In this document: in pieces, positions 1 to 64,000 of the stretch
Layout: each line of letters starts with the position of its first letter
Position numbering within the stretch: position 1 is the first letter of the stretch
Source of the DNA: Stenotrophomonas maltophilia
Lineage (GTDB): Bacteria > Pseudomonadota > Gammaproteobacteria > Xanthomonadales > Xanthomonadaceae
Reading direction: 5' to 3'
DNA length: 64,000 bases
Assembly: GCF_002138415.1 (NCBI RefSeq)
Contig: NZ_CP015612.1
Coordinates: forward strand, 970,001 to 1,034,000
Program-made: the position numbers and the translations under genes
The notes under the pieces: model-generated
Databases searched by the model: none
Seen by the model: only the letters and a program-made list of their open reading frames with translations
Told to the model about the DNA's origin: nothing

Positions 1-2174
1 AGGTCGGCAATGGCGGCGCCACCGGTGCGATCGGCGGCAGCGTCACCAACAACGGCAGCCTGGTATTCAACGTGGGGGGCAACACGACCGTCGGTGGCGC
101 CATCAGCGGCAGCGGCGGCCTGACCCAGGCCGGCGCCGGTACCGTGACCCTGACCGGCAACAACACCTATACCGGCGGTACTACCATCAACGCGGGTGGC
201 ACGCTGCAGGTCGGCAATGGTGGCGCGAGCGGTGCGATCACTGGCAACGTCAGCAACAACGGCAGCCTGGTGTTCAACGTGGGTGGCAACACCACGGTGG
301 GCGGCACCATCAGCGGCAGCGGCGGCCTGACCCAGGCCGGCACCGGCACCGTGACCCTGACCGGCAACAACACTTACACCGGCGGCACCACCATCAATGC
401 GGGTGGCACCGTGCAGGTCGGCAACGGCGGGGCCAGCGGCTCGATCACCGGCAACATCACCAACAACGGTGGCCTGGTGATCAACACCGGTGGCACCACC
501 ACGCTGGGCGGCACCATCAGCGGTGGCGGCAGCATCGTGCAGGCCGGTCCGGGTGGTCTGAACCTCGGTGGCAACAGCGGTGGTTTCAGCGGTACCGGCC
601 AGGTCACCGGCGGCGGCCTGAATGTCACCGGCAACATCGGCGGCCAGTGGACCATCGGCAGCGGTACCACGTTGTCCGGCACCGGCACCATCGGGGGTAC
701 CGGCGGTGGCGTGACGGTATCCAGTGGCGGCGTGCTGTCGCCGGGTAATGGCCCAGGCAATGGCAGCGGTGCGGGCAATGGCACCGGCACGATCACGGTG
801 GGAGGCAACCTGACCTTGTCGCCGGGCAGCACGCTGGGCATCGATCTGGGTGCCACTGGCAGCGACACGGTGCAGGTGGGCGGCAGTGCCAGCGTGGGTG
901 GCAGCACCGTGCAGGTGAACACCATTTCGCCGAGCACCAGCTACCAGCAGGGCCAGCAGTACACCGTGGTCAATGCTGGCGGTGGCGTAAGCGGGCAGTT
1001 CGCCTCGGCGACCACGCCGTCGGCCTTCCTGACCATCACCCCGGTCTATACCGCGAACACGGCCAACCTGCAGATTGACGTGGCGCAGACCGCGGCGTTC
1101 ACCACGGTGGCCAACACGCGCAACCAGTACAACACTGCCGCCGCGCTGGACAGCCTGCCGCAGAGTGGTCCGGCGCTGGGCCTGTACAACACGGTGCTGA
1201 TGTATGACGCCGGCACCGCGCGCGGCGCCTTCGACCAGCTTTCCGGTGAAGTGCATGCGGCCAGCCGTGCGGTGCTGCTGTATGACAACTACCTGGAAGA
1301 AGGCATCCGCCAGCGCCTGGGCAGTGAGCTGCCGACCGTGCGCGGCGAGCACGCGTCGGCCTGGCTGGCCGGTAGTGGCAAGGTCTTCCGCCAGGACGGT
1401 GACGGCAATGGCGATGACATCCGCTCCAACCGCAATGCGCTGATGGCGGGCGTGGACTGGCAGCTGGGTGAACACGTGGTGCTGGGTGCAGCGGCCGGCA
1501 ACGAACGGCTGGATACGCGCCTGTACGATCGCAGCTCGCGCGCCCGCCTGCGCGGCAACACGTTCGGTCTGTATGCACAGGGACAGTGGAACAACGGTTT
1601 TGCGGTGGGTGGCAGCGTATCGCGCGGTGACTACCGTACGCGTACCACGCGTGAGGTGCCGCTGCTGGGCCAGACCCTCTACAGCCGCCAGGACTCGGAT
1701 GTGACCATCGCGCAGGTGGAGGGCAGCTGGACCTGGACCCATGGCAGGACCCAGCTGCAGCCGTACGTGCAGTTCACCAAGCACTGGGTAGACACTGATC
1801 GCGCGGTGGAGCAGGGCGGCACTGCTGCGCTGGAGCTGGAAGGCGGCAAGGACACGCTCAATGTCAGCACCGTGGGCGTGCGTGGGCGCTGGGACGTGGG
1901 CAGCGGCGAGCGCTTCCCGGCACAGCTGACGGTCGGCCTCGGCTGGCAGCACGCCTCGGGTGACACCGATGTGGCCAGCCGCAACCGCTTCGCGGTGGGC
2001 GGCAATGCCTTCGACGTCTACAGCGCGGTGATGGCACGCAATGCGCTGGTCAGTCAGGTGGGTGTGGCGGTCGGCCTGGGTCGCAACAGCCAGCTGTCGA
2101 TGTTCGTGCAGGGCCAGCACGGCGATGGTCGCCGCGATGTCGGCGGGCAGATCAACCTGCGCGTCGGGTTCTGA
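1..2174 (+). CDS. Autotransporter, C-terminal part (5' end outside window)
   Basis: The reading frame is open from the first bases of the window, so the signal peptide and most of the passenger are missing. The visible passenger is Gly/Thr/Asn-rich and built from autotransporter-associated beta-strand repeats (motif GTVTLTGNNTYTGGTTI), predicting a long beta-helix. A less repetitive stretch follows (nt 550-1080). From about nt 1350 (SAWLAGSGKVFRQDGDG) to the end there is a typical autotransporter beta-barrel ending in an aromatic residue (VGF), the usual outer-membrane insertion signal. By family knowledge this is a type V secretion protein, probably a surface adhesin; the ligand cannot be inferred. 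A SMAG palindrome follows the stop codon. Confidence 0.93.
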   Translation, partial: VGNGGATGAIGGSVTNNGSLVFNVGGNTTVGGAISGSGGLTQAGAGTVTLTGNNTYTGGTTINAGGTLQVGNGGASGAITGNVSNNGSLVFNVGGNTTVGGTISGSGGLTQAGTGTVTLTGNNTYTGGTTINAGGTVQVGNGGASGSITGNITNNGGLVINTGGTTTLGGTISGGGSIVQAGPGGLNLGGNSGGFSGTGQVTGGGLNVTGNIGGQWTIGSGTTLSGTGTIGGTGGGVTVSSGGVLSPGNGPGNGSGAGNGTGTITVGGNLTLSPGSTLGIDLGATGSDTVQVGGSASVGGSTVQVNTISPSTSYQQGQQYTVVNAGGGVSGQFASATTPSAFLTITPVYTANTANLQIDVAQTAAFTTVANTRNQYNTAAALDSLPQSGPALGLYNTVLMYDAGTARGAFDQLSGEVHAASRAVLLYDNYLEEGIRQRLGSELPTVRGEHASAWLAGSGKVFRQDGDGNGDDIRSNRNALMAGVDWQLGEHVVLGAAAGNERLDTRLYDRSSRARLRGNTFGLYAQGQWNNGFAVGGSVSRGDYRTRTTREVPLLGQTLYSRQDSDVTIAQVEGSWTWTHGRTQLQPYVQFTKHWVDTDRAVEQGGTAALELEGGKDTLNVSTVGVRGRWDVGSGERFPAQLTVGLGWQHASGDTDVASRNRFAVGGNAFDVYSAVMARNALVSQVGVAVGLGRNSQLSMFVQGQHGDGRRDVGGQINLRVGF
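3..554 (+). repeat. Tandem 207-bp coding repeats in autotransporter passenger
   Basis: Units begin at 3, 210 and 417, exactly 207 bp (69 codons) apart. Each starts with VGNGGA and runs through NNG(S/G)LV, ISGSGGL and GNNTYTGGTTINAGGT. The first two are nearly identical in DNA; the third diverges in its second half. More units probably lie upstream of the window. Confidence 0.9.
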
Positions 2175-2188
2175 GCAGGGGATGCCAA

Positions 2189-2219
2189 CGGTAGATCCAC
2201 GCAAGGCGTGGATCTACCG
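2189..2219. repeat. SMAG-type palindrome (GTAG REP)
   Basis: Perfect inverted repeat CGGTAGATCCACGC / AAG / GCGTGGATCTACCG, 15 bp after the autotransporter stop. Carries the GTAG signature of Stenotrophomonas SMAG repeats. It lies between convergent genes and may act as a transcription or RNA-end barrier. Confidence 0.85.
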
Positions 2220-2230
2220 GCCGCGGGAGG

Positions 2231-2674
2231 CTACAGCACCCGTTCCATGTCCACAGCGTCGATCCCGGCGCCGTGGCCATCGGGCACGATCCGCGTCACC
2301 TGGAAGCCCAGACCGGCATAGAAGCCCTGGGTATGCTGGCTGGTACTGAGCGCGATGCGCTTGATCGAGGGATCCGCTTCGGCCTGGCGCAGGCGTGCCA
2401 GCGCCAGTTCGCGCCCCAGCCCCTGCCGGTGCAGCGCGCGCTGCACCATGCCCCAACAGAAACCGGCACTGCCGTCGCCGCGTTGCGACAGGCCGCCACA
2501 GGCCACGATGCTGCCATCGCGCTCAATGACCTGGAATGCACAGTCCATGGCCTGCTCACGCAGGAAGCGTTCAAAGTCGCTGCGTTCTTCGGGCGCGAAG
2601 TAGGTCGGTACGTTGCTGTCGAAAATCGACAGGCAGGCGCTGGCATCGGTGGGGCGATAGAGGCGGAGGTTCAT
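2231..2674 (-). CDS. GNAT-family N-acetyltransferase
   Basis: A 147-residue protein of usual single-domain GNAT length. It has the acetyl-CoA-binding motif A (HRQGLGREL) preceded by the beta-4 strand of the fold (FCWGMVQRALH). The C-terminal part, with STSQHTQGFYAGLGF, matches the beta-5/alpha-4 region that closes the cofactor site. It should transfer an acetyl group from acetyl-CoA to a small molecule or protein amine; the substrate is unknown. I chose the ATG at 2674 (MNLRLYRPTD) because an 11-residue-longer start would run into the SMAG palindrome and places no recognisable sequence before the first beta strand. The gene is convergent with the autotransporter and stands alone. Confidence 0.85.
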   Translation of the reverse strand: MNLRLYRPTDASACLSIFDSNVPTYFAPEERSDFERFLREQAMDCAFQVIERDGSIVACGGLSQRGDGSAGFCWGMVQRALHRQGLGRELALARLRQAEADPSIKRIALSTSQHTQGFYAGLGFQVTRIVPDGHGAGIDAVDMERVL

Positions 2675-2697
2675 GGGCCCACGATAGACGATCGTCA

Positions 2698-2720
2698 GTA
2701 GATCCACGCCATGCGTGGAT
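2698..2720. repeat. SMAG-type palindrome
   Basis: GTAGATCCACGC then CAT then GCGTGGAT: the same family as the 2189 copy, one arm shortened. It lies between two minus-strand genes, upstream of the acetyltransferase. Confidence 0.75.
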
Positions 2721-2749
2721 TCATGGGCCGGACGCCGTGCGTGTATCCC

Positions 2750-3856
2750 TCAGGCCGAGATTCCCGCCAGCACCGCATACATCACCACGAAGCTCACCAG
2801 GAACAGGTAGACGCCGCCGATGGCAAGATAGCGCAACACGGTCAGCGCCTTGTTGCCGCCATACACGCGTTGCTGCATCCACAGCAGGTAGACCGGGACC
2901 GCCAGCCACAGCAGTGCATACAGCCATTGGCTGACGGCGGCGAATGCGGGTGATGCGAGCGCGCTGCTGATGCCGGCGATGAGGAAGGTTGCCAGCAGCA
3001 CCATCATCAGCCAGCAGTGGCTGTACAACGCCACGACCAGATGTTCCAGATACCCCATCGGCCGTGGCACGTAGGCGATGCGCAGTACCAGCGCGAACAC
3101 CGGCATCAGGAAGAACAGGGCACCGGGCAATGCGGTCAGGATCGCCTGCATGTACAGATCGGTCTTGCCACCCATGCGTTGGATGTTGGCGTTGCCGTTG
3201 TGCAGGCGCTTGTTGAGCCAGTTGTTGGCGAACCGGGGCCAGCCTGCCACCACGATGGGGTTGGTGTCAGCGTCCCAAGGTTTACCGTTGACGGTGTGGT
3301 TGAAGAAGGTGCCGGGCTCGGTTGCGGTGGCGTCTTTGCTGGTACCGGTAAGCTCGGCTTTGCGCTGTGCGGCTGCCGCATTCACCGCCGCTCTGGCCAT
3401 GGCGAAGCCGGCGTTGCCGGTGGCGGGAGAGCTGGCCTGTTGTTGATCGATCATCATCAGCTGTTTCGCGCGTGAGGCCTCGACCTGTTCAACGGTGATG
3501 GACTTGGCATACAGCGAATCGCTGCCGCCCATGCGGATGTCGTCGACGTGCACGAACAGCTTGCCGATGAAGAACGTAAACAGGGTGAGGATGACGAACA
3601 GCCGCAAAGGCTGCACGTATCCGACCCGGCGGCCCTTGAGGTAGTTCTGCGTGATGCGGCCGGGCACCCAGAGATCGCGCAGCGTGCGGAAGATGCGCCC
3701 ATCCAGATGCCAGAACGATTCGAACACTTCTTCGATGGCATGGCCCACATGCTTGAGCGGATTGTGCGCCGATTGCCCGCAGCGATGGCAGTAGTGGCCG
3801 TGCAGGGCGGTATCGCAGTTTTCGCAGGCAGCGTGAGCGCTGTCGGTCGAGCTCAT
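2750..3856 (-). CDS. DUF3667 membrane protein with N-terminal zinc ribbon
   Basis: 368 residues. The N-terminus has a zinc-ribbon pattern (CENCDTALHGHYCHRCGQ, two CxxC pairs) followed by the conserved block of DUF3667 (VFESFWHLDGRIFRTLRDL, LKGRRVGYVQPLRLF). There is a membrane segment after that block, a hydrophilic loop of about 130 residues, and about four C-terminal membrane segments (LFFLMPVFALVL, LVVALYSHCWLMMVLLATF and others). The function of the family is not established; an inner-membrane location is predicted. The ATG at 3856 is used; a TTG two codons upstream is also in frame. Such proteins are common in Xanthomonadaceae chromosomes, so this is probably the last ordinary chromosomal gene before the islands. 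Confidence 0.85.
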   Translation of the reverse strand: MSSTDSAHAACENCDTALHGHYCHRCGQSAHNPLKHVGHAIEEVFESFWHLDGRIFRTLRDLWVPGRITQNYLKGRRVGYVQPLRLFVILTLFTFFIGKLFVHVDDIRMGGSDSLYAKSITVEQVEASRAKQLMMIDQQQASSPATGNAGFAMARAAVNAAAAQRKAELTGTSKDATATEPGTFFNHTVNGKPWDADTNPIVVAGWPRFANNWLNKRLHNGNANIQRMGGKTDLYMQAILTALPGALFFLMPVFALVLRIAYVPRPMGYLEHLVVALYSHCWLMMVLLATFLIAGISSALASPAFAAVSQWLYALLWLAVPVYLLWMQQRVYGGNKALTVLRYLAIGGVYLFLVSFVVMYAVLAGISA

Positions 3857-3963
3857 GGGCAATGGGCTTGGCGTCGGTTGAAGGCGCCTACGATAGCGAA
3901 TTTTCAGGTTTCGTTCAGTTTTGTTTGACGGTGCCAGATGGTGTGCGGAATCCAGTCAAGAGC

Positions 3964-3986
3964 ATCCACGCAGGGCGTGGATCTAC
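3964..3986. repeat. SMAG-type palindrome
   Basis: ATCCACGC / AGG / GCGTGGAT followed by CTAC, i.e. GTAG on the minus strand. It is at the start of the non-coding strip before the islands. Confidence 0.75.
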
Positions 3987-3991
3987 TGAGC

Positions 3992-4274
3992 CATCTGGAG
4001 GAACAAGCCCCTCTGTTGAGGGGCTGCCCCGACAGGGGCGGGGAGAGGCAGGCAAAGGGAGGGGCCCAAAGGTTGCGCAGCAACGGAGAGAGGGGGATTG
4101 TCGGGTGCATCCATGCACCCGATCCCGATGCGCATTGCGCCCCGGGACCCGCCTGCGGCGGTCTGTCCGTGCATGTCGCGCATCTGGAGGAACAAGCCCC
4201 TCTGTTGAGGGGCTGCCCCGACAGGGGTGGGGAGAGGCAGGCAAAGGGAGGGGCCCAAAGGTTGCGCAGCAACG
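3992..4274. repeat. 94-bp direct repeat, two copies
   Basis: 3992-4085 and 4181-4274 are the same 94 bp apart from one C/T difference. Each contains a GCCCCTC...GAGGGGC hairpin and the string GGTTGCGCAGCAACG. No protein-coding signal. The whole stretch 3857-4741 (about 880 bp) has no gene that I can support. Confidence 0.9.
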
Positions 4275-4312
4275 TTTGGGCGAAGCACGCGCAGCGCACT
4301 TCGCGTCCCGCG

Positions 4313-4364
4313 CCAGATAACTGAAAAAGGCCGCCCCTGGGGGCAGCCTTTTTCAGTTATCTGG
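4313..4364. terminator. Long near-perfect hairpin beside att-like core
   Basis: CCAGATAACTGAAAAAGGC pairs with GCCTTTTTCAGTTATCTGG; the stem extends through a GC-rich centre with one mismatch, about 25 bp in all. It has the form of a rho-independent terminator and sits directly next to the att-like core, like the terminators beside the other tRNA-Ser core copies. Confidence 0.7.
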
Positions 4365-4380
4365 CGGAGAGAGGGGGATT
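4361..4380. other. Att-like core, tRNA-Ser 3' end fragment (site A)
   Basis: CTGGCGGAGAGAGGGGGATT is identical over 20 bp to 48701-48720, the 3' end of tRNA-Ser(GGA) plus one flanking base, but the tRNA does not continue. It is read as the left scar of an earlier integration. Confidence 0.7.
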
Positions 4381-4550
4381 GTCGGGTGCATCCATGCACC
4401 CGATCCCGATGCGCATTGCGCCTCGGGACCCGCCTGCGGCGGTCCGGTTCTGCTCCTGCAGAACCGTCGAACCCCGGCGGTGCTTCTCTCGCCCGATGCT
4501 CTCCGCCAGCCAAATAAAAAAGCCGCCCAGTGGGCGGCTTCTTCATTTAT

Positions 4551-4565
4551 CTGGCGGAGAGAGGG
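4551..4565. other. Att-like core (site B), left end of element 1
   Basis: CTGGCGGAGAGAGGG, 15 bp identical to the tRNA-Ser 3' end, preceded by a terminator-like hairpin (AGCCGCCCA...TGGGCGGCT, 4521-4539). It is 131 bp before the paired TGGCATAC sites that precede integrase 1. Confidence 0.75.
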
Positions 4566-4695
4566 ACTGCCGCGACGCTACCCAATGGGACGCAGTCAAA
4601 CCCAACGCCAAAAAATTTTAGCACAGGGCTCAGTGGCTTAGCCACTCCTGGCCGCCAACTGATCCCAACGAACCCCAAGGGCAGCAAACGTTAAA

Positions 4696-4715
4696 TGGCA
4701 TACTGGATGGCATAC
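4696..4715 (+). promoter_or_regulatory. Paired integrase arm-site candidate
   Basis: TGGCATAC twice (4696 and 4708), 12 bp apart. The same pair occurs at 15189 and at 48626. The distance from the end of the core to the first repeat is 131 bp here and at 15189. Confidence 0.55.
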
Positions 4716-4741
4716 CAGAAGACAGGAGTTCGAGGTGAGGG

Positions 4742-5980
4742 ATGCCCCTGATCACCGATGCTAAGGCCCGTAGTTTGGGGCCTGGTGGCCAGGCGGTGGC
4801 TCACGGCGGGGTAACTGGACTCACGCTGATCCCATCGGCCACGCATAGGGGGCGCGGCAAATGGGTGCTGCGCTTTGTCAGTCCAGTGACAGGCAAGCGC
4901 CGGAACGCGGGCCTGGGCAGCTACCCCCAGGTTGGCATCGCCCTGGCGGGCAAGCTCGCCCGGGAGATGCGGGAACAAATCGCGGCAGGAAGCGACCCGC
5001 TGGAAACCAAAGCTGCGGAGGATGCCAAGCCTAAGACGCCGACGTTCCAGGAAGCTGCGGCGCAGCTCCACCGCGAACTAACGCCCGGGTGGAAGAACCC
5101 CAAGCACGCTCAGCAATGGCTCAACACGCTGACCGAGTACGCGTTCCCGACTGTTGGTTCTCTTCCAATCGATCTAATCCAGCCTCGGCATATCGCGGAC
5201 GTCCTGCGCCCTATCTGGCTGGAGAAGGCGGAAACGGCGACTCGGGTGAAGCAGCGCCTCCACGCCGTGATGGCATGGGGATGGGCGCACGGCTTTAATG
5301 GGGCGAACCCGGTCGACGTGGTCACCCACCTACTTCCGCTGCAGCCTGGCAAAGCCGTTCGTCAGGAGCACCAGCCGGCCATGCCTTGGGCTACGGTTCC
5401 GTCCTTCGTGAAGGCGGAACTCGTCGGTGCGGGCGAGCTCGAGGTGACGCGCAACGCTCTGTTGTTCCTGGTCCTGAACGCCAGCCGTTCTGGCGAGGTG
5501 CGAGGGATGGCATGGAGTGAGGTGAACCTTCGTACGAAGCTGTGGACCATTCCAGCTGCACGAATGAAGGCCAAGGTAATTCATCGGGTGCCCTTGTCGC
5601 TGCAAGCCATCGAGATCCTCAAACGCCAGGCAGGTCAACACGACGAGCTCGTCTTTCCATCCGTACAGGCTCGGTCCGTGATGTCCGATATGACGCTGAC
5701 CGCTTTGCTACGCAGGGTGAATGCACCCAGCGACACACCTGGGCGCGTGGCGACCGTGCACGGATTCCGCTCGAGCTTCCGGGACTGGTGCAGCGAACGG
5801 GGCTACGCACGCGACCTAGCGGAGCGCGCCTTGGCACACGCCGTCAAGGACAAGGTCGAGGCGGCCTACCACCGTACTGACCTTTTGGAGCAACGTCGTC
5901 CGATGATGCAAGCATGGGCCGACTTTGTTCTGTCAGCCAAGAATGAGCTCAAGAAGAACACCACGACTCATGACAACTGA
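4742..5980 (+). CDS. P4-type tyrosine integrase (integrase 1)
   Basis: 412 residues, the usual length of DUF4102/P4-type integrases. The N-terminal arm-binding domain (ITDAKARSLGPGGQAV...RNAGLGSYP) is followed by a core-binding region and the catalytic domain. It has Arg I in NASRSGEVRGMAW, the HxxR box in HGFRSSFRDW, a His in ALAH and the nucleophile Tyr in AAYHRTDLLEQRR. It should recombine the element's att site with the tRNA-Ser 3' end. A good RBS (GAGGTGAGG) precedes the ATG. The downstream gene overlaps its last 11 bases. It closely resembles integrase 2 at 15235. The catalytic residues look intact, so it may still be active. Confidence 0.95.
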   Translation: MPLITDAKARSLGPGGQAVAHGGVTGLTLIPSATHRGRGKWVLRFVSPVTGKRRNAGLGSYPQVGIALAGKLAREMREQIAAGSDPLETKAAEDAKPKTPTFQEAAAQLHRELTPGWKNPKHAQQWLNTLTEYAFPTVGSLPIDLIQPRHIADVLRPIWLEKAETATRVKQRLHAVMAWGWAHGFNGANPVDVVTHLLPLQPGKAVRQEHQPAMPWATVPSFVKAELVGAGELEVTRNALLFLVLNASRSGEVRGMAWSEVNLRTKLWTIPAARMKAKVIHRVPLSLQAIEILKRQAGQHDELVFPSVQARSVMSDMTLTALLRRVNAPSDTPGRVATVHGFRSSFRDWCSERGYARDLAERALAHAVKDKVEAAYHRTDLLEQRRPMMQAWADFVLSAKNELKKNTTTHDN

Positions 5981-7103
5981 GCCACTCCCCGTCCGCGTCA
6001 AGCCGATGAGCCGCATGCTTGAAGGAGAGGATCCCGTTGACTTCATGCTCAGGCTGACCGAAATCGGTGGGAGATTCTACGTCCATGTTCCGGAGGGGTT
6101 TCGCTGTCACTTCAAAGAGCCTGGGCACCTATTCGCTCACCGTGTTTGTCCCGAGCAAGGTGCCGCTCCTTCTTCTATTCGCCATTATGGCGAACCCAGT
6201 TTCCTGCAGCTCGATGAGTGGCAGGTACAGAAGCTCATTGAGCACCAACCTATTGCTCTGCACATTTTCAGCGCAGGCGCTCTATTTCGACGGATGAGGG
6301 CAGATGGTCGCCCCTCAATCGATTTTGATCACCAGCCCATCCGTCAAGGCGTGCTGGAGCCAAATGCGCATTCGGTCGCGAGCGCGACACCTACCGTGAC
6401 GACGCCAGGGCTCGGGCCTTCCAAAGTGCTGAAGGCCGCCAAACCAAACTCGAACATGTACTCGTACTATCTGTCCGGTGTTGACTTCACTGACATTTAC
6501 GTTGAAGAGGCGGCGATCAGCGTTGCACTTAGCACCGAAAGCCAGGACGCCCCACCCGGAGAGGAGCTGCCACCTGATCCTTATGGCATCGAGCGCTCGT
6601 CACCACTCTTATTCAAGATCCTCGAGGCGGCTTACAAAAATCGGGATAAAGCGCGCGAGGAAATCGACACCCCATCGTTGGCGGCAGATTTTCGTAAGCT
6701 CAATGCTTCCTACACAAAAAACCCTAAGCCGTTCAACGACGGGCGACATGAATTCGCCGCAACACTTGCCAATCCCAGCTACAGCTATTCGTCCGACGGC
6801 CTTAGTGAAATCAATCTTCCTATTGAGACCGTAGAGGTTCCGGCAAATACGTTCCTCGACCAATCATTTATCAATAGTAGACTCAAGAAACTCTTATACG
6901 CAGCCTGCCGCTGGAGCGGCGCCATGGAGCCGGCACTCCAAAACGATCGAGAGAAGCTGGTTGATCTCTTGGTCGGTCTTGGCTTCTTCGACAGAGAAGA
7001 CAGTGATCAGGTGCAAGCGTCGGTCTACTTCATTACGGGGAAGAAGTACCTGCGCAACAAATACAGAAGCGAATTCAGGCACATCCGAGGCGATCGTATG
7101 TGA
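5970..7103 (+). CDS. Integrase-linked protein of unknown function (copy 1)
   Basis: 377 residues from the ATG at 5970, which lies inside the end of integrase 1 (11-nt overlap), so the two are probably translationally coupled. I do not recognise a domain. A homologue occupies the same place behind integrase 2 (16463-17623). The pair are most alike at both ends: the first 45 residues (RML-GEDPVDF / FYV-VPEGFR) and the last 130 (NPKPFNDGRHEFAATLANP, KLVDLLVGLGFFDREDSDQ). The middle (residues 60-220) is variable. There is no signal peptide or membrane segment. The conserved coupling suggests a role in element biology, such as control of excision or immunity between elements; that is inference. 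Confidence 0.8.
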   Translation: MTTEPLPVRVKPMSRMLEGEDPVDFMLRLTEIGGRFYVHVPEGFRCHFKEPGHLFAHRVCPEQGAAPSSIRHYGEPSFLQLDEWQVQKLIEHQPIALHIFSAGALFRRMRADGRPSIDFDHQPIRQGVLEPNAHSVASATPTVTTPGLGPSKVLKAAKPNSNMYSYYLSGVDFTDIYVEEAAISVALSTESQDAPPGEELPPDPYGIERSSPLLFKILEAAYKNRDKAREEIDTPSLAADFRKLNASYTKNPKPFNDGRHEFAATLANPSYSYSSDGLSEINLPIETVEVPANTFLDQSFINSRLKKLLYAACRWSGAMEPALQNDREKLVDLLVGLGFFDREDSDQVQASVYFITGKKYLRNKYRSEFRHIRGDRM

Positions 7104-7351
7104 CGCTGCTTACGTCGGCTGCACATTCGGGTGATGTCCAGGCTCGAACCTTGGTCCATGGGTCTATTAGCAGGATCGGAACGAAAATCATGCCGATGCG
7201 GAGAACGCGACTCGATCAAGGCAATTCCAAGGAAATCAACAGCGACATCTTCGAGGACGTCCTGGCTGATTTGGGAATGGCATTAGAAGCGTTCGGCGCC
7301 GCGCTGCAGTTGGCTGGCAAGCGACTCCAAGCGAATGAGTTTCCGTTGTAG
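7100..7351 (+). CDS. Small hypothetical protein
   Basis: 83 residues from a GTG that overlaps the previous stop codon by 4 nt (GTGA arrangement); it ends 11 bp before the broken alpA gene. The C-terminal half ([19 protein letters not shown]) could form an amphipathic helix. No family recognised and no homologue is seen in element 2, where the giant helicase follows instead. Tight spacing is the only support for its being a gene. Confidence 0.35.
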
Positions 7352-7362
7352 CCACCCCGCAG

Positions 7363-7575
7363 ATGCCAGCTGCTGCGCCGAGCACGGCCGTCATTAGCGG
7401 TTTGCCCGCGGAAGGCTTCGTACGCATCTGGGACATCATTGGCCGAAAAGCCCAAAACGGGGTGGCAGCTACCCCAGGCATGATTCCCGTGAGCAGAGCC
7501 ACCTGGTACTCAGGTGTTAGATCGGGGCGCTTCCCAAAGCCCATAAAACATGGAGGGGTGTCCGCACCGGTATAG
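7363..7575 (+). pseudogene. AlpA-family regulator, truncated by IS5 remnant
   Basis: The 5' part encodes [11 protein letters not shown], then [23 protein letters not shown], the winged-helix DNA-binding core of AlpA-like excision/replication regulators of P4-like elements. After GRFPKPIKH the sequence becomes the end of a transposase remnant and the frame stops at 7575, so the C-terminal strand that normally follows (an AWR-like motif) is lost. It would have controlled excision or gene expression of element 1. The insertion probably inactivated it. Confidence 0.75.
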
Positions 7576-7845
7576 CCGCTGTCGCCACACACCGTGTCCT
7601 CATCGCCATGCAGCAGCTTATGGGTCTGGGTGATGTCAGCCACTTTGGCCGCCGTGCATCGCACGTGGTGCACCAGGCCAGAGGCATCGTCCACGCCGAT
7701 GTGCGCCTTCATCCCGAAATACCACTGGTTGCCCTTCCTGGTCTGATGCATGTCCGGGTTACGCTTGCCTTGGGCGTTTTTGGTCGAGCTTGGCGCGGCG
7801 ATGATCGTGGCATCGACGATCGTCCCGCCGCGCAGACTCAATCCC
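7554..7845 (-). mobile_element. IS5-family transposase remnant
   Basis: Read on the minus strand, 7841 to about 7558 encodes an internal piece of an IS5-type DDE transposase: [33 protein letters not shown] (the catalytic D region), then DSGYTGA. Both the N-terminal and C-terminal parts and both terminal repeats are missing. The frame continues leftwards into antisense alpA sequence, so the whole ORF is not a gene. Its left edge is fused to alpA. Confidence 0.8.
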
Positions 7846-8345
7846 GCCGGCCCAGTTTGCTGCCAACCACCGAACCCAAACCCATCCCACCGCAGTACCC
7901 TTCAACCCCGGGCTCCACCAGTAATGGGTGGTACGGCTACTGGGGGCAGGTCACTTCGATTTCACAAAGGCGCGTCACGCGTTTTCCTTGGGTACTGGTC
8001 GAACCCCAGGCGATGTGCGCGCCGGGTCGGTCAAGCGCGTTGCGGCCGCCGTGGGCGAGGGCGCCGCCGTGGTCTCCCAGATCCATCAATACCCGGCATC
8101 GCGCCAGCCCGTCCTGCCCCTCCCCCCCGAGGAAAGCCATGCGCCCGCGCTGCACGCATGAAGACCAGATTGTCGATGTCACGCCAAGCGCGCTGGGCTA
8201 CGAGTAATGCTCGGCCATCCGATCATCGAAGGCTACGAGCCGCCCGAAGGCTGGGGCTAGTGCTATGTCGACGAAGTGGAAGTCGAACTGCCGGACCAGA
8301 CCCCGCAGCTGATCCCGCGCTACTTCTCAGCTTCGTGCCGTCCTT
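7846..8345 (+). pseudogene. Decayed coding sequence, unknown families
   Basis: Between the IS5 remnant and the catalase gene I see protein-like stretches in shifting frames. One runs GWYGYWG, then after a frame change GHFDFTKARHAFSLG and VSQIHQYP. Another begins at ATG 8207 with LGHPIIEGYEPPEGWG, then an in-frame TAG at 8260, then CYVDEVEVELPDQTPQ. This looks like two overlapping genes broken by frameshifts and a nonsense change. No family recognised. The rest up to 8598 shows nothing convincing. Confidence 0.4.
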
Positions 8346-8598
8346 GACCCGGCGGGTCATCGGTTGAGCAGGCCAACGCTTCCCACCGGAAAGTCTCGGC
8401 ACGCACCGCTCATGCGTGGACCGACGCGGCGAGGCCAGGGCGTGCCGAAAGCGAGCCAACCTTCTGCAACCCGAGGCCATGAAGCGAGCGGCTTCATGGC
8501 CTCATCACGCTTGCATGTCAATATCGTAATCCCCAATACCCTGTCGTATGGCGGCGTGCCGGACAACCGCATGCCATGCCTATCGACGCAGGAGATCC

Positions 8599-9690
8599 AT
8601 GGTCGATCAACCCGTTCTTTACAGCGAAGCACTGGAAAACGTCGACGAAGACGAGGATCGTCTGATCGAGGAGATCGTCACGCAGATGGCCGAAGGTAAC
8701 CGTGCTGCCTATGAGCGCCATCGGCATGCCATTCGCGATGCGCATGCAAAATCGCACGCGGTCCTCAAAGGGGAGTTGTCCGTCCATTCGGACCTCCCGC
8801 CAGCACTTGCGCAGGGGATATTCCGCAGGCCCGCGACCTACGGCGTGGTGGCGCGCCTGTCCTCGGCGCCCGGCGATATCCACTCCGATGCGATCCCGGC
8901 GCCGCGCGGGTTCGCAATCAAGCTGATCGGTGTGGACGGCGAACGTCTGTCACCGCAGATCGGAGGCCGCAATCAGGATTTCCTGATGGTGAACTTCCCC
9001 GTGCTCGCCTTTGGCACCATCCCCAAGTACAAGACACTGCTGGGCGTGCTGGAGAAGAACGCACACGCGCCGGACATCTTCCAGCGGATCGTCGCCGGGC
9101 TCGCACGCGGTACCAAGGAAGCAGTGGAAGCGCTGGGCGGGACGCCCGGTGCGACGCTCGAGGGCCTGGGGCGCGACAACCACAACCCGCTGGGAGAGTC
9201 CTACCACACGCAGGGCGCCCTGCGTTTCGGCGACTACGTGGCCAAGCTTTCGCTGGTGCCAGCGTCCAACGATGTGCGCGCACTGACCGGGGTGGCCGTG
9301 GAGGATGTCGGCTTCTCGACGATGCGGGATGTGATCGAGCAGCATTTCGCGCGTCATGGCGCCGAGTACACGCTGCGGGCGCAGTTGTGCACCGACGTAG
9401 CGAAGATGCCTGTGGAGGATGCAGCCGTGCGCTGGGACGAGGATGCCTCGCCGCACATGCCGCTTGCGACGCTGCGCTTTGCCCCGCAGGCGCCCTATAC
9501 GCCCGCACGCCGGGTCTACGGCGACGACGTGTTGTCGTTCAATCCCTGGAATGGCGTGCAGGCCCATCGTCCGTTGGGCGGGATCATGCGCATCCGCCGC
9601 GCCGCGTATGAGCGTTCCAGCAGTTTCCGCCATGCCATGAACACCCAACCGCGGGTCGAGCCGGAGCATCTGGCCGATATCCCGGATTGA
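8599..9690 (+). CDS. Catalase-related haem protein
   Basis: 363 residues from ATG 8599, behind AGGAG. It shows the core of the catalase fold in its short form: AKSHAVLKGEL (where catalases carry the distal His), ATYGVVARLSSAPGDI, PRGFAIKLIGV, NQDFLMVNFPVLAFG, and the late FNPWNGVQAHRPLGGI...RRAAYE block. Members of this group are shorter than true catalases and include allene-oxide-synthase-like enzymes that act on lipid hydroperoxides; the substrate here is unknown. It is the first gene of a three-gene unit with an unknown protein and a Dyp peroxidase (24-bp and 1-bp gaps). The unit interrupts mobilisation sequence, so it looks like acquired cargo. Confidence 0.85.
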   Translation: MVDQPVLYSEALENVDEDEDRLIEEIVTQMAEGNRAAYERHRHAIRDAHAKSHAVLKGELSVHSDLPPALAQGIFRRPATYGVVARLSSAPGDIHSDAIPAPRGFAIKLIGVDGERLSPQIGGRNQDFLMVNFPVLAFGTIPKYKTLLGVLEKNAHAPDIFQRIVAGLARGTKEAVEALGGTPGATLEGLGRDNHNPLGESYHTQGALRFGDYVAKLSLVPASNDVRALTGVAVEDVGFSTMRDVIEQHFARHGAEYTLRAQLCTDVAKMPVEDAAVRWDEDASPHMPLATLRFAPQAPYTPARRVYGDDVLSFNPWNGVQAHRPLGGIMRIRRAAYERSSSFRHAMNTQPRVEPEHLADIPD

Positions 9691-9714
9691 GCCTTCCCAC
9701 GACAAGGACCCCCG

Positions 9715-10410
9715 ATGACCACGTCGAATGATCCACGCCTCGCCGATGAGACCAAGCCGGAGGAGATCCGGCGCCGTGCTGGCGAACTGGCGCAGGACTT
9801 GCCAAAGCTTGCCAGGATCGCGCTCGAAGCCTTGATCAAGCAACACAACGATGCCTACAAGGGCAGCTCCCAAAGCGCCGGTCGCGCCGGTCGGCAGTCG
9901 GGAAATGTCTCCGAGTTGTCGGCCATCGCCACGCTCAAGCCCGGTGGCGCGGATCGGCTCAAGCGCATCTTCGGCCTGACCGGGGGCAATTTCGACGGCG
10001 CGCAACGCGTGTCCACGCTTCATGACATGCGGTTTGTGTTGTTCGATGACGACACGCGGATCCTGTTCGCCACGGCCTACGATGGTGACTGGGATACCTA
10101 CATCAACGATTTCGCCACCAAGATTCCAGGCTTGATGGACCTGTTGTTCGCCAACGTGGAGGGCTGGCCTGGCATCGACAGTCCGCAGGTCAAGGATTTC
10201 ATCGCCGATCACCAGATCGACGCGGCCGGTTGGTTTGTCGCCAATCCCCAGGTCACGGTAGTGGACGTGCGCCGTTACCAACGCATGGACAAGGCGTTGC
10301 AGGCCTTCTTGGATACGATGTCCGAAAATACGCAGATGGATGCGACCACGCGTGCAGCGCTGGAGACGCTGGAGCAGGCCATCTCCGTCCCGCAGGGGGT
10401 GGATTACTGA
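9715..10410 (+). CDS. Hypothetical protein in peroxidase cassette
   Basis: 231 residues, starting 24 bp after the catalase-like gene and ending 1 bp before the Dyp peroxidase. No family name recognised. The first 80 residues are helical and polar; the middle (RVSTLHDMRFVLFDDDTRILFATAYDGDWDTYINDF) looks like a compact alpha/beta ferredoxin-like unit of the kind found in Dyp and chlorite-dismutase relatives. There is no signal peptide. Its fixed place between two haem peroxidase genes suggests it serves the same reaction or haem loading; this is inference from context. Confidence 0.75.
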   Translation: MTTSNDPRLADETKPEEIRRRAGELAQDLPKLARIALEALIKQHNDAYKGSSQSAGRAGRQSGNVSELSAIATLKPGGADRLKRIFGLTGGNFDGAQRVSTLHDMRFVLFDDDTRILFATAYDGDWDTYINDFATKIPGLMDLLFANVEGWPGIDSPQVKDFIADHQIDAAGWFVANPQVTVVDVRRYQRMDKALQAFLDTMSENTQMDATTRAALETLEQAISVPQGVDY

Positions 10411-10411
10411 C

Positions 10412-11788
10412 ATGGGCCTGCTCGCTGACCTTGCTGCCCGTTTCCGTCGTGACCGGGTGACCCTGAACCTCGATGACATCCAGGCGCTCATCCTGCGATC
10501 GCGTCCTGAGCCTTACGTCGGGATTCATGCTTTGCTGCACGTGGAACAGGCGGCCGGTGGGCGCGATCTGCTGCGCCGGCTCGCCCCGCATGTCCCCACT
10601 GCTTCCGGCTGGACCGAGGAGCTTGATACCTGGATCGGCGTGGCCATCAGTCACGAAGGGCTCAAGGCGCTTGGATTGCCGCCGTCCTCGCTGGAGAGCT
10701 TCCCCCTGTCGTTCCGGCAGGGAATGGCAGCACGCGCCGAACAGCTGCGTGACTTCGGGGAAAACGCGCCAGAGACTTGGGAGGAAGTGTTCACACCGGG
10801 CAATTGCCATATCGCCCTGACCATCTATGCGCGCGATGAAGTACATCTGGATGTTGCGGTGGACAAAGCCATGGGCGAGCTAAATGCCTGCAGTGGCGTG
10901 ACCTTGCTGGCAACGCACCGTTTCGGCGCCGACGCCGATGCCCAGAATCCATTCGGCTTCCGCGATTCGATTTCGCAGCCAACAGTGGCTGGCGCTGGCG
11001 TGGAACCACAGCCCGGGCAGCAGCGTGCGATCGCTGCGGGAGAGTTCATCCTTGGGGAAAACAGCGAAGCCGGTGCGCCGTTGCGCATGCCCCAGCCGGA
11101 CGTATTGGGGCGCAACGGCTCGTTCGTGGTGATGCGCAAGTACGAAAGCCGGGTGGGTGCGTTCAACGATTTCATGCGCATACATGCAGGCGAGGACAAG
11201 CAGGCCCAGCATGCTCTTGCCGCGAAGATGTTCGGACGCTGGCGCTCCGGCGCGCCGCTACCGCTAGCGCCGGAACGAGACGATCCCGAGCTCGGCGCCG
11301 ACCCGCAACGCAACAACGATTTCGACTACCAGCATGATGCCCTTGGTCGGATGTGCCCGCATTCGGCACATATGCGCCGCCTCAATCCGCGGGGGAGCCA
11401 GCTGACGATCCTCAGCGACGAGCACATTCATCGCATCATTCGGCGTTCGTCCACGTTTGGACCAAAGTGGAGCGATGACGTGACCGGCACCGACGATGCC
11501 AAGGCGGATCGCGGGATCTTCTTCATCTTCATCAGCGCCCGGGCCTACGACACGATCGAATTCCTGCAGCAGGAATGGATCAATCGCGGCAACTTCATCG
11601 ACCTGGGTTCTGAACGCGACCCGATCGTCGGCCTGCACGAGGAGCCCGGCAGCTTCACGATTCCCCAGTCGCCAGTGCGTCGACGCGTGGCCGATGTGAG
11701 TACCTTCAATCGCCTGCGCGGCGGCGAGTACATGTTCATGCCGTCATTGAGCGCGCTGCGCTGGATCGGCGAGGGGAAGTTCGATTGA
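10412..11788 (+). CDS. Dyp-type haem peroxidase
   Basis: 458 residues from ATG 10412. It contains the Dyp signature region FGFRDSISQP (the catalytic Asp of the GxxDG motif at residue 185; the final Gly is replaced by Ser) and the later haem-ligand region GRMCPHSAHMRRLNPR, where the proximal His and the conserved Arg are expected. The C-terminus (GGEYMFMPSLSAL) also fits the family. It should oxidise substrates with peroxide. No Tat signal is seen, so it is probably cytoplasmic or loaded into an encapsulin-like shell, but no shell gene is nearby. The gene is followed by a strong hairpin (11840-11870). Confidence 0.9.
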   Translation: MGLLADLAARFRRDRVTLNLDDIQALILRSRPEPYVGIHALLHVEQAAGGRDLLRRLAPHVPTASGWTEELDTWIGVAISHEGLKALGLPPSSLESFPLSFRQGMAARAEQLRDFGENAPETWEEVFTPGNCHIALTIYARDEVHLDVAVDKAMGELNACSGVTLLATHRFGADADAQNPFGFRDSISQPTVAGAGVEPQPGQQRAIAAGEFILGENSEAGAPLRMPQPDVLGRNGSFVVMRKYESRVGAFNDFMRIHAGEDKQAQHALAAKMFGRWRSGAPLPLAPERDDPELGADPQRNNDFDYQHDALGRMCPHSAHMRRLNPRGSQLTILSDEHIHRIIRRSSTFGPKWSDDVTGTDDAKADRGIFFIFISARAYDTIEFLQQEWINRGNFIDLGSERDPIVGLHEEPGSFTIPQSPVRRRVADVSTFNRLRGGEYMFMPSLSALRWIGEGKFD

Positions 11789-12460
11789 GCCGGCGCGGGC
11801 GCGCTGGGCGCTATGCGTGCTCGCGGGCCCTGCACTGAGAGGCCACCGTGCCCAGGCGGCACGGTGGCCTAAGCCTTGCGCCACGTCCACGCGAGCGGAC
11901 AAGCCTGCACGTTCCAGGTGCTGGTTGATCGAACTGGCCACTTTTGCGCGAACTTCCTCCACCGCCCCGGTTTTGCGATCGTCCAGTTCACGGGTTTTCG
12001 CGCCCAGCCCGGTGGGCTCCATCCGCCGGGTAGTGGCGAGGATGTGCACGTGGTGGTTGCGCTCGTCGGCGTTCTTGTCCGGGGCGTGGATGGCGAACAT
12101 GGCCGCAAAGCCGAACCGCTCCACCAGGTTGGCGGTGAGGTCGCGGGCCAGCTCGGCGCGTTGCGCGTCGGTCAGTTCGTGCGGCAGCGATACGAGGAAC
12201 TCCCGTGCCACCACGCTGTTCTTGCGCGTCTCGGCGGCTTCGGCCGCGTTCCAGAGTTGGGCCGGGTCTTGGGCCCACTCGGGGGAACCGGCCGGGGCCA
12301 GAATGCCCGAGGCCACCACGCCTTGCTTGCGGGTGTAATCGTGACGCTCGCCGGTGCGCAGGTCGGCAAGGTCCAGGCCCGCGCGATACGCCGCGCCGGC
12401 CACGGCGCTGGCGCCTTGGCTACGACTGACGGTTTTGATTTCGCAACGGTAAATGGCCAC
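11744..12460 (-). CDS. MobA/MobL relaxase, N-terminal part (truncated)
   Basis: The start codes for a clear MobA/MobL relaxase domain: MAIYRCEIKTVSRSQG, SAVAGAAYRAG, and the metal-binding triad region ERNHHVHILATTRR. Such proteins nick DNA at oriT to start mobilisation. The homology stops near residue 195 (SARVDVAQGL, nt about 11880); the remaining 45 codons are unrelated and run over the hairpin and into the Dyp gene on the other strand. The full-length protein is much longer, so this is a truncated gene whose 3' end was replaced when the peroxidase cassette arrived. Relaxase activity alone is possible but unproven. Confidence 0.75.
   Translation of the reverse strand: MAIYRCEIKTVSRSQGASAVAGAAYRAGLDLADLRTGERHDYTRKQGVVASGILAPAGSPEWAQDPAQLWNAAEAAETRKNSVVAREFLVSLPHELTDAQRAELARDLTANLVERFGFAAMFAIHAPDKNADERNHHVHILATTRRMEPTGLGAKTRELDDRKTGAVEEVRAKVASSINQHLERAGLSARVDVAQGLGHRAAWARWPLSAGPASTHSAQRARAGSIELPLADPAQRAQ
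11840..11870 (+). terminator. Hairpin after peroxidase cassette
   Basis: AGGCCACCGTGCC / CAGGC / GGCACGGTGGCCT, a perfect 13-bp stem, 52 bp after the Dyp stop. There is no U-run, so termination is likely but not certain. It also sits at the point where the relaxase homology ends. Confidence 0.55.
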
Positions 12461-12575
12461 GGGATCCCCAGATGAAAACAGCCCGCCAGTCCCCGTTTAC
12501 GGGGGCGTCCGGCGGAAGGGGCAGCGAATGCCGAAGGCGTTCGCGGGGTGTCGGGGGCGAAGCCCCTGACCGCGG

Positions 12576-12612
12576 GCAAACTCCGAAGGAGTTTGCATAA
12601 CCGCGCTCTTGT
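12576..12612. other. Candidate oriT
   Basis: GCAAACTCC / GAA / GGAGTTTGC hairpin followed at once by ATAACCGCGCTC. A hairpin then a TAA-NNGCGC nick region is the layout of IncQ/R1162-type oriT sites used by MobA-type relaxases. It lies 116 bp upstream of the divergent mobA start. Confidence 0.45.
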
Positions 12613-12843
12613 TGTTTTCTTCGGGCGCTTCGCACCCTCTGAAAACCCTTTGAGAACCGGGCTGCTCGCTGTGCTCGCTTGCCCCTGCAATCAGGGTCCC
12701 ATGCACGCAAAAACTGTCAACTTTTTAGCCAAAAGCAAAAGCCGTGCTCGCTGCTCGCTCGCGCCAGGTATTGGGGCGGTGCCCCCTTGCCTTCGGCCTG
12801 TTTTCTGGTTGCATTGGTTATCAGGGCTATTTTTGAGCGTGTC

Positions 12844-13209
12844 GTGGTAGATGTTGAGAAGCAAAAACTAAAACTCTCCAAACTGCTGGAGGTGGCTGCA
12901 AAGGAGCAAGCCAAACTCTTGCTGGCGGAGAAGCAACAGAAAGCACGGGAGGCCCGTCAGGTCGCCCGGGAGAAAGCCAAGGAGCGTGCCAAGCTGTTCC
13001 GCTCGGCCGATGCACACCGAAAAATCGTGCTGGGCGGGCTGACGATTGCCGCCGAAGCCGATGGCTGGGACCCGGCCGAAATCGTCGGGGCGCTGCTCGT
13101 GATTGGCGAGCGGATGGCCACGCACCCGAACGTGCGGGGCCAGCTCCGCGAAAAGGGTATTCAGCATCTGGAGGCGCGGGCGGCAGCCCGTGAAGGGGCG
13201 CGGTCATGA
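12844..13209 (+). CDS. TraD/MobC-like mobilisation accessory protein
   Basis: About 121 residues if the GTG at 12844 is used; the frame is open further upstream but that part has no protein character. The first half is a Lys/Glu/Ala-rich coiled coil (KLLEVAAKEQAKLLLAEKQQ). The second half (RKIVLGGLTIAAEADGW, EIVGALLVIGERM) matches the small TraD/MobC-type proteins next to MobA/MobL relaxases. Such proteins assist the relaxase at oriT. It is divergent from the relaxase across the candidate oriT. Its stop overlaps the next start (ATGA). The RBS is weak, so the start is uncertain. Confidence 0.6.
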   Translation: MVDVEKQKLKLSKLLEVAAKEQAKLLLAEKQQKAREARQVAREKAKERAKLFRSADAHRKIVLGGLTIAAEADGWDPAEIVGALLVIGERMATHPNVRGQLREKGIQHLEARAAAREGARS

Positions 13210-13417
13210 ATCGCCCCAAGACCCCCGACCCGTTGTTGGCCCGACAGATGGAAGCCCTGCGCGCCCAGTTCCTGGCCAATGCGCTGGGCCTGCCGCTGCC
13301 GTATTTCTACGCCACGTCGGATTTTCTGGCAGAGGTGAGTTGCTGGTGTCTAAGCTGCCCGATGAGCGCCAGCAGGAAGCGATGGCCGCGTTGAAGGCCA
13401 TCGCTGGAAAGGTTTAA
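13206..13417 (+). pseudogene. Small mobilisation-region gene with 1-nt frameshift
   Basis: Starts at ATG 13206, overlapping the previous stop (ATGA). The frame reads MNRPKTPDPLLARQMEAL to ATSDFLAE, then changes character at about 13334. A plausible continuation, GELLVSKLPDERQQEAM...AGKV, is in the next frame and stops at 13418. Restoring a single G in the GAGG at 13332-13335 would give one 70-residue protein. The function is unknown; by position it belongs to the mobilisation module. Confidence 0.5.
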
Positions 13418-14961
13418 GCCCGTTCCTTGGTTCGGTTGCTGGGCTTGCTGTCAGGCAGCTCAGTCAACAGGGGGCGCAAGGCGTCCAAGTTGAGCGCATA
13501 GGCCAGCACCGACAGGCCGGGAGACTTGCCGGCACCGTGCAGTTTCTCGGCGGCGGTGAATTCCCGGCTGTAAGTCGCATGGTGTTCGTCGTCCAGTTCG
13601 TGGCCGACGATTTGGGCCCTCATTTCCGAGGCGACGCCAGCGGTCTGCATCTCTTGGATGACGCTCTTGCGCAGGCTGTGGAAGCCGCGTTTGGCTTTCG
13701 GCCAATCGGCAGACAGCTTGCCCATGTAGTAGCCGAACGCTTTGGAAATCCAGTTACCGGGCCCGTTCTTGGCGTTGGTGGCGGCTTGCGGGAACAAGCG
13801 GGTATCGCCACGGTCCCGCAGCCGCTGCACGTAGTTGAGGAAGCCTAGCGCCAGCAGGTCGGCGTGGATGGGCACCACCCGTTTGGAGACATCGCTTTTA
13901 AGCCGCTGGTTCTCGCCTTCGTCGGTCACGTGGAGGACGGGCACGCCGTCGGCCTCTGCCACGTCCGTCAGCAGTAGTTGCCCGACTTCGCCGGCCCGGC
14001 CGCCGGTGTAGAGGCCCAGCAGGGCGGCCCAGCGTGTGCCGGGGGAAAGCCTGGCGACCTGCTCGGGCGCGTAGAGAGTGTGGATCTGGGGCAGGGTGAA
14101 GGCCTTGAAGCCCAGCTTTTTCCGCTGGCGCTTTTCCTTGGCCGTGTAACGCACGTGACCCTTGGCCGGGTTGTCCACGGTCGGGAAGTGGCCGGATTTG
14201 GTGGCCCAATCGAAGAAGCCGCCCGCACCGCCCAGGTAGGACTGTTTGTTGTAGATGGAGGGCGTGCTGTTGCCCTTGTCGCGCAAGTGTTGATAGAAGC
14301 GCGCCATGTCAGGCCGGCCGATGGTGTGCACCTGGTGGTTGCTGCCGATGTAGTCCACCAGCATGTTGATGGCCGTGCCCTTGATGGTCAGGGTCTTGGG
14401 GCTGGTGAACGCCTCAAGGCTTTTCAGCCATGCGTCGCGCGCCTTGCCCATGGAAATGGCTTCGGCCACAGTAGCGGCCGGAGCCGTTGGCGCAGGTGCA
14501 GCAGGTGCCGGAGAGGGGGCAGGGGGCTCGTAGCCGTCCAGCATGGCCATGAGCGGGTCCTTTTCATACATCGCTGCCAGTTCGGCATTGCGACCGCGTG
14601 GGGCCGTGGCTTGGCGGTAAAGCCGGACGTCGTCGTCGTTGTCCAGTTGCCAGCGCTCGACGATGGAGCCATCGGCGCGTTGCGTGCGTTCCAGCGTGAG
14701 TTCCGGCAGACGGCTTTTGCTCAAGCGTGCAATCAACGCGTCCACGTCGTCCTTGCTCATCCCTGTGTCCTGTATGGCGGTGAAAGCCGCAGCATAGCGG
14801 GCGGACAGCTCCAACGCGGCCAACCGTGCGGCCAGCAGGTCAGCGCCCAGCGAACGCTTGAGGAAAGCGCGTCCAACCCTTTCACGCAATGCAGAGGGAA
14901 CGCGGATGCGGAAGAGGTAACGGCCTGACGCGGCCTGCGTAAGGTAGTGAGGAAGTGCCAT
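13414..14961 (-). CDS. Tyrosine recombinase, DUF6538-type (integrase 3)
   Basis: 515 residues. The N-terminus has the DUF6538 form (YLTQAASGRYLFRIRVPSAL). A Pro/Ala-rich linker lies near residue 150, then a SAM-like core-binding domain and a catalytic domain. The catalytic domain has Arg I in YTGGRAGEVGQL, HSLRKSV (HxxR), GHE, and the nucleophile Tyr in ATYSREF. It belongs to a different subfamily from integrases 1 and 2. Its start faces tRNA-Ser core C 83 bp away, with its own paired repeats (TGTGCCC) in between. This is the usual layout of an integrase at its own att site, so it probably used the same tRNA. The catalytic residues look intact. Confidence 0.93.
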   Translation of the reverse strand: MALPHYLTQAASGRYLFRIRVPSALRERVGRAFLKRSLGADLLAARLAALELSARYAAAFTAIQDTGMSKDDVDALIARLSKSRLPELTLERTQRADGSIVERWQLDNDDDVRLYRQATAPRGRNAELAAMYEKDPLMAMLDGYEPPAPSPAPAAPAPTAPAATVAEAISMGKARDAWLKSLEAFTSPKTLTIKGTAINMLVDYIGSNHQVHTIGRPDMARFYQHLRDKGNSTPSIYNKQSYLGGAGGFFDWATKSGHFPTVDNPAKGHVRYTAKEKRQRKKLGFKAFTLPQIHTLYAPEQVARLSPGTRWAALLGLYTGGRAGEVGQLLLTDVAEADGVPVLHVTDEGENQRLKSDVSKRVVPIHADLLALGFLNYVQRLRDRGDTRLFPQAATNAKNGPGNWISKAFGYYMGKLSADWPKAKRGFHSLRKSVIQEMQTAGVASEMRAQIVGHELDDEHHATYSREFTAAEKLHGAGKSPGLSVLAYALNLDALRPLLTELPDSKPSNRTKERA

Positions 14962-14967
14962 CGGAGT

Positions 14968-14986
14968 TGTGCCCCGATTTGTGCCC
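14968..14986. promoter_or_regulatory. Paired arm-site candidate for integrase 3
   Basis: TGTGCCC at 14968 and 14980, 12 bp apart, between the integrase 3 start and core C. The spacing matches the TGGCATAC pairs of integrases 1 and 2, but the sequence differs. Confidence 0.5.
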
Positions 14987-15043
14987 TGCCCGCGATCTTT
15001 TAGCCAACAAAAAACCCCTGTAAAAACAGGGGCTTATGTAATG

Positions 15044-15058
15044 CTGGCGGAGAGAGGG
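15044..15058. other. Att-like core (site C), junction of elements 1 and 2
   Basis: CTGGCGGAGAGAGGG, identical to site B and to the tRNA-Ser 3' end over 15 bp. It is preceded by a terminator-like hairpin (CCCCTG TAAAAA CAGGGG, 15015-15032). The 130 bp to the right resemble the same stretch to the right of site B. Confidence 0.8.
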
Positions 15059-15188
15059 ACTGCTCGGGCGATGCCCAACGGGGCCCAGCCGATCTCAACC
15101 TTTGAAAATTCTAGCACGCGGTTCAGCAACTTAGCTACAGCTGCGTACCAATCGACCCCAACGACACCTAAAGGAAGCAAACATCAAA

Positions 15189-15208
15189 TGGCATACTCGA
15201 TGGCATAC
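15189..15208 (+). promoter_or_regulatory. Paired integrase arm-site candidate
   Basis: TGGCATAC at 15189 and 15201, 12 bp apart and 131 bp after core C; one base differs from the 4696 copy in the spacer. Confidence 0.55.
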
Positions 15209-15234
15209 CGGAAACAGGGGGGCCGAGGAAGGAC

Positions 15235-16473
15235 ATGGGATTGATCACGGATGCAAAGGCTCGCAGCCTGAGCCCTGGCGGTCAGGCTGTCCCGCACGGA
15301 GGCATAACTGGCCTGACGCTGCATCCGTCGCCCTCACAGAAGGGGCAGGGTAAGTGGGTGCTGCGCTACGTCAGTCCTGCCACGGGCAAGCGACGCAACG
15401 CCGGCTTGGGTGCCTACCCCGAAGTTGGGATTGCTCTGGTGGGTAAACTGGCGCGAGAAATGCGCGAGCAGATCGCGAGTGGGCAGGATCCGTTGGAGGT
15501 TAAGGCGGCTGACCACGCTAAGCCGAAGACACCGACCTTTCAGGAAGCAGCGGAGCTACTCCACGCGGAACTAAAGCCCGGGTGGAAGAATCCCAAGCAC
15601 GCACAGCAGTGGCTTAATACGCTGACTGAGTACGCGTTTCCACGGATTGGCTCCCTTCCCATCGACCAGTTGCAACCGCGGCACGTTGCGGATGTCCTCC
15701 GCCCCATCTGGCTCGACAAGGCAGAGACGGCAAGTCGCGTGAAGCAACGGCTACACGCGGTAATGGCGTGGGGTTGGGCGCACGGATTTAACCAAGCCAA
15801 CCCGGTCGATGTCGTAACACATCTGCTTCCGCTGCAGCCGGGAAAGTCTGTCCGGCAGGAGCATCAGCCAGCAATGCCCTGGGCGAAGCTTCCATCGTTC
15901 GTGAAAGCAGAACTTGCAGGAGCTGGCGAGTACGAAGTCACGCGAAATGCTTTGCTGTTCCTGATCCTGAATGCCAGTCGTTCCGGCGAGGTGCGCGGGA
16001 TGACGTGGGCGGAAGTGAACCTTCGCGCGAAGCTGTGGACGATTCCTGCTGCTCGCATGAAGGCCAAACAGCCTCATCGAGTGCCATTGTCGGAACAGTC
16101 CGTCAAGCTGCTCAGGCGCCAGGAAGGCCATCACGACGAACTTGTCTTTCCCTCTGTGCAGGCTCGTTCGGTCATGTCGGACATGACGCTCACAGCCTTG
16201 TTGCGGAGAGCGAACGCACCGAGCGACACGCCTGGGCGTATTGCGACCGCCCACGGCTTCCGCTCGAGCTTCCGCGACTGGTGCAGCGAGCAAGGCTATG
16301 CCCGTGACCTGGCAGAGCGGGCGTTGGCGCATACGGTCAAGGACAAGGTCGAGGCCGCCTACCACCGCACAGATCTCTTGGAGCAACGTCGTCCGATGAT
16401 GCAGGCCTGGGCCGACTTTGTTCACCCACCTGCAAAGAAGCCCAAGAAGGATGCCTCGCCGCATGACGCCTGA
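15235..16473 (+). CDS. P4-type tyrosine integrase (integrase 2)
   Basis: 412 residues, the same length as integrase 1 and very similar throughout. It has the DUF4102 N-terminal domain (ITDAKARSLSPGGQAV), Arg I in NASRSGEVRGMTW, HGFRSSFRDW, ALAH and the nucleophile Tyr in AAYHRTDLLEQRR. It is preceded by GAGGAAGG. It is the likely integrase of element 2 and would act at tRNA-Ser(GGA). In both elements the integrase lies at the att copy away from the intact tRNA. The accessory gene overlaps its last 11 nt. Confidence 0.95.
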   Translation: MGLITDAKARSLSPGGQAVPHGGITGLTLHPSPSQKGQGKWVLRYVSPATGKRRNAGLGAYPEVGIALVGKLAREMREQIASGQDPLEVKAADHAKPKTPTFQEAAELLHAELKPGWKNPKHAQQWLNTLTEYAFPRIGSLPIDQLQPRHVADVLRPIWLDKAETASRVKQRLHAVMAWGWAHGFNQANPVDVVTHLLPLQPGKSVRQEHQPAMPWAKLPSFVKAELAGAGEYEVTRNALLFLILNASRSGEVRGMTWAEVNLRAKLWTIPAARMKAKQPHRVPLSEQSVKLLRRQEGHHDELVFPSVQARSVMSDMTLTALLRRANAPSDTPGRIATAHGFRSSFRDWCSEQGYARDLAERALAHTVKDKVEAAYHRTDLLEQRRPMMQAWADFVHPPAKKPKKDASPHDA

Positions 16474-17623
16474 ATCGCCAGCCATTCGAGTCCGGCCCTT
16501 AGCCAGCATGCTTGACGGGAACGACCCTGTTGAGTTCGTTCACAGGCTCCTTGAGGCTGGATACGACAGGTTCTACGTCAAGGTCCCGAAGGGATTTCGG
16601 GTCAGCCTTCTCTCCATTGACCCCTTTCCTCCTGGGTACCAGCTTCTGTGGCCCCAGAAGTCAACCCAAGGTCCCGTGCGGGCTGATGGCAATCAGGCCC
16701 AGATACGGTATTTGCAGCTCGATACATCGCAGTTGCGTGACGTTCTCGAATATCCCCCCATCGCATTGCACCAATTCAGTGCGGGAGGTCTGGAATCCGC
16801 GTTGACGCACGATGGCATTCCCTCAATCGATTTCAAGTATCGAAAGGGTTTGCTGGGTTTCCTCTTGCCCACCGAGCGGGCCATCGCCGACAAGGTGCCA
16901 ACCGAGTTTGATGCCAGCTCGGGTGCTCCTGTGGTCGTGAAGACGTTGAATCGCATCAGAAGCCAGTATTCGTACATTCTTCACGGGGTCAGTTTCAAGG
17001 ATGTTTTCGTTGAGGCGCCCGCACTTAGTGACGCCTTGGAAAGCACGCCGACTGCTAAGGATGTGCTTGTGCCAGCCTGTGGAGATGCGCCGGATGACCC
17101 CTATGGGCTGAAAGATTCGTCGTCATTGGTATACGAGATCCTCCGCAAAGCCTATCGAAATCGAGGGAGGGCGCGCAGTGAGATCGATGCGCCATCGCTT
17201 GCGGCAGAATTTCGAGAGTTGAATGCCGGCTACAAGAAGAATCCCAAGCCTTTCAACGACGGTCGGCATGAGTTCGCGGCGACGCTCGCCAACCCCGGCT
17301 ACAACTATTCGTCCGAGGGCCTTGGGGAGATTGATCTTCCCGAAGAGGCCGTAGAGGTTCCGGCGGATACATTCCTCGATCAGGATTTCATCAATCACAA
17401 GCTCAGAAAACTCCTATATGCCGCCTGCCGTTGGAGTGGTGCTAAGGAACCAGGACTCGGCGGCGATCGGGAAAAATTGGTGGATCTCTTGGTTGGTCTT
17501 GGCTTCTTTGACCGGGAAGACAGTGATCAGGTGCAGTCGTTGGTTTACTTCATCACCGGTGAAAAGTACCGGCGCAACAAGCACAAGAGCGACTTTAGGC
17601 ACATCCGCAGCGATCGAGGGTGA
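16463..17623 (+). CDS. Integrase-linked protein of unknown function (copy 2)
   Basis: 386 residues from ATG 16463, overlapping integrase 2 by 11 nt exactly as copy 1 overlaps integrase 1. No domain recognised. The C-terminal part is nearly the same as copy 1 (DDPYGLKDSSSLVYEIL, NPKPFNDGRHEFAATLANP, LLYAACRWSGAKEP, FFDREDSDQVQ, then a basic tail KYRRNKHKSDFRHIRSDRG). The central 60-220 region differs. The basic tail could bind nucleic acid; that is a guess. The next gene, the giant helicase, starts 96 bp downstream on the same strand, so they may be one operon. Confidence 0.82.
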   Translation: MTPESPAIRVRPLASMLDGNDPVEFVHRLLEAGYDRFYVKVPKGFRVSLLSIDPFPPGYQLLWPQKSTQGPVRADGNQAQIRYLQLDTSQLRDVLEYPPIALHQFSAGGLESALTHDGIPSIDFKYRKGLLGFLLPTERAIADKVPTEFDASSGAPVVVKTLNRIRSQYSYILHGVSFKDVFVEAPALSDALESTPTAKDVLVPACGDAPDDPYGLKDSSSLVYEILRKAYRNRGRARSEIDAPSLAAEFRELNAGYKKNPKPFNDGRHEFAATLANPGYNYSSEGLGEIDLPEEAVEVPADTFLDQDFINHKLRKLLYAACRWSGAKEPGLGGDREKLVDLLVGLGFFDREDSDQVQSLVYFITGEKYRRNKHKSDFRHIRSDRG

Positions 17624-17719
17624 CGCCAAGCCGGGGATGGGTAACGCGCACACCCGGTCATTTTCCATTTCGCCAAGACTTTGGGAGACGCGTGTGTGCC
17701 AGCAAGGGGATGAACAATC

Positions 17720-20700
17720 ATGAGCACGCTGGCCGACCAGCTGAAGACATTGGGCTTACAGCCGACCGAGCGAGAGGTTGTGGACACTAGGAAGACCAAT
17801 TCCAAGACCGGTGGTCGGCCGCTAGGATCTGGTAAGAAGCCACAATCTGATGAGGGAATGCTCTTCTTGAAGCTGCCACGCTTCGGAACTGTGGCCAGGC
17901 TCGACGAAGAACGGGGCTTCGGCTTCATCTCTGGTGGCGCGCGCGAGGACGTGTTCTTCCACTTCAGGGGATATCCGGGCCGGCTACCTGACGGAAGAAA
18001 GCTTCCCCCTGTGGGATCGCAGGTGCTTTTCATTACGGGCAGCGACCCACGGCGTCCACACGAGCCCAAGAAGGGTGCAGTCTTGTGGGCGCCCGTCGAA
18101 ATCTCTTCAGCTTCGCTAGGGAATGCGCCCACGGATCAGACATCTGTGGACGCTTTGCGGCGCAAGCGCCTAGGTGAGTTGCCGCGGGATGCGCTGTGGG
18201 GCCTGTTTGAAACAGCGTGGTACGCGAAGCCGTGGGGTGGAAATGCGCCGGCACCCACCGACCTGGAAGACGAGGTACTGGGACAGGTCGTCTGCGAACG
18301 TCTGGCCGAGATGTCGCCGGCTGATCTGGAAGCACATCAGGTCAGTAGCCGGCTGGCGAAGTCGCACTACCAGTTTGCTGCCTGCCTGTCGCCAGGCAGC
18401 CCGGCTTGCGCGTTCACGCGGATGCTGGAAGTGTTCGAGCCAGCACAGCTGGCCGTGCTGGGGACACCAGACCCCTCGTGGATTCAACGCCAGAGGCTTT
18501 CTCCGGACGCCCGCTCCCGCCTCCTTGAATGGCACCTGCTCAGCCGGGCCTTGTCGAAACCGCGTGGCAACTGGGAGTCCTGTTTCCCAGGAGCCGAGGC
18601 ATCCGAGGTCGAGCTGGCAACGCGTTTCCTGGCCTACGACATCCCGCGGGATGCGTTCATCGATGCTTGGCTGGACAGGATCGTGCGTAACGGATTGCTG
18701 TCCGAAGTACAGGCTGAAGCGTGGGCGGACCGTAATCTCGATCTATCGGTTTCGCTGTTTCATCGACTTCCAGCCGCGCGCCAGGTTTCTCTGGTGTCAG
18801 GGTGGCGGAAGAATCCGGCAGGGCTGGACAAGCAACTCCAACAGGAACCATCACGTGCAAGGACGCTGCTTACCGCTGCGTCACTGGCGTTTGACCTGGA
18901 AACCGACGGTAAGCGCATCTGGGAAATCGGCTGCGCACGCAACGGACAGGCCAGCCTTCTTCACGATGAGCGTAGCGGGACCGACCTGGATGTGGCCATG
19001 GCCGACCTGGGGCAGCGAGTCCACGCTGCGCCATTGGTGGTAGGTCACAATGCCCTGGCATGGGACTGGCCGATTGTTGCCCGCTACATCGCGCCGACTT
19101 CGGTGCCATTGATCTGGGACACGTTGCTCATCGGGTACCTTCTGGAGCCGCAGGCGGCGTCGCACGCGCTCGGTGGGCGGCATCATGCGGACCGGGATGC
19201 ACTTGACACTTTGCAGCGGTTCAAGCGACAGCTAGAGGGCCTGCCTGAAGATATTGCACGCAGGGTGTTGATCGGCGAGTTCACCGATTCTGCCCGACTG
19301 CTGGATGCGGTCATTGAGGCCCAGCGGGGCGTCCGCGATTTTGCCCGAGAGTTCCCGGGCTTCATGACCGCGGAGGGAAGCTCGCCTGCGAAGCTGGTCG
19401 TCGTGCCCGAGAGCAGGCTCGGGGAGATCGACTGGGTTCCGGGCGCGTCGGTGGTCTCGGCGGACCCCAGCGAAGGGCTGGCGGCCGAGTGGCGGGAAGT
19501 TGACGTTGCCTTGCTTAAGAAGGCCCTGCCGGCAGACGCCGCGTCCGACCCGGCTGCTCGGGTCCTGGTGGCTGTTGGGGAGCAGGCTGCCGCGCAGGGC
19601 ATCGCGCTGCGGCGGAACATGATTCCGGTCTGGCTGCTTGAACGTGACGCCCGCCTGCGGTCGGCGGTCGACATGGCGTGCGTAGTGCCGAAGGCCGGTT
19701 CGGGCTGGCGTATCGCGTCGTTGCCCGCCAGCGTTGACTGGTGGGCCAGCAGGGATCCATCGTCCTGCGTGGTGACCGGGCTCAGCGATGATGTTCTCGT
19801 GCTCGATCGACGGAAGGTTGCGCAAAGCGATGTTGCGCAGATGCTGGGTGAAATGCCCGCAGCGCCATTCATGCGTATCGGTGAAACCGGATCTGCGTTG
19901 CGATGGTTGCTCGTCGACCGTGCCGCACACGTGCTCGACTCTCGAGGAGGTCTGGCTGCATTCACGACGCTCCCCGTCAGCGATGCGGCGATAGTTCGTG
20001 CCGAGGGCGCGCCGGTTCCGTCATGCCGTCCGAAGGTTGCAACGCGGCGCCATCACGTGTTGCATCCGCGGGCCGAGGACCAGGGCAGCTACTGGGCCGA
20101 GGTGCTTCGTACGTTCAAAGAAGTGGCGACGTTTGGAGCGGGAACCGTTCCGATTCTCCTGATTGCGAGTACCCAAAGCGAGGCGCTGCGTGATCTATTG
20201 ACAGTTGGGCTGGCGGAGATCGGGCTTGGTGAGGTGAAACCGGAACACCGCAGCCAACGTGAACACATGCTTCGCGCCTCGAGTGGTGGCCTCGCGCTGG
20301 TCGACGTGGTCGACCAGTGGCCCGTCTGGCAATCGCTTGCCCAGTCGGCAGGCGTGGTGCTGCAACCTGTGGTCGAGGCACTGCCGATCGAGGAGTGGCA
20401 TGCCTGTGCGGAGACGCGCATTGCCGCGCAGGCAGGTTGTGATTCTGGGCAAAAGACCGAGAAGGCGGGCGGCGCCACCGTCGTTAGTGGCGCTGCTGTA
20501 CTTGAGTCTGCGCCTGCCTTGTTGCGGGCCCGGTTGCATGGATGGATGGCCGATGTGGGGCTGTCAGCGTCGCAGCTCCCCACCATCCTTATTGATCCGC
20601 GCGTGGGCGACATGGCCAAGGGGCTGTCGAACTTGGCGGACTCGTTCCAGCTTGTGGAGACGCCATTCCTGGCTGAGCAGGCGCAACGGTTGGAGCTTGT

Positions 20701-23700
20701 GTTGTCGCCGTTCAAGCTGGTGCGAGAGGTGGCTCCTTCCGGCATCGAGGCTATGGAACGCTTCCTGGTGGCGAACTGGCAGCCTCGAAGCGGGGGCGGT
20801 GGGAATCGCGTCACCGGCTTCAAGCCGTCGCAGAAGATTGCGATGGAAGCCATCTGCGAACGCTCCGCTAATGTTCTCGTCTCGTTGCCGACGGGCGAGG
20901 GCAAGTCGGTGCTGTTTCAAGTTCCCGCGCTCTGCCGTGGCCTACGCAATAGACGGCTGACATTGGTCATCTCGCCGTTGAAGGCCTTGATGCGGGATCA
21001 GGTGGAGCGCCTGCGGGAGCAGGGTTTCTCCGAGTCAGTCGACTATCTGAGCGGTGATCGACCGCCGAGCGAGATCGCCGAAGTGATCCAGGGCGTACTC
21101 GATCATCGCATCGTGCTGCTGTATGTCGCGCCAGAGCGGACACGCAGCAGTGTTTTCCTCGATGTGCTTCACAAACGCATGCAAGCTGACAAAGGCTTGG
21201 AGCATGTAGTAGTGGATGAAACCCATTGCGTGAATCAGTGGGGATACGAGTTCAGGCCGGACTACTTTCATGCGCTGAATCTGTTGCTGCGCATGTGTCG
21301 TGCAATGGATTTGAGTGAGCCGACGCCTTTCCTGTTGCTGTCGGCAACGATCACCGCGTCCGACAGGGTCCGTTTGCAGGCCGTCATGTCCGGAGATTCC
21401 GGAGAGACGGGATCTCCACTGCCGCTCTTGGCAAGGCCGGACTCGTTCTCCAATCCATTGCGAACGCATATTGCCGTTGAGCCGCGTCGTGTGCGTGGCA
21501 TGCTCAACGACCGGCGGAACTTTGACAAGGCACTGGCGGAGCGTCTGCCTCACATCGAAGAAGCCGTATCGGCGGCACGGCGCAACCGGGCGTCGACGGG
21601 TCAACGTAGTGCCGTCATAGTTTTTGTATCCAGCCGATACCACGCGGAGGTCGTGGCGCAGCGGCTTGCCCGGGCCACCAGCGGTCAGGTCGACTACTAC
21701 CATGCGGGCTTGGATGCAGGCTCGCGGGAAGAGATCTACACGCGCTTTCTTGACGGTGACCTTGATGTCCTAGTGGCGACGAAGGCCTTCGGCATGGGCA
21801 TGGATATTCCGGACATCCATTGGGTCGTGCACCTTGCACCGCCGGGATACATCGAGGACTACCTGCAGGAGGTTGGCCGGATCGGGCGCGGGGAGCGGGA
21901 GCGTAAGAATGCGCAGCTCGAAAAGCTTTCCGCCACGCTGCTATTCTCGGATCAGGACTTCGAGTCGATCCGGGGTTTGCGGGCGCGCAGCGCCCTATCC
22001 CTTCCAATCATCAGGGATCTCCACGAAAAGGTGTGCGAGCACGCATACCAGGTGGATGGCCAGCAGCTCGCGATCGTTCCTGCCGAGGGCTACGGCACGC
22101 CACAGAACCCCGTGGGGCAAAGTCCGGCCGCCAGACGCGCGGCCGCGACGCGAGTCAGAATGGGGCTGTACTGGCTCGAACGGGCCGAACGCGTCCGCCT
22201 GTGCGGTTCCGTCCCGGATCTGATTGAGGTGACTGCCTACCCGTCCTCGCTTGAGCGGATATCCCAGGAGGATGGTTTGGCTGCTGAAGTAGCCGGTTTG
22301 ATTCTTAAAATTGGTTCGGTGGACACTTCGCTTGCAGGTGCATCCCTTGGAGGCGGCTCCGTTTTTGGCGCTTCTCCAACCCCGGCAGGACTTCTCGGCG
22401 GCACGATCGACGTGCTCGGACGGCTGTTTTCCAGCTTGTCCGACACGGTGGGCATGCTATTCGATGGCTCGGCAAGAACTCCGGCGCGGTCGCTTCCAAG
22501 CCCACGTCCCGCACACGCCGGGTTGTCGAGCGGTGAGGCCGCCACGGCAAAGACGGTGATTCTCAATCTCTCCCAGATCAAGCTGCGCAGCAGTGCGATC
22601 AAGTCGATGGGAGATGTGCTGGCAGTCCTAGGCGACCTCGAAAAGCGTGGGGCTGTATCGCTGAATCGCGAGATTGACGTTGTTCCGCGCAAGCTTGCAT
22701 CTGAGCCATCCACCAAGATCAGCGAGCTCTTCCAGTACGTCGATGGCGGAGTAGCCGAACTCATACGCCGGCTCGCGAAGAACGGACGAATCGAGTTCAA
22801 TCCGTTTGAGATGGTCGAGGACGTAGAGGGGCCGCGGGTCGGCGATGACAAGCGCCGGATGTATGAAAGATTGTTCATTAACGGCTTCAGAAGCCTTGCG
22901 CGTGCATCCGGAGTCAAGCTTCGCCAACTGGTTCGGGCCGACGATAAAGTCATCTGGGAGGCAGTGCTTCCGCGGGCGTCATGGTCCAAAGCAGATTCCA
23001 GACGGCAACGTTACCTGCAGGGGGCGAAGTCCCTGTTCGCGGTCGTCGTCAACCAGAGATCGATCCCGATTTCGAAGATTGTGGATCAGCTACGTGCCGG
23101 AAGCCATGACGGCCGTTTCCGCGAATCTGACTTGAACAAGGTGACGGGGCTTCTGTCGGCAATGAGCCTTGTCAGCATTTCGCCGGAGTTGGTTCCGCTG
23201 TCACATGTCGTAGCGGTGTCCGATGCCAATGGCAGGCTTGAGGATCAGTCGGATATCTGGGACGAGCTCAGGCAGGTCAATGAACTTGCAGAGGCACGAA
23301 ATCTGGCAATGGAGGTGTTCGCAAACGTGAACACCGATGCCCATCCGGCCTTCATAGAAGGGTATTTCGATACCGCGGATGGGCCTGCGATCAGGCACTT
23401 CCTTGATTCGCAACTCGGTGAAATAGTCAGCGAGGATCCGGACGGTCCCTCCACCTTGCTCTTAGAGATGCAGGAAAAACTCCGAGCCACGAAAGCGGTT
23501 GAGTTCTTCGAGAGATTCAGGGTCTCGGAGGAATCGGCGCAATGGGAGGTGGTCAAGGCACCGTTCGACCAGCACATCATGGTCAACGCGGGTCCAGGGG
23601 CTGGCAAGACCTTTGTCCTTGTAGGAAGAATCGCGCACTTGATCCGGGAGCAGAACATCGATCCCTCGCAAATCATCGTGCTTGCGTTCAACCGCGCAGT

Positions 23701-25411
23701 CGTCTTTGAGATCAGGCGACGGATTCGCGAGCTATTCAAGTCGCTGGGCTATGCAGCCTACGCAGGGCGCCTGCGTGTCTCGACCTTCCACTCCTTGGCC
23801 ATGCGGACCCTGGCGCGGGAGGGGGTTGAGATTACTAGAAACAATATGCAAACCCTGCTGTCAGATTTTGCCAGTCGGCTGTCGAAAGATCCTTTGTTCG
23901 CCCAGAGGGTAGCCGGCGGCGCACGTTGTGTCCTTGTGGATGAATTCCAGGACGTGACGGATGACGTGTATCAGGTCATCAAAAACCTCCACGCCGGCAG
24001 CGGGTCCCGGGCAGGGGTCATGGTGATTGGTGATGACGACCAGGACATCCTGCGCTGGCAGCGGAAGAATGATGGTAGTGCTCATCAGTTTTCCGAGAAG
24101 TATTTTGATAAGTTTGCGAGTGATTTCGGGAGAGGCAGTTTCCAGGAGTTTCTGCTGGGCGTGAATTTCCGATCTGGCGAGAGCATCGTCGAGCGCAGCC
24201 AGCTGATGATCTCAGGGTTCTTCGAGCGCACGAGCCGCTCCCGGCGCCTGAAGACATCCCGGTTGAGACCACGCATGGGAGCGCCGGAAGGGGCGTGCCA
24301 GGCCATCGAGTGGAGCGGCCGAACGTGGGGCGAGGCGGTAGAAAGCACCGCATCGTTGCTGACGGAGCTGGCCGGCCGCGAATGCGAGTCGACTGCCGTG
24401 CTCTGTCGTTCGAATGCTGAGGTCGCTGAAGCGCACAGGCTGTTGAGCCAGGGGCAGCCGAGACTGAGGGTGCAAGGGGGCGCCAATCTGCGCGTAGCCG
24501 ATCTACGGCACGTGGCGATCTGGTTGGACCATCTTCGGGAGGCGGCTGCCAAAGGCGACGCCGCACTTTCAGAGGATTTGCGGCGAGAGATCTTCAACCG
24601 GACGGTGCAAGCTGGAGGTGTTCCGGAATACTCCAGGCCGGCTACGTCCGACGTCACGCTGGACGATCTGTGGGAGCTGTGCTGCCGCGAGCGTTCATTC
24701 CCCCATCTTTCCTCGCTCGTTCAGTTTGTCGATGAATTGAGAACCGATGAACTCGTGCGGTTGCTGGGGACGGTAGATGAAGCGTCAACGGCAGTAGTTT
24801 CGACACTGCACAAGGTGAAGGGGCTTGAGTTCGACAACGTAGTAATTCTGCCGTCGATGATTCAGTTCGGCGTTGCAGGGTGGGATCGACTGGGACCGGA
24901 TCTCCAAGGCGATGCCGCGGAAGAGGCGCGGCTGCTGTATGTGGGAATGACCCGGGCCAAGAGGAATCTGACGTACTACCGCGGTGATCGCGAGCGGAGC
25001 TGGGGAAGGAAGGATCCTGTGCCGTATGACGGCCTGCGCACAGACGGCCAGGTGTTGATCGGTTCAATGGAGGATGTCTCGCTCGGTTGGGCCATGCAAC
25101 GCAACGCATTCAACCCAACTCCGGATGAGTGTCAGCGCTATATCGAGACTGAAGTCGCGATAGGTGATCCAATCGTGCTTGGCGGGCGGGGGGGCGGTGC
25201 GTTCAAGTCCTTCATGCATCGAGGGAGTTCAGGACAATTGACACAGGTCGGCTTTCTTGCGAAGCAACATGTAGTCGGCGGACCGAATGCTTCGCTGAAA
25301 GTCAGCGCGGTCCTGCGGTTCCGGCCGGACTCAATCGACGAGACGCTGGCAGACTGTGTTCGTGATCGTGGCTGGGGGTACGTTGTGCTTGTTTCGGGGC
25401 GCCTCCGCTGA
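17720..25411 (+). CDS. Giant fusion: cold-shock domain, DEDDh exonuclease, RecQ helicase, UvrD helicase
   Basis: 2563 residues in one open frame. Residues about 54-120 form a cold-shock domain (FGTVARLDEERGFGFISG, EDVFFHF). Residues 388-500 form a DnaQ-like exonuclease with D392/E394 in FDLETDG, HNALAWDWP at 443 and HHADRD at 488. Residues about 1030-1500 form a RecQ helicase: Walker A LPTGEGKS at 1056-1063, box II DETH at 1166 in VVDETHCVNQWGYEFRPDY, motif VI QEVGRIGRGERER near 1383. Residues about 1945-2430 form a UvrD/Rep helicase: GPGAGKT near 1960, VDEFQD at 2073, GDDDQDIL, NFRSG, HKVKGLEFDNV near 2362, LLYVGMTRAKR near 2405. RBS AAGGGG precedes the ATG. Each part acts on DNA; joined, they suggest an unwinding-and-degrading machine for foreign or damaged DNA. 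The combined function is inference. Confidence 0.92.
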   Translation: MSTLADQLKTLGLQPTEREVVDTRKTNSKTGGRPLGSGKKPQSDEGMLFLKLPRFGTVARLDEERGFGFISGGAREDVFFHFRGYPGRLPDGRKLPPVGSQVLFITGSDPRRPHEPKKGAVLWAPVEISSASLGNAPTDQTSVDALRRKRLGELPRDALWGLFETAWYAKPWGGNAPAPTDLEDEVLGQVVCERLAEMSPADLEAHQVSSRLAKSHYQFAACLSPGSPACAFTRMLEVFEPAQLAVLGTPDPSWIQRQRLSPDARSRLLEWHLLSRALSKPRGNWESCFPGAEASEVELATRFLAYDIPRDAFIDAWLDRIVRNGLLSEVQAEAWADRNLDLSVSLFHRLPAARQVSLVSGWRKNPAGLDKQLQQEPSRARTLLTAASLAFDLETDGKRIWEIGCARNGQASLLHDERSGTDLDVAMADLGQRVHAAPLVVGHNALAWDWPIVARYIAPTSVPLIWDTLLIGYLLEPQAASHALGGRHHADRDALDTLQRFKRQLEGLPEDIARRVLIGEFTDSARLLDAVIEAQRGVRDFAREFPGFMTAEGSSPAKLVVVPESRLGEIDWVPGASVVSADPSEGLAAEWREVDVALLKKALPADAASDPAARVLVAVGEQAAAQGIALRRNMIPVWLLERDARLRSAVDMACVVPKAGSGWRIASLPASVDWWASRDPSSCVVTGLSDDVLVLDRRKVAQSDVAQMLGEMPAAPFMRIGETGSALRWLLVDRAAHVLDSRGGLAAFTTLPVSDAAIVRAEGAPVPSCRPKVATRRHHVLHPRAEDQGSYWAEVLRTFKEVATFGAGTVPILLIASTQSEALRDLLTVGLAEIGLGEVKPEHRSQREHMLRASSGGLALVDVVDQWPVWQSLAQSAGVVLQPVVEALPIEEWHACAETRIAAQAGCDSGQKTEKAGGATVVSGAAVLESAPALLRARLHGWMADVGLSASQLPTILIDPRVGDMAKGLSNLADSFQLVETPFLAEQAQRLELVLSPFKLVREVAPSGIEAMERFLVANWQPRSGGGGNRVTGFKPSQKIAMEAICERSANVLVSLPTGEGKSVLFQVPALCRGLRNRRLTLVISPLKALMRDQVERLREQGFSESVDYLSGDRPPSEIAEVIQGVLDHRIVLLYVAPERTRSSVFLDVLHKRMQADKGLEHVVVDETHCVNQWGYEFRPDYFHALNLLLRMCRAMDLSEPTPFLLLSATITASDRVRLQAVMSGDSGETGSPLPLLARPDSFSNPLRTHIAVEPRRVRGMLNDRRNFDKALAERLPHIEEAVSAARRNRASTGQRSAVIVFVSSRYHAEVVAQRLARATSGQVDYYHAGLDAGSREEIYTRFLDGDLDVLVATKAFGMGMDIPDIHWVVHLAPPGYIEDYLQEVGRIGRGERERKNAQLEKLSATLLFSDQDFESIRGLRARSALSLPIIRDLHEKVCEHAYQVDGQQLAIVPAEGYGTPQNPVGQSPAARRAAATRVRMGLYWLERAERVRLCGSVPDLIEVTAYPSSLERISQEDGLAAEVAGLILKIGSVDTSLAGASLGGGSVFGASPTPAGLLGGTIDVLGRLFSSLSDTVGMLFDGSARTPARSLPSPRPAHAGLSSGEAATAKTVILNLSQIKLRSSAIKSMGDVLAVLGDLEKRGAVSLNREIDVVPRKLASEPSTKISELFQYVDGGVAELIRRLAKNGRIEFNPFEMVEDVEGPRVGDDKRRMYERLFINGFRSLARASGVKLRQLVRADDKVIWEAVLPRASWSKADSRRQRYLQGAKSLFAVVVNQRSIPISKIVDQLRAGSHDGRFRESDLNKVTGLLSAMSLVSISPELVPLSHVVAVSDANGRLEDQSDIWDELRQVNELAEARNLAMEVFANVNTDAHPAFIEGYFDTADGPAIRHFLDSQLGEIVSEDPDGPSTLLLEMQEKLRATKAVEFFERFRVSEESAQWEVVKAPFDQHIMVNAGPGAGKTFVLVGRIAHLIREQNIDPSQIIVLAFNRAVVFEIRRRIRELFKSLGYAAYAGRLRVSTFHSLAMRTLAREGVEITRNNMQTLLSDFASRLSKDPLFAQRVAGGARCVLVDEFQDVTDDVYQVIKNLHAGSGSRAGVMVIGDDDQDILRWQRKNDGSAHQFSEKYFDKFASDFGRGSFQEFLLGVNFRSGESIVERSQLMISGFFERTSRSRRLKTSRLRPRMGAPEGACQAIEWSGRTWGEAVESTASLLTELAGRECESTAVLCRSNAEVAEAHRLLSQGQPRLRVQGGANLRVADLRHVAIWLDHLREAAAKGDAALSEDLRREIFNRTVQAGGVPEYSRPATSDVTLDDLWELCCRERSFPHLSSLVQFVDELRTDELVRLLGTVDEASTAVVSTLHKVKGLEFDNVVILPSMIQFGVAGWDRLGPDLQGDAAEEARLLYVGMTRAKRNLTYYRGDRERSWGRKDPVPYDGLRTDGQVLIGSMEDVSLGWAMQRNAFNPTPDECQRYIETEVAIGDPIVLGGRGGGAFKSFMHRGSSGQLTQVGFLAKQHVVGGPNASLKVSAVLRFRPDSIDETLADCVRDRGWGYVVLVSGRLR

Positions 25412-25475
25412 GGTTCGCTAGATTCCTAGCAGCGTAACCACGGCTCCTGCGTGCTCCCCGGGGCGTGTCAAGAGA

Positions 25476-25497
25476 AAGGGCCGGCAAGCCGGCCCTT
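25476..25497. terminator. Bidirectional terminator
   Basis: AAGGGCCGGC / AA / GCCGGCCCTT between the convergent giant helicase and Gp2-like genes; A-rich on the left (AGAGAAA), so it would also serve the minus strand. Confidence 0.75.
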
Positions 25498-25519
25498 CGT
25501 CTGGAAGCAAGATTTGAGG

Positions 25520-26803
25520 TCACTTTTTCAGCAACTCTCGATCAATGGCTGATGTGTCCAGGCCGCTGCTCCTGGGCGCGCCACGGCCGCTGTGACCCTT
25601 CGGCATGATTCCCTTGCGCAGGTTGCGGATCCCCTTCTTGCTCGCGGTGTCGGCGTCCTCGTCGCCTGCCAGGGACTTCGGCGGGCTGGGTTTGAGCTGC
25701 GTGGTTTCCTTGCACAGGTACTCGATCGCCAGGCGCAAGCCGCGCAGCTTGTCAGTGTCCGTCGGATGGATCAGACCCAGGCAGTTGAAACGGTACTGGT
25801 CCGTCCGGGTGTAGCAGTTGAAATAGCTCGCCTTGGCCTTCTTGCCCGTCTCGCCGACATCCACCCCATCCTCGTACTCTCCATGGCCGCAGCGGCGGAC
25901 CCAGTCCTCTCCGACCATGCGGGTCAGATTGGCCGCATCACGGTGCTTGTGCCCGTCCAGGACAATGAGGACGTGAAAGTGGATGCCACGATCGATCCCG
26001 TCCTCGCGCTTGCTGATGTAACCGAGGACGTCGGGAACGATTCGATTTTCGCGCAGAGCACGCAGGAACCTCGCGTAGTGGCCATCCGCTTCGCGAGTGT
26101 AGCCCCAGCCCTTGAACGCCGGGCGGAAGTAGAGATCAACCCGTAGGATCAGCAGCTGCGAACGACGCTGGAACTGGGCTGCCAGATACTCGCAGCAGCT
26201 GGCGATGTTCTTCTCTTCGTTGCGCTTGTAATTGTCGACTTCGTCCTTGTAGGCCTGGCTCCGACATGATGCGCGGATGGAAGCAGCCGCGTTCTCGAGA
26301 ATCTCACGCGTTCGTGGATCAATCAGTACCGGATCGCCGTTACGGGTGTGAGCCCAGAGCTCAGGCGAACACTGGTCGACGACCTTCAGCATAACGGTCA
26401 GGGGAGGATTAAAGCGGTGGTGCTTGTAGTACTCCGCACTGTCTTGGTTGTAGCCCTTGCATACATTGAAGAATGCCTTGCCGATCTTGGTCAGCTGATA
26501 CCACGGCTGCCCCCTTCGATCGTGCGTCACTTCAATCGGCTGATCATCGCTCCGGGCGATGGCATCGACGAGTTTCTCTGCTCGGAGCAGCCAGTAGATG
26601 AAGTTGTGCTCCTGCCCAACATAGGTGTGCCCGTAGCGTTGACTGGTCTTACGTACGAAGAGGTGGTGTTCCCGCTCTGCCGAGGGCACCAGGGTAGCCT
26701 TAGACTCGGGGGCGATGGAAAGGTTGGGCACCTGCTCCTTGAGCAGGTCACAGTCGAAGGCGATTGCCGGGGTGTACGAGGTGGTCTGACTGATCTCATT
26801 CAT
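25520..26803 (-). CDS. Inovirus-Gp2-like (YagK/YfjI, DUF3296-type) replication protein
   Basis: 427 residues. The central part carries YFRPAFKGWGY, YISKREDGIDRGIHFHVLIVLDG and, further on, SYFNCYTR, typical of inovirus-type Gp2 / YagK family proteins. The IHFHVL element is an HUH-type metal-binding pair, and a Tyr-containing helix follows, as in rolling-circle replication initiators. The expected role is to nick and start replication of the circular form of the element. It lies downstream of an AlpA gene on the same strand, separated by a terminator-like hairpin (26903-26931). The N-terminal 150 residues are less conserved. No attached helicase domain is present. Confidence 0.82.
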   Translation of the reverse strand: MNEISQTTSYTPAIAFDCDLLKEQVPNLSIAPESKATLVPSAEREHHLFVRKTSQRYGHTYVGQEHNFIYWLLRAEKLVDAIARSDDQPIEVTHDRRGQPWYQLTKIGKAFFNVCKGYNQDSAEYYKHHRFNPPLTVMLKVVDQCSPELWAHTRNGDPVLIDPRTREILENAAASIRASCRSQAYKDEVDNYKRNEEKNIASCCEYLAAQFQRRSQLLILRVDLYFRPAFKGWGYTREADGHYARFLRALRENRIVPDVLGYISKREDGIDRGIHFHVLIVLDGHKHRDAANLTRMVGEDWVRRCGHGEYEDGVDVGETGKKAKASYFNCYTRTDQYRFNCLGLIHPTDTDKLRGLRLAIEYLCKETTQLKPSPPKSLAGDEDADTASKKGIRNLRKGIMPKGHSGRGAPRSSGLDTSAIDRELLKK

Positions 26804-26902
26804 GTGAATTCTTCTCTGCTATGTGCTGATTGATTAACTAATAGAATAAAAACCGGAATTCGCACGAGCCCGATGGGGCCCGCTTCTCCCAGCTTTTGAA
26901 AA

Positions 26903-26931
26903 CAAAAACCCCAGGCGCGCTGGGGTTTTTG
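26903..26931. terminator. Rho-independent terminator between alpA and gp2-like gene
   Basis: CAAAAACCCCAG / GCGCG / CTGGGGTTTTTG, with U-runs on both strands. On the minus strand it follows the alpA stop (26966) and precedes gp2, so it may act as an attenuator for gp2. Confidence 0.8.
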
Positions 26932-26965
26932 TGCGCTGACTTGCTACGTCGACTTAGTGAGCTCG

Positions 26966-27271
26966 TTACATGCGGCGCGCGTCCTCCATGCGGCTTTCCA
27001 GCCACTCGTCGATGACGTATTCGATCCAGCCCTTGGCGGAACTGCGCGAGCCGCCAGCCCCGAGCGCAACTGGGCGCGGAAAGGTTTCGTCGTGCCACGG
27101 ACTTGACGGGTTCAGGCGGTTATCGATGGTGCTCTCGGAGCAAGAGAGCTTCTTCGCCAAATCCTTCTTGCGCAGAACTCGCATGGAGCGCGTCGACGGC
27201 AGGGTGAGTCGCCCACTTGCGGTGTCCGGCGAATAGGTCGTGAGGATTGAGTAGTTGCATTGATGGTTCAT
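26966..27271 (-). CDS. AlpA-family regulator
   Basis: 101 residues. The C-terminal 70 carry the AlpA winged-helix core: MRVLRKKDLAKKLSCSEST, then FPRPVALGAGGSRSSAKGW, then IDEWLESR. AlpA proteins activate excision or replication genes of P4-like elements. The N-terminal 29 residues before MRVLRKK are not part of the family core; an internal ATG at 27184 is possible but no RBS precedes it. It is upstream of and co-directional with the Gp2-like gene. The shared 12-base motif ATAAGGAGCGGA lies 72 bp upstream (see 27343). Confidence 0.82.
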   Translation of the reverse strand: MNHQCNYSILTTYSPDTASGRLTLPSTRSMRVLRKKDLAKKLSCSESTIDNRLNPSSPWHDETFPRPVALGAGGSRSSAKGWIEYVIDEWLESRMEDARRM

Positions 27272-27888
27272 AAAGCGATCTCGGTGGATCGACAGGCCCC
27301 TTGCCTGTCCACCGCGACGATGCCTGTTTCCGCAGATGACGTATAAGGAGCGGAAAATGCGGATCTTCCGAAGAAACCGGAGCGGAAATCCGCGAAGGGC
27401 GGGAGCGGCTGGGCGACACGCGCCGCCGAGCGCGGAAGCAGGTGGTCAGGACCTTGCCGGGAACTAACGTGACCGCCCAATCAGGCCCAAATGTCGGTCC
27501 TTCCGCGCTGAGGGCATCGAAGTTGGCTGGAGCACTCGGCAGGCCCGGGGCGATCTCGAGACGCTGGGCGTTGGGAACTCGATTGCAGATCACTACTTTC
27601 CGATGTGACCACCGCCCGAATCGGTCTGCGCCCCCTCCAAAAGGGTCGTGCGATCCGTCCTGCTCCGGATTTCCGATTGATGGGCGACGCCGTGTGCAGG
27701 GATTTCAGACTGCACGCTCGTCAAAGCCGACAGCTTTCAATAGGGCATTAGTGCGCTGCCGCATCTTTGGACGGCGTGCGCTCGACCGATTCAACGATTT
27801 TTCAAACCCATAACACCCTCATGAAGCAGGGAAACCCTTACTTCACGGCCGGGCGCTACGTCCCCAGCGCTCCTAGAAGGTCAAAGCC
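27272..27888. other. Non-coding control region of element 2
   Basis: 617 bp between the divergent alpA and the 32-codon gene with no coding sequence I can support. It contains small inverted repeats (GACAGG CCCCTTG CCTGTC at 27291; GCGGAAATCCGC near 27391) and a motif shared with the right end of the element. It may hold the promoter of alpA and the origin used by the Gp2-like protein. Confidence 0.5.
27343..27354 (-). promoter_or_regulatory. Shared 12-base motif upstream of alpA
   Basis: ATAAGGAGCGGA (minus strand TCCGCTCCTTAT) 72 bp before the alpA start. The identical string is at 48415-48426, 74 bp before the start of the small gene at 48341, also minus strand. The flanks are similar (GCAGATG...ACGT). 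Likely a common promoter or operator. Confidence 0.45.
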
Positions 27889-27987
27889 ATGCGCGATGAC
27901 GCCAAGGAGGCCCTTGTCAGCTTGCTGACGCTTGCCGCGCTGATTCTTGCCGGCCTGCTCAAGAAGCGCGACCGGGATCTCACCTAG
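27889..27987 (+). CDS. 32-residue single-span membrane protein
   Basis: MRDDAKEALVSLL then a hydrophobic run TLAALILAGLL, then the basic tail KKRDRDLT. It has a good RBS (AGAAGG, 8 bp before ATG) and is followed within 20 bp by a strong hairpin. By the positive-inside rule the tail is probably cytoplasmic. Function unknown. Confidence 0.55.
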   Translation: MRDDAKEALVSLLTLAALILAGLLKKRDRDLT

Positions 27988-28002
27988 CCGATCCATCGGC
28001 AC

Positions 28003-28039
28003 GCAAAGGCCCGCCCTCACCGGCGGGCCTTTGCTTTTT
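28003..28039 (+). terminator. Hairpin with U-run before DUF932 gene
   Basis: GCAAAGGCCCGCC / CTCACC / GGCGGGCCTTTGC then TTTTT. It ends 25 bp before the next ATG. It either ends the small membrane gene transcript or attenuates the DUF932 gene. Confidence 0.75.
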
Positions 28040-28063
28040 GTGCCGCTCAAACAAGGAGCCGAC

Positions 28064-29020
28064 ATGCATTTGGTACAAACGATGGCCTACGCAGGGGACA
28101 AACCCTGGCACGGCCTTGGCAACAAACTGGCGCCGCAGCAGCCCATCGAGACCTGGCGGAAGCAGGCGGGAATGGACTGGCAGATCGAGGAGTCCGAGGT
28201 CCGGTTCATCACCGGCGGGTCCAGCCTGGGCATCATCAATGCCTTCCCGGAACACAAGGTCCTCTATCGCTCCGACACCCGGGCGCCGCTGGCGGTGGTG
28301 GGCAGGCGTTTCAACGTGGTCCAGCCCGGGGAGATCCTGGAGTTCTACCGTAACCTGACCGCCTGCCATGGGTTCGAACTGGACACCGCCGGCGTGTTGC
28401 GGGAAGGGCGCAAGTTCTGGGCGCTTGCCCGAACGGGCCAGAGCACGCGCCTGAAGGGCCGGGATCGGGTGGATGGCTATTTGCTCTTGGCGACCGCCTG
28501 CGACGGCACCTTGGCCACGACGGCTCAGTTCACCTCGGTCCGTGTGGTCTGCAACAACACGCTGCGTGTCGCCCTGGATAACGGTAACGGGGCGGTCAAG
28601 GTCCCCCACCGCAGCCAGTTCGACCCCGAGTCTGTGAAACGTCAGCTGGGCATCACGGTGTCGTCCTGGGACGGGTTCGTGGCCCGAATGAAAGCCTTGG
28701 CGGACCGTCCGGTGGATCCGGACTCGGTCGACGGACTGCTGCGGCGGGTGCTGACCTACACGGGGTCCGACGGCAAGAACACCGTGGCCAACGAGCAGGC
28801 CATCGCCGCGGCGCGGGCGCTGTACGAGGGCGGAGGGCGCGGAGCCCAGCTGGCTTCCAGTCGGGGTACGGCCTGGGGATTGCTCAACAGCGTCACCGAG
28901 TACGTGGACCACCACCGCCGGGCGCGCAGCGACGACCACCGGCGTGACGCCGCCTGGTTCGGGCAGGGCGCCCAGATCAAACAGCGGGCGTGGGACGAGC
29001 TGGTGGGGCTTGTGTCGTGA
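28064..29020 (+). CDS. DUF932 phage/plasmid-like protein
   Basis: 318 residues from ATG 28064 (RBS AAGGAG). It begins VQTMAYAGDKPWHGLG, the hallmark N-terminus of the TIGR03299/DUF932 family, and continues with LYRSDTRAPLAVVGRRF, ATACDGTLATTAQFTSVRVV and a C-terminal TEYVDHH region. The family is found on phages, plasmids and integrative elements, usually beside recombination genes; its biochemical role is not established. Here it starts a block with a coupled small gene, YqaJ, a metal-binding protein and RadC. The next gene overlaps its stop (GTGA). Confidence 0.88.
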   Translation: MHLVQTMAYAGDKPWHGLGNKLAPQQPIETWRKQAGMDWQIEESEVRFITGGSSLGIINAFPEHKVLYRSDTRAPLAVVGRRFNVVQPGEILEFYRNLTACHGFELDTAGVLREGRKFWALARTGQSTRLKGRDRVDGYLLLATACDGTLATTAQFTSVRVVCNNTLRVALDNGNGAVKVPHRSQFDPESVKRQLGITVSSWDGFVARMKALADRPVDPDSVDGLLRRVLTYTGSDGKNTVANEQAIAAARALYEGGGRGAQLASSRGTAWGLLNSVTEYVDHHRRARSDDHRRDAAWFGQGAQIKQRAWDELVGLVS

Positions 29021-29394
29021 GTCGGCCCGGCAGGGCTCTCCAGCGGGAGGCCGAGCCCTGGCACGTTCCCCGCGAAGACCAGGACCTTCTGGACGTCGCC
29101 TACGTCGCGCTGGGCGCATCACAGGCGCTCGAGGCATGGCCGGCCCGCAGCGAAGCGATGGACCGCTTCGAGGGGCAGCTGGGCTATATCCAGGCCTGCA
29201 TCGACCAAGCGCCGCTGCTGCATCGCCTGTGGCTTGAGTGCGGGAACGAGAACGGCTTGGTGTGGTGCTACGAGGTCGCAGGGCCCTTCGGGGCGCGCTA
29301 CGGCCGGCACCTGCTGGCCGGAGGGGACCCGCTTGAGGCGGAAGCGATCCTCCGGGCCATTCTCGCGCCCGGGTTGCCAACCCCGTCCGGTTAG
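29017..29394 (+). CDS. Hypothetical protein coupled to DUF932 gene
   Basis: 125 residues from a GTG that overlaps the DUF932 stop by 4 nt, with GGTGGGG upstream as RBS. No family recognised. The middle region (MDRFEGQLGYIQACIDQAP, WLECGNENGLVWCYEVAGPFG) looks like a small alpha/beta fold. The 4-nt overlap argues for joint translation with DUF932. It is followed by a strong hairpin. Confidence 0.65.
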   Translation: MSRPGRALQREAEPWHVPREDQDLLDVAYVALGASQALEAWPARSEAMDRFEGQLGYIQACIDQAPLLHRLWLECGNENGLVWCYEVAGPFGARYGRHLLAGGDPLEAEAILRAILAPGLPTPSG

Positions 29395-29422
29395 CCCCTT
29401 CACCCAACATCGTTAACGCCAT

Positions 29423-29454
29423 AGCGCCCGGCCACAGCCGGGCGCTTTCTTTTT
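29423..29454 (+). terminator. Hairpin with U-run before yqaJ-like gene
   Basis: AGCGCCCGGC / CACA / GCCGGGCGCT then TTCTTTTT, ending 12 bp before the ATG of the next gene, so that the U-run touches the RBS (GGGAGA). Confidence 0.78.
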
Positions 29455-29465
29455 GGGAGATCGAC

Positions 29466-30452
29466 ATGAAGAAGCAGAATGCCTTGCGCCTGGTCGACAC
29501 GCGCACGCTCGACCGCGGGCAGTGGCTGGAAGTTCGTCGGGGCGGGATCGGCAGTTCCGATGCCGCCACGGCCGTGGGCCTGAACCCCTACAAGAGCCAG
29601 CTGGAGCTGTGGCTGGAAAAGACCGGGCGGCAGCCGGCCACCGAGGACACGCCCGGCATGGACGACCCGCGCTACTGGGGCACTTTGCTGGAGCCGTATG
29701 TGGCCGTGGCCTATCAGCAGAAGACGGGCCGCAAGGTTCGCAAGCTCAATGCCGTCCTCCAGCATCCGACCCTGCCGTTCATGCTCGCCAACATCGACCG
29801 CGAGGTCGTGGGCGATCCCGACGTCCAGATCCTGGAGTGCAAGACCGCGGGGGAATTCGGGTCGCGCTTGTGGAAGGACGGGGTGCCCGAGTACGTCCAG
29901 CTGCAGGTCCAGCACCAATTGGCGGTTACAGGCAAGCATGCCGCGGACGTGGCAGTTCTGCTCTGTGGCCAGGACCTGCAGATCCACCGGATCGTCCGGG
30001 ACGAGGACATCATCGCCCGGCTGGTGGTGCTGGAGGCCCGCTTCTGGGAGTGCGTCGAGACCGACACACCGCCGGCCGCGGACGGTAGCGAGTCGGCCGC
30101 CCGGGCCCTGCGTCACCTGTATCCCGGTAATGACACAAGTCTGGATTTCACGGGCGATGTGGCGCTTTGCCAGGTCTTCGACGAGCTGGCCGGGCTGCGC
30201 TCGGAGCTCGATGCCCAGCAGCAAAGGGCCGAAACGCTCAAGCAGGCAATCCAGCAGGCCATGGGCGATGCATCCAAAGCGATCTTCGCCAATGGCTCGG
30301 TCACCTACCGGCGGGCCAAGGACGGCACGTCCTTCGACGCCAAGCGGCTGACCGCCGAGCGCCCCGAGATCGCGGCCCAGTACTCGGTTGTGCGTCCCGG
30401 CGCACGCCGGTTCGTTCTGGCCGTCCACAGCGACACCCCCAACCCACCTTAG
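29466..30452 (+). CDS. YqaJ-family viral recombinase nuclease
   Basis: 328 residues. It has the YqaJ/lambda-exonuclease fold signature: RRGGIGSSDAATAVGLNPYKS near residue 25, YWGTLLEPYVA with the acidic residue, then ANIDREVVGDPDVQILECKTA, supplying the D...E-x-K catalytic set, and VQLQVQHQLAVTG. Such enzymes are 5'-3' DNA exonucleases working with a single-strand annealing protein in phage-type recombination. The C-terminal 100 residues are an extension with a coiled coil (LRSELDAQQQRAETLKQ). No annealing protein (RecT/Bet) is recognised next to it; the following metal-binding protein may be a partner. Confidence 0.88.
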   Translation: MKKQNALRLVDTRTLDRGQWLEVRRGGIGSSDAATAVGLNPYKSQLELWLEKTGRQPATEDTPGMDDPRYWGTLLEPYVAVAYQQKTGRKVRKLNAVLQHPTLPFMLANIDREVVGDPDVQILECKTAGEFGSRLWKDGVPEYVQLQVQHQLAVTGKHAADVAVLLCGQDLQIHRIVRDEDIIARLVVLEARFWECVETDTPPAADGSESAARALRHLYPGNDTSLDFTGDVALCQVFDELAGLRSELDAQQQRAETLKQAIQQAMGDASKAIFANGSVTYRRAKDGTSFDAKRLTAERPEIAAQYSVVRPGARRFVLAVHSDTPNPP

Positions 30453-30463
30453 AGGGCGACACC

Positions 30464-31360
30464 ATGTTGAAGGGACTTGTGATTACCCCGCCCGTGGTCG
30501 GGCGGATTTCCATCGGGCGCGTGGTCGAGCGCAACGGCAAGCGCCTACCGGAGAAGGATGACCAGTTCACCCTGACCAGCCAGATCCAGAACCGGGACGG
30601 CTGGATCCTGCACCCCCAGGACGAGGTGCTGCGCCAGGCCGCCGGGGGCAAGCTGCGCTCGATTCCCGTCCGGCTGATGTTCAACGACCCTAGCCTCAAC
30701 CTCCGGGCCGACTACTCGTTGTTCGATCGCGCCACGGGGCGCCCGTTGTGCGTCGGTAATGGCGAGACCTGCCGGCGGACTACCCAGGAGGGGATCGCCT
30801 CGCTGCCGTGTCCGGGGCCGACCGGCTGCCCTTACGCGGCCGGCGACTGCAAGGCCTACGCGCGTCTCAACGTCCTGGTGGGCGATGCCGACGAGGACGC
30901 GCTGGGGAGCTTCGTGCTGCGGACGACCTCCTTCAACACGATCCGGACGCTGGCGGCACGGATGCAGTACTACAGCGCGGTCTCCGGTGGGCTGTTGGCG
31001 TGCATGCCGCTGGAGCTGAAGCTGCGGGGCAAGTCAACGACGATGAGCCACCGCGCCCCGATCTACTACGTGGATCTGGTGGTGCGCTCTGGCATGACGC
31101 TGGAACAGGCCATTGCCGATGCCCGCGATTTGGACGCGCGGCGACGCGCGGCCGGGGTCGACCAGAGCGCGTTGGATGAGGCGGCCCGACGTGGATTCGC
31201 CAATGGGGCGTTCGAAGAGCTGGAGGAGGACGTGCCGGCCCTCGTGGAGGAGTTCTATCCCGATGCCGAGCAGGGCGAGCCTGGTCGGGCGCAGCCGGCC
31301 CCGCCGCCAGCCCTACGCGCGCGCCTACAGGAGAAGGTCGCCCGACTCGGGACCGGCTGA
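30464..31360 (+). CDS. Cys-rich protein of mobile elements ('hydrolase or metal-binding' family)
   Basis: 298 residues from ATG 30464 (RBS AGAGGG). It carries CVGNGETCRR and CPGPTGCPYAAGDCKAY, five well-placed cysteines that look like a metal site, between two alpha/beta regions (IPVRLMFNDPSLNLRADYSLF; FNTIRTLAARMQYYSA). It is commonly seen beside DUF932, YqaJ and RadC genes on plasmids and integrative elements and is labelled only loosely as hydrolase or metal-binding. By position it could be the DNA-binding or annealing partner of YqaJ; this is inference. The acidic C-terminal tail is typical of cytoplasmic proteins. Confidence 0.75.
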   Translation: MLKGLVITPPVVGRISIGRVVERNGKRLPEKDDQFTLTSQIQNRDGWILHPQDEVLRQAAGGKLRSIPVRLMFNDPSLNLRADYSLFDRATGRPLCVGNGETCRRTTQEGIASLPCPGPTGCPYAAGDCKAYARLNVLVGDADEDALGSFVLRTTSFNTIRTLAARMQYYSAVSGGLLACMPLELKLRGKSTTMSHRAPIYYVDLVVRSGMTLEQAIADARDLDARRRAAGVDQSALDEAARRGFANGAFEELEEDVPALVEEFYPDAEQGEPGRAQPAPPPALRARLQEKVARLGTG

Positions 31361-31416
31361 CACGGCTTGGCACACCAGGTGCTGCGACCACAGGCGCCAG
31401 CCCTTGACCACCACCG

Positions 31417-31436
31417 AAGGGCGCGCGAGCGCCCTT
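31417..31436 (+). terminator. Weak hairpin before RadC gene
   Basis: AAGGGCGC / GCGA / GCGCCCTT then TTCCGCTTATTGGAG, 22 bp before the ATG. The third hairpin-then-RBS arrangement in this block; the U-run is poor. Confidence 0.5.
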
Positions 31437-31458
31437 TCCGCTTATTGGAGATCACGAA

Positions 31459-31956
31459 ATGACAAACGAACCGGTGCTGGGCCTCTACGTGCGCAGCAGT
31501 ACCAAACACTATGCCCCCGCGGATGCCGAGGCCGTCTTGGCTGCGGCCAAGCAGATCGTCGACGCCAAGATGCAACGGGGCACTTGCTTCAGCGACCCCA
31601 AGATCGCCGCTGAGTTCTTCCTGGCCAAGTTGGGCGGGGCAGAACGCGAAGTTTTCGCTGCAGTGATGCTGGATTCCCGGCATCGCCTGATCAGCTACAC
31701 GGAGCTGTTCTACGGCTCCATAGACGGTGCCGAGGTGCATCCCCGGGAAGTCGTGAAACAGGCCCTGCGCCTAAACGCAGCCGCGGTCATCCTGGCTCAC
31801 AACCATCCGTCAGGGGACCCGGAACCGTCTGCCGCAGACCGGGTCGTTACGGCGAGGCTCAAGCACGCGTTGGCGTTGGTTGATGTACGAGTTATTGACC
31901 ACGTCATCGTGGGTGGACGTCAGACGGTGAGCTTGGCAGAGAGGGCGTGGCTGTAG
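31459..31956 (+). CDS. RadC-like JAB/MPN-domain protein
   Basis: 165 residues, the short RadC form common on plasmids and islands (no N-terminal helix-hairpin-helix). The MPN domain shows LGGAEREVFAAVMLDSRHRL, the catalytic Glu in EVHPREVVKQAL and the JAMM zinc motif HNHPSGDPEPSAAD (HxHx10D). The fold is a metallopeptidase one, but the activity of RadC proteins is not established. It ends the DUF932-YqaJ block and is followed by a strong terminator. Confidence 0.92.
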   Translation: MTNEPVLGLYVRSSTKHYAPADAEAVLAAAKQIVDAKMQRGTCFSDPKIAAEFFLAKLGGAEREVFAAVMLDSRHRLISYTELFYGSIDGAEVHPREVVKQALRLNAAAVILAHNHPSGDPEPSAADRVVTARLKHALALVDVRVIDHVIVGGRQTVSLAERAWL

Positions 31957-32029
31957 CTGCCTTCTCCCGACAGCCGGGCGGCCAGCAATCGATGTTCGGT
32001 AGGCGTCGGAAGGTGCCCGTGCTGAGAAA

Positions 32030-32080
32030 CCCCCAGATGGACGCCACGGTGTCCATCTGGGGGAGTTCCGCATTTTTTTT
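32030..32080 (+). terminator. Rho-independent terminator after RadC gene
   Basis: CCCCCAGATGGAC / GCCACGGT / GTCCATCTGGGGG, then AGTTCCGCA and eight T. Confidence 0.8.
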
Positions 32081-32139
32081 GGTTCTGCTCGGCACCCCGG
32101 GCGATGCCATCAATTTTGCCCATGCCAGTTCGCTCCCTC

Positions 32140-34017
32140 TCAGAATCCTGGGTACTTGCGCCAGATCCGCTGGTTCAGATCTTCGTTGTCGCTGTATTCG
32201 CCGATCTCCCAGTCCTTGAACGCGTAGAGGTCTTCCGCCAATTCGGTGATGACATCGCGTAACTCCAACGGCTCCAGCCACTCGGTGGGAATCGTCTTCA
32301 CGCCGTGCATGGCGCCGAGCAGGTTGCCCGCGATCGATCCAGTCGAGTCAGAGTCGCCATCGTGGTTCACCGCCAGGATCACGCCGTGTTTGAAGTTTCG
32401 GGCGACCAGCGCGCAATAGATGGAGATCGCCAGGGCCTCCTCAGCGATCCAGCCCTGGCCCAGCCGGGCAATGGCTTCTTCATTTGGTAAACCGGAATCG
32501 GCTAACTCCTCGGCCATCTCGATTGCCCGCAGCGTCTCCTCAAAACCGGGCTCGGCTCGCAGCAGGAGTTTGGCGGCGGCCAATGCCTCGCGCAGCGACG
32601 CGCCATCGGTCAGGGCCAGGATCAGCACCGCCAGCACACCACCGGTCAGGGCTCCGGTCGGGTGCCCATGGGTCAGCGCAGCCAACTCGGTACCCAGCCG
32701 GAAGGCGTCTTGGGGAGATTCGTACTGACGCAGGCGCCAGGCGAACAGGCCGACCGGCGCAACCCGCATGACGCCGCCGCAGCCCTTGCTGTCGTTGCGG
32801 GCCGGCTCCCCCAGGGAGTTCATCGCCCGCAGGGCCGATAGGCAGGTGTTGCCCGGTGCGCGACGGCTGTGCAGCTGACGCTGCTGAAACAGCCAGCCAG
32901 GCTCATCGGTGCCGAAGTCGATGTCGCATGTCGGGCGTTCGCCTTGGGTTTGCAGCCAGCGCAAATAGGCGTGCGCCGTTACCCCGGAATAGGTCGTGAT
33001 GCCTTTGAAGCAGCCGCGCACCCAGCCTCGGATCAGGCCCTCGGCGGTGAACAAGGTCATCTGCGTGTCGTCGGTGATCGTCCCAAGACCACCATAAGCC
33101 GCTGCATATTGGGTGATTCCCTTCGGGCCGAAGCGACGCAGAATCTCGGCCCGCTTCATGAACTCAACCGGTGCGCCCAGCGCATCGCCGACTGCACCAC
33201 CTAGCAGGCAGCCCAGAAACCGCCCCTGGGCCGTGCGTTTTAGCTGGCGCTTGCTGCGCCAGGCCGGATGTGCCGGCGTCTCGGATCGTTCCGCCGCGCC
33301 CGCATCGGCAACAGGCTCCTCGTCCTCATTGCCGGACAATGTGTAGTAGACGCCCAACTCTGCGACTACGCGGGCGACGGGTCGGGCGACGAGGTCCAGC
33401 TGCTTGCGCCACTCGGGCACATCGGAGCCGTCCCAACTGATGCCCAGGCCTTTCTCCCAGTAGGACAGGTAGGCCTCGCCCCGGTCGGCAGCGTAGTAGT
33501 TGCCGTTGCCGGCGGAGCAGTCGAGCGCGTACTCCCAGTTGTTCTCGCGCATGCAGACACCGTGCTCAGGGTGAGGCACTTGCCCCAGCCCGATCAGGTA
33601 TTCCGCGCTCTTGGCGTCCAACGGGCGAAACACCGCCACCCGCAAGCGTCCGTCGTCCCGAGCGGTGATGGCAGCGATCAGAGCATCGCCACGTTGGATG
33701 GTGACCAGTTTGCCGCCGAGGTCCACGGGCTCGACCTCGAGCCACCAGTGGTCCCCGGCCGCTGAAATGACATCGCGGGCATCGTCGGGCGCCAACAGCT
33801 CGGCAAGCCGATCCATTGCGGGTTCGACCTGCTGCCATTCGGCCTCCCCATCCCGGCTACGCTGCTGCAGACCGTGCAGCATCACAGCCAGCGGCAGGTC
33901 CCCGTTTTCGAGCAGGGCCGACTTCAGATCGGTCGCTGGGACGGGGTACGGGATGTCCGGCAACCCGTACTGCGCCAGCGTCTCTGGCTTGAGGTGAAGC
34001 TCTGCGAAATTTTGCAT
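32140..34017 (-). CDS. ADP-ribosylglycohydrolase with N-terminal extension
   Basis: 625 residues from ATG 34017 (MQNFAELHLKP). The C-terminal 360 form an ADP-ribosylglycohydrolase (DraG-type) domain: RFLGCLLGGAVGDALGAPVEF, then TDDTQMTLFTAEG with the metal-binding Thr-Asp-Asp, SKGCGGVMRVAPVG, and HDGDSDSTGSIAGNLLG with the second metal cluster. It should remove ADP-ribose from a protein or nucleic acid. The first 265 residues (DHWWLEVEPVDLGGKLVTI, NNWEYALDCSAGNGNYYAADRGEAY) are an extension with no family I recognise, possibly an immunity or targeting domain. It is divergent from the WYL regulator of the restriction-like operon. A longer in-frame start at 34080 is possible but would run into the divergent promoter region. 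Confidence 0.87.
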   Translation of the reverse strand: MQNFAELHLKPETLAQYGLPDIPYPVPATDLKSALLENGDLPLAVMLHGLQQRSRDGEAEWQQVEPAMDRLAELLAPDDARDVISAAGDHWWLEVEPVDLGGKLVTIQRGDALIAAITARDDGRLRVAVFRPLDAKSAEYLIGLGQVPHPEHGVCMRENNWEYALDCSAGNGNYYAADRGEAYLSYWEKGLGISWDGSDVPEWRKQLDLVARPVARVVAELGVYYTLSGNEDEEPVADAGAAERSETPAHPAWRSKRQLKRTAQGRFLGCLLGGAVGDALGAPVEFMKRAEILRRFGPKGITQYAAAYGGLGTITDDTQMTLFTAEGLIRGWVRGCFKGITTYSGVTAHAYLRWLQTQGERPTCDIDFGTDEPGWLFQQRQLHSRRAPGNTCLSALRAMNSLGEPARNDSKGCGGVMRVAPVGLFAWRLRQYESPQDAFRLGTELAALTHGHPTGALTGGVLAVLILALTDGASLREALAAAKLLLRAEPGFEETLRAIEMAEELADSGLPNEEAIARLGQGWIAEEALAISIYCALVARNFKHGVILAVNHDGDSDSTGSIAGNLLGAMHGVKTIPTEWLEPLELRDVITELAEDLYAFKDWEIGEYSDNEDLNQRIWRKYPGF

Positions 34018-34097
34018 GGCGCCCGTACCGATCCTTTTATCGCTGCGCCGCTTGTGGTTATCACAATACGACGAACACACAAATCAAAATAGAGTCA

Positions 34098-34126
34098 TGG
34101 ACAGATTCTAGGGCAGGCCATATACT
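34098..34126 (+). promoter_or_regulatory. Sigma-70 promoter of the WYL-restriction operon
   Basis: TGGACA (34098-34103), 17-bp spacer, TATACT (34121-34126): a near-consensus promoter 50 bp before the WYL regulator ATG. Confidence 0.65.
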
Positions 34127-34134
34127 TTCCGCAA

Positions 34135-34161
34135 TAACCCGTACAAGCATTCGCTAACCCG
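34135..34161. promoter_or_regulatory. Candidate operator of the WYL regulator
   Basis: TAACCCG at 34135 and again at 34155, 20 bp apart (two helical turns), each followed by a (T/A)AC. They lie between the -10 box and the start codon, where a bound dimer would block transcription. Confidence 0.4.
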
Positions 34162-34176
34162 AACGAGCCAGCCAGG

Positions 34177-35088
34177 ATGTCGAACGAACAGCTTGCAGAT
34201 CTAACCCAGCCACAACGCGACCGGCTCGCGTTTGTGGAGTTGCGCGTGCGCTTCATCGGGGAGATACGCCGCCAGGACTTGGTCACGCGGTTTGGCATCC
34301 AGTCCGCCGCCGCATCCAGGGATCTGGCGCTGTACAAGGAGTTAGCCCCGGGCAACATCGATTACGACTCCAAGGGCAAGTCCTACGTCCTGGGGCCGGA
34401 CTTCCGGCCGGTCTTCGACTTCCCCCCGGAGCGGGTGCTGTCGTGGCTGACCCAGGGCTTTGGCGACGGCGAGCCGATGCGACTCAAGGTGTGGGTGGCT
34501 AGCGAAAGCCCCTCACGGCTTACACACCCGGATCTCGATGTGCTGGCCAGCGTGACCCGGGCGATCCATCAGGGGTGTCCGCTCCGCGTCGAGTACTACT
34601 CAATATCTAGCGGCTGTACTGAGCGGGAAGTCGTCCCCTTTGCGCTGATCGACAACGGCCTGCGCTGGCATGTCCGCGCCTTTGACCGGAAGTCTCAGGA
34701 GTTCCGGGATTTCGTCATCACCCGGATCAAGAACCCTGTCGTGCTCAAGGGGCAGCCAGTTGCAGCCCATGAGATGAGCGATCAAGACATCCAGTGGACG
34801 CGGATCGTCGAACTGGAGTTGGTGCCGCACCCGGATCAGCCCCGGCCGGAGATCACCGAAATGGATTACGGCATGCGCGACGGCGTGCTGCGGATGAAGC
34901 TGCGCGCTGCCACGGCTGGATACATCCTGCGCAAATGGAGTGTGGACTGCTCCCCGGATCACAGCTTGCGCGGATACGAATTTCGGCTCTGGTTGAGGGA
35001 CCACCTAGCGCTTTACGGCGTCAAGAATGCGGTGTTAGCGCCGGGCTATGCAGCACCGGGGCGAGAGTTGGATGGAGGTCAGGGTTGA
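34177..35088 (+). CDS. WYL-domain transcriptional regulator (BrxR/CapW-like)
   Basis: 303 residues with three parts. A winged helix comes first (RLAFVELRVRFIGEIRRQDLVTRFGIQSAAASRDLALY), then a WYL domain near residues 120-195 (IHQGCPLRVEYYSISSG, VPFALIDNGLRWHVRAFD), then a C-terminal WCX-like domain. This layout is that of BrxR/CapW regulators, which repress phage-defence operons and are thought to sense a signal through the WYL domain. Its stop overlaps the TTG start of the SNF2 gene (TTGA), so it is the first gene of the operon it probably controls. The promoter and candidate operator are just upstream. Confidence 0.88.
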   Translation: MSNEQLADLTQPQRDRLAFVELRVRFIGEIRRQDLVTRFGIQSAAASRDLALYKELAPGNIDYDSKGKSYVLGPDFRPVFDFPPERVLSWLTQGFGDGEPMRLKVWVASESPSRLTHPDLDVLASVTRAIHQGCPLRVEYYSISSGCTEREVVPFALIDNGLRWHVRAFDRKSQEFRDFVITRIKNPVVLKGQPVAAHEMSDQDIQWTRIVELELVPHPDQPRPEITEMDYGMRDGVLRMKLRAATAGYILRKWSVDCSPDHSLRGYEFRLWLRDHLALYGVKNAVLAPGYAAPGRELDGGQG

Positions 35089-38012
35089 TCTCCGCCTACC
35101 ACGCCAAGTACTACGCCCACGAGCTGACGCGGCGACACGCCGCCGATGGCGTTGATCGCCTCTCCCAATCGCTGTTCGATGCCAGCGTCGATCTGAACCC
35201 GCATCAGATCGAGGCGGCGCTGTTCGCACTTCGGAACCCGTTGCAGGAAGGCGTGCTGCTGGCCGACGAGGTTGGGTTGGGCAAAACCATTGAAGCCGCG
35301 CTGGTGGTTTGCCAGTACTGGGCTGAGCGCCGTCGTCGGCTGCTAGTCATATGCCCGGCTAGCCTGCGCAAGCAATGGGCGCAGGAGCTGCACGACAAGT
35401 TCGCCGTGCCCACTACCGTGGTGGATGCCGTTTCTCTGCGCAAGCAGTCCGCCGGCGACATGCTCGCCACCCTGCAGCGGCAGGTTGGCAAGGCGGTCGT
35501 CATCATGTCCTATCAGTTTGCCGCCAAGCTGGAAGCCGAGCTGCGTGCAGTTCCTTGGGATGTAGTGGTCATCGACGAAGCGCACAAGCTGCGCAATGCG
35601 CACCGCGCCAGCAACCGCACCGGGCAGGCGCTCAAGCGTGCGCTGCAAGGCCGCAAGAAGCTTCTGCTCACTGCCACGCCGTTGCAGAACTCGCTGATGG
35701 AGCTGTACGGCCTGTCGACGCTGATCGACGAACACATGTTCGGCGACGAAGCTGCCTTCCGCAAGCAATTCATGAACAGCGGAACGGGGCTTGACGAACT
35801 GCGTGAGCGCCTTGCCAGCTTCGCCAAACGGACACTGCGCCGTGACGTACTGGAGTACATCAAGTACACCGAGCGCAAGGCACTCACCCAGCCATTCAAC
35901 CCGACTGACGACGAGCAGGCGCTATACGAGCGCATCTCGGCCTTTCTGCAAAAGGAAGACTCCTACGCCCTGCCCAAGCAGCAGCGCCACCTCACGGCAC
36001 TGATCCTGCGCAAGCTGCTGGCCTCCAGTGCGCCTGCCGTCGCGGCCACGTTGGTCACCATCCGCGAGCGCCTGCAAAACCTGCTGGCGGCAGGCGCGAC
36101 GGAAGACGACGGCACGGAACTGGTCGAACAGCTCATTGCCGAGGACGACTTGGAGCAGGACTCCCTGGAGGAGGAAGCCGGCGAGGCAGAAGAAAACGCC
36201 GAAGTCCCGACGCCTGCGCCAGCGGAAGACGACAAGACGGGCGCTGTAAAAGATGCGCATGCCGTCCGCGCCGCCATCAGCGCCGAGATCGCGGAGCTGA
36301 CTGCGTTCATCGATGCTGCCCAAGCCCTGCAAACCGACACCAAGGCACAGGCGTTACTCAAGGCGCTCAAACTGGGCTTCGGCAAGATGGCCGAGCTGGG
36401 CGCGCCACGCAAAGCCATCATCTTCACGGAATCCCGGCGCACGCAGGAGTACCTGCACCGCTTCCTCTCGGCCAACGGTTACGCAGGCAAGCTGGTGCTG
36501 TTCAGTGGCACCAACACCCACGAGGAATCCATCGCCATTTATCAGCGCTGGCTGGAGGAGCACAAAGGCACGGACCGCGTCACCGGCTCGCCGCAGGTGG
36601 ATCGCCGCACCGCGTTGATCGACCACTTCCGCAAGGACGATGGCACCGGCGCGGAAATCATGATCGCCACCGAAGCGGCTGCCGAAGGCGTCAACCTGCA
36701 GTTCTGCGCGCTGATCATCAACTACGACCTGCCGTGGAACCCGCAACGCGTCGAGCAGCGCATTGGCCGCTGCCACCGCTACGGCCAGCGTTTCGATGTG
36801 GTGGTCATCAACTTCCTCAACACCCGCAACCAGGCCGACCAGCGCGTGCTGGAACTGCTCACCGAGAAATTCAACCTGTTTTCCGGCGTGTTCGGGGCGA
36901 GCGATGAAGTGCTGGGCCGTGTCGAGGGCGGCATCGACTTCGAGAAGCGTGTGCTCCAGATCTACGACACCTGCCGTCAGCCCGAGCGGATCGAAGCCGC
37001 CTTCAACGCCCTGCAAGCCGAGCTGGAAGAAGTCATCGCCGACCGCATCAAAGACACCCAATCCCAGCTGCTGGAGAACTTCGACCAGGACGTTCACGAC
37101 CGCCTCAAACTGCGCCTTCAGGACGCCGAAGCGCGGCTGGACAAGCTGGGGCGCTGGTTCTGGGGTGTCACCTGCTTTGCATTGGACGGCCGCGCGCGCT
37201 TCGACGAGCAGTCCTACGCGTTTTCTCTGAGCACGCCGCCAACTGGAATCGCCACAGGTCGCTATCAGCTCATTCGCGGTGCGGCGCAGCCCGACATGCT
37301 GGCGCACGCCTACCGCCTCAGCCACCCGCTGGGGGAATGGAGCATTGATGCCAGCCTGAACGCGGCCACGCCCGTCGCCACATTGAAGCTCGACTACGGC
37401 AAATACGGCGCACGCATTTCCGTGGTCGAGAACCTGCGCGGCAAGTCCGGCTGGCTGACGCTGGCCCGGCTGGAAGTCACCGCATTCGAGACCACCGAGG
37501 CGCTGCTGTTCTCTGGCAGCACTGACGATGGTCAGGTGCTGGATCAGGAAGCCTGCGAAAAGCTGATGGCCATTCCAGCAGCAGGCAAACCCACTCCTTT
37601 GAGCACCAATGTGCCCGAGACACTGCTGGCCAACAGCCAGCGCGCAGTCGCTGCCACCATCGCCCAGGTACTGGAAGCCAACCAGCGCCTCTTCAATGAA
37701 GAACGGGACAAACTGGAACGCTGGGCCGACGACAAGCTGCTGGCCGCCGAGGAAGCCCTGAAGAACACCAAGGCGCGCATTGCACAGTTGAAGCGTGACG
37801 CCCGCAAGGCCGCCACCTTGCAGGAGCAGGACGGCATCCAGCGCGAACTGTCTGAGCTGGAGCGCAAGCAACGCCGTCTGCGGCAGGAGATCTTCGCCGT
37901 CGAGGACGAAATCATCGCCAAGCGCGACGAATTGATTGCCTCGCTCCAGCAGCGACTGCAAGAAAAGACATCCAGCGAAACCCTGTTCAGCATCCGCTGG
38001 CAGGTATCGTGA
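35085..38012 (+). CDS. SNF2/SWI2-type helicase-like ATPase
   Basis: 975 residues if the TTG at 35085 is the start; GGAGG lies 6 bp before it and it overlaps the regulator stop by 4 nt. SF2 motifs of the SNF2/RapA group are clear: LLADEVGLGKT (61-68), CPASLRKQW, VIDEAHKLRN (DEAH at 164-167), LLTATPLQNS, ATEAAAEGVNLQFC and RIGRCHRYGQ. Residues about 335-390 are a Glu-rich linker. The last 150 residues are a long coiled coil (LEELERKQRRLRQEI type). Such ATPases move along double-stranded DNA and occur in several defence systems. Its stop and a GTG (38009) overlap, but the next gene probably starts at 38048. Confidence 0.9.
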   Translation: MISAYHAKYYAHELTRRHAADGVDRLSQSLFDASVDLNPHQIEAALFALRNPLQEGVLLADEVGLGKTIEAALVVCQYWAERRRRLLVICPASLRKQWAQELHDKFAVPTTVVDAVSLRKQSAGDMLATLQRQVGKAVVIMSYQFAAKLEAELRAVPWDVVVIDEAHKLRNAHRASNRTGQALKRALQGRKKLLLTATPLQNSLMELYGLSTLIDEHMFGDEAAFRKQFMNSGTGLDELRERLASFAKRTLRRDVLEYIKYTERKALTQPFNPTDDEQALYERISAFLQKEDSYALPKQQRHLTALILRKLLASSAPAVAATLVTIRERLQNLLAAGATEDDGTELVEQLIAEDDLEQDSLEEEAGEAEENAEVPTPAPAEDDKTGAVKDAHAVRAAISAEIAELTAFIDAAQALQTDTKAQALLKALKLGFGKMAELGAPRKAIIFTESRRTQEYLHRFLSANGYAGKLVLFSGTNTHEESIAIYQRWLEEHKGTDRVTGSPQVDRRTALIDHFRKDDGTGAEIMIATEAAAEGVNLQFCALIINYDLPWNPQRVEQRIGRCHRYGQRFDVVVINFLNTRNQADQRVLELLTEKFNLFSGVFGASDEVLGRVEGGIDFEKRVLQIYDTCRQPERIEAAFNALQAELEEVIADRIKDTQSQLLENFDQDVHDRLKLRLQDAEARLDKLGRWFWGVTCFALDGRARFDEQSYAFSLSTPPTGIATGRYQLIRGAAQPDMLAHAYRLSHPLGEWSIDASLNAATPVATLKLDYGKYGARISVVENLRGKSGWLTLARLEVTAFETTEALLFSGSTDDGQVLDQEACEKLMAIPAAGKPTPLSTNVPETLLANSQRAVAATIAQVLEANQRLFNEERDKLERWADDKLLAAEEALKNTKARIAQLKRDARKAATLQEQDGIQRELSELERKQRRLRQEIFAVEDEIIAKRDELIASLQQRLQEKTSSETLFSIRWQVS

Positions 38013-38047
38013 AATCAGCATCAGAAATTGCGAGATCAGGGAACGCC

Positions 38048-41000
38048 ATGACCCACGCACACAACCAGAAATTCCAGGAACTCGTCGCCAAGCTGCGCGA
38101 GATCTTCCAGATCGACCGCCCGGAACTCGACTTCGGCATCTACCGCATCCTCAATGCGCGCGCGGGCGAGATCAACGACTACCTGCAAAACCGACTGGCC
38201 GAGAAGGTCGAGACTGCGCTCAGCAGTGGCAACGAGGCCCAGCGCCAGCAAGTGGCACGTGAGCTGAAGGAAAAAGAAGCCCAGTATCAGGCCGATGGCA
38301 TTGATCCCGGCACGGTGCCCAAGGTGAAGGAGTTGCGCGAAAAGCTGGCGCAGTACACGGCGGGAGCTTCCGAACATGAAAGCGCCGTGTTTTCGCACCT
38401 GCTCACCTTCTTCTCGCGCTATTACGAGCAAGGCGACTTCATCAGCCAGCGCCGCTACAAGGGCGATACCTACGCCATTCCCTATGCGGGCGAGGAGGTG
38501 ATGCTGTACTGGGCCAACAAGGATCAGTACTACACCAAGAGCGGCGAGAACTTCAGCAATTACCGCTTCAAGCTCGATGATGGCCGCAGCGTGCATTTCC
38601 GCCTCTCCGCCGCCGACACCGCCAAGGACAACCGCAAGGACAACGACAAGGAACGCCGCTTCGTGCTGGCGCAGCACAAGACCGTCACCCGCGTGGATGA
38701 AAACGGCGACGAATACGAAGAAGACATCCTGCCTGTGGAGGAAATCGCCACGGCCGATGGCCAGACCGAACTGGTGATCCGCTTCGAGTACGCCGCCCAG
38801 CCCAAAGGCACCAAGCAGGAGGCGCTGGTCACCAAGGCCGTGGAGACTGTGTTGGCCGATGCGGCGGTGAAGGCCCGCTGGCTGGCCCTGGGCAACCGTG
38901 CGCCGACGGAAAAGAATCCGCAGCGTAGCCTGCTGGAAAAGCACCTGACGAACTACACCACCAAGAACACGGCGGATTACTTCATCCACAAGGATCTGGG
39001 TGGTTTCCTCCGGCGCGAGCTGGACTTCTATGTCAAGAACGAAGTCATGCACCTGGATGATGTGCAGAACGCCGGCGCGTTTGCGGACATCGAAAAGAAC
39101 CTGCGCATGATCCAGTGCCTGCGCAGCATCGCGCTGGAGCTGATCACTTTCTTGGCCCAGTTGGAAGACTTCCAGAAGAAGCTGTGGCTGAAAAAGAAGT
39201 TCGTTGTCTCCAGTCACTACTGCATCACGCTGGATCGGGTACCGGAAGCGCTGTGGCCGGAAGTGGTAGCGAACGCGCAGCAATGGGCGCGGTGGAAACT
39301 GCTGGGCGTTTGGGATGGCGATGCGCCGGGGACGGTGGAGGACTTGAAGGCTGCGCAGTATCGGATGGTGGATACGGCACTATTCAATGACGACTTTAAG
39401 CATCGCCTTTTGGCAAATATCGACGATATCGAAACAGGCCTCGGCGGCGTCGTCATCAATGGGGATAACTTCCAGGCGCTCAATTTAGCGAAGTATCGTT
39501 ACCGGGCGAGCATAGATTTCACCTATATTGATCCACCCTACAACACTGTCCATTCGAAGATCGCGTACAAGAACCAGTTCGAGCACTCAAGCTGGTTGGC
39601 TTTGATTTCCAACACGTTGCCATTCACTCGCGATCTTTTCGGAGAAGTTTATTCGTTTGGATTCGCCATTGACGATTACGAATATAACAATGCCTTTCAC
39701 TGTTTGAAGGGGCATTTCACTGAATGCGATGTCTCGACCATCGTGATCAATCACCATCCACAAGGATCGGGTGGAAGGCTGTCACGGACGCACGAATACT
39801 ACATCGTCGCCTCTCCAAAAGATGCTCCGCAATACCTTGGTTTTCCGAAAGAGGACGAGACCGAGGACAGGCAGTTCATGCGGAGTGGAACGGCTGACAA
39901 CAACTACCGCGCGCCGCGTGGCGGGGGAGTTGGTCGTTGGCGTAGCTTCTACGCTCTTCTCGTTGATCCATCTACCAAGAAGGTTGTAGGAGCAGAGCCG
40001 CCGCCGCCACTTGGAACCGATTATCCAACCGGGCCAACGGCGGAAGGATTACAAAGAATCTATCCAATCAATACCACGGGTGAGGAGCGCGTTTGGCGGT
40101 CATCCTACGAAACCGGCAAGGTGCGTGCAGCAAACGGCGAGTTGATCGTTACTGACCGTGGCGCTGTGAAACAGCTGATCGATCATCAGGACAAGCGGGA
40201 GACACTATTCAGTAATTGGATCGGTGCAGACTTCAATGCAGGCACTAATGGCACTAACGTCTTGGATAGTCTCGGGCTCGGTGGAATTTTTGATTACCCG
40301 AAGTCAGTCAAAACCCTTGAGCAATCCTTTTGGATGCAGTCATTCGGAAAGGCAAACTTTACTGTTCTCGATTACTTCGCAGGCTCAGGAACAACTGCAC
40401 ATGCAACAATTTCTCTAAATCGCCAGGACAACGAATCGCGCAAGTACGTTCTAGTCGAGCAAGGTGAGTATTTCGAGACCGTTCTCAAGCCAAGAATTCA
40501 GAAAGTCGTCTTTTCAGCTGATTGGGCTGGCGGCAAACCGACTTCGTTAGAGGCAGGCATTTCGCATTGCTTCAAAGCAATCAAACTCGAAAGCTACGAA
40601 GACACCCTGAACAACCTGCAACTGCGCCGTACGTCCGCGCAGGGCGATCTGCTGAACACTCTGCCGCAGCAGGCCAAGGACGACTACCTACTTAACTATC
40701 TGCTGGACGTGGAAAGCCGTGGCTCGCTCCTGTCGGTGGATGACTTCAAAAAGCCCTTCGACTACACGCTCAACGTGGCCGTAGATTCGGCGGGCGCGTT
40801 CGAGCCGCGCAAGATCGATCTGGTCGAAACCTTCAATTTCCTGATCGGCCTGCGCGTCAAGCACATCGACGCCCAGCCGCAGCGCGGCTTTGTCACCGTT
40901 ACCGGCACGCTACCCAGCGGTGAAAGCTGCCTCGTGCTGTGGCGCGATTGCGATGTGCTGGACTACGAAGGCATCAGCAAGCTCTGTGACAAGCTGGCCA

Positions 41001-41167
41001 TCAACCCGGCGGACAACGAGTTCGACGTGGTCTACATCAATGGCGACCACAACATTCCCACCGTGCTGACGCAGACGGCCGAGGAAGGCGGCGCCACCCG
41101 CGTGCTCAAGCTGCGCCAGATCGAGCCGGAGTTTCTGGAGCGCATGTTCTCCGTGGAGGACATCTGA
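38048..41167 (+). CDS. Adenine-specific DNA methyltransferase (type III Mod-like)
   Basis: 1039 residues from ATG 38048 (AGGGA upstream; a GTG at 38009 is also in frame). Motif IV DPPYNT is at 495-500 and motif I DYFAGSGTT at 775, the order of beta-class N6-adenine or N4-cytosine methyltransferases such as type III Mod. It is longer than typical Mod (about 650) by an N-terminal region of about 400 residues with charged helices. The part between IV and I should hold the target-recognition domain. From about 39400 to 40600 the DNA is clearly AT-richer than both flanks, suggesting exchange of the specificity region. It presumably marks host DNA for the neighbouring helicase-nuclease. Confidence 0.9.
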   Translation: MTHAHNQKFQELVAKLREIFQIDRPELDFGIYRILNARAGEINDYLQNRLAEKVETALSSGNEAQRQQVARELKEKEAQYQADGIDPGTVPKVKELREKLAQYTAGASEHESAVFSHLLTFFSRYYEQGDFISQRRYKGDTYAIPYAGEEVMLYWANKDQYYTKSGENFSNYRFKLDDGRSVHFRLSAADTAKDNRKDNDKERRFVLAQHKTVTRVDENGDEYEEDILPVEEIATADGQTELVIRFEYAAQPKGTKQEALVTKAVETVLADAAVKARWLALGNRAPTEKNPQRSLLEKHLTNYTTKNTADYFIHKDLGGFLRRELDFYVKNEVMHLDDVQNAGAFADIEKNLRMIQCLRSIALELITFLAQLEDFQKKLWLKKKFVVSSHYCITLDRVPEALWPEVVANAQQWARWKLLGVWDGDAPGTVEDLKAAQYRMVDTALFNDDFKHRLLANIDDIETGLGGVVINGDNFQALNLAKYRYRASIDFTYIDPPYNTVHSKIAYKNQFEHSSWLALISNTLPFTRDLFGEVYSFGFAIDDYEYNNAFHCLKGHFTECDVSTIVINHHPQGSGGRLSRTHEYYIVASPKDAPQYLGFPKEDETEDRQFMRSGTADNNYRAPRGGGVGRWRSFYALLVDPSTKKVVGAEPPPPLGTDYPTGPTAEGLQRIYPINTTGEERVWRSSYETGKVRAANGELIVTDRGAVKQLIDHQDKRETLFSNWIGADFNAGTNGTNVLDSLGLGGIFDYPKSVKTLEQSFWMQSFGKANFTVLDYFAGSGTTAHATISLNRQDNESRKYVLVEQGEYFETVLKPRIQKVVFSADWAGGKPTSLEAGISHCFKAIKLESYEDTLNNLQLRRTSAQGDLLNTLPQQAKDDYLLNYLLDVESRGSLLSVDDFKKPFDYTLNVAVDSAGAFEPRKIDLVETFNFLIGLRVKHIDAQPQRGFVTVTGTLPSGESCLVLWRDCDVLDYEGISKLCDKLAINPADNEFDVVYINGDHNIPTVLTQTAEEGGATRVLKLRQIEPEFLERMFSVEDI

Positions 41168-44100
41168 TGGCACGGCCACGCAAGACCCCTGTCGCTGGTT
41201 CGGGCGCAAGCGGCGCAGCCGGTTCCACTCGCGGCGGCAAGAAGCGCAGCTTCCATCGGGAATTGGTGCTCAACCGCTGGGTGCTGGGCTTCTTTCAGGG
41301 CGGCACGCTGGCGGCACTCAAGATGCGCTTGGGCGATGACCGCTTTGAGGGAATCGACGAGGACGGCCAGACCAAGTTCTTCCACGAACTGATCCGAGGC
41401 TTGTTCGATCCCAACAAGGTGCCCGAGGCCGACCTGCGGCGCTACGACTTGAACGTCGTCGCCCACTGGCAGGCTATCACCGCCCAGCGCAACAAGCTGG
41501 AAGGCCACGAACTGCAGATGAAGTACTTCCAGTACCTCTCGCTGCTGTTCACCGAGCTGTATCTGGACTGGTACTTCAACCACCGTCAGGACTTGCTCGA
41601 CGGCCTGAACGAGGAAATGACGCGCTACCGCGCCGAGACGGGCGCGGAACCGTTCCGCGATTTCGAAGCGGACGACCTCAACAAGATCGCCTTCTGGAAT
41701 GCCACCGGCAGCGGCAAGACCCTGCTGCTGCACGTCAACATCCGCCAGTACCTGCACTACTTCCAGGCGGGGCGCAGCGATCACTTTCCCGACAAGATCA
41801 TCCTGCTCACGCCCAACGAAGGCTTGAGCGGTCAGCATCTGGAGGAGCTGCACCTGTCCGGCTTCGGGTTCGCGCAGTTCTTCAACAAGGCCCAGTCACC
41901 CGCGCGCGGCACCATCGAAATCATCGACATCAACAAGCTGGGCGACGAGATGGGCGACAAGACCGTCGCCGTGGATGCCTTCGAGGGCAACAACCTGGTG
42001 CTGGTGGACGAAGGCCACCGTGGTACGGGCACGGCGGCGGGCGCGTGGATGGCGCGACGCGATGCACTGGTGCGAGGCGGTTTTGCCTTCGAGTACTCGG
42101 CCACCTTCGGACAGGCAGTGGCCAAAGGCTTTACGGTGGTGCAGGCCGAAGAAGACATCCAGAAGAAGCGCGCCAAGATGCTGTTCGAGACGACCAGCCT
42201 GAAGAAGCTGGACGAAGACCAAAAGGCGCAGTTGGCGCTGACGGAGGAGGACAAGCGCCGTGCGCGTGTTATCGCCACGCGCGAGATCTACGCCAAGTGC
42301 ATCCTGTTCGATTACTCGTACAAGTTCTTCTATGAGGATGGCTACGGCAAAGAGTCGCTGATCCTCAACATGAATGGCGCCGCCTACGAGCAGGCGGACA
42401 ACGCGCGCAAGTATTTCATCGCCTGCTTGCTGGCCTATTACCAGCAGCTTTGGCTGTGGAGCACTCACCGCTCGGCGCTTGCCGACTTCAACATCGATAA
42501 GCCGCTGTGGGTGTTCGTGGGCAACACCGTGTCAGGTGAGGAGTCGGACATCCTGGAAGTGATGAACTTCCTCGCCGACTTCCTGAACAGCGAAGCGCAG
42601 ATCAAGCGCTGGCTGACCGACCTGATTGCGGACAAGGCGCAGATTCTGGACGCCAAGGGCAACAACATCTTCAGCGGGCGCTTCACGCCCCTGATGGACT
42701 TCGGCGGCCGCGTGGATGAGCTGTACGCCGACATCCTGCTGCGCGTGTTCAATGCCCCGGCCCGCCAGCGCTTGAAACTGGTCAACATCAAGAGCAGCAA
42801 GGGTGAGCTGGCGTTGCGGGTGGGCGATGCAGAGCCCTTCGGCCTGATCAACATCGGCGACGATGCGGGCTTTTTCGGCATGGCGGAAAACGCTGAGGCC
42901 TTCGACAGCGAGCGTGACGACTTTGGCGGCGCGCTGTTCGGCACGCTGAACAACAAGGACAGCCGCCTCAATGTGCTGATCGGCTCGCGCAAATTCACCG
43001 AAGGCTGGAGCAGTTGGCGCGTGTCCACGATGGGTCTGCTGAACATGGGCCAAGGGGAAGGCTCGCAGATCATCCAGTTGTTCGGACGCGGGGTGCGCCT
43101 CAAGGGCAAGGGCTTCTCGCTCAAGCGCACCCTGCCGCAAGACAGGCCCAAGGGCGTGCATCTGGACAAGCTGGAGGCGCTGAACATCTTCGGCGTGCGC
43201 GCCAGCTACATGGCCGCGTTCAAAGACTACCTGCGCGAGGAAGGCATCACGCCCAGCGATGAAGTGCTGGAACTGGACTTCCCAACGCGGGCCAACCTGC
43301 CCAAAGGCAAACTCAAGACCTTGGCGCTGAAGGATGGCTACAAGGACAACCAGAAACTCGGGTTCAAGCGCACGCACTTTCCGTGGCTGTACGAAATACC
43401 CGCGCAGTTCCAGGGCAAGATCAAGCCCCCCCATGTGGTACTCGACCTGTACCCGCGTGTCGAAGCGCTGTCCAGCAAGGACAAGGGCACAACCCCCACG
43501 ACGGAAGCCCGCAACAGGGGCAAGCTGAATCAGACGCTGTTCCCGGCATTCAATTGGGATCGCATCTATCTGGCCTTGCAGGATTACAAGTTGCAGCGCA
43601 GCTGGAGCAACCTGCGGCTGGAACAGCAGAAGCTGATCGACTTCTGTGCGGACACGCAGGATTGGTACACGCTGTTCATCCCGGCGGCGGAACTGAACGT
43701 GACGACCTTCGCCGACATCCGCAAGCAGGAAGACATCCTGCTTCGACTGCTTACGGACTACACCGACCGCTTCTACAAGGCCCTGAAGACGGGCTACGAA
43801 GGCCAGTTCTACGACATCACCCACATCGATGAAGATCACGGGTCGATGCTCAAGCTGTACCAGTTCGAGATCGAGAACAGCGACGACGGTCTGGAGTATC
43901 AAGCGAAGCTGGAAGTGCTGAAGAAGCTGGTGGCGGACGGCAAGATCGGCGAGGCCAGCAAATGGAACGCACCACACATGGTCGCCATCAGCTTCGACCG
44001 CCACTTGTACTACCCACTGCTGGCATTGGAGGACAAGGATGCAGTGCCGCTGAAACTGCGTCCGCTGGCTTTTGACGCGCCGAGCGAATGGGAGTTTGTC

Positions 44101-44562
44101 CGCGATTTGGAGGCGTTCTACAACTCAAGCGAGGGCAAGGAAGCGATTGGCCCGCGCAGTCTGTACCTGCTGCGCAATGCGGATCGCGAAGAGAAGGGCC
44201 TGGGCTTCGCGTTAGCAGGCAACTTCTATCCGGACTTCCTGCTGTGGTTGGTGGACGATGCCAGCGGCAAGCAGTGGCTGACCTTTGTTGATCCGAAGGG
44301 GTTGCGCAATCTCGACCTGTCGCACCCCAAGCTGGGGCTCTACAAGGAAGTGAAGACGCTTGAAACTACGTTGGCATCGCAGGCCAAGGCGGGCGAAGCG
44401 CCGCTGGTCTTGAATGCCTTCGTACTGTCACCGACGAAATTCGCCGACCTGCTCAACGTCGGCGACCCAACAAAGAAGGCCGATCTGGAAAGCCGCAACG
44501 TGTTGTTCATGGAAGATGGTGCCAGCGCCTACCTGAAGAAGTTGTTCCGGGTGCTGGTCTGA
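41167..44562 (+). CDS. Type III Res-like DEAD/DEAH helicase with PD-(D/E)xK-like nuclease
   Basis: 1131 residues; its ATG shares one base with the methyltransferase stop. Walker A is ATGSGKT (179-185), box II VDEGHRG (DEGH at 281-284), motif III-like YSATFG, and motifs V/VI are in GSRKFTEGWSSWRV and GEGSQIIQLFGRGVRLKG. Near the C-terminus, NFYPDFLLWL (Asp about 1023) and FVDPKGLRN (D1042-x-K1044) fit a PD-(D/E)xK nuclease with Asp in place of Glu. This is the layout of type III restriction Res subunits, which cut DNA after ATP-driven movement. It is about 150 residues longer than classical Res. It is the likely effector of the operon. Confidence 0.88.
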   Translation: MARPRKTPVAGSGASGAAGSTRGGKKRSFHRELVLNRWVLGFFQGGTLAALKMRLGDDRFEGIDEDGQTKFFHELIRGLFDPNKVPEADLRRYDLNVVAHWQAITAQRNKLEGHELQMKYFQYLSLLFTELYLDWYFNHRQDLLDGLNEEMTRYRAETGAEPFRDFEADDLNKIAFWNATGSGKTLLLHVNIRQYLHYFQAGRSDHFPDKIILLTPNEGLSGQHLEELHLSGFGFAQFFNKAQSPARGTIEIIDINKLGDEMGDKTVAVDAFEGNNLVLVDEGHRGTGTAAGAWMARRDALVRGGFAFEYSATFGQAVAKGFTVVQAEEDIQKKRAKMLFETTSLKKLDEDQKAQLALTEEDKRRARVIATREIYAKCILFDYSYKFFYEDGYGKESLILNMNGAAYEQADNARKYFIACLLAYYQQLWLWSTHRSALADFNIDKPLWVFVGNTVSGEESDILEVMNFLADFLNSEAQIKRWLTDLIADKAQILDAKGNNIFSGRFTPLMDFGGRVDELYADILLRVFNAPARQRLKLVNIKSSKGELALRVGDAEPFGLINIGDDAGFFGMAENAEAFDSERDDFGGALFGTLNNKDSRLNVLIGSRKFTEGWSSWRVSTMGLLNMGQGEGSQIIQLFGRGVRLKGKGFSLKRTLPQDRPKGVHLDKLEALNIFGVRASYMAAFKDYLREEGITPSDEVLELDFPTRANLPKGKLKTLALKDGYKDNQKLGFKRTHFPWLYEIPAQFQGKIKPPHVVLDLYPRVEALSSKDKGTTPTTEARNRGKLNQTLFPAFNWDRIYLALQDYKLQRSWSNLRLEQQKLIDFCADTQDWYTLFIPAAELNVTTFADIRKQEDILLRLLTDYTDRFYKALKTGYEGQFYDITHIDEDHGSMLKLYQFEIENSDDGLEYQAKLEVLKKLVADGKIGEASKWNAPHMVAISFDRHLYYPLLALEDKDAVPLKLRPLAFDAPSEWEFVRDLEAFYNSSEGKEAIGPRSLYLLRNADREEKGLGFALAGNFYPDFLLWLVDDASGKQWLTFVDPKGLRNLDLSHPKLGLYKEVKTLETTLASQAKAGEAPLVLNAFVLSPTKFADLLNVGDPTKKADLESRNVLFMEDGASAYLKKLFRVLV

Positions 44563-44614
44563 GCGATTCGCTAGTTTCCAGCTTTGGCATTGAAGAACTT
44601 AGAGAAGACGAGAT

Positions 44615-46450
44615 ATGGCCCGCATCGAAAATCACAAATACAGCATCGAGGAAGCCTTCAGGGAGTGCTTCTACATCGTCCCGGACTACCAGCGCGAGTA
44701 CGTCTGGACGGACAAGGAAGTGCATCAGCTACTGGAGGACATCGGCGAGCAGATCGATGCGGGCACCACGCGGGAATACTTCATCGGCACCGTGCTGGTG
44801 TCGCCGACCGAGCAGAAGAACCATTACGAGGTCATCGACGGCCAGCAGCGCTTGACGACGTTCTTCCTGCTACTGTGCGCGCTCAAGCATCTGTTCCAGG
44901 GCGAGCCACAGCGCCAGATGATCTCCGGGCTGATCTCGACCAGCTACGTGGACAGCGACGGCGAGGTGCGCACCACCCTGAAGCTGGAACCGCGTTACGA
45001 GAGCGCAGGCGAAGTGATGGCCAAACTGGTCGAGCTGGATGCAGAGCCACAGACCGTGCGCGCTGGCATCCAGTCTGCTGGCATCACCAGCTTCGGGTCG
45101 CTAGAGAACTTGGTCAATGCTTACAGTACGCTGTACCGCTATCTGAAGGACAACTACGACGACACGGCCAAGCTGAAGAAGTATTGGGGCTATCTGGCCA
45201 ACAACGTGGTGTTCATCCAGATCTCCACCGACGTCAGCAGCGCGCTGAAGATTTTCGAGACCATCAACGAGCGCGGCGTCGGTCTGAACCCGATGGACTT
45301 GCTCAAGAACCTATTGTTCACGCAGGTCAAGCAGACCCAGTTCACCCAGCTCAAGGACGAGTGGAAGAAGATAACCAAGCCGCTGGAGAAGGAGAAGGAA
45401 AAACCGCTGCGATTCTTGCGCTACTTCCTGATGGCCAACTACGTCATCAAGAACGAGCGCGGTGATGCGGTGGTGCGCGAGGACGAGATCTACGACTGGT
45501 TCATCGCCAAGGACAACGCGGCGCTCTGCGATTACGCAGGCAAACCCTTCGAGTTCGTTCGCAAGGTGATTCGCAACGTCGAGCACTACTTGGCCTTCGC
45601 CAACGGGCTGGGGAATGACGGCAAGCCCAGTCTGGCGATGGACAGCCTCAAGCGGCTTGCCGGTGGGGCGTTCAGCTTGCACTACGTCCTGCTGCTGGCA
45701 GCTGCGAATTTCCCCAAGCCGCTGTTCGATCACTTCGTGGCGCAGCTTGAGAGCTTCCTCTTCTACTACATCTTCACCAAGACGCCGACCAAGGATCTGG
45801 AGCGGAGCTTCTCACAATGGGCCGACGAGCTGCGTGCGATTGCGGAGACAACTGATCCGGTGAAGCAGAAGGTTCAGCTCAACACCTTCGTGGCCGACCG
45901 TTTCGAGAAGAACATGGCGGGCAAGTCGCAGGAGCTCGCCGATGCCCTCAAGCGCTTCACGCTGTATTCGATGCAGCAGTACCGCACGCGCTACCTGCTG
46001 GCGCGGCTGACCCAGCACGTCGAGATGGCGTTCAGCGGCCTGAAGACTCCAGGCAGTCTGGAGCCATTCACCAAGCTGGAAATCGAGCACATCCTGCCCG
46101 ACAACCCGAAGGCGGAACTGCGTGCGACGTGGGCAGCAGAGAACCCGAATGCGGTCTACGACGACTACAAGAATCGCCTCGGCAATCTGACCTTGCTGGA
46201 AAAACCGATCAACATCGTCGCGGGCAACGACTTCTACACTGCTAAGCAGGTCGAATACGGCAAGAGCGGCAACTACCTGACCCGCAGCTTGGTGGCGCTG
46301 ACCGAGGTCGGACAAAATACTTCCATCTCGCGAATTAATGAGAAGCTGTCGGCGTTTCCTGTGTGGGATGCTTCATCCATCGAGAAGCGGCACGACATAC
46401 TTTTGACGTTGGCTCGTGATGTTTGGAAAACTAGGCCTATCGAGATCTGA
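44615..46450 (+). CDS. GmrSD-like protein, DUF262 plus DUF1524
   Basis: 611 residues, 52 bp after the Res-like gene on the same strand. The N-terminal DUF262 (GmrS-like) domain has FYIVPDYQREYVWT and the conserved DGQQRLTT at 75-82 (nucleotide-binding/hydrolysing motif). The C-terminal DUF1524 (GmrD-like) domain has the His-Me-type nuclease motif KLEIEHILPDN (His 492) and YKNRLGNLTLLEKPIN. Fused GmrSD proteins such as BrxU are type IV restriction enzymes that cut modified DNA. It would let the system attack phages with modified bases that escape the Mod/Res pair. That division of labour is inference. Confidence 0.9.
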   Translation: MARIENHKYSIEEAFRECFYIVPDYQREYVWTDKEVHQLLEDIGEQIDAGTTREYFIGTVLVSPTEQKNHYEVIDGQQRLTTFFLLLCALKHLFQGEPQRQMISGLISTSYVDSDGEVRTTLKLEPRYESAGEVMAKLVELDAEPQTVRAGIQSAGITSFGSLENLVNAYSTLYRYLKDNYDDTAKLKKYWGYLANNVVFIQISTDVSSALKIFETINERGVGLNPMDLLKNLLFTQVKQTQFTQLKDEWKKITKPLEKEKEKPLRFLRYFLMANYVIKNERGDAVVREDEIYDWFIAKDNAALCDYAGKPFEFVRKVIRNVEHYLAFANGLGNDGKPSLAMDSLKRLAGGAFSLHYVLLLAAANFPKPLFDHFVAQLESFLFYYIFTKTPTKDLERSFSQWADELRAIAETTDPVKQKVQLNTFVADRFEKNMAGKSQELADALKRFTLYSMQQYRTRYLLARLTQHVEMAFSGLKTPGSLEPFTKLEIEHILPDNPKAELRATWAAENPNAVYDDYKNRLGNLTLLEKPINIVAGNDFYTAKQVEYGKSGNYLTRSLVALTEVGQNTSISRINEKLSAFPVWDASSIEKRHDILLTLARDVWKTRPIEI

Positions 46451-46493
46451 CGAGCGAGCGCAATCATCAGGCAGCGCCCCCGCATCCTGTATG

Positions 46494-46523
46494 AAAAATG
46501 CCCGGCAAACGCCGGGCATTTTT
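46494..46523. terminator. Bidirectional rho-independent terminator
   Basis: AAAAATGCCCGGC / AAAC / GCCGGGCATTTTT, between the convergent restriction-like operon and the DUF3987 gene. Confidence 0.85.
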
Positions 46524-46539
46524 GTTTGCTCTGTGACAA

Positions 46540-48006
46540 TTACCGCCACGTAATGTTGCGCGATCGCGAGAACATCTTCATGCAATTGATAAACGTTGTC
46601 TTGCCGCCGCACAGCTCGATCAGGTCTCGTTGCTCCATGCGCAGAAGGGCGGCGCGCAGGCGGTTGCTGGGAATGGCAAGCAACAGGCCGATGGGCTCCG
46701 TGGGAACTTCCTTGTAGTCGGTTTCAAAGCGATAGATCTTCAAGTGCTCGATTACTGCTGCCACGTCGGCCTCCTGTTGGGGCAGGGGCGGCGGCGGGAC
46801 GAACACGAGTTCGTACTGAGTGGCATGCCAAGAAACAAGCGCCCAAGCACGTTGGAGGCAGGAGTTTGAGACGTAGTGGGTCTCGCTTTCCCATACATGC
46901 AGCACCGCAGCCAGGCGGGCGGTCAGATTGAGCATCTTCGAGACGAAATCTGCGATATGCGCGAGTTGCCCGAACTTGAGATTGTTGGTGATGCGGCACA
47001 GCTCGTCCCAATAGCCCAGCGCGTCAGGTGCGAAGGCGAGTTCGATGGGGGCAATGCCACCGGCCTCCAGGTTATTCCGATGCAGGTCGTAAAGCTCCCT
47101 GAGCGCCTCGTGGAGATCGGAGATGGCCTCGTCATCCCCGCTGGTGGGAACGTACTGGTTGCCCATCGGCAACGATTGCGCAACGCAGACGAGAAAGCGC
47201 GAGAAGAAGCCGAGCTTGACGGCTTTGTGCTCGTTGTACTCGTTGCGCTTGCACTGAGGGCGGTACGGTGCAATAGCGGCGGACTGCGCCAGCAAGCCGA
47301 ACGTCCCACGCGGATGGCTGGCGTAGAGATGCTTCTTCTTCTCGCGTCGGTACTCCAATGCCTTGCCGTCAATCAGATCGACCATGTCAGATACGTGACG
47401 CATCAGACTGGAGCTAAGCAGCTTGTCGCCTTCATCGGTGATGAAGTCAACGGCTTCGTACTCGCCGTCCAGCTGGTGGAGCAGGCTTTCCAGGTCAAGG
47501 TTGCTAGCCAGGCGTGGACGATGTTTTGGGTTCACCGAAGGCGTCCGGTTCAGCTCGGCCAGCGTGGCGAGGAATTCTTGCGCCGAATCGTTTTTCCGCA
47601 GGCAGCGCGCGATCTCCGCCTTCAGCAGCTTGACGTGGAATTTTGTTTCGTCCGAAGCCGCGTTCGCTTCGATCGTTGCGGCCTCGTACCGCGCGAAGCT
47701 TTCCTTGGCATGGTCCTTGAGCGGCCGGATCAGGAGCTCATGCACCGGACTCTTGCTCCCACCGACATCAGCGACGCACAGGGTGCTCACGCCAATCGGG
47801 ATGGGCGTCCAGTTGGGCGGGATCACCGTGTAGAGGGGCGCCACTGCCGAGGACAGGATCGACAGCAGGTGCGTCCGCACCATGCTCGGACAGGCCTCCT
47901 GGACCTTGGCGCACACGGCGCGCGCGGCAGCTTCGGCCAGCGGCGGGAGCATGCTGAAATTGGGGTCCGGAGCTTGAAAGGTGTGGAACGGCCCGAGCAT
48001 GTTCAT
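46540..48006 (-). CDS. DUF3987 (YfjI-like) protein
   Basis: 488 residues. It has the DUF3987 form: VIPPNWTPIPIGVSTLCVADVGGSKSPVHELLIRPL (the region with a P-loop-like GGSKS), ITDEGDKLLSS, a Phe-Ser-Arg-Phe-Leu-rich helix (GFFSRFLVCVAQS), and a C-terminal winged-helix-like segment. YfjI proteins of P4-like and Rac-type elements resemble primase-linked ATPases, and the function is thought to be in element replication. The primase domain found in longer relatives is absent. It overlaps the upstream small gene by 4 nt. Base composition is lower in GC than the neighbouring chromosome. Confidence 0.82.
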   Translation of the reverse strand: MNMLGPFHTFQAPDPNFSMLPPLAEAAARAVCAKVQEACPSMVRTHLLSILSSAVAPLYTVIPPNWTPIPIGVSTLCVADVGGSKSPVHELLIRPLKDHAKESFARYEAATIEANAASDETKFHVKLLKAEIARCLRKNDSAQEFLATLAELNRTPSVNPKHRPRLASNLDLESLLHQLDGEYEAVDFITDEGDKLLSSSLMRHVSDMVDLIDGKALEYRREKKKHLYASHPRGTFGLLAQSAAIAPYRPQCKRNEYNEHKAVKLGFFSRFLVCVAQSLPMGNQYVPTSGDDEAISDLHEALRELYDLHRNNLEAGGIAPIELAFAPDALGYWDELCRITNNLKFGQLAHIADFVSKMLNLTARLAAVLHVWESETHYVSNSCLQRAWALVSWHATQYELVFVPPPPLPQQEADVAAVIEHLKIYRFETDYKEVPTEPIGLLLAIPSNRLRAALLRMEQRDLIELCGGKTTFINCMKMFSRSRNITWR

Positions 48007-48341
48007 GCTGCTGCCCCATCGCGACGACCGCTAAGCGCGGCTGCCATTGGGTGGATGTCTTGTTTCGTTACCGAGTCATCGCCCTCGTTGGCCGAAGCAT
48101 CGAGTTCGGACTTGGCCAGACGCCCCCGCAACTCCTTGAGCTTCGCCGGATAGAACTTCTCTCGCAGGCCCAAGGAATTGATCAGTTCGATCAATTCCTT
48201 GTCGCTGATGCCATCCGCCTTGGCGGAAAGGATCTGCGGTTTGATGAGCGCCAGGAGACGCTCGATGTCCTTCTTGTCTTTAAGGGTCTGGTACGCCGCG
48301 ATGAACTGCGCGGCCATTTCGTTAACGTTGCTGGGTGGCAT
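48003..48341 (-). CDS. Small hypothetical protein coupled to DUF3987 gene
   Basis: 112 residues from the second ATG (48341), which has GGAGGAG 7 bp upstream; the first ATG (48356) has none. No family recognised. It is helical and charged (AAQFIAAYQTLKDKKDIERLLALI, GISDKELIELINSLGLREKFYPAKLKELR), with a sequence that recalls small DNA-binding or phage Cox-like proteins but without a clear helix-turn-helix. It overlaps the DUF3987 start (ATGA). It lies at the att-proximal right end of element 2, so a role in excision or replication is possible. Confidence 0.65.
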   Translation of the reverse strand: MPPSNVNEMAAQFIAAYQTLKDKKDIERLLALIKPQILSAKADGISDKELIELINSLGLREKFYPAKLKELRGRLAKSELDASANEGDDSVTKQDIHPMAAALSGRRDGAAA

Positions 48342-48661
48342 GTGCTTCTCCTCCATTGGACTTGCCGGAATGGCGGTCCTGAGAAGGCATGCTGAGCAGA
48401 TGCGGAGACGTTGAATAAGGAGCGGATTTCCCCGGAGTCGTCGAAAAACCGCGACGGAAATTCAGCCGAAGGCTGCGCGGCAGATCAGTGGCGGGGGAGG
48501 ATTGCCAACACCCCTTTGGGTGAAGCCCCGTCTGCACGAGGTGGTGCCGTACTGCCTCCCCCCAGCTCCGCTGGCCGGTGCTGCACAACACCTCACAAGG
48601 GGCCCCAACCGTAGCCAATGCGCTGTGGCATACTGGATGGCATACTGGAGCGAGCAGAAAA
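48342..48661. other. Right-end control region of element 2
   Basis: 320 bp with no gene. It contains the shared motif ATAAGGAGCGGA (48415-48426), a GGGGGAGG...CCTCCCCCC inverted pair (48494 and 48556) and the TGGCATAC pair at 48626. Confidence 0.5.
48626..48645 (+). promoter_or_regulatory. Paired integrase arm-site candidate, right end
   Basis: TGGCATAC at 48626 and 48638. The 20-base string is identical to 4696-4715 and differs in one base from 15189-15208. It is 56 bp from the tRNA-Ser core. Confidence 0.55.
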
Positions 48662-48689
48662 GAAAAAAGCCCCTAGAAATCAGGGGCTT
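48662..48689 (-). terminator. Terminator of tRNA-Ser, element-derived
   Basis: On the minus strand AAGCCCCT / GATTTCT / AGGGGCTT then TTTT, 13 bp after the tRNA CCA end. Confidence 0.8.
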
Positions 48690-48700
48690 AGTTCAATTAA

Positions 48701-48720
48701 CTGGCGGAGAGAGGGGGATT
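48701..48720. other. Attachment core (site D), right end of element 2
   Basis: CTGGCGGAGAGAGGGGGATT, the intact 3' end of tRNA-Ser plus one base, the same as the cores at 4361 (20/20), 4551 and 15044 (15/15). Confidence 0.75.
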
Positions 48721-48794
48721 CGAACCCCCGAAGCGCGGTTTAGACGCTTACACACTTTCCAGGCGTGCTCCTTCAACCACTCGGACACCTCTCC
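48702..48794 (-). tRNA. tRNA-Ser (anticodon GGA)
   Basis: 93 nt on the minus strand, from GGAGAGGTGTCCGAGTGG to an encoded CCA. The acceptor arm (GGAGAGG with TCTCTCC, one G-U), discriminator G, anticodon loop CTGGAAA with GGA, a long variable arm, and the T arm GGGGGTTCGAATCCCCC are all present. It reads UCC/UCU serine codons. Its 3' end is the integration target of the elements to the left, which keep the tRNA intact. Confidence 0.96.
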
Positions 48795-48833
48795 GGATCC
48801 CTGCCATCGGCAAACGCCTCAGCAGGGGCGCAG

Positions 48834-48862
48834 ATTCTAGCGGGCTGCGCGGCACTTCACAA
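48834..48862 (-). promoter_or_regulatory. tRNA-Ser promoter
   Basis: On the minus strand TTGTGA, 17 bp, TAGAAT, with the -10 box 39 bp before the tRNA 5' end. It lies on the chromosomal side, so integration does not disturb it. Confidence 0.7.
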
Positions 48863-48956
48863 GCACCCCGGTCAGGAACCTGCGAAGGACGTGCCGGAGG
48901 CGAGGGGGCTGGACAGGCATGGCACAATGGAACATCCGATGGAAAACGGTGGCCTG

Positions 48957-50993
48957 ATGTCCTATCTCGTCCTTGCCCGCAAGTGGCGTCCGAAGCGTTT
49001 TGCCGAGCTGGTGGGCCAGGAACACGTGGTCCGTGCGCTCAGCAATGCGTTGGACAGCGGCCGGGTCCACCATGCGTTCCTGTTCACTGGCACCCGCGGC
49101 GTGGGCAAGACCACCATCGCGCGCATCTTCGCCAAGTCGCTCAACTGCGAGCAGGGCACCAGCGCCGACCCGTGCGGCCAGTGCGCGGCCTGCCTGGACA
49201 TCGACGCCGGGCGCTACATCGACCTGCTGGAAATCGACGCCGCGTCCAACACCGGTGTGGATGACGTGCGCGAGGTGATCGAGAACGCGCAGTACATGCC
49301 CTCGCGTGGCAAGTACAAGGTCTACCTGATCGACGAAGTGCACATGCTGTCCAAGGCGGCGTTCAACGCGCTGCTGAAGACGCTGGAAGAGCCGCCGGAG
49401 CACGTCAAGTTCCTGCTGGCCACCACCGACCCGCAGAAGTTGCCGGTCACCGTGCTCAGCCGATGCCTGCAGTTCAACCTCAAGCGCCTGGATGAGGATC
49501 AGATCCAGGGCCAGATGACCCGCATCCTGGCGGCAGAAGAGATCGAGGCTGACGGCAGCGCCATCGTGCAGCTGGCCAAGGCCGCCGACGGCAGCCTGCG
49601 TGACGGCCTGTCGCTGCTGGACCAGGCGATCGCCTACGCCGGCGGTGCGCTGCGCGAGGACGTGGTGCGCACCATGCTGGGCACGGTCGACCGCACCCAG
49701 GTGGCAGCGATGCTCGATGCGCTGGCCGACGGCGATGGTCCGCGCCTGTTGCAGGTGGTGGCTGCGCTGGCCGAATTCTCGCCGGACTGGAGCGGCGTGC
49801 TGGAAGCGCTGGCCGAAGGCCTGCATCGCATCCAGGTGCAGCAGCTGGTACCGGGTGCCGCAGCGGCTGCCGAAGGCCTGGACGCGACGGTGTTCGCCGA
49901 ACGCCTGCGTCCGGAAGTGGTGCAGCTCTGGTACCAGATGGCCTTGAACGGCCGCCGTGACCTGCCATTGGCGCCGAGCCCGCGCGCGGGCTTTGAAATG
50001 GCCGTGTTGCGCATGCTGGCGTTCCGTCCGGCCGCGGCGGTCCCGCCGGTACCGAAGTCGGTGGAGGGTGCAGGCAATGCGCCGGGCGGCAATGCTGCCG
50101 GTGGTGGCAGCGCTGCGGGTACCCACGAAGCGACGCCGGCGGCTGCCGCCGCTGCGGCAACCCCGGCCGTGGCGGCACAGGTGGCCGCTCCGGTGCAGGC
50201 CGCGCCGCGCGAACCTGAACCCGAACCTGAGCCGGCCCCGCAACCCGAGCCTGATCCGACGCCGGAGCCCGAGCCGGTTCCGGTGGAAGAGCCCGTGTCG
50301 CCGCCGCCGGTGAAGGCCGAGGCAGCGGCACCGCCGTCCGTTGAAGCAGAAGCGGGCGACGACCTGCCGCCATGGGCCACCGACGAAGCAGAGGCGCGAG
50401 ACGAGGCGCTGGCAGTCGACATGGCTGGGCCGGACGCCGCCATGGTGGCGCCCTGGCATGAACCGCCGGCTCCCGTCGCGGCTCCCAGCGAGCCTGCGCC
50501 GTCCGAGCGCCCGTTCCGCGCCGAAGGCATTGCCATCGCGCCGGCTGAGCCCGCGCCAGTACAGGAGACCGCGCCGCTGGAAGGTGTCAGCGATCTGGCC
50601 AGCGCCGAGGCCTGGCTGGATCTGGTTGCCAACAGCGGCCTGAGCGGCCCGTCGCGGCAGCTGGCGGCCAACGCTGCCTTCATCAGTTGCCAGCACGGGA
50701 CCTTGAAACTGGGCCTTTCGCCCGGATTTGAATACCTGCGCTCGGAGCGCGCGCTGGCCGCCCTGGGCGAGATGCTGCAGAAGGCCCTCGGCCAGGCGCC
50801 GAAGATCGTGGTCGAGACCGTGGAAACCGAACACGTTCCGGCCGAGACCCTGCACCAGCGTGCCGATCGCCAGCGTGGCGAGCGGCAGCAGGTGGCAGAG
50901 GCTGTTTTCATGGACGATCCGGAAGTGCAGGTGCTGATCCAACAGCACGGCGCCCGGGTTGTTTCCGATTCCATCCGTTCTTTTGACGAGTAA
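48957..50993 (+). CDS. dnaX: DNA polymerase III tau (gamma) subunit
   Basis: 678 residues from ATG 48957 (MSYLVLARKWRPKRFAELVG). It has an AAA+ clamp-loader ATPase with Walker A GTRGVGKTT, the zinc-binding C4 module (CEQGTSADPCGQCAAC), DEVHML (Walker B) and the SRC motif in VLSRCLQFNL. Domain III follows, then a long Ala/Pro/Glu-rich linker (repeated EPEPEP near residue 420) and a C-terminal tau region that contacts the polymerase and helicase. It loads the sliding clamp. ybaB and recR follow on the same strand, the standard order. No clear slippery heptamer for programmed frameshifting was seen. Confidence 0.96.
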   Translation: MSYLVLARKWRPKRFAELVGQEHVVRALSNALDSGRVHHAFLFTGTRGVGKTTIARIFAKSLNCEQGTSADPCGQCAACLDIDAGRYIDLLEIDAASNTGVDDVREVIENAQYMPSRGKYKVYLIDEVHMLSKAAFNALLKTLEEPPEHVKFLLATTDPQKLPVTVLSRCLQFNLKRLDEDQIQGQMTRILAAEEIEADGSAIVQLAKAADGSLRDGLSLLDQAIAYAGGALREDVVRTMLGTVDRTQVAAMLDALADGDGPRLLQVVAALAEFSPDWSGVLEALAEGLHRIQVQQLVPGAAAAAEGLDATVFAERLRPEVVQLWYQMALNGRRDLPLAPSPRAGFEMAVLRMLAFRPAAAVPPVPKSVEGAGNAPGGNAAGGGSAAGTHEATPAAAAAAATPAVAAQVAAPVQAAPREPEPEPEPAPQPEPDPTPEPEPVPVEEPVSPPPVKAEAAAPPSVEAEAGDDLPPWATDEAEARDEALAVDMAGPDAAMVAPWHEPPAPVAAPSEPAPSERPFRAEGIAIAPAEPAPVQETAPLEGVSDLASAEAWLDLVANSGLSGPSRQLAANAAFISCQHGTLKLGLSPGFEYLRSERALAALGEMLQKALGQAPKIVVETVETEHVPAETLHQRADRQRGERQQVAEAVFMDDPEVQVLIQQHGARVVSDSIRSFDE

Positions 50994-50999
50994 GACACT

Positions 51000-51320
51000 A
51001 TGCGCGGCAACATCGCCCAACTGATGCAGCAGGCCCAGAAGATGCAGGAAAACCTGCAGAAGGCCCAGGAAGAAATCGCCAAGATCGAAGTGACCGGCAG
51101 CGCCGGTGGCGGCATGGTCAGCGTGACCCTGACCGGCGCCAAGGAATGCCGCAAGGTGCGCATCGATCCGTCGCTGACCAGCGACCCGGAGATGCTGGAA
51201 GACCTGATCGCCGCCGCCTTCAACGACGCCTCGAACAAGATCGACGCCGAGTCGAAGTCGAAGATGGGTTCGGCCACCGCCGGCATGCAGCTGCCGCCGG
51301 GCATGAAGCTGCCGTTCTGA
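51000..51320 (+). CDS. ybaB: YbaB/EbfC nucleoid-associated protein
   Basis: 106 residues, starting 6 bp after dnaX. The family form is clear: [20 protein letters not shown] (N-terminal helix), [18 protein letters not shown] (central strands), [16 protein letters not shown] (C-terminal helix). YbaB binds DNA as a dimer without much sequence preference. In the dnaX-ybaB-recR operon it is linked to replication and repair. Confidence 0.95.
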
Positions 51321-51365
51321 TGTTCGGCGGGGCGCCTGTTGCCGCAGGCGCCCGCTGCAACCCTC

Positions 51366-51412
51366 AGTCGAGCATGGCTCGACTCTACACGTAGCTGTCG
51401 AGCCTGCTCGAC
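51366..51412. repeat. SMAG-type double palindrome
   Basis: AGTCGAGCATGGCTCGACT, then TCTACACGTAG, then GTCGAGCCTGCTCGAC. Two hairpins with GTAG signatures between ybaB and recR. Confidence 0.8.
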
Positions 51413-51431
51413 GCCATGAAAGCATGCCGCC

Positions 51432-52031
51432 GTGTCCGCACCCCTGCTTGAACAATTGATCGACGCACTGCGGGTGCTGCCTGGCGTCGGCCAGAAGACC
51501 GCACAGCGCATGGCCTACCACCTGCTCGAGCGCGGGCGCGAAGGTGGCCAGCGCCTGGCCGAGGTGCTGGCGCTGGCGGTGGAGCGTATTGGCCACTGCG
51601 CGCAGTGCCGCGATTTCAGCGAAACCGAGCTGTGCCCGACCTGCGCCAACAGCAGCCGCGAGCGCAGCCAGCTGTGCGTGGTCGAATCGCCGGCCGACCG
51701 CCTGGCCATCGAGAACGCCACCGGCTTCCGCGGCGTCTACTTCGTGCTGCAGGGCCGCCTGTCGCCGCTCGATGGCATCGGCCCGCGTGAACTGGGCCTG
51801 GAGCAGCTGGAGCAGCGCCTGGCCGAAGGTGAGGTGCAGGAGCTGATCATCGCCACCAGTGCCACTGTGGAGGGCGAGGCTACCGCGCATTACCTGGCGC
51901 AGCTGGCGCGCGCACGCAAGGTGCAGCCCAGCCGCCTGGCGCAGGGCCTGCCGCTGGGCGGCGAACTGGAGTACGTTGACCGCGGCACGCTGTCGCACGC
52001 GTTCGGGACGCGCAGCGAATTCCGCGATTGA
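51432..52031 (+). CDS. recR: Recombination mediator protein RecR
   Basis: 199 residues from GTG 51432, the usual RecR length. The N-terminal helix-hairpin-helix ([20 protein letters not shown]) is followed by the four-cysteine zinc finger ([16 protein letters not shown]) and a Toprim domain ([30 protein letters not shown]). It acts with RecF and RecO to load RecA at gaps. A SMAG repeat separates it from ybaB. Confidence 0.96.
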
Positions 52032-52098
52032 GCGAAGGCCGGGCATGGCCTGGCGCGGGCGGCCTACAATGCGGACGACATTCCCGCCGAGGCCGACC

Positions 52099-52458
52099 AT
52101 GAGCAACGAAACCCTCTTCAGCAAGATCATCCGTCGCGAGATCCCGGCCACCATCGTCTACGAGGATGACGAGGTGCTGGGCTTCAAGGACATCGCACCG
52201 CAGGCGCCGGTGCACGTGCTGTTCATTCCGAAGAACGAGATCATTCCGACCCTGGATGACCTGCAGCCGTCGCAGGCGCACCTGATCGGCAAGCTGGCGC
52301 TGGCTGCCGCCGAGTACGCGCGCCGCGAGGGCTTCGCTCAGGATGGCTACCGCATCGTGATGAACTGCCGCGAGCATGCCGGGCAGACCGTGTTCCATAT
52401 CCACATGCACCTGCTGGCCGGTGCGCCGCTGGGACACTTCGGTACCCCGGGGCGTTGA
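52099..52458 (+). CDS. HIT-family (HINT-like) nucleotide hydrolase
   Basis: 119 residues from ATG 52099, the length of HINT proteins. It shows TLFSKIIRREIPATIVYEDD, then the histidine triad HIHMHLL at the C-terminal side (QTVFHIHMHLLAG). HINT enzymes hydrolyse adenosine phosphoramidates and aminoacyl adenylates. It is 68 bp from recR and followed by a terminator at 52498. Confidence 0.95.
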   Translation: MSNETLFSKIIRREIPATIVYEDDEVLGFKDIAPQAPVHVLFIPKNEIIPTLDDLQPSQAHLIGKLALAAAEYARREGFAQDGYRIVMNCREHAGQTVFHIHMHLLAGAPLGHFGTPGR

Positions 52459-52471
52459 GCGCCGGGCATCC

Positions 52472-52486
52472 ATCCACGGTGTGGAT
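52472..52486. repeat. Degenerate SMAG-like palindrome
   Basis: ATCCAC / GGT / GTGGAT, a short relative of the GTAG palindromes, just before the terminator. Confidence 0.5.
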
Positions 52487-52497
52487 CCATTGAACAA

Positions 52498-52523
52498 AAA
52501 AGGCCGCCCGAGGGCGGCCTTTT
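52498..52523. terminator. Bidirectional rho-independent terminator
   Basis: AAAAGGCCGCCC / GA / GGGCGGCCTTTT, between the convergent HIT and Slp-like genes. Confidence 0.88.
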
Positions 52524-52546
52524 CCGTCATGCCTGTGCGGCAATGA

Positions 52547-53074
52547 TCACCACCAGCCCCAACGGCCGTAGCCGCCCCAGTACGGGCCGTACGGACCCGG
52601 ACCCCACGGACCATAGGGGTAGGGCACCACGTCGACCTGGCGCTGTTCCGGCCACAGGTAGATCACATCGGCCGACAGCTTCGGCAGGCGGTAGTCGTAA
52701 TCACCGATGCGGGTGTTCTGGTAGCCGTCGATCTTGCCGATGAAGGTCACGTCGCGGCCGGCCTCGAACACGGCCGGGTCGTAGAAGCCGGCACGGCAGG
52801 CGATGAAGCGGCCGTCGCTGGCGTCGGATGAAGTGGTATTCGGGCGGCCACTGCCATTGAGCGGGCGCGAGATGATCTGGAAGCAGGTCTCGCCCTGGCC
52901 GGGCTTGGTTTCGATGATGCGACCGCCCCAACGGACCGGCGTACCGACCTGCTGGGTGGCGACCGAGTCGCGCGGGGAGACCAGGCTGAACTGTCCCTGC
53001 AGCGGCTTGGGGGCCGTGGCGCAGGCCGACAGGGCCAGCGTGGCCACAGCGGTGAGGAGGAACTTGGTGTTCAT
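52547..53074 (-). CDS. Slp-family outer-membrane lipoprotein
   Basis: 175 residues from ATG 53074. It starts with a lipoprotein signal (MNTKFLLTAVATLALSAC; lipobox LSAC with the lipidated Cys at 18). The mature part resembles the Slp starvation-lipoprotein family: PVRWGGRIIETKPGQGETC, FIACRAGFYDPAVFEAGRDVTFIGKI. The C-terminus is rich in Gly/Pro/Tyr/Trp. It is expected to be anchored to the inner face of the outer membrane. It overlaps the transglutaminase gene by 4 nt, forming the end of the moxR operon. Confidence 0.9.
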   Translation of the reverse strand: MNTKFLLTAVATLALSACATAPKPLQGQFSLVSPRDSVATQQVGTPVRWGGRIIETKPGQGETCFQIISRPLNGSGRPNTTSSDASDGRFIACRAGFYDPAVFEAGRDVTFIGKIDGYQNTRIGDYDYRLPKLSADVIYLWPEQRQVDVVPYPYGPWGPGPYGPYWGGYGRWGWW

Positions 53075-55020
53075 GGGGAGGCTCCGGAAGTCGGGCGATG
53101 CCTGCGCAGGTCCCGCAATAATGAAGCGAGGTCGGTGCAAGTTCCAGCGTAACGCGCATCAGCGAAACGCTGGCTGAGCGTGAGCAGGGCCGGATCGGGA
53201 TGCTGGGCGTGCACCCGGTGTGCCCAGTCCCCTGCGGTTTCATGGGGATGCCGGGCCCACCCGAGGCGGGCATAACGCCGGCCCAGCCCATGCCAGGCAC
53301 GCAGCAGCGGATCACGTTCGCGCTCGCCGCGGGCCAACAGCCAGGCCATCCACGCCAGCGCCAGCAACGCGGAGATCACAAAGCCGGCGACCAGCTGTCC
53401 GGGCCCGAGGTCGTCCAGCCCGAACGGCTTGAGCAGTTGTTGCTGGCGACGCGCGTCGAAGGACAGCACCAGGTCGTTCCAGCCGCGGCGCAGCCAGTCG
53501 CCCATCTGCCCCAGCTGCAGCCAGCGCTGCTGCAGGGGTGTGCCCGTGCCGGCCTGCAGGCGGTCATCCAGTGTGTCCAGGATGCGCTCCGGTGCCACGG
53601 CCGCGGTGGGGTCGACCCGTACCCAGCCGCGCTGCGGCAGCCACACCTCGGCCCAGGCGTGGGCGTCCATCCGCCGCACCACCCAGTAGTCGCCCAGGCG
53701 GTTGCGGGTGCCGCCGGCAAAGCCGGTCACCACGCGTGCCGGAATGCCGGCGTTGCGCATCAGCACCACGAAGGCCGAGCTGAAGTGTTCACAGAAGCCG
53801 GCCTTGTAGCCGAACAGGAACTCGTCAACCGGATCGCGCCCCGCCGGCGGCGTTTCCAGCGTGTAGGAGAAATCGGTGGTGATCCATTGCAGCGCGCGGC
53901 GGACGATGGCCTCGTCATCGCCGCCGGCATCCTGCCGCCATTGCTGGGCCAGGGTTGCCGTACGTGGATTGAAGCCGGCGGGCAGCTGCAGCGTGGCGCG
54001 GCGCAGGTAGGGCGACAGCGCGCTGTCGAAGCGCTGCGGTGGCGCCGAATGCAGTCGCCAACGGCTGAGCGAGGCCAGCGAGCGTTCACTGCTCAGGCTC
54101 ATGTCCGCGTCCAGCGTGCTGCCTGCCGGGGCACGGCTGGGCAGGTCCAGCGCCACCAGCTGGCGGCGGTCGGTGGGCTCGTAGTCGATCTGGTAGTCCC
54201 AGCCCTGCGCACCGGCGTCGACCACTGCGGGGGGTCGTCGCGCGCTGGCCCGGTCGCGCGTCCAGCGCCGGCCATCGAAGGCGGTCAGCACGGGCCCGCG
54301 CCAGTAGCGCTGTGCCGGCTCGGGCACAGCACCGAAGAACTGCACGCGCAGCGCCGGGGTGTCATCAGCCATCAGGTCCAGCCATTGGCCGGGTTCCATG
54401 CTGTCGGACAGCCCCGGCGTGCCGACGGCGCGCTCGGGAACACCCCACAGCGGCGTTGCCAGGCGCGGGAACAGCCAGAAGCAGGCCAGCGCCAGCGGCA
54501 GGCCGATCGCCAGCAGGCGGCCGACCCCACGCAGCTGCCCGCGCATCGGCAGGCGGCCGGCGTGGCCTTCATCCTGGGCCAGGCGTTGCAGGGCGAGCAG
54601 TGCGCTGACCCCGGCCAGGGCAGCCAGCGCCGTGGTCAGCGGCCCCTGGTCAAGCAGGAATGCCGCAAACGGCGAGAACAGCGCGAAGCCGAGCAGGCTG
54701 CGCGCATCGCGCAGGCTGCGCAGCTCGCTGGACTTGATCGCCAGCATCGCCGCCAGCAGGGCGCAGCCGGTATCGCGTCCTGGGCGCACCATGCCCATCT
54801 GCCAGACGATGGCGGCAAGCATGGCCAGTACCAGCAACAGGCGCACCGGCATTGGCAACAGCGTTCGCCACGACAGGGCGGCGGTGATGATCGCCGCCAG
54901 CGCGATCACGCCCGCCAGCAGTGGCGGCAGCTGCAGCAGCAATGGCAACAGCGCCAGCGCCGCGCTGGCCAGGGTCCAGGTGCGGGTAGTGCGGTCGAGC
55001 AGGAGAGGGGACTCAGTCAT
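53071..55020 (-). CDS. TgpA-like transmembrane transglutaminase
   Basis: 649 residues. About five or six membrane segments come first (WTLASAALALLPLLLQLPPL and on). A periplasmic domain follows with the papain-like transglutaminase core: Cys 410 in GFCEHFSSAF, His 454 in DAHAWAEVW and Asp 470 in VDPTAA. One more membrane segment (FVISALLALAWMAWLLA) and a cytoplasmic C-terminal domain end it. TgpA of Pseudomonas is a periplasmic-facing enzyme needed for growth; the substrate is not known. It is in an operon with MoxR and DUF58 genes; the start overlaps the DUF58 stop by 8 nt. Confidence 0.92.
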   Translation of the reverse strand: MTESPLLLDRTTRTWTLASAALALLPLLLQLPPLLAGVIALAAIITAALSWRTLLPMPVRLLLVLAMLAAIVWQMGMVRPGRDTGCALLAAMLAIKSSELRSLRDARSLLGFALFSPFAAFLLDQGPLTTALAALAGVSALLALQRLAQDEGHAGRLPMRGQLRGVGRLLAIGLPLALACFWLFPRLATPLWGVPERAVGTPGLSDSMEPGQWLDLMADDTPALRVQFFGAVPEPAQRYWRGPVLTAFDGRRWTRDRASARRPPAVVDAGAQGWDYQIDYEPTDRRQLVALDLPSRAPAGSTLDADMSLSSERSLASLSRWRLHSAPPQRFDSALSPYLRRATLQLPAGFNPRTATLAQQWRQDAGGDDEAIVRRALQWITTDFSYTLETPPAGRDPVDEFLFGYKAGFCEHFSSAFVVLMRNAGIPARVVTGFAGGTRNRLGDYWVVRRMDAHAWAEVWLPQRGWVRVDPTAAVAPERILDTLDDRLQAGTGTPLQQRWLQLGQMGDWLRRGWNDLVLSFDARRQQQLLKPFGLDDLGPGQLVAGFVISALLALAWMAWLLARGERERDPLLRAWHGLGRRYARLGWARHPHETAGDWAHRVHAQHPDPALLTLSQRFADARYAGTCTDLASLLRDLRRHRPTSGASP

Positions 55021-55957
55021 GCGGCATCAACGCCAGCGCGCGCAGGCAGAGGTGATGGTGGCTGGCACCCTGGCCGGGGCCGAAGGGAGGATGCGCCGGC
55101 AGTAGCAAGGTGTAGCGGCGGCCTTCGCGCTCGGCCATGTCCACCCAGCGCGCCAACCGCGCGATGCGTGCTTCATGGCCCAATGGCGCCAGCGTGCGCC
55201 AGTCCAGGATGACTTCGATGCCGATCGGCTTTTCGTACTCGCGCACCAGCAGGCTGTCGCGGCGCGCCGAGTGCTTCCACGAAATGCTGCGGGGGGCATC
55301 ACCTGCGCGGTACGGCCGCAGCTGGTGCAGTTCCTCACCGCTGGCGTGGGCGCGGGTATGCAGCGGATCGTTGCCGCTCTCCGGTAGCGCAGGGCTCAGT
55401 GTTTCGGCCGGTGGATAGACCAGCAGGGGTTGTTCCGGCCAGACCCACGACCATGCGCGCACCAGCCCCAGCGGCTGTGTAGTGGACAGGCGTATGCGTG
55501 GCAGTTCCAGCCAGCCGCGGCGCTCGCTGGGCACCTCCAGCTCTACTTCGCCACGGCCGTGTGCAGGCAACGAGGTCCAGGCCTCGCTGCCGCCCAGCTG
55601 CAGGTGCAGGCCGTGACGTGCGCGGGGATCGCGCAGAGACAGGTCCACACGCAGCCGCAGCGGTTGCCCGGCTGGAACCGGCTCGGCGGAGATGGCGTCG
55701 ATCTGCACGCCGGACAGTTGCAGGTGCGCGGCGATGGCACTGGCGATCGCTGCGGCCGCCAGCAGCAGGGCCAGCAGCAGCGCCGGGTTGTTGTTGTAGT
55801 TCAACGCGCCCAGCAACATTGCTGCCAGCAGGGTGGCGACGAACAGGCCGAAGCGGGTGGGCAGTACGTAGATGCGGTGGCGGTCCAGCCGCTGCGGCAG
55901 CGCTTCGGGCCTGCGCGGGCGAGCCATCAGCTGCAGTCGTGCCCAGCGTGTGGCCAC
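55013..55957 (-). CDS. DUF58-domain membrane protein
   Basis: 314 residues from the GTG at 55957, 2 nt after the MoxR stop; an internal ATG at 55927 (MARPRRPEALPQRL) is as likely. Two membrane segments lie near residues 30-75 (FGLFVATLLAAMLLGALNYNNNPALLLALLLAAA). The C-terminal DUF58 region has LRPYRAGDAPRSISWKHSARRDSLLVREYE, the hallmark block. DUF58 proteins resemble von Willebrand factor A domains and work with MoxR ATPases. The partner transglutaminase gene follows. Confidence 0.92.
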   Translation of the reverse strand: MATRWARLQLMARPRRPEALPQRLDRHRIYVLPTRFGLFVATLLAAMLLGALNYNNNPALLLALLLAAAAIASAIAAHLQLSGVQIDAISAEPVPAGQPLRLRVDLSLRDPRARHGLHLQLGGSEAWTSLPAHGRGEVELEVPSERRGWLELPRIRLSTTQPLGLVRAWSWVWPEQPLLVYPPAETLSPALPESGNDPLHTRAHASGEELHQLRPYRAGDAPRSISWKHSARRDSLLVREYEKPIGIEVILDWRTLAPLGHEARIARLARWVDMAEREGRRYTLLLPAHPPFGPGQGASHHHLCLRALALMPHD

Positions 55958-55959
55958 GC

Positions 55960-56913
55960 TCAGTCGACCGCAACGGTCTGCAGGATCGCGCGCGCCAGTG
56001 CCGGCCCCGAGCTGGATTCGGCCTCGGCCACCAGGCGATGGCCCGCCACCGCCACGAACAGGGTCTGCACATCCTCGGGCACTACATGGCCGCGCCCCAG
56101 CAGCAGCGCATGCGCCTTGGCCGCGCGCAGCAGGGCCAGACCCGCACGCGGCGACAGGCCCACGCGCACGCCGGCGTGCTGGCGGCTGCGGGTCAGCAGC
56201 GCCTGCACGTAGTCGATCAGCGCGTCGCTGGCGTGCACGTGGTTCACCGCGTCGCGCAGCGCGCGTACCTGGGTGTCATCCAGTTTCGGTACGGCACGCG
56301 CGATCAGGTCGCGGCGATCGGTGCCGCGCAGCAGCTCGCGTTCGGCCTGCGCGCTGGGGTAGCCCATCGCCAGCCGCAGCAGGAAGCGGTCCAGCTGCGA
56401 ATCCGGCAGTGGGAACGTGCCGGAGAGATCCACCGGGTTCTGCGTAGCGATCACGAAGAAGGGATCGGGCAGGGGGTGGGTCTGTCCATCCAGGGTGACC
56501 TGCTGTTCGGCCATCGCCTCCAGCAGTGCGCTCTGTGTGCGCGGCGGTGCACGGTTGATCTCGTCGGCCAGCAGCACATGGGTGAACACCGGGCCCGGGT
56601 GAAACTGGAACTGGCGGCTGCCGGCGTCGTACACCGAGACACCGAGCACATCGGCGGGCAGCAGGTCGGAGGTGAACTGCACGCGCTGGAAGCTGAGGCC
56701 GAGGCTGCTGGCCAGTGCATGCGCCAGCGTGGTCTTGCCCAGGCCGGGCAGATCTTCGATCAGCAGATGGCCGCCGGAAAGCAGGGCGACAAAAGCCAGC
56801 CTGACTTCCGGCACCTTGCCCAGTACCAGTGCATTTACCTGATCCTGTGCCTCCCGCAGGGCCTGACGCAGTTGATCGGTTAGCATGCTGGGATTGGGGG
56901 ACGAGGCTGTCAT
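55960..56913 (-). CDS. MoxR-family AAA+ ATPase
   Basis: 317 residues from ATG 56913. It has the full set of AAA+ motifs: Walker A LPGLGKTTLAHAL after GGHLLIED, Walker B LLADEINRAPPRTQSALLEAM, sensor 1 FFVIATQNPVDLSGTFPLP, and the sensor 2 region GLSPRAGLALLRAAKAHAL. MoxR proteins act as chaperones that activate partner proteins carrying metal-binding VWA-like domains. It heads the operon MoxR-DUF58-transglutaminase-Slp and is divergent from the GT39 gene (42-bp gap). A shorter start at 56886 is possible. Confidence 0.93.
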   Translation of the reverse strand: MTASSPNPSMLTDQLRQALREAQDQVNALVLGKVPEVRLAFVALLSGGHLLIEDLPGLGKTTLAHALASSLGLSFQRVQFTSDLLPADVLGVSVYDAGSRQFQFHPGPVFTHVLLADEINRAPPRTQSALLEAMAEQQVTLDGQTHPLPDPFFVIATQNPVDLSGTFPLPDSQLDRFLLRLAMGYPSAQAERELLRGTDRRDLIARAVPKLDDTQVRALRDAVNHVHASDALIDYVQALLTRSRQHAGVRVGLSPRAGLALLRAAKAHALLLGRGHVVPEDVQTLFVAVAGHRLVAEAESSSGPALARAILQTVAVD

Positions 56914-56955
56914 GATCGTCTCAGATCTGGAATCCACTCGATTATCCATAGAGCA

Positions 56956-58791
56956 ATGCAAGGCGAACAGCGCGCACGAACGATATTTCTCTGGTTGTGG
57001 ACGCTGGTCACAGCGGCCAAGCTGGTGGTGGCTGCGCGCCTGCCGCTGTTCGTCGATGAGGCGTTCTATTGGCAGGAAGGCCAGCACCTGGCGGCCGCGT
57101 ATTCGGATCTGCCCGGGCTGACGGCATGGCTGGCACGGCTGGGCGTGGAGATTGGTGGCCATCATGTACTCGCCTTGCGCCTGCCGTTCCTGGCAATCGG
57201 CGCGTTGCTGCCGTTGCTGGTGGTGCGCACCGCAACGCGCTGGTTCGGCAATGTGGCGGGTTGGCAGGCGGGCAGCCTTACGCTGCTGATGCCGTTGTCG
57301 GCGACGCTGGGCCTGCTGGCAGTGCCGGATGTGCCGATGGCGCTGGCGGCGGCGATCTGTCTGCATGCAGGTGCGCGGCTGTTGCACAACGTCGACGCAT
57401 CGTCGGCGATGAAGCTTGCGCTGGGCCTGGCGATCGGTGCGCTCAGCCACTATCGCTTCATCGGTGTCATCGGCGTCGGCTTCATTGCGCTGCTGGCGCT
57501 GCCGCAGGGGCGGCGCATGCTGGGTGATCCGCGCGTGTGGGTTGCACTGGCGGTGGGCGTGCTGGCATGGCTGCCGCTGCTGGCATGGAATGCAGACAAC
57601 CACGATGCCGGGCTGAAATTCCAGGTGGTCGAGCGCCATCCCTGGACATTCGAGTGGGGTGGGCTGTGGTTCCTGGTGATCCAGCCGATGCTGGTCACCC
57701 CGATCCTGTGCATGGCGATGTGGAAGGTGGCGCTGGCCGGTACCCGCAGCGGCGGTGGCGCGCGCGTGCAGTGGCGCTACTTCGGGCTGGTGGGGGGCGT
57801 ATCCACGCTGGGCATCTTCCTGCTGGGCTTCTTCACCGACGTCGAGCGCATCAGTTTCCACTGGCCGCTGCCGGGCTACCTGGCGCTGCTGGTGGCCGTA
57901 CCGGTGGTACTCAACGGGTGGCCGCGCTGGCTGCGCCGCACCGGCTGGTGGCTGGCCGGCGCAGGCATGGTGCTCGCGTTCGGCTACTACCTGATGGCGT
58001 CCACGCCTTCGTTGCGTGAAGAGTTGGCCGGCAGCAAGTACTACCCGCGCAATTTCGCCGGCTGGCAACCGTTGGCGGTCGCGGTCCACGAAGAGCTGCG
58101 GCAGATGCCGGAAGGGACGCGCGTGCTGGCCGGCAACTTCAAGGTCGGTGCCGAACTGGGTTTCCAGCTGGGCAATGGTGATATCGAGGTGTTGCCGCAT
58201 CCGCTCAACGACAAGCATGGGCGCACCGCACAGCTGGCACAGTGGGGCCTGCTGCATGAGGGTGAGCGCTCGGCACCGATGCTGCTGGTGCTGTCACCCA
58301 GTGACCAGCGCTACCGCGATCTGCTGGCGCGCTATCACGCCATCTGCGAACAGGTGGGACCGTTGCCGGCGCCGCGGGTGGTCAGCAGCGACCATGGGTT
58401 CCAGCGTTTCCTGCTGTTCCGGTTGCCGGTGCAGCGGGCAACCGGGCCGTGTGTAACCCCGGCGATGGCCTGGCTGGATGCGCCGTCCAACGGTGAAACG
58501 GTCTCCGGAACGCTCGCCATCAAGGGCTGGGCGTTCAAGGACGGTGTCGGCCTGGCACGGGTTGAAGTGCTGGTCGATGGCCGCTCGATCGGTGATGCGC
58601 GCTATGGACGCGCCTTCGATGTGCGCCAGACCTGGCCGGACAGCACCGATCCGCAGCATCCCGCCGTTGGCTTCGATGCCTCATTGGACACGACGACGCT
58701 GGTACCTGGGCGGCATTGGCTGGGCCTGCGTCTGTACGGCCGCGATGGCAGCGTGGAGGCGTGGCAGGAGCAGCCGTTCGAGGTTCGTTGA
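56956..58791 (+). CDS. GT39/ArnT-like membrane glycosyltransferase
   Basis: 611 residues. The first periplasmic loop has LFVDEAFYWQEGQHLAAAYSD, with the conserved acidic pair of GT-C enzymes, followed by about ten membrane segments (LRLPFLAIGALLPLLVV, GGVSTLGIFLLGFF and others). It resembles the PMT_2/ArnT group, which moves a sugar from a polyprenyl phosphate to a lipid or protein in the periplasm. After residue 500 there is a C-terminal beta-rich domain (SGTLAIKGWAFKDGVGLARVEVLVDG) like Ig-type carbohydrate-binding modules. The acceptor is unknown. It is divergent from moxR. Confidence 0.88.
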   Translation: MQGEQRARTIFLWLWTLVTAAKLVVAARLPLFVDEAFYWQEGQHLAAAYSDLPGLTAWLARLGVEIGGHHVLALRLPFLAIGALLPLLVVRTATRWFGNVAGWQAGSLTLLMPLSATLGLLAVPDVPMALAAAICLHAGARLLHNVDASSAMKLALGLAIGALSHYRFIGVIGVGFIALLALPQGRRMLGDPRVWVALAVGVLAWLPLLAWNADNHDAGLKFQVVERHPWTFEWGGLWFLVIQPMLVTPILCMAMWKVALAGTRSGGGARVQWRYFGLVGGVSTLGIFLLGFFTDVERISFHWPLPGYLALLVAVPVVLNGWPRWLRRTGWWLAGAGMVLAFGYYLMASTPSLREELAGSKYYPRNFAGWQPLAVAVHEELRQMPEGTRVLAGNFKVGAELGFQLGNGDIEVLPHPLNDKHGRTAQLAQWGLLHEGERSAPMLLVLSPSDQRYRDLLARYHAICEQVGPLPAPRVVSSDHGFQRFLLFRLPVQRATGPCVTPAMAWLDAPSNGETVSGTLAIKGWAFKDGVGLARVEVLVDGRSIGDARYGRAFDVRQTWPDSTDPQHPAVGFDASLDTTTLVPGRHWLGLRLYGRDGSVEAWQEQPFEVR

Positions 58792-58802
58792 CTGCTGCTT
58801 TT

Positions 58803-58884
58803 GTAGAGTCGAGCCATGCTCGACTGCTTTTTCCGGGTTGCCTGCCATCTACAGCAGAAGCAGTCGAGCATGGCTCGACGCTAC
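58803..58884. repeat. Inverted pair of SMAG repeats
   Basis: GTAGAGTCGAGCCATGCTCGAC at 58803 and CAGTCGAGCATGGCTCGACG with CTAC at 58861. They face each other 36 bp apart, so the whole unit can also fold as one large hairpin. It separates the convergent GT39 and maf genes. Confidence 0.88.
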
Positions 58885-58887
58885 AGT

Positions 58888-59457
58888 TCAGGGCACCGCG
58901 AACCCCGCCCGGCGCAGCAGTCCGCACACTGCGATCAACGGCAGGCCGATCAGTGCGGTCGGGTCGCGGTTGTTGATCGCCTCGAACAGGCTGATGCCCA
59001 GACCCTCGCACTTGAAGCTGCCGGCGCAGTCCAGCGGCTGTTCGGCGGCGACGTAACGGGCGATCTCATCCTGTTTCAATGCGCGGAACCGAACTTCGGT
59101 CAGGTCGAGGGTCGCGAACGAATCTCCATCATGGCTGAGACAGACGGCGGTATGGAAGCGCACGGTCTGCCCGGACATCGCTGCCAGCTGTGCGCAGGCG
59201 GCCTCGACCGTGCCGGGCTTGCCCAGCGGCAGGCCGTTCAGGTCCGCCACCTGATCCGAGCCGATCACCCAGGCGCCCGGATGCCGGGCAGCCACCTCGG
59301 CGGCCTTGGCGGCGGCCAGGCGCGTGGCAAGGGCCAGCGGGGCCTCGCCGTTCAACGGGGTTTCATCCACGTCCGGGCGGGCGCAGTCGAAAGGCAGGCC
59401 CAGCCGTTGCAGCAGTTCGCGCCGGTAGCGGGAGGTGGAGGCCAGGACCAGTGGCAT
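58888..59457 (-). CDS. Maf-family nucleotide pyrophosphatase (YceF-like)
   Basis: 189 residues. The N-terminal signature LVLASTSRYRRELLQRLGLPF is followed by DVDET and GSDQVADLNG (the conserved Asp-Gln of the YceF subgroup) and FKCEGLGISLFEAI. Maf proteins hydrolyse non-canonical nucleotides; the YceF group prefers 7-methyl-GTP. It is divergent from yceD, a common arrangement with rpmF and the fab genes. Confidence 0.93.
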   Translation of the reverse strand: MPLVLASTSRYRRELLQRLGLPFDCARPDVDETPLNGEAPLALATRLAAAKAAEVAARHPGAWVIGSDQVADLNGLPLGKPGTVEAACAQLAAMSGQTVRFHTAVCLSHDGDSFATLDLTEVRFRALKQDEIARYVAAEQPLDCAGSFKCEGLGISLFEAINNRDPTALIGLPLIAVCGLLRRAGFAVP

Positions 59458-59570
59458 GCGAGAATTCCGGGGCAGGGCGCGGCAGTCTGGCCCGTGCGCG
59501 GCGCCAGCAGCAAGTCCTGTATGGCGGGCATTTGACAGCTGCCGCCCCGATCCTTAGTATTCAGCGGCTT

Positions 59571-60080
59571 ATGTCCGCGAACGTGCCCGAAACGCTGGAT
59601 GCCTGGCGGATGGTTGTAGCGCGAAGGCGCTTCGACGGTCAGGTCTCCCTGGCTGAATTGACCCGCCTGCAGGGCTTGGTCGCCGATACCGAAGGTGAGT
59701 GCAATTACTCGCTTGAATTCGGTCGCGACGACGTCTTGCGGGTATCCTATGTGGAACTGACCATCGATACCGCGTTGCCGCTGACCTGTCAGCGCAGCAT
59801 GCAGCGATTCCTGTTGCCGGTGAAGATGACCCAGAGGCTTGGCCTGATCCGCGACGAGGACGAGGAATCGTCCCTGCCGGAGGAGTACGAGGCGTTGCTG
59901 GTGCCGGAAGACGGCCAGCTGCGTCCACTGGACCTGGTCGAGGACGAGTTGGTGCTGGCAGTGCCGGTTGTACCGCTGTCGCCCGATGGCGAAGCAGTCG
60001 ACAAGGACTGGGCGCCGAGCGAAGAAGAAACGAAGAAGGCCAACCCGTTTGCGGCGTTGGCAGCACTGAAGAAACAATAG
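59571..60080 (+). CDS. yceD: YceD / DUF177 protein (23S rRNA accumulation protein)
   Basis: 169 residues from ATG 59571. The DUF177 pattern is clear ([36 protein letters not shown]) and is followed by an acidic C-terminal half. It lacks the Cys motif of zinc-bearing relatives apart from the single Cys in TCQRS. YceD is linked to ribosome assembly and is usually upstream of rpmF, as here. Confidence 0.92.
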
Positions 60081-60187
60081 CAGCCGGATTGTCGTCGGCG
60101 GCTGCGGCGAAAGCGAAAGTGTGCTGGGCGCTGGCGTCCTGCGCGACGATACGACGAAGCAAATCGAACCGAGTTTGGAGCAATCCC

Positions 60188-60382
60188 ATGGCTGTGCAGA
60201 AATCCCGTGTCACCCCGTCCCGCCGCGGCATGCGTCGTGCCCACGACGCCCTGAGCGCCAAGCAGCTGTCGACCGACCCGACCACCGGCGAAGTGCACCT
60301 GCGTCACCACATCACTGCCGACGGTTTCTACCGCGGCAAGAAGGTCATCCAGACCAAGACCTCGGCCGTCGAAGAAGATTGA
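60188..60382 (+). CDS. rpmF: 50S ribosomal protein L32
   Basis: 64 residues: [20 protein letters not shown] then [17 protein letters not shown]. Basic, with the usual L32 length. The GGAGCAATCCC stretch before the ATG supplies an RBS. No plsX gene lies between it and fabH, unlike E. coli. Confidence 0.96.
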
Positions 60383-60391
60383 TGTGCCGGG

Positions 60392-60419
60392 AAGGCCGCT
60401 GCCTCCGGGCAGCGGCCTT
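60392..60419 (+). terminator. Hairpin between rpmF and fabH
   Basis: AAGGCCGCTGCC / TCCG / GGCAGCGGCCTT then TGCCTTCTTT. May terminate or attenuate rpmF transcription before fabH. Confidence 0.7.
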
Positions 60420-60470
60420 TGCCTTCTTTCCCGGGCGTGCCGGTGATCGGCGGCCCGCGCAACAGGAAAC

Positions 60471-61451
60471 ATGATGAGCAAGCGGATCTATTCGAGGATC
60501 GCGGGCACCGGTAGCTATTTGCCGGAAAAAGTCCTGACCAACGCCGACCTGGAAAAAATGGTCGAAACCTCGGATGAGTGGATCCAGTCGCGCACCGGAA
60601 TTCGTGAACGGCACATCGCGGCCGAAGGCGAAACCACCAGCGACCTTGGCTACAACGCCGCCCTGCGCGCGCTTGAAGCCGCAGGCATCGATGCCTCGCA
60701 GCTCGACATGATCGTGGTCGGCACGACCACCCCTGATCTCATTTTCCCGTCCACCGCGTGCCTGATCCAGGCCAAGCTCGGTGTGGCCGGGTGCCCCGCC
60801 TTCGACGTCAACGCCGCCTGTTCCGGCTTCGTGTTCGCGCTGGGCGTGGCCGACAAATTCATCCGCTCCGGTGACTGCAAGCACGTGCTGGTGATCGGCA
60901 CTGAAACGCTGACCCGCATGGTCGACTGGAACGATCGCACCACCTGCGTGCTGTTCGGCGATGGCGCCGGCGCTGTCGTGCTCAAGGCCGACGAAGACAC
61001 CGGCATCCTCAGCACCCACCTGCATGCCGACGGCAGCAAGAAGGAGCTGCTGTGGAACCCGGTCGGCGTCTCGACCGGCTTCAAGGACGGCGCCAATGGT
61101 GGTGGCACCATCAACATGAAGGGCAACGACGTGTTCAAGTACGCCGTCAAGGCGCTGGACTCGGTCGTGGACGAGACCCTGGCTGCCAACGGCCTGGACA
61201 AGTCCGACCTGGATTGGCTGATTCCGCATCAGGCCAACCTGCGCATCATTGAAGCCACCGCCAAGCGCCTGGAGATGTCGATGGACCAGGTGGTGGTGAC
61301 GGTCGACAAGCATGGCAACACCTCGTCCGGTTCGGTGCCGCTGGCGCTGGATGCCGCCGTGCGTTCCGGCAAGGTCGAGCGCGGCCAGCTGCTGCTGCTG
61401 GAGGCCTTCGGTGGCGGCTTCACGTGGGGTTCGGCCCTGTTGCGCTATTGA
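60471..61451 (+). CDS. fabH: 3-oxoacyl-ACP synthase III (KAS III)
   Basis: 326 residues from ATG 60471 (AGGAAAC upstream; a second ATG follows at once). The catalytic triad is in place: Cys 117 in NAACSGF, His in IPHQANLR and Asn in HGNTSSGS. It starts fatty-acid synthesis by joining acetyl-CoA to malonyl-ACP. FabD and FabG follow after an unrelated kinase-like gene. Confidence 0.96.
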
Positions 61452-61482
61452 TAGCGCAAGTTACGACAACGTGAAGCTTGTC

Positions 61483-61509
61483 GTTACGGCCCCTCTGGGG
61501 CCGTAACGC
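61483..61509 (+). terminator. Terminator after fabH
   Basis: CGTTACGGCCCC / TCT / GGGGCCGTAACG then CGTTTT. It ends 19 bp before the next ATG. Confidence 0.75.
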
Positions 61510-61528
61510 GTTTTAAGGAGGACCTGTC

Positions 61529-62311
61529 ATGGTTGAGCCCATCGTCATTGAAGGGCAACGCGCCTGGCTGAAGCAGTACGGCAAGGGAAGCCGAGCACTG
61601 GCCCTGGGCCTGCTCAATTTTGTTGCCCGCCGTTTCCATCTCGATGCCCTGCGCCCGCCACCGCACCGCGGCGGTGATGCAGCGCGCGAAACCGAAGCCC
61701 GTCGTCTGGGGGAACTGCAGGCGCAGGGCGTGAACGTTCCCGACGTGCTGGGCACCGGCCATGCCGCGCTGGTGATCGGCGACAACGGCAATTCGTTCAA
61801 TACCTGCCTGCGGCAGGCCGATGAGGCCGGTCGCGACCGGCTGGTGATGGCGGCGATGCAGGCCATCGCCGAGGCGCATGGACGCGGTGCCTATTTCGGC
61901 CAGCCGCTGCCGCGCAACCTCACCTGGGATGGGCACCAGGTGGGCTTCATCGACTTCGAGGAAGATCCGCTGGAAGTGATGGATCTGTCCGAAGCACAGG
62001 CCCGCGACTGGCTGATGTTCGGCTACGGCGTGGCCAAGTACTACGCCGACCGCCCGGAGCAGCTGCAGGCGATGATGGCCGAGGCGATGGGCGATGCCCA
62101 GGCGCCGGTGCGCGAGCACGTGCACGCGGTCAGTGGCCGCCTGCGCAGCCTGGCCCGGGTATGCATGAAGCTGGGCCGCTCAGCGCGCGCGCTGGCCCAT
62201 TCCATCTTCATTGCCCACGGCGCCAGCACGGCGGGCGTACTGATGCTGGTGGGCCTGTGCGTGGATTTCCTCGCCGACGGCGATCTGGACGTCCTGCAGC
62301 TGTTCTGCTGA
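61529..62311 (+). CDS. Kinase-like (Bud32/RIO-type) membrane-associated protein
   Basis: 260 residues, RBS AAGGAGG. It lacks an obvious ATP-binding lobe of a full kinase but has ETEARRLGELQAQGVNVPDVL (the alpha-C region with Glu), HGRGAYFGQPLPRNLTW (catalytic loop) and GFIDFEEDPLEV (the DFG-like Asp). This is like Bud32/RIO or lipopolysaccharide Kdo kinases. A C-terminal hydrophobic segment (IAHGASTAGVLMLVGLCVDFL) may anchor it. Some homologues carry the label serine/threonine phosphatase, which the sequence does not support. It sits between fabH and fabD, unlike in most bacteria. Confidence 0.72.
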   Translation: MVEPIVIEGQRAWLKQYGKGSRALALGLLNFVARRFHLDALRPPPHRGGDAARETEARRLGELQAQGVNVPDVLGTGHAALVIGDNGNSFNTCLRQADEAGRDRLVMAAMQAIAEAHGRGAYFGQPLPRNLTWDGHQVGFIDFEEDPLEVMDLSEAQARDWLMFGYGVAKYYADRPEQLQAMMAEAMGDAQAPVREHVHAVSGRLRSLARVCMKLGRSARALAHSIFIAHGASTAGVLMLVGLCVDFLADGDLDVLQLFC

Positions 62312-62320
62312 TGGCTGATA

Positions 62321-62361
62321 GGGGCCAGATCCCTTTTCCTGCGGAAAAGGGATCTGGCCCC
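62321..62361. repeat. Perfect 19-bp palindrome
   Basis: GGGGCCAGATCCCTTTTCC / TGC / GGAAAAGGGATCTGGCCCC. A perfect stem with a 3-nt loop between the kinase-like gene and fabD. It resembles dispersed palindromes seen in Stenotrophomonas genomes and may also terminate transcription. Confidence 0.75.
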
Positions 62362-62471
62362 GTTGCGCTTGCCCGACCGCCCACCATACGCGTGCATACG
62401 CGCACGTACAGACGACACGGCATGTTCCCCCTTATCATGGCCCGCTTCGATTGCAACAAGCGGATGACCGC

Positions 62472-63416
62472 GTGACCGTATCCACCCTCGCTTTTGTCTT
62501 CCCCGGCCAGGGCTCGCAGTCTGTGGGCATGGTGGCCGAGCTGGCCGAACTGCACCCGCAGGTGCGTGACGCCTTCACCGAGGCATCCGATGGTGCCGGC
62601 GTCGACCTGTGGGCGCTGTCCCAGGGCGGCCCGGAGGAAATGCTCAACCGTACCGAATACACCCAGCCGGCCCTGCTGGCCGCAAGCATCGGCGTGTGGC
62701 GCGCCTGGAACGCCGTGGGCGGTCCGCGTCCGTCGGTTCTGGCCGGTCACAGTCTGGGCGAGTACACCGCGCTGGTTGCCGCTGGCGCATTGAGCCTGCA
62801 TGACGGTGCGCACCTGGTGCGCCTGCGCGGTCAGCTGATGCAGGAAGCCGCTCCGGCTGGCGTCGGCGCCATGGCTGCGGTGCTTGGCGCCGAGGACCAG
62901 CTGGTGCTGGACGTCTGCGCCGAAGCTGCAGGCAGCCAGGTGGTGGTGCCTGCCAACTTCAACTCGCCCGGCCAGATCGTGATCGGTGGCGATGCCGATG
63001 CAGTCGACCGCGCGCTGGCGCTGCTGGCCGAGAAGGGCGTGCGCAAGGCGGTCAAACTGGCTGTCAGCGTGCCCTCGCATACCCCGCTGATGCGCGAAGC
63101 CGCCAACCGTCTGGCCGAAGTGATGGCCGGCCTGAACTGGCACGCGCCGCAGCTGCCGGTGATGCAGAACGTCGATGCCCAGGTCCATGACGGTATCGAC
63201 GCGATCCGCACCGCACTGGTGCAGCAGTTGTACCAGCCGGTGCAGTGGACCGGTTGCGTGCAGGCGCTGGCCGCCCGTGGCATCACCCAGATCGCCGAGT
63301 GCGGCCCGGGCAAGGTGCTGACTGGCCTGGTCAAGCGCATCGACAAGGCCATCGATGGCCGTTCACTGGCCACGCCGGGCGACTTCGAAGGCGCCCGCGA
63401 GGCATGGTCGGCCTGA
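62472..63416 (+). CDS. fabD: Malonyl-CoA:ACP transacylase
   Basis: 314 residues from GTG 62472, which gives the family N-terminus TVSTLAFVFPGQGSQSVGM. It has the nucleophile Ser in GHSLGEYTAL, the catalytic His in SVPSHTPLM, and GPGKVLTGLVKRI near the end. It loads malonyl groups on ACP for fatty-acid synthesis. An upstream in-frame TTG (62451) lacks a family match. Confidence 0.96.
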   Translation: MTVSTLAFVFPGQGSQSVGMVAELAELHPQVRDAFTEASDGAGVDLWALSQGGPEEMLNRTEYTQPALLAASIGVWRAWNAVGGPRPSVLAGHSLGEYTALVAAGALSLHDGAHLVRLRGQLMQEAAPAGVGAMAAVLGAEDQLVLDVCAEAAGSQVVVPANFNSPGQIVIGGDADAVDRALALLAEKGVRKAVKLAVSVPSHTPLMREAANRLAEVMAGLNWHAPQLPVMQNVDAQVHDGIDAIRTALVQQLYQPVQWTGCVQALAARGITQIAECGPGKVLTGLVKRIDKAIDGRSLATPGDFEGAREAWSA

Positions 63417-63498
63417 TACCCCCTGTTCCTGCCGACCGTACCGGTGGCCGCTGCAAGCGGCACGGGTGCGGCGGCCGCCCCAGCCTGAGGAAAACATC

Positions 63499-64000
63499 AT
63501 GAGCAAGCCCCTGCAGGGTGAAATCGCACTGGTCACCGGCGCCAGCCGTGGCATTGGTGCCGCCATCGCCGATCTGCTGGCCGCCCAGGGCGCCACCGTG
63601 ATCGGCACCGCCACCACCGAATCCGGTGCCGCTGCGATCGGTGAGCGCCTGGCCGCCCACGGTGGCCACGGCCGCGCACTGAACGTCACCGACGCTGCCG
63701 CGCTGGATGCCGTGCTGGCGGACATCGCCAAGGAATTCGGTGCCATCTCGATCCTGGTCAACAACGCCGGCATCACCCGCGACAATCTGCTGATGCGCAT
63801 GAAGGACGAGGACTGGGCGTCGATCATCGACACCAACCTGACCAGCGTGTTCCGCACCAGCAAGGCGGTCATGCGCGGCATGATGAAGGCGCGCAAGGGC
63901 CGCATCATCAACATCGCATCGGTGGTGGGCGTGACCGGCAATGCCGGCCAGGCCAACTACGCGGCCGCCAAGGCTGGCATCATCGGCTTCAGCAAGTCGC
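63499..64000 (+). CDS. fabG: 3-oxoacyl-ACP reductase (3' end outside window)
   Basis: 167 residues visible, cut by the window edge. It is a short-chain dehydrogenase with the NADPH-binding GASRGIG near the start, NNAGITRD, and the catalytic Ser (NIASVVGVTG) and YAAAK (Tyr-x-x-x-Lys). It reduces 3-oxoacyl-ACP. It is 82 bp after fabD, with AGGAAAA as RBS. Confidence 0.96.
   Translation, partial: MSKPLQGEIALVTGASRGIGAAIADLLAAQGATVIGTATTESGAAAIGERLAAHGGHGRALNVTDAAALDAVLADIAKEFGAISILVNNAGITRDNLLMRMKDEDWASIIDTNLTSVFRTSKAVMRGMMKARKGRIINIASVVGVTGNAGQANYAAAKAGIIGFSKS

Follow-up and report, generated by a model that had tools for sequence, protein, structure and literature searches.

The window, that is, the whole stretch of 64,000 nucleotides of Stenotrophomonas maltophilia that was analysed, holds one uninterrupted open reading frame of 2563 codons, referred to here as the giant gene. 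It lies behind an integrase module, in an element bounded by att-like repeats at a tRNA-Ser gene. The features considered are as follows, residue numbers being those of the giant protein.

15044..15058 (+): left att-like repeat, CTGGCGGAGAGAGGG, of the element that carries the giant gene
15235..16473 (+): tyrosine integrase of the carrying element (Pfam Phage_integrase, Phage_int_M and Arm-DNA-bind_3)
16418..17623 (+): integrase-associated protein (the partner), no recognised domain; coordinates of the called ORF
17720..25411 (+): giant gene, 2563 aa (ORF, domain searches, structure models, homologues)
17870..18094 (+): cold-shock (OB) domain, residues ~51-125 (Pfam, profile, Foldseek)
18095..18871 (+): helical region, residues ~126-384, mainly helices in the model (block pLDDT mostly 78-92), without assigned fold
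18872..19339 (+): DEDDh 3'-5' exonuclease, residues ~385-540 (D392, E394, D449, H488, D493)
19340..20815 (+): probable degenerate DinG/XPD-like SF2 helicase module, residues ~541-1032
20816..22039 (+): RecQ-type SF2 helicase, residues ~1033-1440 (K1062, DETH 1166-1169, R1387/R1390)
22040..23524 (+): linker with apparent winged-helix units, residues ~1441-1935 (secondary structure of the model)
23525..25069 (+): UvrD/Rep/PcrA-type SF1 helicase, residues ~1936-2450 (GPGAGKT 1958-1964, DEFQD 2074-2078, R2412)
25070..25408 (+): C-terminal beta-rich domain, residues ~2451-2563 (five strands in the model)
25520..26803 (-): YagK/YfjJ-like replication-type protein, next backbone gene (Pfam YagK_YfjJ_C, E 4e-4, 20.8 bits, cut-off 25.8)
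34794..46450 (+): defence-type cargo, comprising a DrmD-like SNF2 helicase, a type III methyltransferase, a type III restriction enzyme and a GmrSD-like protein (Pfam, PADLOC)
48701..48715 (+): right att-like repeat of the carrying element, at the 3' end of tRNA-Ser(gga)
48702-48794 (-): tRNA-Ser(gga)

Domain order and carrying element

As judged from sequence and models, the giant gene joins a cold-shock (OB) domain, an intact DEDDh exonuclease, an intact RecQ motor and an intact UvrD motor in one chain, and is cargo of a tRNA-Ser element. These four modules had been claimed for a single frame in an earlier note on this DNA, and the ORF, the domain searches and the structure models (two halves, 19 alignment rows per half) agree with it. 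From the N-terminus, the protein runs through the cold-shock domain, the helical region, the exonuclease, the probable degenerate DinG-like module, RecQ, the winged-helix-like linker and UvrD to the C-terminal beta domain. The cold-shock domain scores under the curated Pfam threshold (CSD, E 4.6e-5, 23.7 bits against 27), and matches CspB in a profile comparison with PDB sequences (E 1.7e-4) and, by Foldseek, the CspB-RNA complex 3pf4 (TMt 0.83, E 5.8e-3). Family searches place DEAD and Helicase_C domains of RecQ type at residues 1036-1390, and the N- and C-terminal domains of UvrD at 1939-2418 (Pfam E 1.1e-33), the latter part matching the fold of Rep (1uaa, Foldseek E 1.1e-17). The models suggest a winged-helix fold for the linker and a Tudor/SH3-like fold for the C-terminal domain. 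The genome holds one full-length copy of the giant gene, free of stops.

The 15-bp repeat CTGGCGGAGAGAGGG occurs at 4361, 4551, 15044 and 48701, with a further 16-bp piece of the tRNA-Ser(gga) end at 4084; the repeat adjoins the integrase in the congeneric genomes G079 and G001 too. An integrase and a partner follow the copies at 4551 and 15044 (4742-7103 and 15235-17623), for which the simplest reading is that two elements stand in tandem at one tRNA, from 4551 to 15043 and from 15044 to ~48715. The second carries the giant gene, the YagK/YfjJ-like gene, YqaJ and the defence-type cluster, whose PADLOC scores are 631.8 bits for DrmD, 1398.8 for MTase_III, 1635.5 for REase_III, and 296.7 and 234.3 for Orf5/HEC-06.

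The tRNA-Ser gene and the 15-bp repeats bear out the mobile-element setting given in the earlier note, which had also coupled the integrase partner to the giant gene. The latter view is discarded, since the partner follows the second integrase as well and occurs without the giant gene in G001; it is best regarded as part of the element backbone, and was ruled out as a second component. Of 91 genus genomes, 3 have it (E<=1e-20). Its relatives suggest a start near 16460, and searches of Pfam at E<=1 and of NCBIfam and PADLOC at E<=0.1 returned no match. In G001, the integrase, the partner, the YagK-like gene and downstream genes are kept at 74-78% DNA identity, and the YagK-like gene comes directly after the partner, with ~185 bp separating the ends of the two alignments (at 17002 and 16817 of the G001 stretch). 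At the same site of the window, the giant gene fills 7.9 kb, from 17630 to 25527. Because the G001 backbone has just a short gap there, the giant gene comes and goes alone at this site, as one-gene cargo. The tRNA-Ser att sites and the type III cluster, like the DinG-like module and the two-gene form described below, had been missed in the earlier reading.

Catalytic sites, selection and residues 541-1032

Fourteen catalytic positions were scored across 129 near-full-length rows (>2300 aa), made up of the window protein, 16 loci and 112 listed proteins; 8 of the 120 listed homologues were dropped, and some of the loci duplicate listed proteins. Thirteen positions are invariant. Every row keeps the exonuclease residues D392, E394, D449, H488 and D493, which remain invariant when two Bacteroidota N-terminal halves are also aligned, as well as K1062, D1166, E1167, R1387 and R1390 of RecQ, and K1963, D2074 and E2075 of UvrD; R2412 of UvrD is kept in 127 of 129, the other two being gaps. 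Of the motifs singled out earlier, K1062 and the D and E of DETH (RecQ), and the K of GPGAGKT and the first D and E of DEFQD (UvrD), are conserved in 129/129 rows. As for the nuclease, D392/E394 were correctly named, and H489/D491 have to be replaced by H488/D493, which form the HxxxxD motif, with D449 in addition. Given this conservation, both motors and the nuclease are expected to be live.

When the window gene is compared with its 89% identical relative in locus L010, dN/dS is 0.19 for the whole gene, 0.06 for RecQ, 0.12 for UvrD, 0.27 for the exonuclease and 0.33 for residues 541-1032. The giant gene is under purifying selection, which is strongest on the two motors, RecQ being the most constrained part.

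Residues ~541-1032 are probably a decayed DinG-type helicase without ATPase motifs. The best fold match of residues 379-981 is S. aureus DinG (Foldseek). No conserved Walker A was found in residues 541-1032 across the 129 rows, the pattern [GA]x4GK[ST] appearing in three, mutually dissimilar, rows; nor is QxxGRxxR conserved there in the alignment, inspected by eye. A profile of residues 1-1040 retrieved no DinG among PDB sequences at E<=1. With hhalign, residues 541-1032 matched a DinG profile, a narrow one holding close DinG relatives only, at 2.4% probability, and in the same run DinG was best matched by the RecQ part of the giant protein (89.8%). The RecA2-like part of the module reached 3.3%, with a score of 24.1 against 20.5 for the best of 60 column shuffles. 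VIA returned mostly the exonuclease, and barely covered the helical region and residues 541-1032. As the profile comparisons are weak or negative, the DinG reading draws mainly on one Foldseek match.

Distribution, two-gene form and neighbouring genes

Homologues amount to 257 proteins at E<=1e-3 among 7987 scored candidates, many of them full length; 120 of the 257 were listed. A scan of one genome per species (84,980 species) gave 24 loci, which span several classes and phyla: Xanthomonadaceae, Sphingomonadales, Rhodobacterales, Thiohalocapsa, Lentisphaerae, Pontiellaceae and Bacteroidota. The giant gene is present in 2 of 91 genus genomes (E<=1e-150) and, in an order-level sample of 200, in its own genome alone, so the fusion is as unusual as had been supposed. 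A phage-borne origin of the gene was considered and ruled out: IMG/VR yielded no full-length homologue and three loci with RecQ-level similarity only, and phage records yielded none either, two of 50,697 matching, the better over 14% of the query. Two plasmid records contain relatives: one is split into three pieces that cover 94% of the query, and the other, of the Bacteroidota form, matches 17% of it.

The reading frame is broken within RecQ in Nonlabens (L032), Maribacter (L033) and Hymenobacter (L038), giving two genes in the first two. The first frame stops past the first RecQ lobe, at about window residue 1212, and the second opens with the second RecQ lobe (~1236-1245), the two overlapping by 4 bases. 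A sequencing error is unlikely, because the break and the overlap are identical in three genera. In L032 and L033, a GIY-YIG gene precedes the two genes, which share one direction and are flanked by HsdM/HsdS and HsdR; in L038, the N-terminal part is spread over additional frames, and the UvrD part too is encoded separately. Type I restriction cuts might feed 3' ends to this two-gene Bacteroidota form. The copies in L028 and on a Rhodobacter plasmid (L037), which are interrupted elsewhere, may be broken or misassembled.

Neighbours were scanned at 21 of the 24 loci (L022, L027 and L028 being left out), with genes called by a simple longest-ORF script that included some spurious ORFs; PADLOC was run on hand-picked neighbours and on the three largest genes per locus. 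Matches at <=1e-40 that could be named were found near 10 of the 21 loci. An Mrr-type enzyme lies near the giant gene in L012 (4.4e-81, PADLOC); DruH3 and then DruE3 precede it in L014, where it starts 324 bp downstream of DruE3; and in L019, DruE3, at the edge of the sequence examined, and a type IIG/DrmMI-like enzyme are close by. Beside it stand DrmD and DrmMI in L021, ZorD in L025, PD-Lambda-3_B in L026 and a type IIG enzyme in L031. In L029, the giant gene, cut by the contig end, is 49 bp upstream of a DruE-like gene, and L032 and L033 have HsdR (Pfam) together with two unnamed REase_I members (PADLOC), by which these two loci are counted. Among the neighbours scanned at the other 11 loci, none was nameable at <=1e-40; as matches of the three largest genes were not attributed to loci, some of the 11 may have one. 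Downstream of the giant gene, L012, L015 and L018 share a WYL regulator, a PD-(D/E)XK protein and a UvrD-type helicase, which in L012 scores as GajB-like. Two upstream ORFs of L013 have no Pfam match, and 8 of 10 neighbours in one hand-picked set have no PADLOC match at 1e-10.

A like-for-like control used, at E<=1e-40, the three largest genes of random stretches of genomes from one genus. Matches to 62 models were obtained in the family flanks, and the 25 models listed give at least 10 of 63 proteins, or at least 13 of 63 when DruH3 of L014, the GajB-like helicase of L012 and the type IIG enzyme of L031 are added; the control stretches matched 7 models of 4 names, each in one protein, which makes at most 7 of 60 proteins. 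Counted by loci, the figures are 9 of 21 for the family against at most 7 of 20 control stretches. The kinds are Druantia, DISARM, Zorya and type I/IIG restriction in the family, against PDC-S06, PDC-S37, Hhe and mad3 in the control. Restriction or defence neighbours are found at 10 of 21 loci, as the earlier note had led one to look for, and the contrast with the control is in kind more than in count, the difference in count not being decisive.

Relation to known systems and possible role

No model of the whole protein was found in Pfam, nor among the best 25 matches in NCBIfam and PADLOC, and a search of titles and abstract openings in one literature library returned no description of this architecture; in the earlier note, too, it was not recognised as a named defence system. 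The giant protein is akin to known helicase-nuclease defences, and as far as these searches reach its architecture is new. Its scores lie under the curated cut-offs of the RecQ models (202.8 against 640.2 bits for TIGR01389; 192 against 219.8 for TIGR00614), of the UvrD-type models (98.5 against 1144.45 for TIGR01075; 114.8 against 911.2 for TIGR01073; 92.4 against 951.45 for TIGR01074) and of NCBIfam DpdF (169 against 550), so that orthology to RecQ, UvrD or DpdF is ruled out. By sequence, it has a RecQ-type motor domain without being a RecQ orthologue, and the SF1 motor fold (1uaa match) and motifs (K1963, D2074, E2075) are present. DpdF and PsyrT are its best PADLOC matches, through a RecQ-like core; the match is confined to the RecQ part.

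Several known proteins share part of this layout. RecBCD, AddAB and AdnAB likewise combine two motors and a nuclease, and the UvrD half matches the folds of RecB, AddA and AdnB; however, the giant protein is one chain with motors of two superfamilies, and has a 3'-5' DEDDh exonuclease in place of a RecB-type nuclease. The matches to the RecQ part include WRN chains. In WRN, a 3'-5' exonuclease of DEDDy type lies N-terminal to the RecQ motor in one chain; the layout is alike, but the exonuclease here is DEDDh, and WRN, a cellular repair protein, lacks the cold-shock domain, the apparently dead DinG module and the UvrD motor. ExoDinG proteins (DinG of S. aureus and B. subtilis) couple a DEDDh 3'-5' exonuclease to a DinG/XPD-type helicase fold behind it. 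The giant protein shares the exonuclease and probably a DinG-like part, but has no conserved Walker A there, bears RecQ and UvrD motors in addition, and measures 2563 against 897 aa.

Among defence systems, Hna is reported to degrade ssDNA as a 3'-5' exonuclease, to have an ATPase site and to act by abortive infection (PMC13381803), and it is, by description, a comparable single-protein helicase-nuclease. Druantia type III (DruH and DruE) also has a very large helicase-nuclease, which adjoins the giant gene in L014, DruE being alone near it in L019 and L029 within the sequence examined; DruE is reported to be a helicase-nuclease engaging ssDNA-containing replication intermediates (PMC13192584) and, in a point of difference, a YprA-family helicase (PMC12458937). 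DruE and DruH are absent from the best 25 of 93 PADLOC matches of the giant protein. TOTE conflict systems, which comprise a TPR-OB protein, a TATA-binding protein and an effector (PMC12458937), were considered because of the cold-shock domain and set aside.

We favour, with a probability of about 0.6, the reading that the giant protein belongs to the accessory (defence) genome as a stand-alone helicase-nuclease, which would act against replicating or recombining foreign DNA. Its cold-shock domain and winged helices would hold single-stranded or forked DNA, and RecQ and UvrD, whose families are 3'-5' motors, would unwind intermediates with gaps, tails or forks. The exonuclease could then trim the exposed 3' ends needed for primer extension and recombination, and the decayed DinG module might be a scaffold or gate that couples the nuclease to the motors and spares host DNA. 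The outcome would be that replication of an incoming phage or mobile element is blocked. The conserved sites, the purifying selection, the rare and sporadic spread, the cargo status and the defence-type neighbours speak for this reading, and Hna (PMC13381803) and DruE (PMC13192584) are precedents for such chemistry protecting cells. Against it stand the absence of full-length homologues from phage records and IMG/VR, the 11 loci at which no defence match could be named, and the control count. In addition, a 3'-5' exonuclease and two 3'-5' motors are not obviously cooperative, unlike RecBCD.

The same parts could serve repair, in an accessory enzyme analogous to WRN or ExoDinG, which mobile elements would spread and which would repair crosslinks or collapsed forks. 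DNA-damage repair also employs UvrD and RecQ, and the WRN layout is alike. The exonuclease and the DinG-like part match S. aureus DinG, reportedly required in crosslink repair (PMC12345164). We nevertheless hold this to be unlikely, given that 89 of 91 genus genomes do without the giant gene, that its own genome, the one checked, has separate genes matching RecQ, UvrD and DinG motors, and that it is element cargo with restriction or defence genes near 10 of 21 loci. That it serves the mobile element itself, by processing replication or transfer intermediates, or by fighting plasmids, ICEs and satellites rather than phages, seems distinctly improbable. Its position between the integrase module and the YagK/YfjJ-like gene, the two tandem elements at one tRNA and the relatives in two plasmid records would agree with such a service, but G001 has the same backbone without it, and among the neighbour genes called at other loci, relatives of the integrase or partner appear only in the window and L010.

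The substrate might instead be RNA or R-loops, the giant protein degrading phage transcripts or RNA:DNA hybrids. Cold-shock domains bind RNA, as in the matched complex 3pf4, and S. aureus ExoDinG trims ssRNA besides ssDNA (PMC11981726). Both motors, however, match DNA-associated families, and RecQ is the most constrained part, which leaves this with a very small chance.

Returning to the favoured defence reading, a bolder version of it, which taken as a whole has somewhat less than an even chance, would make the giant protein a new immune machine. It would join a clamp for ssDNA or RNA, an ExoDinG whose helicase half has turned into a regulatory gate, and live RecQ (SF2) and UvrD (SF1) motors in an all-in-one destroyer of foreign forks and recombination intermediates, with a two-gene Bacteroidota form in a type I operon. 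To our knowledge, known defence helicase-nucleases have one motor type per chain, or motors spread over several subunits.

Bacterial immunity draws widely on helicase-nucleases, and the giant protein couples SF1 and SF2 motors to a 3'-5' exonuclease and an apparent dead third helicase. It can be used to ask directly how a DNA destroyer of this kind leaves host DNA intact, and its exonuclease-RecQ part provides a bacterial comparison for the WRN layout. The Bacteroidota form in type I operons points to a hand-over that can be tested, in which restriction cuts would be passed on for strand degradation.

Probable tandem elements and their cargo

The window holds the following features:

4361, 4551, 15044 and 48701: 15-bp att-like repeat, four copies, at tRNA-Ser(gga)
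5925-7103 and 16418-17623: integrase-following protein, two copies
11744-12460: relaxase-like ORF of 238 aa (by eye)
34794-46450: DrmD-like helicase, adjoining type III restriction-modification pair and GmrSD-like protein

The four copies of the att-like repeat are best read as two integrated elements in tandem, both of which begin with an integrase followed by a partner gene of unknown kind. The protein encoded after the integrase, which is perhaps an integrase accessory factor, belongs to a family with 50 homologues, those that are named coming from Xanthomonas, Stenotrophomonas and Pseudoxanthomonas.

The defence-type genes at 34794-46450 all run in one direction, with gaps that are small or replaced by overlaps. 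The element carrying the giant fusion gene also encodes, as judged by eye, a RadC-like protein (31459-31956) and an ADP-ribosylglycohydrolase-like protein (32140-34080). The relaxase-like ORF, which by inspection we take to be of the MobA/MobL type, is short compared with its 513-aa relative in L010 (2887-4428), a locus with an 89%-identical relative of the giant. At the start of the window (1-1000), inside ORF 3-2204 (-), lies a tandem repeat of ~207 bp, which reaches a higher copy number in the related genome G079.

Neighbourhoods of the giant in other genomes

Several loci with homologues of the giant have surroundings in common:

L012 17783-26838, L015 17789-25352 and L018 12553-19923: shared gene cluster adjoining the giant
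L032 (Nonlabens) 899-19554 and L033 (Maribacter) 2863-20879: Bacteroidota type I restriction operons containing the giant split into two genes

The shared cluster comprises an AAA ATPase (short in L015), a WYL regulator, a PD-(D/E)XK protein and a UvrD-type helicase, and is not known to correspond to a named system; relatives of its AAA and PD-(D/E)XK proteins are also present in L016. In L011, a copper-oxidase-like gene (19887-21740, by eye) adjoins the giant, which therefore has non-defence surroundings in at least one locus.

In L026, from Sphingomonas sp. IC081, PADLOC detected a homologue of PD-Lambda-3_B (15165-15974, 1.4e-80) close to an incomplete copy of the giant. In the two Bacteroidota operons, HsdM/HsdS and HsdR enclose the split giant together with a GIY-YIG protein and other unknown genes.
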